DNA of 21,244 nt, from positions 1 to 21,244 of the IMG/VR virus record IMGVR_UViG_3300044843_000463, one strand, 5' to 3'. Under the pieces are notes generated by a model that saw only the letters and a list, made by a program, of their open reading frames with translations, had not been told where the DNA came from and made no database searches. The position numbers and the translations under genes were made by a program. This DNA is from a virus. Position 1 is the stretch's first letter; the number at the start of each line of letters is the position of its first letter. This document shows positions 1 to 21,244 of the stretch, piece after piece.

Positions 1-10
1 ACAGCTGGAA

Positions 11-199
11 ATGGCGCACACCGTCTGCATTGGTTCCATCAGCCGGCTGCGTAAACACGCTGTCCTGGTCAAGGTCTATGACCGGCAAAGCGGCAGTCAT
101 TACTTCATCCTCAACCCCTACGTCGCCAGCATTGGCGGTCCGCAAACTCGCGGACACCTCTGGGCTCAGTTCAAAGCCGCACTGGAGGATGCCGGATGA
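11..199 (+). CDS. Small hypothetical phage protein, possibly 5'-partial
   Basis: This 62-residue reading frame ends in a TGA that overlaps the ATG of the next gene (ATGA at 196-199), an arrangement typical of translationally coupled genes and the main reason to believe it is real. The frame has no stop back to the left edge, and there is no convincing ribosome-binding site before the ATG at 11, so the gene may start outside the window. The product is basic in its first half (SRLRKHAVLVKVYDRQSG) and looks like a small soluble alpha/beta protein, with no membrane segment or cysteine cluster. I do not recognise the family. It lies two genes upstream of terL on the same strand. Confidence 0.6.
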   Translation: MAHTVCIGSISRLRKHAVLVKVYDRQSGSHYFILNPYVASIGGPQTRGHLWAQFKAALEDAG

Positions 200-459
200 C
201 GCGATACCCTGTGCTTGATTGCACTGCACCCGTGTACGTCTCAAACTCCGAGCGGATTCGTCTTGGGCTGCAGGCCTGGGGTTCTGATGTGCCTGATGAC
301 GTGGTGGCAGAAGCTGAGCAGGCGCTGCTGGGAGCTGTGTGCCCTGCCCCAACGGACACGCCCGCAACGCCGGCCAAACGGGCGCGCACCACAAAGGGTC
401 AGTTCCAAGCTGATGACCCGGCCACCGAAGAGGTGAACGAAGCCTTTGTTGAGGGTTAG
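196..459 (+). CDS. Small hypothetical phage protein with KGQF..DDP..NEA tail
   Basis: An 87-residue protein whose ATG overlaps the preceding stop (ATGA). A GGAGG at 184-188 lies 7 bases upstream and fixes the start. The N-terminal half has a short beta-like stretch (TAPVYVSNSERIRLG) and a helix of the type PDDVVAEAEQALLG. A proline/alanine linker and a basic KRARTTKGQF segment follow, then an acidic end with the pattern DDPxTxxVNEAFVEG. I recall similar KGxFxxDDPxTxxxNEA endings on small phage proteins of unknown role, often near head or connector genes, but cannot verify that here. It is the last gene before the structured 98-base leader of terL. Function unknown; a virion or packaging accessory role is a guess from position. 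Confidence 0.75.
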   Translation: MTRYPVLDCTAPVYVSNSERIRLGLQAWGSDVPDDVVAEAEQALLGAVCPAPTDTPATPAKRARTTKGQFQADDPATEEVNEAFVEG

Positions 460-557
460 GCTGTGCTCGTCGTGCGGGGGTGGTTCCCTGGCGATCCATC
501 GGTGACCCCGGTGGTAGGTGGTGAAACCCCTTCTGCTTCGGTGGGAGGGGTTTCCCT
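460..557 (+). other. Intergenic leader between the 87-residue gene and terL
   Basis: These 98 bases are the longest non-coding gap in the window. I see no convincing sigma-70 promoter boxes and no gene. The right half is occupied by the hairpin at 523-554 and the terL ribosome-binding site. The left half is GC-rich, with GGTGG-type direct motifs (for example near 507-522) of no clear meaning. It could hold a phage-RNA-polymerase promoter, but no known consensus is recognisable. Confidence 0.5.
523..554 (+). promoter_or_regulatory. 14-bp hairpin with C(UUCG)G loop covering the terL ribosome-binding site
   Basis: Bases 523-536 pair without interruption with 541-554 (11 Watson-Crick and 3 G-U pairs) around a TTCG loop closed by C536-G541, the exceptionally stable UUCG tetraloop. 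The 3' arm contains GGGAGGGG (543-550), whose GGAGG core at 544-548 lies 9 bases before the TTG start of terL, so in RNA the ribosome-binding site would be buried. The sequence after the stem is CCTTTG, a poor U-tract, so the element is a weak intrinsic terminator at best. Translational gating of terL, or an RNase processing site, are the main alternatives. The pairing is seen directly; the function is inferred. Confidence 0.7.
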
Positions 558-2324
558 TTGAGCTGGTCGCCAATCCCACCTGAGATCGGTCCTGGACGGT
601 TCGCCTATTTCGTCTGCTACCTGCTGCGGGAGCTGAACCTGGCAGAGACGCCCACCCGACAGCAGCTGGGCATCTGCGACTGGATGGAGAACGGTCCCAA
701 CCGGCAGATCACCGTTGGCTTTCGTGGTGTGGCCAAATCCACCATGGCCGCCTTCCGGGCCTTGCATCGTCTGCGCATTGATCCCTTCAACGAGAAGGTG
801 TTGATCCCTGGCAGCACGTTGGAAAAGGCGGTGGAGATCACCACCTTCATGCAGCGCTGCATCCGTGACATCGACATCCTGCGCTGTCTGGAACCACGCG
901 CTGATGGCCGGAGCTCCACCAAGGCGTTCGATGTGGGGCCCGCGATCGTGGATCAATCGCCTTCTGTTCGTGCCGTTGGCATCCTCTCACCGGCATTGAC
1001 CGGCAAACGTTGCACCTGCGCCATCCCGGATGACATCGAAACCCTCAACAACTCGATCACACCCCTGAAACAGGAGCGCCTGGCGCAAGCGGTCACAGAG
1101 CTCGAGGCGATCCTCAAACCCGACGAGGGTCAGGAGCTGCCGCGGATGATCATGTTCCTCGGTACGCCGCACCTCGAGACATCGCTCTACCTGCGGTTGG
1201 TGCGTGAACGCAACTACGCCATCCGCTACTGGCCTGCTCGCTACCCCAATCCGAATGACCCCGATCAGTGGGACTGCTACGAGGGCGCGCTGGATCCAAG
1301 CATCGCAGAAGCTGTGATCGAACAGCCGGCACTGGCCGGCACACCAACCGATCCAGAACGGTTTGGTGATGAGGAGCTACGTGGCCGCGAGATGCGGATG
1401 ACGCGCGCCACCGTGCAGCTGCAGTTCATGCTCAACTGCCGGCTGTCCACCCTGGATCGTTACCCGATCCGCCTTGGCGATCTGATCGTCATGTCGCTCG
1501 ATGGCAAGGCCCTGCCTGAAGTGGTGGCATGGTCTGCCGCCAATGAGCACCGCATGCAGAGCCTGCCGTGCGTCGGCTTGGGCAGTGATCGCACCTACTT
1601 CTCACCCGCCATGGTGCAGGGCTGGGTGTCTCAAACCGAAACCTGGCGTTGCATCCTTGCCGTCGATCCCGCTGGTCGCGGTAGCGATGAGCTGGCATGG
1701 ACCGTCATCGCAGAACTCAACGGCAACCTGTTCCTCCTCGACTGCGGTGGCACCACACGCGGCTATGAACCGGAAGTGCTCGAGATGCTTGCTGACAAGG
1801 CCAAGCGCTGGAAGGTCAACACGATCGTGGCCGAATCCAACCTCGGCGATGGCATGTTCACCGCTTTGCTGCAGCCGGTCGTGCAAAAGGTGTTCCCCTG
1901 TTCGATCGAAGAAAAGCGCGTCACAGGGCAGAAGGAACGTCGCATCGTTGATGTGCTCGCCCCACTGGTGCAACAGCATCGCCTGGTGGTGAATCAAGAC
2001 GTGATCCAACGCGACTGGGCTGGTGCTGAGCGCGATCCCGATACTGGCCACGCCCGATCGCTGATGTTCCAGCTCAGTCGAATCACCATCGAACGTGGGG
2101 CGCTGCAGTTCGATGACCGGATTGATGCCCTCAGTCTTGGTTGCGGCTGGTTTGTCGATGCCGCAGCACAGGATCAAGAGAAGGCGCAGCAGCAACGCAA
2201 AAACGAGCTGGATGACGAGAACCTGCGCGCTTGGTTTGATGAAAACGGCGCCTGCATTGATGCCCTGGCAATGGGTTGGAAGCCGCGGCCGCGCGGCATG
2301 GCCCACGGGGGCATCAAGCGCTGA
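558..2324 (+). CDS. terL: Terminase large subunit (DNA packaging ATPase/nuclease, T7 gp19-like)
   Basis: Motor of DNA packaging: it docks on the portal, translocates DNA by ATP hydrolysis and cuts concatemers. The 588 residues align from end to end, by memory, with T7 gp19. Shared blocks include SFDVGPA..D.SPSV at about 124-137, ALAGTPTDP.RF at 258-269, LQFMLN at 288-293, GDGMF at 430-434 and DDR.DAL at 519-525. The ATPase P-loop is GFRGVAKS (54-61), the Walker B region is IPDDIE (156-161) and the coupling motif is FLGTPH (200-205). The RNase H-like nuclease residues are probably D370 (VDPAGRG), E426/D431 and D519/D520/D523. The start is TTG at 558: an in-frame stop lies at 522-524, no ATG or GTG follows it, and the next ATG would remove the conserved N-terminus. 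It runs opposite to the rest of the virion genes and overlaps terS tail to tail by 11 bases. Confidence 0.97.
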   Translation: MSWSPIPPEIGPGRFAYFVCYLLRELNLAETPTRQQLGICDWMENGPNRQITVGFRGVAKSTMAAFRALHRLRIDPFNEKVLIPGSTLEKAVEITTFMQRCIRDIDILRCLEPRADGRSSTKAFDVGPAIVDQSPSVRAVGILSPALTGKRCTCAIPDDIETLNNSITPLKQERLAQAVTELEAILKPDEGQELPRMIMFLGTPHLETSLYLRLVRERNYAIRYWPARYPNPNDPDQWDCYEGALDPSIAEAVIEQPALAGTPTDPERFGDEELRGREMRMTRATVQLQFMLNCRLSTLDRYPIRLGDLIVMSLDGKALPEVVAWSAANEHRMQSLPCVGLGSDRTYFSPAMVQGWVSQTETWRCILAVDPAGRGSDELAWTVIAELNGNLFLLDCGGTTRGYEPEVLEMLADKAKRWKVNTIVAESNLGDGMFTALLQPVVQKVFPCSIEEKRVTGQKERRIVDVLAPLVQQHRLVVNQDVIQRDWAGAERDPDTGHARSLMFQLSRITIERGALQFDDRIDALSLGCGWFVDAAAQDQEKAQQQRKNELDDENLRAWFDENGACIDALAMGWKPRPRGMAHGGIKR

Positions 2325-2574
2325 GCTGCTCGTCCTTGCGCAGTGGCACCACCTTGGCCTTCTGCTCGAGGGTCTGGAAGTTCAACTTGCCCGCCATCCG
2401 CGCCAGATCAGCCGTGGGTGTGTCAGGCATGGCGGCTGCACTGACCTGATTCTGCTTCAGCAGCTGCAGAGCAACGCGCAGATCGTCATTGCTGGCGCCA
2501 TTGCTGATGCGTTCCCGCACAGCGCTGACAACCTCAGCGTGCAGTTCCTCCAGATCCTTGTTCAGATCCGCCAT
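2314..2574 (-). CDS. terS: Probable terminase small subunit (TerS)
   Basis: An 86-residue, mostly helical acidic/basic protein. TerS recognises the phage DNA and loads TerL. The call rests on three points: size (T7 gp18 is 89 residues), position after the fiber/lysis genes exactly where gp18 lies in T7, and a layout I associate with podoviral TerS: a charged helix (LNKDLEELHAEVVSAV), a helical hairpin with ALQLLKQNQVSA near 35-46, then a DTPTADLARMAG segment and a basic KVVPLRK end. A strong AGGAGAG (complement at 2581-2587) precedes the ATG. The gene follows the transpeptidase-like gene after 2 bases and ends inside the 3' end of terL, which is on the other strand. No motif is diagnostic, so a different small packaging or structural protein remains possible. 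Confidence 0.68.
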   Translation of the reverse strand: MADLNKDLEELHAEVVSAVRERISNGASNDDLRVALQLLKQNQVSAAAMPDTPTADLARMAGKLNFQTLEQKAKVVPLRKDEQLSA

Positions 2575-2576
2575 TG

Positions 2577-3095
2577 TCAGCTCTCCTGGTACACCGACAC
2601 GAACATTTTGCCGCGCTTCAGGCGGGGCATGATGTGATCGCGCAGATCAGCGTTATGGCAGCGGATGCAGCCATGCGTCGGCAGCAGGGCCTGACGAGGC
2701 TGCCAGCAGCCGGGCCAGCCCAGCCCCGACCCGCCGCCATGGATAGCGATGCCAGCACGCCCGTAGCGGCGCTCCTGCGCTTCCAGCTCGATCAGATCCA
2801 GCGTGTACCAGCCATAAGGCATCAGCTCTGGTTGGCGGCCGGGGGCATCACCCAGGCGGTCGTAATCACGCCACACCGAACCCACCCGGTAGAGGCCAGG
2901 CGGTGTGTCGGTGTTGGGCTCACCCCATTGGTTGTCACGTCCCTGCCCACGGGCCAATGCCGTGAGCTTGAACAGTTGGGTGCCTTCGAAACTCCAACCG
3001 GTCAGCGTTTCGCTCTGATCGTTGACGACCAGATGGGTGTCACCCAGCTGGAACCCCCAGTCCTGCGGTTTGGTCTTCGGGCCGATGAGTGTCAT
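2577..3095 (-). CDS. L,D-transpeptidase (YkuD-fold) domain protein, candidate lysis enzyme
   Basis: A 172-residue protein whose C-terminal half carries the YkuD signature: a first histidine in AIHGGG (H119) and, 22 residues on, THGCIRCHNADL with H141, the nucleophile C143, R145 and N148. The family's consensus is a distant His followed by [S/T]HGCxR..N. Cellular members make 3-3 cross-links in peptidoglycan or attach proteins to it through an acyl-enzyme on the cysteine. There is no signal peptide or membrane segment, so a holin or another route would be needed to reach the wall. It lies between a beta-rich structural gene and terS in the region where T7-like phages keep lysis genes. No amidase or spanin is visible in the window. 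It may act as an endolysin or wall remodeller, or be virion-borne; the sequence does not decide. The enzyme-family call is strong, the role is inferred. Confidence 0.85.
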   Translation of the reverse strand: MTLIGPKTKPQDWGFQLGDTHLVVNDQSETLTGWSFEGTQLFKLTALARGQGRDNQWGEPNTDTPPGLYRVGSVWRDYDRLGDAPGRQPELMPYGWYTLDLIELEAQERRYGRAGIAIHGGGSGLGWPGCWQPRQALLPTHGCIRCHNADLRDHIMPRLKRGKMFVSVYQES

Positions 3096-3100
3096 GACGA

Positions 3101-3910
3101 TCAGGCAAAGGCGATGAACCCAGACACGTCGTTGGCAGCCAGGCCGGTGGCCGTGTTGTCGGTCAGACCCTTGGCTGAGGTGACGCTGTAGGTGATCGCT
3201 GTGGCAAAGCCCAGGCCGCCATCCAGCACCCGAGAAATAGCCCCGCCAGCAGGGATGTCAACCTCAAACGCTGCAGCTGTGGTGCCAAGTGTTGGCGCCG
3301 TGGCGTTGAAGATCTTGACCGAGCGCAGTGCTGCCCCACTGTTCTGCAGGTGGAAGCCGAGCAGGCGACCGGCAGAGGCCTTCACGGTTGCCACCGCTGG
3401 CGTTGCCGGGCTCATGACGCTCACGAATGAGGCTGCACCGGTGGCGTTGGCCCGGTACTGAACGCCGACATCACCGATCATGTTGGTGCTGGCGCCCGCA
3501 GTGACAGGCTGCGTGGCCAGCCACATCTCCTGGCGATCGTCGAACTGGATGACCGCAAACGAGGTGGTGCCGGCTGTGGTGGCAGTGCTGAGGCGCAGCC
3601 GCAGGAAACGCGCAACCACTGGCATCACCCACAATCCAGCTGCACTGATCGTGGCTGCGGTGGCCCCAAGCGGTGTGAGCAGAGTGCCCGGCTGCCAGTT
3701 CACGTTGTCGTTGGACCACTCCGGTGTCACCACACCGGTGGTGCCCATCGCCACGCACTGGATGCTGACCGACCGATAGAAGGTGCAGTCCAGGGGCATC
3801 AGGATCGTGTTGATCGGGATGACGCCGGCCACGCTGTAGGAAGTCAGCCGGGCTTCCAGCGGCAGGCGCTGCGTGAGGCCCGGGGTTTGGATGGTGGGTG
3901 TTTGAGTCAT
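3101..3910 (-). CDS. Two-domain beta-rich phage protein, probably virion- or tail-associated
   Basis: A 269-residue protein whose ATG overlaps the upstream stop (ATGA at 3907-3910). It has no signal peptide, few charged residues and many Ala, Thr, Val and Gly residues, typical of beta-sandwich virion proteins. The N-terminal part (about 35-130) has a discoidin-like run: SVSIQCVAMGTTGVVTPEWS, NDNVNWQPGT and ARFLRLRLSTATTAG, resembling phage modules that compare a measured signal with trailing strands. The C-terminal part (about 148-269) starts YRANATGAASFVSV, continues AGRLLGFHLQN and LRSVKIFN, and ends VAANDVSGFIAFA. I have seen this kind of module in phages and prophages as small proteins of unknown function. 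Decoration or fiber-accessory protein is the best guess, not proven. Confidence 0.75.
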   Translation of the reverse strand: MTQTPTIQTPGLTQRLPLEARLTSYSVAGVIPINTILMPLDCTFYRSVSIQCVAMGTTGVVTPEWSNDNVNWQPGTLLTPLGATAATISAAGLWVMPVVARFLRLRLSTATTAGTTSFAVIQFDDRQEMWLATQPVTAGASTNMIGDVGVQYRANATGAASFVSVMSPATPAVATVKASAGRLLGFHLQNSGAALRSVKIFNATAPTLGTTAAAFEVDIPAGGAISRVLDGGLGFATAITYSVTSAKGLTDNTATGLAANDVSGFIAFA

Positions 3911-4098
3911 CGTTTGACGTTGGGGGAATTGAAGATGCCGGCCATCAGCTCGATGGCGCGGTAGAGCTTGACGACCAGTCGCCGGTAGGTGCCCAGCGCC
4001 TCGTTGTCCTTGGGTGTGGGGGTGATGTTCACCACCACCACGGCAACGCCATGAATGGCGATGGCCAGATTCACGTAGTCGGCCAGGTGCTTGGTCAC
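3907..4098 (-). CDS. Small single-pass membrane protein, holin candidate
   Basis: A 63-residue protein starting with GTG at 4098, overlapping the stop of the upstream small gene (GTGA). GGAGAG (complement at 4105-4110) gives a good ribosome-binding site. A hydrophobic segment at about residues 8-24 (YVNLAIAIHGVAVVVVN) is followed by TPTPKDNE and an amphipathic helix with RRLVVKLYRAIELMAGIF. Short phage proteins with a membrane segment followed by a VNxTPTPKD motif are familiar to me from several tailed phages but have no established function. Its neighbours are another small membrane protein and, one gene on, the YkuD-type enzyme, so a lysis role is plausible. Confidence 0.7.
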   Translation of the reverse strand: MTKHLADYVNLAIAIHGVAVVVVNITPTPKDNEALGTYRRLVVKLYRAIELMAGIFNSPNVKR

Positions 4099-4274
4099 AG
4101 CTTGCTCTCCACGTTGCGAAGGCGGTCTTCGTGGTCCTTGAGCATCACCTGGACGCCTTCGAGGATCGTGGTGGTGCGGGACTCAAACCGCCCGAGGCCA
4201 TTGGCGATCTTCCAGAGCGCCATGACGCCGGAAGCTCCCAGGCTCACCAATGCGATCACTGAAGCTGGGTCCAC
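4095..4274 (-). CDS. Small membrane protein with C-terminal coiled coil, holin or spanin-like candidate
   Basis: A 59-residue frame from GTG (4272-4274) to TGA (4095-4097), translated by hand. It has a hydrophobic stretch at residues 5-22 (SVIALVSLGASGVMALWK), then a charged helical half with heptad-like spacing ending VMLKDHEDRLRNVESKL. The end overlaps the next gene by 4 bases (GTGA), which supports its reality. No ribosome-binding site is visible before the GTG. No ATG or GTG exists further upstream in the frame, which is open back to the stop codon of the fiber gene. Its place right after the fiber matches the T7 class II holin gp17.5. Holin is the favoured reading; an inner-membrane spanin-like partner is an alternative. 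Confidence 0.68.
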   Translation of the reverse strand: MDPASVIALVSLGASGVMALWKIANGLGRFESRTTTILEGVQVMLKDHEDRLRNVESKL

Positions 4275-4355
4275 GCTGGCAAGAGGACTGCACCCATGCA
4301 GGGTAGCGGGTTGGCAAGCAATGGCCAGCTGGGTCGCGTGTGCGCGGTTACCGGT
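4275..4355 (-). other. Intergenic gap between fiber and small membrane protein genes
   Basis: Eighty-one bases separate the fiber stop from the GTG of the 59-residue gene, the only sizeable gap in the minus-strand unit. It contains a small inverted repeat, CTGCA-CCCA-TGCAG at 4288-4301. I see no promoter consensus, terminator U-tract or ribosome-binding site. The gap has no stop codon in the frame shared by its two flanking genes. Confidence 0.5.
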
Positions 4356-6623
4356 TCAGTCCAATGATTTCAGATGCTGAGATTTCAGCCCATCTATTTC
4401 TGCTGATAGCTGTTGGACTGCCTTGATCAGCGGTGCAATCAGCTCCTCGTAGCCAATAGAGAGAACGTCTTCGCCACCTTTGAGGCTGTGGTCTTGATAG
4501 CCGCCAAAATCGACCCCGGCCGCATCACATGCTGCTTTCACCTCCTGAGCGATCAGACCGTGATGAAAACGTGAACGCTTCTTGGAGCCATCGTGCTGAA
4601 GGTTGTCAAGGGCATTTGCTTTGCGCCACTCTTGCAGAGCTTGGCTATGAGCAACACGCTCTTCTTTCGTCGCATCATCTGCCGGCGGTTCAGGGGGTGT
4701 TGAACGATAGTCGTCCCGCAAGTCCCAGCGGAAATCGACCGGGCGCAGAGCGTTGATGAAATCGAGGCCAAGTGCCGTGTCTTGAATGTCTGTCTTATCT
4801 CTGGCGTCTGAACGGTTTTGAACGGTGCCGTAGACGTAGGTGGTCGTGCTGGCGTTGCCTAGCTGAATCTGGTTGCTTCCTGTAACGGTCGCCTGATAGC
4901 CGAACATCGACGTGTTGGTATAGGCAGCGCCGCCGACTGTTCCAGTTCCAACGGCAGTGTTGTAATCGCCAGTCGTGACTGCGCTGAGCGACTGCTCGCC
5001 AATAGCAGTGTTTCCAGCACCAGTTGTATTCAACTGTGCAGCAAACCGACCAATGAAAACGTTGTTGAAGCCAGTGCTTAGGACGCTTCCCGAGCTGGCG
5101 CCAATCGAGACGTTTTGATAGCCGGTGGTAATGTCGCCTGATGCGGTATTGCCAACGGCAACGTTGTTGCTTCCGGTGATAGCAGTGCCAGACCCAACCA
5201 TGGCATCGTTGCCAATGGCGGTGTTGCCGCTGCCGGTGGTGATCCCGCTGCCGGCTCGCCTGCCAACAGCGACCGCGGATGCGCCCGTCGTCGCCGACCC
5301 AAGGGCTGCTGAACCAATAGCGATGTTGTAGAGACCGGCAGAGGATGGTGCCGACAGCGCCTGGTGACCGATGGCAACACTGTCGTTGCCGGTGTGCTGC
5401 TGGCCGGCCTGCGTGCCGATTGCAATGGTCCGGTTGACTCCGGTAGAAACGCCAATCGCCCGATCGCCAATGGCAACATTGTCGTCTCCAGTCGTGAGCG
5501 ATGTAAGTGCTCCGCTTCCAACGGCAGTGTTGTCGCTGCCAGTTGAGTATTGGAGAGCCTGAGCGCCGATCGCGGTGTTGTAGTTACCCGTGACGTTTGT
5601 ATAAAGGGCAAACGGCCCTATTGCCGTATTGTAAAAACCGGTGGTGTTTGAGTAGAGGGCCTGCGCTCCGATGGCGGTTTGGCGGCGTCCCGTTGTATTT
5701 GACGTGAGCGCATAATTGCCAAACGCAGTGTTGAAGTTGCCTGATGCCCATGTCAGCGTTGAAGAGCTGTGCTGCTTGGGAATGTAAGTGTTAGCCGCAA
5801 GTGCCCCGTAGCCGTAGGCCTCGTTAGCTGGTTGATCGTCAGTGCTGGCGGGTGCAAGGGTCAGCAGGCCGTTGCGAACCCCCCATCCAGCCGGAATTGT
5901 CGTGACCCGATAGCTAGCCCCTGCTAAGTCAATGGATGTATTGGGAAATGCGGTTCTAGCAAAACTGATAGCAGTTGTATCGTTGGTGCTGTTGTCTCCA
6001 GCACCCCCAAAGTCCTTAACTGATACTACGTCCTTAAGTTTGGCATCAACGGTTCTGCTGGTTGCGCCAGTGCCGCTTTGAGTAAACGCCAGCTTGCTGG
6101 CCGCGATGCCAGCGGAAGCGTTCACATCATCGTCAACAATCGCACCGTTCTGAATCTTGCTGCTGGTAACCGCACCGTCCTGGATCTTGATTGTGGTAAC
6201 AGCATCGCTTGACAGCTTGTTGGCTGTGATCGACCCGTCTGCGACGTTTGTGTTGGGGTTGATCGACAGCGCTTCGATGTAGTCCTTGTGTTCCTGGATG
6301 GCGTAGAAGTTCTGCAGGTCAGCGGTATCCAGCGCATCAGCGTTCAAGGCGCTGCCATCGTTCCAATCCACCAAGCGGCTGGTGGTTGGTGTTTCGCGGC
6401 GGATGCTCAGCGTTTGGCCAACAACCGGCGCGGCGCTGAGCTGCACCTGTGTAGCACTCGTCCAGGTGTAGTTGACGCCATCGGCCAGCAGCTGCGTGTA
6501 CCCGCCGCTCTGCAAGCTCAACCCGTAGTACAGCTTGACGTGTGCCCGCAGCAGGTACGGGAACGGCACTGTGAACGTGACCGTTGACCCGTTGCCCGGG
6601 TACTGCACGTAGGAGAAGGGCAC
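4356..6623 (-). CDS. Tail fiber: T7 gp17-like N-terminus, YadA-like repeats, S74 self-cleaving chaperone
   Basis: A 755-residue receptor-binding fiber. Residues 1-120 match the T7 gp17 tail-attachment domain: FTVPFPYLLRAHVKLYYG, a SIRRETPTTSRLVDWNDGS run, and DTADLQNFYAIQE. Residues 128-180 are a linker of GSITANKLSSDAV-like repeats, and about 200-245 is a VKDFGGAGDNSTNDTTAI segment like the start of pectate-lyase-type spikes. Residues 298-578 hold about 17 copies of a NTAIGxxAL..(N)TTG unit, as in YadA-type trimeric heads. The C-terminus from S605 (RSDARDK, S605/K610 spaced like the S74 Ser-Lys dyad) through HHGLIAQEV and a final coiled coil is an intramolecular chaperone expected to cut itself off after trimer folding. 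The start is GTG at 6623, without a clear ribosome-binding site. Base composition in the distal two thirds is noticeably less GC-rich than in neighbouring genes, suggesting module exchange. Confidence 0.93.
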   Translation of the reverse strand: MPFSYVQYPGNGSTVTFTVPFPYLLRAHVKLYYGLSLQSGGYTQLLADGVNYTWTSATQVQLSAAPVVGQTLSIRRETPTTSRLVDWNDGSALNADALDTADLQNFYAIQEHKDYIEALSINPNTNVADGSITANKLSSDAVTTIKIQDGAVTSSKIQNGAIVDDDVNASAGIAASKLAFTQSGTGATSRTVDAKLKDVVSVKDFGGAGDNSTNDTTAISFARTAFPNTSIDLAGASYRVTTIPAGWGVRNGLLTLAPASTDDQPANEAYGYGALAANTYIPKQHSSSTLTWASGNFNTAFGNYALTSNTTGRRQTAIGAQALYSNTTGFYNTAIGPFALYTNVTGNYNTAIGAQALQYSTGSDNTAVGSGALTSLTTGDDNVAIGDRAIGVSTGVNRTIAIGTQAGQQHTGNDSVAIGHQALSAPSSAGLYNIAIGSAALGSATTGASAVAVGRRAGSGITTGSGNTAIGNDAMVGSGTAITGSNNVAVGNTASGDITTGYQNVSIGASSGSVLSTGFNNVFIGRFAAQLNTTGAGNTAIGEQSLSAVTTGDYNTAVGTGTVGGAAYTNTSMFGYQATVTGSNQIQLGNASTTTYVYGTVQNRSDARDKTDIQDTALGLDFINALRPVDFRWDLRDDYRSTPPEPPADDATKEERVAHSQALQEWRKANALDNLQHDGSKKRSRFHHGLIAQEVKAACDAAGVDFGGYQDHSLKGGEDVLSIGYEELIAPLIKAVQQLSAEIDGLKSQHLKSLD
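4890..5732 (-). repeat. Degenerate in-frame repeats encoding about 17 NTAIGxxAL units
   Basis: The fiber gene carries back-to-back units of roughly 45 bases. The encoded cores are NTAFGNYAL, QTAIGAQAL, NTAIGPFAL, NTAIGAQAL, NTAVGSGAL, NVAIGDRAI, TIAIGTQAG, SVAIGHQAL, NIAIGSAAL, AVAVGRRAG, NTAIGNDAM, NVAVGNTAS, NVSIGASSG, NVFIGRFAA, NTAIGEQSL, NTAVGTGTV and a last divergent copy. DNA identity between units is only moderate, so they are old or selected at the protein level. Such units form left-handed trimeric beta-rolls in YadA-like adhesins. Confidence 0.85.
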
Positions 6624-6628
6624 GGCTA

Positions 6629-6648
6629 GGTCTGCAGGGCTGTAGACC
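6629..6648 (-). repeat. Imperfect 20-base palindrome between ejection-protein stop and fiber start
   Basis: GGTCTGCAG at 6629-6637 faces CTGTAGACC at 6640-6648 across two G residues, with one mismatched pair. It lies in the 24-base gap between the TAG of the 1165-residue gene (whose last base it includes) and the GTG of the fiber. In RNA it could form a 9-bp stem with a mismatch. Whether it acts as a processing site, a weak attenuator or chance is not known. Confidence 0.4.
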
Positions 6649-9600
6649 TATTGTGCCGAAACGCCCAGCCCCTTCAAGAACTTGCCGGTTTCCCTCAGTT
6701 CTTCCACCGCCTGCTGGTTCTGAATGATCGTCATTTTGGTCTTGGCCTCGCTCCATTCCTTGGCGGGCTGGCTGGTGCCGGCTGCAGCGCGACGTTCCAG
6801 TTCATCCTGCGTCAGCAGGTCGTAGTAGTCGGTGACACCGCGGATCAGCTTCTGGGCAATCTTTTTTCGGCGCAGTGCCGGCGGCAGGCCGCCAGGAGGG
6901 GCGGATGACAGCTTGTCGTCGTCTTCCAGCCGTTGATACCAAGGGCTGCTGAACAGGGCATAGAAGGCCTCCTTCTTGGTGCGGCCATTGGTGACACGAT
7001 CAAGGATTTGCGTGAGAGGCAGGCTGGCGCCGCCATCTTTGCGAATCCTGATCCCGTCACTGGTGACCGTCTCAATGGGCATCGAGAGCCGCGCGTCAAC
7101 GCTTTTTTCTGCAAGGCCCATGCGAGCTGATGGTGGCAGATCGGCGGGCGCCTTGATCTTGCCGTGGATGTTGTTGTACTCCTGCTGGAGGTCATCTGAC
7201 ATGGCGATGCCATCCAGCTTCCGCTCAAGCAGCGGCTTTGGCGGGTCAAGCATGTCCTGCGTGTCGAGCTCGCTGTAGACCACATCGTTGACCTTCCCCT
7301 TAGGCCAGACGGCCGGGAAGAACATCGGGAACGCGCGGGACAGGTTGATGCCAAGGACGTGCCCTCGCGGTGTGCCGAGGTGATCGGCCTCCTTACGCTT
7401 TGCCCCCAGGGCGCCCGCTGCCAATGGAATGGTGTCCATCAGGAAGTTGCGCAGGAACTGCTCTGCCTTCGCTGTCGCGTCGTCCAGTCCCAGCAGGTAT
7501 TCCTGGTTGGCAGTGCTCGGTTCGTCGCGGTAGAAGCTCTGGCGGTCCATGCCGAGAGCACGCTCAAGATTTCGCTCTGCACCGATGAATGGGATCTGAC
7601 CAGCACCCATGAAGCCGACGAACTGGCTCAGCTTCTCTCCGGCTTTCTCCGTGCCAGACAACATGGCTTCAAGCAGCAAATGCAGCTGCTGCACGCCGGC
7701 CTGGCGCGTGATGTGGCTGGTCAGCACCTTCATGGTTGTCATCGCCAGCTCGTTGCCGTCGTAGTCGTTGGTCAGGGCCGATGTCGCCGCGTCCTTCACG
7801 TCCTTCCAGAGGAACAGGACATTGAGGACCGGGAAGCCGCCGAGCTTCATGCCGAACAGCGTGTTGCGTCGGTCAGGGTCAGGATCGGTCCCGCCGCCAA
7901 CCTGCCCGGCCGCGTCAAGCACGCCGAACGCTGCCAGCAGGGCCCCGCTCATCACCCACCCGGCCTTGACTCGAGCGACCAGTTCCGGCGATGCGTCCTT
8001 GCCGGCGTTGATCATCTTGATCGTGTCGATCACGCCGAACGTGGCCAGGCGGTGATCAAACAGCAGGCCCATGAACGGTGAACGCCAGTACGGCATCACG
8101 TAGCGATCCACCATCCAGTTCTGGCGGAGGCCCATCATTCCCCGATCCAGCGCCTCACCGGGGTTGCCGGTTGGTGCGTCCTGGAAGCGCATCTCGGAGG
8201 AGTACCGCAGCGCTTCCACCGATTCCGGTGTGGCCATGGTCGGGGCGCCGGCCATGTTGCGCTCGGCAAGCATCGCCCCGATCTCGTCGTCAGTGAAATC
8301 GCTGCCCTTGAGGCCGTTCTGCTTGCGGAAGGCCTTGATGTCGCTTTCGCTTGGCGTCGCCTGGTAGATCGCTTCATCAAGCTGGCCTTGCACCCATTCC
8401 GCCCTGGTCCGGTCGTCAAACAGCCCGAGCTGATTGCCCTCCATGCGCGCCTTGACCTCGAGGTCGGCTTTCAGCTTGAAGAGGTAGTGGTACTTGCCAA
8501 ACACCTCATCCACGCCAGCCATGGCCCGCAGGGCGGGTTTCCATGGGGTGTAGAGGTCAATGTCCTTCGCGCTGATGCGTTGGATCCCCTCGCCTCTGGA
8601 AAGACCAAGGGCAGCCACCGATGCCTCCAGCCGGTTCATGCCCGTGTAGAACGTGCCGCCTGGCTTGGTGAGGAACAGGATCCGCGCCGCGGCCTGCAGC
8701 TTGTTGGTGAAGATCCCCATGTTGTGCGGGTTGCCCAGCCGCATGGCCCAGTTAGAGCCAGGCCGGTAGGGCATGTCGAGGATGCCCTGCATGTCCGCGA
8801 TCTCCTGTTCATTGGTGAGCAGCCGCTTGCCGTAGGTGTCGAGGTTGCCGCTGTAGTGGCTCACGCCGTTCTGGAACACCCGCTGCAGGTCACGGCTCCA
8901 AGTGGAGCGCAGAGTGGTCCAGGCGTAGTTGTGGGCCTCGCTGGTGACCTTCAGCGCTTCCATCAGTGGGGCGCGGGTGAGTTGCGTGCCGATCGGCGTT
9001 AGGCGGGCGCCGTTGTAGAAGGTCTGCTGCACCGGCCCAAAAATGGCCATCACGCCGTTGCTGCCGAGGTTCAGGTACTGCGTGTTGAGGTTGCCAAGCT
9101 GGCTGTCCTTCACCAGCGCCGTGGCCATCCGCATGTGGGTGTTGAACCAATCCTTGTCCAGTCGAGACTTCGGATCCAACCCATCAATCTTGGTGGTGTC
9201 GATCAGGAAGTCCAGCTGTTTCGAGTCGCCATTGTCGATCGCATCAACGACGCGAGCGAAGTGTTCGTCGGCGCCGAGATCCTTGCCGGTCATGCCAATG
9301 GCGTCTGTCACGCCTTGCTCGAACTCATCGCCAAGGTCCAGGCGGAACTGTTCAAGATCGAGAATGTTCTCCTGCTGGCTGCGCAGTGCTTGTGCGTGCC
9401 TTCTGGTGACGAGGTTGTTGTGGCGCTCCATCACCAATGCCAGCTTGTACTGGCGGAAGGCATCTTGCATCAGCTCCGGCGGTGGCTTGGCACCGGGAAT
9501 GGCTTTCGCGTAATCCCGAATCTGCTCAAGGGAGTCGAGGTAGACCCGTTTGGTGCGATCGGCCCAGAATCGCAGCCACAGCTTGTTCTCCACGGCGTTG

Positions 9601-10145
9601 ATTGCCGGGGCAGTCTTGACCGCTGCTCGAGCCAGCAGGTCAGCATCACTGGCGCCCAGATCCCGGTAGTAGTCGCTCACCAGCTCGATCAGCTTCTCCT
9701 TGCCATAGCGGCGGGTGACGAAGGCGAAATCGTCTGGCGCGATCCGTTCGTGGGTGATGCCAAGCGCTTCCGCAAAGCGCGCGTAGTCCTCGCGGGTGGA
9801 GAGGTCAACCTCGCGGATCAGGCGGTCGTAGTTCTGGAAGCGACCTTCGCTGCCGGGCGGTCTGGTGCGTTGATCCAGGCCGCGGCCAACAAAGTCATCC
9901 ACCTGTTTCGATGACATGGTGGCGGCCAGCTGCTGATAGCCGCGCTGGACATCCGCCGTGTCCATTTCGCGGGGTGTGCCATCCCGGCCGGGGATGATCA
10001 CGCTGTCGCCAGGAGGTGCCGAGACGCGGGTCCATGCAGCGTTGAGCTGCCGGTCGATGCCTTCCAGCTCCTGCTGCAGTTCGCGCTTGCGCTGCTGCAG
10101 TTCCTGGTCGCGTTGGAAAGCGTCGTCGCAGTTGTTGGCGGTCAT
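6648..10145 (-). CDS. Giant internal/ejection protein (1165 residues), polyvalent-protein C-terminal type
   Basis: A predicted virion core protein in the place of T7 gp16. ATG at 10145 has AGGAGGG (complement 10155-10161) 9 bases upstream and follows the previous stop by 2 bases. An N-terminal coiled coil (about 10-40, QELQQRKRELQQELEGIDRQ) leads into a long helical body. Residues about 345-400 (SNGVMAIFGPVQQTFYNGAR) and about 680-695 (RYVMPYWRSPFMG) resemble the PFxRTP-type region that I associate with the C-terminal parts of large polyvalent proteins. A likely membrane-inserting segment lies at about 728-745 (AGWVMSGALLAAFGVLDAAG). No catalytic motif is evident. By position and length it probably helps form the ejection conduit through the cell envelope. 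Family assignment is by resemblance only; that it is a real structural-scale protein is certain. Confidence 0.8.
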   Translation of the reverse strand: MTANNCDDAFQRDQELQQRKRELQQELEGIDRQLNAAWTRVSAPPGDSVIIPGRDGTPREMDTADVQRGYQQLAATMSSKQVDDFVGRGLDQRTRPPGSEGRFQNYDRLIREVDLSTREDYARFAEALGITHERIAPDDFAFVTRRYGKEKLIELVSDYYRDLGASDADLLARAAVKTAPAINAVENKLWLRFWADRTKRVYLDSLEQIRDYAKAIPGAKPPPELMQDAFRQYKLALVMERHNNLVTRRHAQALRSQQENILDLEQFRLDLGDEFEQGVTDAIGMTGKDLGADEHFARVVDAIDNGDSKQLDFLIDTTKIDGLDPKSRLDKDWFNTHMRMATALVKDSQLGNLNTQYLNLGSNGVMAIFGPVQQTFYNGARLTPIGTQLTRAPLMEALKVTSEAHNYAWTTLRSTWSRDLQRVFQNGVSHYSGNLDTYGKRLLTNEQEIADMQGILDMPYRPGSNWAMRLGNPHNMGIFTNKLQAAARILFLTKPGGTFYTGMNRLEASVAALGLSRGEGIQRISAKDIDLYTPWKPALRAMAGVDEVFGKYHYLFKLKADLEVKARMEGNQLGLFDDRTRAEWVQGQLDEAIYQATPSESDIKAFRKQNGLKGSDFTDDEIGAMLAERNMAGAPTMATPESVEALRYSSEMRFQDAPTGNPGEALDRGMMGLRQNWMVDRYVMPYWRSPFMGLLFDHRLATFGVIDTIKMINAGKDASPELVARVKAGWVMSGALLAAFGVLDAAGQVGGGTDPDPDRRNTLFGMKLGGFPVLNVLFLWKDVKDAATSALTNDYDGNELAMTTMKVLTSHITRQAGVQQLHLLLEAMLSGTEKAGEKLSQFVGFMGAGQIPFIGAERNLERALGMDRQSFYRDEPSTANQEYLLGLDDATAKAEQFLRNFLMDTIPLAAGALGAKRKEADHLGTPRGHVLGINLSRAFPMFFPAVWPKGKVNDVVYSELDTQDMLDPPKPLLERKLDGIAMSDDLQQEYNNIHGKIKAPADLPPSARMGLAEKSVDARLSMPIETVTSDGIRIRKDGGASLPLTQILDRVTNGRTKKEAFYALFSSPWYQRLEDDDKLSSAPPGGLPPALRRKKIAQKLIRGVTDYYDLLTQDELERRAAAGTSQPAKEWSEAKTKMTIIQNQQAVEELRETGKFLKGLGVSAQ

Positions 10146-10147
10146 GG

Positions 10148-13100
10148 TCAGCAGCCCTCCTGTTCGGCCTTGCGGCGGTTGTCGATGATCTGTTGGTCGA
10201 GGTCGTCAATCTGGCGTTGAAGGCGCTGTTGACTGACCTTGGTGGGCGGGGCGTCAAAAATCTGCTGCGAGCGAAGCTCGGATAGCGACATCTCCAACGC
10301 TTTTGGAAGTGACGACACAGGCTTCCCGTCCCAAGAGAAGTCTTCCCAGATGCCAACCTTGAAAGAGCGGTGTTGCCCGTAGACGTTGCTGCTGCCATCG
10401 CGCCACACCTTATACGCAGGTTCGGCGTTCCTCATTTGGCCGCTCGCTGCTTTTTGGAAAACAGTTGAGATTGACTCAAATCCTCTGCCTTGGAAAAGGT
10501 TGACTGTTTTTTCGATAAAGTCATAAGCTTTATTAAGCGCACCAGCAATCTGAGTGATCGCGCCACGAACCCGGGGCGGAATGGCCTTACCGGAATCGTT
10601 GGCCCTGAAGAAGTCATCGAGGATCGCGCTGACTGGATCTATGTTACGGCTGCGGGCTACAAACACTTTTGCGGCCGCTTCGGTCAGCAGCTCGTCGTAG
10701 GCAATGGTGCTGCGCTCTGCCCCCATTTCATCCATTGCCAGTGCAGCCTTGAACCGAGCCATTGGGGTATTAAGAACAGCTAGATCCTTGTCCGGCATCG
10801 CCATCCGCACAATTCTGTGAAACGCTTCATGGAACCCATTGTGCAGGAGATCGCTAAACGTCATCCGTATTGGTATTTCTTCCATGATTGGCGAAAGATT
10901 TTGCCAAATGGTCATCGTGTCCTTCCACTGTTCGTAGGCTCCAGCAATGTCGGCAAGCTGCGATCCGTCTCCGCCCCATTGCTCTGACTGAGGCGCGATT
11001 TTGTACGTGTCAAGCACCCTGATGCGCACTTCATCGCCGACAACTTTTCGCCATGCGGAGATCAGCTCGGGGATCCGATCTTTTGGATAGAGCTCGGCAC
11101 GCATCCCTGCCGCCAGGGCCCGAAGGTCATCGGCGCGGCTGGGCTGACTGCCGCCACGTTGCGCCAAGCGCTGCGCACTGCCGCTCCCGCGCTCCCGCCA
11201 CGGTTGCGCCGGCAGTTCAATCTGCCCGGGGTTGCCCTTGGCTGCCTGTTTCAGCGCCGCCCGCACCGTCTGCCCATGGGCCACCACCTCGTCAAGATTG
11301 AGCCCTGCTTCCTTGACCACCTGGCGGAACTTGGCGGCCGATTTGCTGGGCTTGATCGCGTCGTTGGCCAGCACGTAGGCAGCACGGTCCAGGTCGGACT
11401 GGAAGGTGATGGTGTTGCGTCCGTAGCGAGGTGATGCCTGGCGCAGATCCTGCGGCAGGAGTAGCTCTGGCTGCGACGCGGACAACGCCAAGCGGACGGG
11501 CGCCGGGCGGACGGGCGCCGGGGCCAGCTCATCCAGTCCCTGGCGGATGTTGGCCATCGCCTGTCCTGTCCGCCGATACAGGCGGGCGTCGGACTGGGCC
11601 ATCTCCCGCATCTGGCCTTCGATTGCATCAGCAAGCGGCGTTGCGCTCCGTGGCGCCGCTGGGGTGATCGCCTCGCCCAGATCAGCAACAGCCTCCAAGC
11701 GATTGCCGTCGGCATCCAACTTGTAGATGTCAACCCTGTTGGCGGGGTCCCAGTAAATCCGCACCTGATGCAGGTTCTTGCCCTTGCCTGCCAACCTGCC
11801 GCCCTGGTGGGTGAAGCCGCCGTAGCCGTCCTTCTCCAGCTCCAGCTTGAAGCTCTCCCACGTCCCCTGCAGCTCATAGGAGGGGATCACAAACTCCCGC
11901 GAATACCCCCGCATTTCATCGAACACCTCGGCCAGGGATGGAGTGCCCTCAAACTCGTTGATCGCGGTTTCAATCAGATCCAGCATGTTGTCGTAGCCAG
12001 CTGAGGCACGGAGCTTGTCCAGCACGGCTGGCGTTGCTGGCTTGTCCAGATCAAAGAACTTGACCGGCTTCTTCTCGACCACCTCGTAGGTGACGCCATT
12101 CACCTCGACGCCCCTGGTCTTGTTTTTCTTCTGGTACGTGCCAGCAATGCCGAGGTTGTCTGTGGAGTACAGGCCATTCCCGTAGATGTTCATGCCATCG
12201 TTGTAAAACTCTCCGCCTTCCTCCAACTTGAACTCACTGGCAGCGCCATGGAAGAACCGTGGCTCCTCCCAGTCATCCAGCATCCCGTTGGCCTTCTTCT
12301 CCTCGAAGGTCAGCAGCTCGTAGTCGTTGGCGTCCTTCACCGCCTTTTCCTGCAGTTCCTGCAGTGCTGCATCAGCCCGGGCGTGCTCGAGCGCCAGTCG
12401 CGTCTCATCCGCCAAGGCCTGGGCCGCCCTGCTGCCGGGGGTGATCGGTTCGTTCGGATCAAGCTCATCCAGTCGCACCTGGGCAGGGGCCGGCAGCTCA
12501 GGGATCGGAGCATTGGGCGGTCGCACCTCGCCGCCAGCGATTGCTTCCTGCAGCAGCCGGGCTTCAGCTGCGTCGCGTTGCTCGGCCGTGAGCTCTACCG
12601 GCTGCGACGTCTCATCAGCCTGACGCCCGGCTGCAGCGAACATGTCCTCTTGCACTACGTCGGTGGCGGGTGCCACCTCCTTGCCCATCGCTTCTTGGAT
12701 GGAAGCCGCCAGTCGGTTTTTGATGCCCTTGGCCACCTGGGCCGCCTGCTCGCCCGCCAGCACCCTCTGCGTGCCCTCGTTGAGCAGATCGCCCACCGGG
12801 CCGGTCTGGTACTTGAGATCATCAAAGATCGCCAGCGCGCGACTGGCCTCGCCGCTGATGTCCTTGGCGGCGGTGGCATCCACTTGGCCCACCCGCTCGA
12901 TCTGACCGGCTTGGCGGCCAACGGTGCCAAACAGCTTTTTCTCCTTGCTGAGCAGCAGCCGGACGGCTCCAGCCACCTCGGCCTTGGCCAACATGCCGGC
13001 GTTGAAGTTCTGCGCCCATTCAGTTCCCGACAGGAGGTCGGGCTGATCAGCGGAAGACGATGCCGGCGAGCTCTTGGACATCGCCAGCATTTCCCGCAGC

Positions 13101-15403
13101 GTGCCCTCTTTCACGTTGTCTGGGCCCTGCTGCACCAAGTAGCGGTAGGCCGACCGCATCGTTTCCTCGTCCACCCCTGATTCGCCGATGATCACTGCAC
13201 GGCGCAGCGGGATCTGCTCATTCACCGCTGCGGTGAACACGTCCTCGGGCAACCGGCCAACGGCAATGCCGTCTTTCCAGAAGCCGCTGGCGCCTGGCTT
13301 TCCCAGTGCCTTCAGCTGCGCCGGATCCTTGATGTCGTACTCGCGGGCGAGCTTGGCCGCATCAAACACCGTGCCCTTGCCGTCGCTCACATTGGAGATG
13401 GCGCCTTGCAGCCGGGCCTCAGCTGCCGTGGGTGCATCCAGGTATTCCACCCGCATCGACGGAATCCCCAGGCGCTTCGCTGCAGCCAGCCGGTTGTGAC
13501 CGTTGACGACGTAGACCATGCCCGGGTTGCCAATCTCGCCGCCAGCATCACGCCACACCTGGATGATGTTTTCGGCATTTGGATCCCAGCGTTCAACACC
13601 TTCCAGCGAGTTGCCGATCTGTTCGCCCGCCTCGTTGACGCCGCCCTTGTACTGGAACACCAGCGGGGCGGCTTGCACCTCGCCCGTGGGCAGCATCTGC
13701 GCGCCCATCATCCGATTCACGATTGGTACTCGCCCTTCGGCTGCCATGGCGCCAAACGTGTCGAGCATGTCGGCCTTGCTCAGTTGGCTCGGGTCGTCCA
13801 CTCCGGTCAGCGCCTGGGCTTTCTGCCACAGCTGCGGATTGGCCTCTGCATCGAACAGTGGCCGAAGCTCGTAATCCTCGCGGCCACCCAGCTTGCGCAT
13901 GACCGATGGCAGGTAGTCATCCGCCAGGCGATCGGCGGGGGCCATCACCATGCCGGCATCCATCGGGGGCGGCGCCTGCACCTGCGCCCTGGCCTCGAGC
14001 GTCTGGTTGACCCGCTCCACCACTGGCGTGCCTGGGCTGTTCAGCACGATCTGCAGTTCGCTGTCGCTCAGCTCCTCGATGCCTTTGCCCAGCGCGGTGC
14101 TCTCCGGCAGCTCAGGGTCGTAATCCCATGGGCGCTCTTGACGTGGTTCGTAGATGGCGCCCATGTCGGCGCCGGGATTGGTTGGATCCTGGAGCTCTGC
14201 GCTCGGAATCGGTTTGGGCTCTGGCGGCGCCGCGTTCGTTGGCGCGGCGGCCGGCTCGGGTCGCGCCGCATTGCTGGGCATGCCAAGCCGCTGCTCCATC
14301 GCGGCATTGGCTTCCTGGAACGATGGCTCGCGTGGGGCCGGCGCCGGTGGCTCCATCGCCTGCGGCGTGAAATCCAGCCCATCCGCTTCATCCTTCTCGA
14401 GCAGGCCCATTGCTTCCTGCTTGGCGCGTTGCCTCGTCTCCTGCTGCACGGCGCGGGTGGCGCGGGTGTTGCGGCGGATGTTGCGGAAGGCTGCGGCGCC
14501 CAGTGAAACCGTGCCGCCAACCGCGGCGCCCAGCGCAACGCCGAACGCGGCATTTGGCACCAGTGATTGATTTGCGGCATCGAGCATGTCGGCCTTGCCG
14601 ACATCCACGGCGCCGGGAAGGTTGAAGCCCTTTTCAGCGGGCTGCATTTCGCCTGTCCATTCCCCGGCTGCGTTCACCACTCCCCTGGCAGGCCTTGTCG
14701 CACGGATGAACGGCACCCCCTTTGAGTCGCCGGGGTCAAATGTGAACTGGTTGATCAGATTGACGATGTTGCCGCCGGTGTTGTCGTCGAGGTATGTGCT
14801 CAGCGCTTCGTTGACAGCAAATGCGGCGCCACCGCGGACGGCTGCGCCAAGGGCAGTGGTCGCACGGGCCACGCCAAATCCAGGTGTCACCGGCGCCAGC
14901 ATCACGTTGAGAGCAAGCGATCGGCGGAACTGATCGCCGCTGCGCTCGTCTTGCGTCATCTGCGACGGGGGCTTGGCGCCCAGCGCGGTGTAGACGCGAT
15001 CCACCGTCTGATCAAGGTGCCCCCCGAAACGCCCAGAAGAAGCGTCAGCTTTCGGTCGGCCGCTGGCTCTTTGGGCATAGGAGTAGCCCACTCGCATGGC
15101 GTTGTCGCCAACGCCGGCAACGCCCAACCCGATCCCCTGCAGCGGGCTTGAAGCCACTGCGCGGGACAGTCCGCCGACGTACCGCTGCAATGGGTTGGCG
15201 GGGCGCGGCCGGTTGAACAGCTCGTAGCGGATGTCATTCGAGAGCTTCTCGAAGAAACCCTTGGGCTTCGGCTTCGGCTTGCTCCTTGACTTGGCGGCTG
15301 GCGGCTTGGCAGGTTGCTGCCGCACCGCCGGCACCAGATCGCTGCTCTGCTGCGCGCCGGTCAACACCAGCCGGCCATTCACGATCTTGTGTTCTTGTGG
15401 CAT
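10148..15403 (-). CDS. Polyvalent giant protein: ParB-like, ADP-ribosyltransferase-like and HExxH metallopeptidase-like domains
   Basis: A 1751-residue multi-enzyme protein inside the internal-virion-protein gene block. In order: a basic Pro/Lys N-terminus (30-50); Ala/Gly-rich possible membrane segments (about 165-205 and 280-305); a proline-rich linker (350-410); a ParB/sulfiredoxin-like domain (about 575-680) with VYVVNGHNRLAAAKRLG (N634-L639 core); helical linkers; an ADP-ribosyltransferase-like domain (about 1045-1225) with FFHGA (H1052), GNGLYSTDN (Y1079), YGGFTHQGG (to about 1200) and a closing VRIYWDPANRVDIY; and a zincin-like domain (about 1430-1640) with HEAFH (H1525, E1526, H1529) and a plausible third ligand E1571 or E1575 in DELLTEAAAK. 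A C-terminal coiled coil ends the protein. This mix defines phage polyvalent proteins, thought to enter the host with the DNA and counter defences. Exact targets are unknown. ATG 15403 is preceded by AGGAA. Confidence 0.88.
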   Translation of the reverse strand: MPQEHKIVNGRLVLTGAQQSSDLVPAVRQQPAKPPAAKSRSKPKPKPKGFFEKLSNDIRYELFNRPRPANPLQRYVGGLSRAVASSPLQGIGLGVAGVGDNAMRVGYSYAQRASGRPKADASSGRFGGHLDQTVDRVYTALGAKPPSQMTQDERSGDQFRRSLALNVMLAPVTPGFGVARATTALGAAVRGGAAFAVNEALSTYLDDNTGGNIVNLINQFTFDPGDSKGVPFIRATRPARGVVNAAGEWTGEMQPAEKGFNLPGAVDVGKADMLDAANQSLVPNAAFGVALGAAVGGTVSLGAAAFRNIRRNTRATRAVQQETRQRAKQEAMGLLEKDEADGLDFTPQAMEPPAPAPREPSFQEANAAMEQRLGMPSNAARPEPAAAPTNAAPPEPKPIPSAELQDPTNPGADMGAIYEPRQERPWDYDPELPESTALGKGIEELSDSELQIVLNSPGTPVVERVNQTLEARAQVQAPPPMDAGMVMAPADRLADDYLPSVMRKLGGREDYELRPLFDAEANPQLWQKAQALTGVDDPSQLSKADMLDTFGAMAAEGRVPIVNRMMGAQMLPTGEVQAAPLVFQYKGGVNEAGEQIGNSLEGVERWDPNAENIIQVWRDAGGEIGNPGMVYVVNGHNRLAAAKRLGIPSMRVEYLDAPTAAEARLQGAISNVSDGKGTVFDAAKLAREYDIKDPAQLKALGKPGASGFWKDGIAVGRLPEDVFTAAVNEQIPLRRAVIIGESGVDEETMRSAYRYLVQQGPDNVKEGTLREMLAMSKSSPASSSADQPDLLSGTEWAQNFNAGMLAKAEVAGAVRLLLSKEKKLFGTVGRQAGQIERVGQVDATAAKDISGEASRALAIFDDLKYQTGPVGDLLNEGTQRVLAGEQAAQVAKGIKNRLAASIQEAMGKEVAPATDVVQEDMFAAAGRQADETSQPVELTAEQRDAAEARLLQEAIAGGEVRPPNAPIPELPAPAQVRLDELDPNEPITPGSRAAQALADETRLALEHARADAALQELQEKAVKDANDYELLTFEEKKANGMLDDWEEPRFFHGAASEFKLEEGGEFYNDGMNIYGNGLYSTDNLGIAGTYQKKNKTRGVEVNGVTYEVVEKKPVKFFDLDKPATPAVLDKLRASAGYDNMLDLIETAINEFEGTPSLAEVFDEMRGYSREFVIPSYELQGTWESFKLELEKDGYGGFTHQGGRLAGKGKNLHQVRIYWDPANRVDIYKLDADGNRLEAVADLGEAITPAAPRSATPLADAIEGQMREMAQSDARLYRRTGQAMANIRQGLDELAPAPVRPAPVRLALSASQPELLLPQDLRQASPRYGRNTITFQSDLDRAAYVLANDAIKPSKSAAKFRQVVKEAGLNLDEVVAHGQTVRAALKQAAKGNPGQIELPAQPWRERGSGSAQRLAQRGGSQPSRADDLRALAAGMRAELYPKDRIPELISAWRKVVGDEVRIRVLDTYKIAPQSEQWGGDGSQLADIAGAYEQWKDTMTIWQNLSPIMEEIPIRMTFSDLLHNGFHEAFHRIVRMAMPDKDLAVLNTPMARFKAALAMDEMGAERSTIAYDELLTEAAAKVFVARSRNIDPVSAILDDFFRANDSGKAIPPRVRGAITQIAGALNKAYDFIEKTVNLFQGRGFESISTVFQKAASGQMRNAEPAYKVWRDGSSNVYGQHRSFKVGIWEDFSWDGKPVSSLPKALEMSLSELRSQQIFDAPPTKVSQQRLQRQIDDLDQQIIDNRRKAEQEGC
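10390..10960 (-). other. Lower-GC patch within the metallopeptidase-like domain
   Basis: By hand count, several 60-base lines here hold about 38 to 50 percent G+C (10501-10560 about 38, 10861-10920 about 40, 10441-10500 about 45) against 60 to 68 percent in most of the same gene. The patch covers the HExxH region and the helices after it. The reading frame is intact throughout. It suggests the domain was acquired from a less GC-rich source; individual lines inside it (10621-10680) are closer to normal, so the boundary is fuzzy. Confidence 0.45.
11492..11521 (-). repeat. Perfect 15-bp tandem duplication
   Basis: GCGGACGGGCGCCGG occurs twice in a row (11492-11506 and 11507-11521). On the coding strand it gives the duplicated APVRP-APVR linker between the ADP-ribosyltransferase-like and metallopeptidase-like domains of the 1751-residue protein. 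It keeps the frame and looks like a recent slippage duplication in a tolerant linker. Confidence 0.85.
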
Positions 15404-15406
15404 GGG

Positions 15407-18289
15407 TCAGGTTCCTGTGCGAAGAAATGCCGCCCTGGCGCGCTGCAGCACGGCGCGAGCGCTTTCACGCCCAATCGAGGCGCGGTTGCCGCCCTGGTTC
15501 GGGTAGGCCGTGCCGCCGCCGCGCGTGGCCACGGACGCCCACTCCAGTGCGATGTCGTCCAGCGCCGCGTTGATGTTGTTGTTCTTGCCGCGCAGGTATG
15601 CCGCCAACGCCGGCCGCTTGCTCCCGATCATCAGCTGCACGGCCAGCCGGTCCTGAACAGCCGGACTCATCACCGTGTCGTTGGAAACGCCGGCCTCCCG
15701 AGCAGCGAGCTCCAGCGTTCGTGGGATGAACTGGTATGCACCGAGAGCGTTGTACCCGCGTCGTTGATAGGCCTTCCACTGCGCCAGGGTCATGCGGCTC
15801 AGCCCTGGGATGCCGCCCGGCGTGTCACCAGCCATGCCACGGTTGGCCGAATCCCATCCGCCTTCGCCACTGCGCAACAGCGCCAGCACAGGCGCAAACG
15901 GGCGGACGTCGGTCACAGCCCTATCCATAAAAGGGCCTCCGCCATTCCGGCCGCCCCCTTCTCTCATGGCAACCATGGGCGCCGCCGTTGCTGCCGTGGT
16001 GCCCGTCAGCGCATTGAAGAACCAGCCCATGGTCGAGGCGATTGGGCTGGGCGGTGCCGCAGCAGCTCGCTCAGCGCCGATCACGCCTTGGGCATCACGA
16101 CTGCTGCGCAGCAGGCGTTTCCGCACATCAGGCGCGATCTTGTAGGTCGGGAAGTTCTCGGCTTCACGCAACAACCACTGGCCCACGTTGTTGCCGTAGC
16201 CCGCGTCGCGCGCGGCGCGAATCACTGCCGCGCTGGGCGCCTGACCGTTGTAGACCCTGGCAACCTCCTCCTGCACGCTCGGCAGCGCCAGCACTGGCTG
16301 ACCGCTCTGCAGTAGCTCCTTGCGTCTTGGCAGGTTGTCGAGCTGGCCCGATGGGTAAACCGTTGGCGCCGGTTTGGCGGGTGTGCCGGCGCCGCTGCCG
16401 CCGGTCCGTGGTGGCCGTGCCTTGCCACTCACGGAAGGCTGGTTGGTTTGGTCGGAGCCAGGGAACAGGCGATCGAAGTTTTCCTTGTCGTTCTTGCCGT
16501 ACTCCTCGAGGGCGCGACTGGCCACGCTTGTGATCTCAGGGACAGTCAGGCTCGCGCCCTTCTTTTTGGTGGCCTCTGCAATCCGGGCGTAGACGTGCGC
16601 CTGGTACGCCGACAGCTGCAACTGCGCTGAGCGGGCAATGTCGGCGTCGCCCCAGGCCAGCAGGCTGGTGATGTCTGAACCACGAAGCGATGCTTCCGTC
16701 ACGTCCGTGGGATAGGCCCACCGCAGGCGGCTCTTGATCGCCGCAGTGATCAGCGGGGTTACGAGATGGCCGGGCACATCGTCTTTCTCCTTCTCCTTGG
16801 AGCGGTAGATGTCGGCAAACCGCTGGCGCACCTGAGCCCGGTCTTGAGGAGCCACGTTGGTGATGTTTGCCTCAAGCTCTCGGGTGGCTGCTTCTGGATC
16901 CCACAAGGGGCCCACGCGCCCCTGCATGTCCATCAGCAGCGCATCCATGCCGGATCGGTCGTAACTGCGCCCTGCCACCGCATCGAGCGTGCTGCTCATG
17001 TTCTTGGTGGACTCCATCAGGCGGTTCAGCGGCACGCCCGCCCGCTGGTATTTCCTCACCAAATTGTTGATTGCCTGGCCGCGCTCCGGGCCGTCTGGCA
17101 TCCCCTGGGTGACAACAGCCAGCTCAGACTCGAAGGTCTGGACTCCTTGATCGGCCGCGCGCTGCTGCTGCTGCCATGTCGCCTGGGCAATCTTGTTGCC
17201 CTCCTCAAACATCTCAATGCCATAGAACTCACCAGCCAGCGCCCTGCGCCCGTTCTTGTCCGGCGGCCCAACCTCAGTGGACAGCAGGATCCGCTTGAGC
17301 TCAGGGTTGCCGCTGAGCTCTGCCATCTCTGCCAACCGGACAAACATCTGCCGCTTCAGGGCGCTCGGCTCGCCAGTGATGCCGGTTTCGTTTGCCAGAC
17401 GGTCACCCGTTTGGGCCGCCAGGATCTGGATGCCGCGCTCCCATGCCGCACGGTCCTTGCCAAGCTGCGCAACCCTCTTGATCTGCCGGCCGCTGACGGG
17501 ATCGAACTCAGTCCATTCGATTTCGCCTGAAGTGCGCGCCCGCTCGTAAATCGCGCCCACCTCTACTGACGCCTGCCGCCAAGAGGTTTCCTTGAGGTGC
17601 TTGACCCGATCATCAACATGCCGCTCGTAGAGCTTCATGCCGGCCTGGCCGATCTGCGGCAGGACGTGCTCAATGAAGCCAGGCGACCCTTCGTTCAGCC
17701 CAAAACGCTGCACGACATCCTGAACCGCTTGCGCCTCGATCCGCTTCAACTCCGGCGAGCCGATGTCCAGCTCGGCCACGTTGGGGGTGTTGCGATAGCG
17801 GTCCATCACGGCCGGCAGGATCCTCTGGCCTGCGACGCGCGCCAGTGAGTTTTGACGACCGCCTTCTCGGAACGGGTTGACCCGATCCATCATCATTGCC
17901 GCGATCGGATCGGCCTTGTCGAGCTTGCGGTTTTCGGCGGCGTACTGGGCCTGTGATTGCTGCATCTGCTGGTTGGCCAGCACTGCTGCACGCATGGCCT
18001 CGCTGCGGCCCTTCTCGTACTCAGAGCTGGCGTAGAGCTCAAGCCCAGCGCCGCCCAGCTGCACCAGATCACGACTGAATGGCGCCAGGGCCTGTGCCAG
18101 CTCTTGCCACTGGTTGACGCCACCGACATTGCCGCCGCTGCCCTGGCCGATTGTGCGGATGCCGCCAGGGTTGGGCATCATCTGCAGCTGGGCTGGCGCG
18201 GCCACGTTCTGCTGGGCAGGACGAATAAACGCATCAACCGGGCGTGCTGCCGGGATGATCTGGTTCTGGCCGAGGTCGCTGCGTGTCAT
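15407..18289 (-). CDS. Internal virion protein (960 residues) with C-terminal lambda-lysozyme-like (GH104-like) domain
   Basis: Start ATG at 18289 overlaps the upstream stop (ATGA), with AAAGGCG just before it. The first 780 or so residues are Gln/Arg-rich and helical, like internal core proteins that line the ejection tunnel (T7 gp15/gp16). Residues about 797-955 form a peptidoglycan-hydrolase domain: LALLRSGEGGWDSANRG with likely catalytic E809, NALGAYQFIPRTLELA near 850 and LEWASVATRGGG near 915. These match the SEGT, GAGRYQ and IWASLP blocks of phage lambda R, a lytic transglycosylase of family GH104. T7 gp16 instead carries a transglycosylase domain at its N-terminus, so here the wall-piercing domain is at the other end and of another subtype. 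The expected role is local wall opening at DNA entry. Domain call strong, core-protein role inferred from gene order. Confidence 0.88.
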   Translation of the reverse strand: MTRSDLGQNQIIPAARPVDAFIRPAQQNVAAPAQLQMMPNPGGIRTIGQGSGGNVGGVNQWQELAQALAPFSRDLVQLGGAGLELYASSEYEKGRSEAMRAAVLANQQMQQSQAQYAAENRKLDKADPIAAMMMDRVNPFREGGRQNSLARVAGQRILPAVMDRYRNTPNVAELDIGSPELKRIEAQAVQDVVQRFGLNEGSPGFIEHVLPQIGQAGMKLYERHVDDRVKHLKETSWRQASVEVGAIYERARTSGEIEWTEFDPVSGRQIKRVAQLGKDRAAWERGIQILAAQTGDRLANETGITGEPSALKRQMFVRLAEMAELSGNPELKRILLSTEVGPPDKNGRRALAGEFYGIEMFEEGNKIAQATWQQQQRAADQGVQTFESELAVVTQGMPDGPERGQAINNLVRKYQRAGVPLNRLMESTKNMSSTLDAVAGRSYDRSGMDALLMDMQGRVGPLWDPEAATRELEANITNVAPQDRAQVRQRFADIYRSKEKEKDDVPGHLVTPLITAAIKSRLRWAYPTDVTEASLRGSDITSLLAWGDADIARSAQLQLSAYQAHVYARIAEATKKKGASLTVPEITSVASRALEEYGKNDKENFDRLFPGSDQTNQPSVSGKARPPRTGGSGAGTPAKPAPTVYPSGQLDNLPRRKELLQSGQPVLALPSVQEEVARVYNGQAPSAAVIRAARDAGYGNNVGQWLLREAENFPTYKIAPDVRKRLLRSSRDAQGVIGAERAAAAPPSPIASTMGWFFNALTGTTAATAAPMVAMREGGGRNGGGPFMDRAVTDVRPFAPVLALLRSGEGGWDSANRGMAGDTPGGIPGLSRMTLAQWKAYQRRGYNALGAYQFIPRTLELAAREAGVSNDTVMSPAVQDRLAVQLMIGSKRPALAAYLRGKNNNINAALDDIALEWASVATRGGGTAYPNQGGNRASIGRESARAVLQRARAAFLRTGT

Positions 18290-19140
18290 TCGCCTTTACC
18301 CTTGCCGCCGCCGCTGCCCTTGCCGACCTTGCTGCCGCCGCCGGTGTACGACTTCAGCGTGGAATAGGTGCTGATCCCTGTTTGCACGCCGCTCAGCACC
18401 GCGCCGCCAATGCGCAGTGCCGCCGCGGCACCGCTAGGACCGGAGCCTGTCATCGTTGGCGCCGGCGCCTCGAGGAGCGCTGGCAATGGCGCGAACGGCG
18501 CCACCGGCTCCATGTACGGCTGCATCTCGTAGAAGGTCTGCGAGTTGTACCGACTCAGGTACTCAGCCACCTGCCCCGCCTGCTCGCGGGTGTACTGCCT
18601 GGTGCGGAACCCTTCGTTGATCTGTTGGATCGTCTGGTAGTCGCCCACCTGGCGCACGTAGTCGTTGATCATCCGGTCAACTGACGCACCGGCCTGATCG
18701 CTTGCCATCGCCCGCCCGCGTGCTTTCAGGGCGGCAACCTGATACTGCTGCATGGCCACGGCCTCACGCATTGAGGCTTCGCTGGCCTGCTGGCTCATCG
18801 CTTCGCTGCTGCTCACATAGGCGGCACCAGCTGCGGCCCGCGTCTCGCCAACCAGATCCGCCTGCGCGATCGCCTTCAGCGTTTCGTAGTTCCGCAAGCT
18901 GCGGCTGTACGCCAGGTTCTGGTTGTAGTTGACCGTCTCCTGCCAGTAGTTGTACTGGGAGTTGGCATCAGCAACCCTGGCGCTGAAGCCGGCCTGCCAC
19001 CTGGCGAACTCAGTGTTGGCGTTCTGGAACGCCACCTGATTCATGTAGTCCTGTTTGGCGGCAGCACTCTCGGCGCTGGCCCCAACGGCTCCGAGGATGG
19101 CCTGTGCGCCGCCAACGGCAAGGGCGAAGGGGAAGACCAT
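18286..19140 (-). CDS. Internal virion protein, T7 gp14-like
   Basis: A 284-residue protein in the gp14 position, between the gp13-like gene and the first giant. It starts with a hydrophobic Ala/Gly-rich segment (PFALAVGGAQAILGAVGASA), continues as a long Gln/Ala/Tyr-rich helical region (QYNYWQETVNYNQNLAYSRS, YVSSSEAMSQQASEASMREA, RTRQYTREQAG) and ends in a Gly/Lys-rich tail (GGGSKVGKGSGGGKGKGE). This pattern is characteristic of the T7 gp14 family, which forms the outer-membrane part of the DNA ejection channel. GGAGGG (complement 19148-19153) supports ATG at 19140, which shares one base with the preceding stop. The 4-base overlap with the 960-residue gene implies coupling. Confidence 0.85.
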   Translation of the reverse strand: MVFPFALAVGGAQAILGAVGASAESAAAKQDYMNQVAFQNANTEFARWQAGFSARVADANSQYNYWQETVNYNQNLAYSRSLRNYETLKAIAQADLVGETRAAAGAAYVSSSEAMSQQASEASMREAVAMQQYQVAALKARGRAMASDQAGASVDRMINDYVRQVGDYQTIQQINEGFRTRQYTREQAGQVAEYLSRYNSQTFYEMQPYMEPVAPFAPLPALLEAPAPTMTGSGPSGAAAALRIGGAVLSGVQTGISTYSTLKSYTGGGSKVGKGSGGGKGKGE

Positions 19141-19598
19141 CAGGCTGCCCTCCAGAAGTGGCAGAACAGCTGGCAGCTGCGCCCCATCGGCTCAGGTGTG
19201 TCGATCGTGAACCCGAGATGCCGCAGCCATCGCAGCGTGGTCAGGTTGCTCGCCAGCGCCCAGTTCTCCAGATACCGGAAGCCGTGCCGCTCGAACAGCG
19301 AATCCACCCACCGCCGGCCTTCCCGCAGAAACTGACGCCGATTGCCGGCAGTGGCCAACAGCTCATCGGTGGCCAGCAGCCAGATCACGCTGCCCCCGTC
19401 GCCGCCGACGCCACAGATGCCCACAGCGCTCCCGTCTTCTGCAGCTATGCAACGACAGATTGAGGACATGCGCCAGCTCTCTTGCACGGCCAATTCTGCC
19501 GTCAGCTGGTGGCTGTAGAGGACTTCCAGCCGATCCTGGTAACGCATCCGCTCGGCAATGCGCTGCACCCCTGCAGGTGTTGGTTCAATCCACCTCAT
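19140..19598 (-). CDS. GNAT-fold internal virion protein, T7 gp13-like
   Basis: A 152-residue protein (T7 gp13 has 138) between TTB and the gp14-like gene, the exact place of T7 gene 13. The start is ATG at 19598, because it overlaps the TTB stop (ATGA) and has GAGGAG (complement 19605-19610) just upstream. A longer frame from 19643 would cut into TTB and lacks this support. It has an acetyltransferase-like plan: a strand with GSAVGICGVGG at about 56-66, helix LREGRRWVDSLFERHGF (91-107), and YLENWALASNLTTLRWLRHL with GFTID (109-133), the typical N...L...LGF end of GNAT proteins. T7 gp13 is needed for virion assembly and its enzymatic activity is unproven, so catalysis should not be assumed here. 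Confidence 0.87.
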   Translation of the reverse strand: MRWIEPTPAGVQRIAERMRYQDRLEVLYSHQLTAELAVQESWRMSSICRCIAAEDGSAVGICGVGGDGGSVIWLLATDELLATAGNRRQFLREGRRWVDSLFERHGFRYLENWALASNLTTLRWLRHLGFTIDTPEPMGRSCQLFCHFWRAA

Positions 19599-21244
19599 TG
19601 CAGGCTCCTCGCCTGGCCGGTCATCAGGCCCACCCACTCGCACGAACTGAACTTGCAGGGGTGTGGCGTGTCGTTCAGCAGCTCAACGACGCAGTTTTCG
19701 CCGCGACTGTTGATCGGGATGCGGAACACCCCCTCGGCGTAACGCATCGCCTCGGCCTCGGCCTGGTTCAGCGAGCTGCCGATCAGCGAATTGCGGCTGC
19801 CCAGAATCGTGCCATCAAACGTATAAGTGGCCGCATCGCGCCGTTCCGCCATCACCTGCACCCTAAAATAAAAGGTTTCGTGGTAACGCAACTTGGCATG
19901 ACGCACTTGCGTTCTCATCACATTGGCTGCAGTCTTGCCGCCGCCGATGTCCCGATACAGCTTGAATCGCGTGAAGCGATAGCGGAAGGTGAACGCCTCC
20001 CCGAAGAACACCGGCGCCGTGCTCCAGTTGCCAAATGCTGTGATCGTGTTGCCGCTGCTTGCCTGCCCCAGCAGCACGCCACCGTTGACGGTCGCAGTCC
20101 AACCGCTCCATGCCTGCGTCAGCGCTTGGATGGTGTACGGCAGCGTCCAGGTGGTGGTGTTCTGCACAGCGTTGTAGGTGCCGGCCGCCACGCGCAGCGC
20201 CACAGGCGTCGCCGTGGTTGTGGTCACCGTCCGATCCAGCAGCAGCAGCGATGGGCTTGGGCTGGCACTGGTCATCCGGTCGGTCACTGGCATCGACTCC
20301 AGCCAGACCTCCGTCCCGTACCGCACCAACAGGTACAGCACTTCCTCCACGCACAGGATCGAGAGGATCTCGTCAGCCCCGCTCAGCTCCCAGTGGCTCC
20401 AGCTGGACTGGGCGCGTTCCACACCGCCACCGGTGTTGCGGTAGAGGTATTTGTAGACGTAGATCCGTTTCTGGTAACCGCTGGCGCTTGAGATAGCAAA
20501 CCAAGCATTGCCCGTATCATTAGCCGTCAGCTTGAATGTCCCGGATGGGATGTAGCTGGACACTGCCATCGTTAGATCCGACGCATCCGCAATCAGCGCA
20601 GTGCCCGCGCCGCGCACACTGAACTCGCGGAACTGACTCCACTGCCCGTTGGCCATGCAGAACACAATCGTGCCCTGCACCGGAATCGGCCGGCAGTTGG
20701 GATCCATCTCGTAGCTGGTCAGCACCGTGATCTGCGCTGTGCTGGGTGTCAGCACGGTTTCAGCAGCGTTGAACCGGAACTGGATCTGATCGGAAAAGAT
20801 GATCAGCTCGTCCTGGTACGGCACGGCGTACCGCAGCACGCTCACCCGGTTGTTGCTGGCCGCAAGGTCGATCGGGTCTGAATCCAGAATCGCCGTGACC
20901 GTTTCCGGGAAGAACTCAAAGAAGTCCCGCGCCCGGCTGAGGATCACGTTCTCGTCTGCCAGGAACCCGAGCCGGTTCTTGTAGATGAAAACGTCCTGGA
21001 TCGGCTGGCCGATGAACGATGGATCCGGTGCCGTCTCGTAGTCGCCGGCCGTGCGCTGCCCCCAGGTGGGGATCGTCACGCCGCTCACGATGGCGCCATT
21101 GGCCGGGCCAAACCAGAACGCGCCGGTTGGCAGCCGCACCAACAGATGCGGCATCGTGCCCTGATCAATCCGGTACTCAACGCCGGGGCTGACCGTTTCC
21201 TGCCAGCTGCCCTCGCCAAACGTGCCGCTGCGGCAGGTGAAGGA
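19595..21244 (-). CDS. Tail tubular protein B (nozzle protein, T7 gp12-like), 5'-partial
   Basis: The frame is open to the right edge, so only the last 549 residues are visible (T7 gp12 has about 794). Recognisable blocks are TWGQRTAGDYETAPDPSFIG and QDVFIYKNRLGFLADENVIL with SRARDFFEFFPET (the core of the TTB family), YQDELIIFSD.IQFRF, a run from ALIADASDLTMAV, the WSHWELSG and LYLLVRYG beta-propeller-like stretches, and a C-terminal NSRGENCVVELLNDTPHPCK.SSCEW..LMTG block. TTB forms the tip of the short tail, on which fibers and the ejected core converge. The ATG within the frame at 21154 is internal; upstream residues such as GEGSWQETVSPGVEYRIDQG continue the conserved sequence. It overlaps the gp13-like gene by 4 bases. 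Confidence 0.95.
   Translation of the reverse strand, partial: SFTCRSGTFGEGSWQETVSPGVEYRIDQGTMPHLLVRLPTGAFWFGPANGAIVSGVTIPTWGQRTAGDYETAPDPSFIGQPIQDVFIYKNRLGFLADENVILSRARDFFEFFPETVTAILDSDPIDLAASNNRVSVLRYAVPYQDELIIFSDQIQFRFNAAETVLTPSTAQITVLTSYEMDPNCRPIPVQGTIVFCMANGQWSQFREFSVRGAGTALIADASDLTMAVSSYIPSGTFKLTANDTGNAWFAISSASGYQKRIYVYKYLYRNTGGGVERAQSSWSHWELSGADEILSILCVEEVLYLLVRYGTEVWLESMPVTDRMTSASPSPSLLLLDRTVTTTTATPVALRVAAGTYNAVQNTTTWTLPYTIQALTQAWSGWTATVNGGVLLGQASSGNTITAFGNWSTAPVFFGEAFTFRYRFTRFKLYRDIGGGKTAANVMRTQVRHAKLRYHETFYFRVQVMAERRDAATYTFDGTILGSRNSLIGSSLNQAEAEAMRYAEGVFRIPINSRGENCVVELLNDTPHPCKFSSCEWVGLMTGQARSLQ

What the first reader, a model, noticed from the sequence alone, without database searches (positions are those of the whole stretch)
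10148..15403. Virion-block polyvalent protein combining ParB-like, ADP-ribosyltransferase-like and HExxH modules in a T7-type phage
Seen directly: ordered motifs NGHNRL (634-639), HGA/GLYST/THQGG (1052-1200) and HEAFH (1525-1529) in one intact 1751-residue frame, placed where T7 has gp15/gp16. Established: polyvalent proteins of phages and conjugative elements mix such domains and are thought to be delivered with the DNA to blunt host defences. Inference: this T7-like phage ejects a multi-enzyme effector as part of its internal core, which canonical T7 does not do. The three putative activities in one ejected protein would be an unusual first-minute takeover device.
Basis: partly seen in the sequence, partly recalled or inferred. 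Interest (0 to 1): 0.78.

Follow-up and report, generated by a model that had tools for sequence, protein, structure and literature searches.

The report
Phage core protein with swappable enzymes
This T7-type phage encodes a very large protein, probably carried inside the virus particle and shot into the host with the DNA, that strings a DNA-binding part together with two enzyme-like parts; close relatives keep the frame of the protein but swap the enzyme parts.

Summary
In detail: one intact 1751-residue frame (10148-15403, minus) carries the motifs at the stated residues. Profiles and predicted structures support the three modules. ParB plus its HTH lies at 540-909. An ADP-ribosyltransferase (ART) fold lies at 1033-1241; its best PDB match is the cyanophage A4 pre-ejectosome protein, then an anti-CRISPR protein. 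A gluzincin lies at 1413-1719, with H, E, H and a downstream E invariant in 33 sequences.

The gene fills a fixed slot between two core-type genes in about 50 T7-type contigs. The solved A4 protein (A-4L ORF27) fills the same slot, so packaging in the virion core is likely but not tested here.

In a 98%-identical sibling the ART is replaced by unrelated sequence and the zincin is absent, at sharp breakpoints. A 42-nt repeat marks one border.

Polyvalent proteins are a known kind. A T7-type ejectosome protein with exchangeable cargo is a new variant. Host targets, enzyme activity and any anti-defence role are inference.

The parts
10148..15403 (-). Polyvalent core protein, 1751 aa (P0001)
   Evidence: Intact ORF; same slot in about 50 contigs
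13904..15403 (-). N-terminal frame, residues 1-500: basic up to about 330, then an acidic Pro/Ala-rich linker
   Evidence: Residues 101-350 and 426-500 are matched in 75-97% of 39 orthologues, less at the very N-terminus; isoelectric points
14631..14749 (-). 119-nt stretch that L003 replaces by 8 nt
   Evidence: Breakpoints
12677..13786 (-). ParB-like domain plus ParB-type HTH, residues 540-909; motif NGHNRL 634-639
   Evidence: 40 of 40 orthologues, conserved NGHN and Arg, ParB HTH structures at E 0.037, phrog_21
11662..12293 (-). ART cassette (residues about 1038-1248; H1052, Y1079, H1199, H1212)
   Evidence: Pfam DUF3990 and ART-PolyVal in relatives, AF2 model, Foldseek, cassette borders
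11621..11661 (-). Single copy of the linker (AAPRSATPLADAI, 41 nt) that is a perfect 42-nt direct repeat around a cassette in L003
11200..11661 (-). Middle frame domain of unknown fold, residues about 1249-1402
   Evidence: 97.8% identical to L003 between two cassettes; found in many relatives
10256..11199 (-). Zincin cassette, absent from L003 (20 nt there)
   Evidence: H, E, H, E invariant in 33 sequences; fold matches
10817..10831 (-). HEAFH, residues 1525-1529; likely third ligand E1571 at 10691-10693
10148..10255 (-). C-terminal tail with embedded Shine-Dalgarno site (AGGAGG, 10156-10161) for the next gene
15407..18289 (-). Upstream core-type neighbour, 960 aa, with C-terminal lysozyme/endolysin-like domain
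   Evidence: PHROGs phrog_30077 and phrog_90 endolysin at 774-955
6648..10145 (-). Downstream core-type neighbour, 1165 aa, in the gp16 position
   Evidence: Synteny; no PDB hit

Best explanation
The 1751-aa protein is a core (pre-ejectosome) protein of a T7-type phage that doubles as a carrier of effector enzymes. A constant frame (N-terminal region, ParB-like DNA-binding part, short C-terminal tail) places it in the core, and variable places hold cargo: here an ART-fold enzyme and a gluzincin protease. On infection it is ejected with the other core proteins. The ParB part then acts on the entering DNA, the ART modifies a host protein, and the zincin cuts the protein into working pieces or cuts host proteins. 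Cargo is exchanged between phages by recombination. Shown: module identities, the conserved slot, exchange of cargo between near-identical phages. Supported through a same-slot solved protein: location in the virion core. Inferred: ejection, enzymatic activity, host targets, benefit against host defence.
For: Slot conserved next to core-type genes in phages with T7-type RNA polymerase. Same-slot A-4L ORF27 is chain B of the A4 pre-ejectosome and the best fold match of the ART; ART profile against ORF27 P 4e-4 with motifs aligned. ART family, zincin residues and fold, ParB. Cargo exchange at sharp breakpoints, higher unaligned share than the neighbours, changing order.
Against: No virion proteomics for this phage or any close relative. 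The zincin fold has no PDB match below E 0.1. The ART third catalytic position is not acidic, so it may be inactive or act differently. ParB support from solved structures is marginal (E 0.037). A-4L ORF27 is not alike by sequence outside the ART. The window and L003 are metagenome assemblies.
Confidence: 0.6

Rival explanations
1. The ART-fold module is an NAD-consuming enzyme (RES-like) and not a protein-modifying transferase; it would deplete host NAD or interfere with NAD-based defence. The rest of the model stands.
For: RES toxins rank directly after the anti-CRISPR protein in the fold search; the position before VRIYW is Q, E or S, not a conserved acid.
Against: Profile hits of the family are to DUF3990, ART-PolyVal and PARP, not to RES.
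Confidence: 0.25
2. The domains are only structural: ParB, ART and zincin folds are used as building blocks of the core or for maturation inside the producing cell (for example zincin self-cleavage before packaging), with no effector role in the new host.
For: P1 DdrB is processed before packaging (PMC5512222); the ART active site is non-standard.
Against: ART and zincin are replaced or lost between 98%-identical phages, which essential core parts would not tolerate; the zincin metal ligands are invariant.
Confidence: 0.2
3. The protein is made late and acts only in the producing cell; it is not packaged.
For: No direct packaging evidence for this group.
Against: Position inside the core gene block and the solved same-slot protein in a pre-ejectosome.
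Confidence: 0.12
4. The cassette differences between the window and L003 are assembly chimaeras of metagenome reads.
For: Both are metagenome contigs; a 42-nt repeat can mislead an assembler.
Against: L002, a separate contig, carries the window's arrangement at 99.9% identity over 10 kb; cassette presence varies over dozens of other contigs; reading frames stay open.
Confidence: 0.05

Closest known systems
Polyvalent proteins of phages and conjugative elements (Iyer et al. 2017, PMC5512222)
   Same: Several conflict-type domains in one large phage protein; ParB, ART and zincin are named hub domains there
   Different: Here in a T7-type core slot with a constant ParB frame and cargo exchanged between near-identical phages; the ART does not show the published H-Y-D triad
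Anabaena phage A-4L ORF27 / cyanophage A4 pre-ejectosome chain 9k3a_B
   Same: Same gene slot, similar length (1717 aa), ART-like region
   Different: No HExxH; no detectable sequence similarity to the ParB and zincin profiles
Nohivirus S31C1 1484-aa protein (BAQ94395)
   Same: Same slot, ParB and zincin; UniProt calls it a large polyvalent protein associated domain protein
   Different: No ART found; 29% identity
Prochlorococcus phage P-SCSP1a g21 (2571 aa)
   Same: Same position in the virion block, ParB region and HExxH with downstream Glu; its authors guessed an internal virion protein from size and position (PMC9860041)
   Different: Much longer; ART not supported
T4 Alt and the anti-CRISPR protein 6kyf
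   Same: ART activity or fold in phage proteins that act on the host; Alt is packaged and injected; 6kyf is the second fold match
   Different: Stand-alone proteins; Alt belongs to the R-S-E clade
P1 DdrB
   Same: ParB-like domain with C-terminal zincin, packaged in the head (PMC5512222)
   Different: Not a T7-type core protein; DdrB-ParB Pfam model not matched here

Membership tests
Polyvalent proteins | Two or more conflict-type domains in one polypeptide | tested here: met
   ParB, ART and zincin in one frame
Polyvalent proteins | Encoded by a phage or conjugative element, phage type near late structural genes | tested here: met
   Virion block
Polyvalent proteins | Delivered into the host at infection | not testable with these tools
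   Only inferred from the same-slot A4 protein
ART-PolyVal (Tox-ART-HYD2 clade) | ART fold and family profile | tested here: met
   Foldseek; ART-PolyVal in 8 of 28 relatives, DUF3990 in 21 of 28; the window protein itself is below the cut-off
ART-PolyVal (Tox-ART-HYD2 clade) | Active site H (strand 1), Y (strand 2), D (strand 5) | tested here: not met
   H1052 and Y1079 present; no conserved D or E in the last conserved strand, invariant H1199 and H1212 instead
Zincin metallopeptidases (gluzincin type) | HExxH plus downstream Glu | tested here: met
   Invariant in 33 sequences
Zincin metallopeptidases (gluzincin type) | Zincin fold | tested here: inconclusive
   PDB top ranks are zinc peptidases but E 0.14 or worse; IrrE and SprT-like proteins in the viral library
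DdrB-like ParB | ParB core with conserved Arg | tested here: met
   NGHN and R638 invariant or at 90% or more in 53 sequences
DdrB-like ParB | Match to a ParB or DdrB-ParB family profile | tested here: inconclusive
   HTH_ParB in 1 of 53; ParB structures at E 0.037
T7 gp15/gp16 internal core proteins | Sequence homology to T7 gp15 or gp16 | tested here: not met
   P0001 finds no PDB chain; profiles of the neighbours find no T7 core structure
T7 gp15/gp16 internal core proteins | Position between gp14 and gp17 genes | tested here: met

The most novel reading that the evidence does not exclude
A large, almost uncultured group of T7-type phages has built an exchangeable set of effector enzymes into the ejectosome: a fixed ParB frame with places where whole enzyme domains are swapped between near-identical phages at repeated linker sequences, so that the first proteins entering the cell are re-chosen host by host. 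The ART among them works with a non-standard active site.
Probability: 0.35. Interest if true: 0.78.

Novelty: new variant of a known kind. Interest (0 to 1): 0.62.

Why it matters
T7-type core proteins are usually discussed as a DNA channel with a wall-cutting activity. If one core protein carries exchangeable enzymes, the ejectosome also delivers effectors before any phage gene is expressed. The sibling pair (window and L003) gives a natural comparison: nearly the same virion with different cargo and a different fibre tip, so what the cargo does for particular hosts becomes testable.

Tried and rejected
1) A profile of the 1165-aa neighbour seemed to match the P-SCSP1u 'fibre gp28' structure at 3e-96. 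This was an artefact: I had put the P-SCSP1a gene after the 2571-aa gene, which is evidently its fibre, into the alignment. Rebuilt without it, there is no hit.
2) I suspected that the P-SCSP1 2571-aa protein is a fusion with the 1165-aa protein; hhalign P 0.083, not significant.
3) I suspected an ART in P-SCSP1; not supported.
4) The near-universal C-terminal Gly-Cys looked like an interaction motif; its codons carry the Shine-Dalgarno site of the next gene, which explains most of it.
5) Repeated linkers as the general exchange mechanism: only 6 of 40 genes have exact repeats of 18 nt or more (0 of 40 in each neighbour), so it is seen in L003 and not shown for the group.
6) Weak PAS_4, Big_15 and TPR Pfam hits are below cut-off and were ignored.
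7) The ART family has no tblastn relative among 50,697 phage records.

Full report
What is there. The window is an IMG/VR virus record. Its minus strand carries a T7-type virion block: nozzle gp12 (Pfam 7e-138), gp13-like, gp14-like, a 960-aa protein with a C-terminal lysozyme/endolysin-like domain, the 1751-aa protein of the finding, an 1165-aa protein, and a fibre with the T7 gp17 N-terminus; a T7-type terminase lies on the plus strand. The 1751-aa frame is intact and all three motif groups are at the stated residues. HExxH arises in 0.4% of shuffles of the protein.

The slot. A ParB-based scan of IMG/VR found 275 relatives, of which 80 were kept. About 50 of the loci carry the ORF directly beside homologues of the 960- and 1165-aa genes, with gaps mostly of 3-66 nt. 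Nine of eleven tested contigs encode a T7-type RNA polymerase. So the gene is a regular member of the virion block of a large group of phages with almost no cultured representative: in 50,697 phage records only S31C1, the P-SCSP1 group and Ruegeria phage 45A6 match.

ParB. The region 540-909 is found in 40 of 40 complete gene sets, with the NGHN core invariant or nearly so and the Arg at 90% or more in 53 sequences. A profile finds three ParB structures over the HTH at E 0.037. PHROGs files the region under phrog_21.

ART. Single-sequence Pfam finds nothing, but 21 of 28 relatives hit DUF3990 (best 1e-6), 8 hit ART-PolyVal (2.7e-4) and 4 hit PARP. The AF2 model (pLDDT 81.8) matches the cyanophage A4 pre-ejectosome chain B (E 1.1e-4, TM 0.58), an anti-CRISPR protein (7e-4), and more weakly RES toxins, a rifampin ART and PARPs. 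H1052 is in strand 1 and Y1079 in strand 2, but the third, usually acidic, position is not conserved; instead H1199 and H1212 are invariant.

Zincin. H1525, E1526, H1529 and E1571 are invariant in 33 sequences down to 13% identity. The model's best PDB matches are zinc peptidases, without significant E-values. The viral library adds the S31C1 slot protein (3e-10) and, more weakly, IrrE- and SprT-like proteins.

Is it in the virion? The A4 chain 9k3a_B is identical to ORF27 of Anabaena phage A-4L. ORF27 lies between ORF28, an internal protein with M23 and transglycosylase-like domains that is also in the A4 structures, and ORF26; then come a hypothetical ORF25 and the fibre. That is the same slot. 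A comparison of the ART profile with ORF27 1410-1610 gives P 4e-4 with the HG and G-x-G-x-Y motifs aligned. The only match of the ParB profile upstream of it puts YAVVDNHAIYEAAK on YVVNGHNRLAAAK, not significant. I know the A4 paper (Hou et al. 2025) only from a reference list; it is not held, so I do not know whether its authors saw the ART. Location in the core is therefore likely by position and fold, and untested for this phage.

Cargo exchange. Contig L003 is 97.6-98.6% identical to the window in the matching pieces of the shared block. Within this gene the matching pieces end sharply: gene nt 1-654, 774-3110, 3743-4204 and 5149-5256 match at 97.8-99.4%, whereas nt 3111-3742 (the ART) face 956 nt of unrelated sequence and nt 4205-5148 (the zincin) face 20 nt. 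In L003 a perfect 42-nt repeat (AAPRSATPLADAI) flanks one cassette; the window holds one copy, exactly at the end of its ART cassette. A relative of that L003 cassette stands before ParB in L036. The other divergent place of the shared block is the fibre beyond residue 215.

Across pairs with 80-95% identity of the 1165-aa protein, the unaligned share is 0.11 in this gene against 0.03 (960 aa) and 0.007 (1165 aa); the pairs are not independent. Architectures among 40 sets: ParB alone 11, ParB-zincin 24, ParB-ART 1, ParB-ART-zincin 3 (one with an insertion in the ART), ParB-zincin-ART 1. The ParB part itself has probably been exchanged: at the same backbone distance (65-70% in the 1165-aa protein) its identity to the window is 82-88% in L010, L011 and L123 but 63-68% in L013, L015, L016 and L083.

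How it probably works (inference). The frame and the ParB part hold the protein in the core on the DNA; on ejection it enters the cell; the zincin may separate the modules, as proposed for polyvalent proteins (PMC5512222); the ART modifies a host target, as T4 Alt does, or consumes NAD. The swapping of ART and zincin suggests selection by differing hosts or defences. Activity, target and benefit are not shown by anything here.

Comparison and novelty. The protein fits the polyvalent class of Iyer et al. 2017, and the S31C1 relative already bears the 'large polyvalent protein associated domain' name in UniProt. It is a new variant: a T7-type ejectosome protein with a constant frame and exchangeable enzyme cargo, and an ART that does not meet the published H-Y-D triad of polyvalent ARTs.

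Noticed in passing
window 10148-10161: The conserved C-terminal EGC codons contain the Shine-Dalgarno site of the downstream gene: AGGAGG in 22 of 39 relatives, a shorter form in 38 of 39.
   Followed up: yes
window 4356-6623 and L003 18070-18978: The tail fibre of the sibling L003 departs from the window's beyond residue 215, so the two phages differ in fibre tip and in cargo of the 1751-aa protein.
   Followed up: partly
window 13786-12677 (ParB region): PHROGs names this region 'portal protein' (phrog_21), probably a mis-annotation of a ParB-like region.
   Followed up: no
L123: A phage block with 88% identical ParB and a 65% identical zincin part lies in a contig of a Sphingomonadaceae MAG: a weak hint at the host.
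   Followed up: partly
960-aa gene, window 15407-18289 and relatives: The C-terminal part (wall-cutting domain) of this neighbour also fails to align in several close pairs, so it may be exchanged too.
   Followed up: no
L055, L097, L112-L116: The ART of L055 and L116 has a long insertion between the GFYxTD part and the second half; the others of this group align in the same way but were not inspected.
   Followed up: partly
L090, L091, L095-L111: The same ART family occurs in other large proteins of 1.6-3.0 kaa without a detected ParB region, some beside T7-type tail genes.
   Followed up: no
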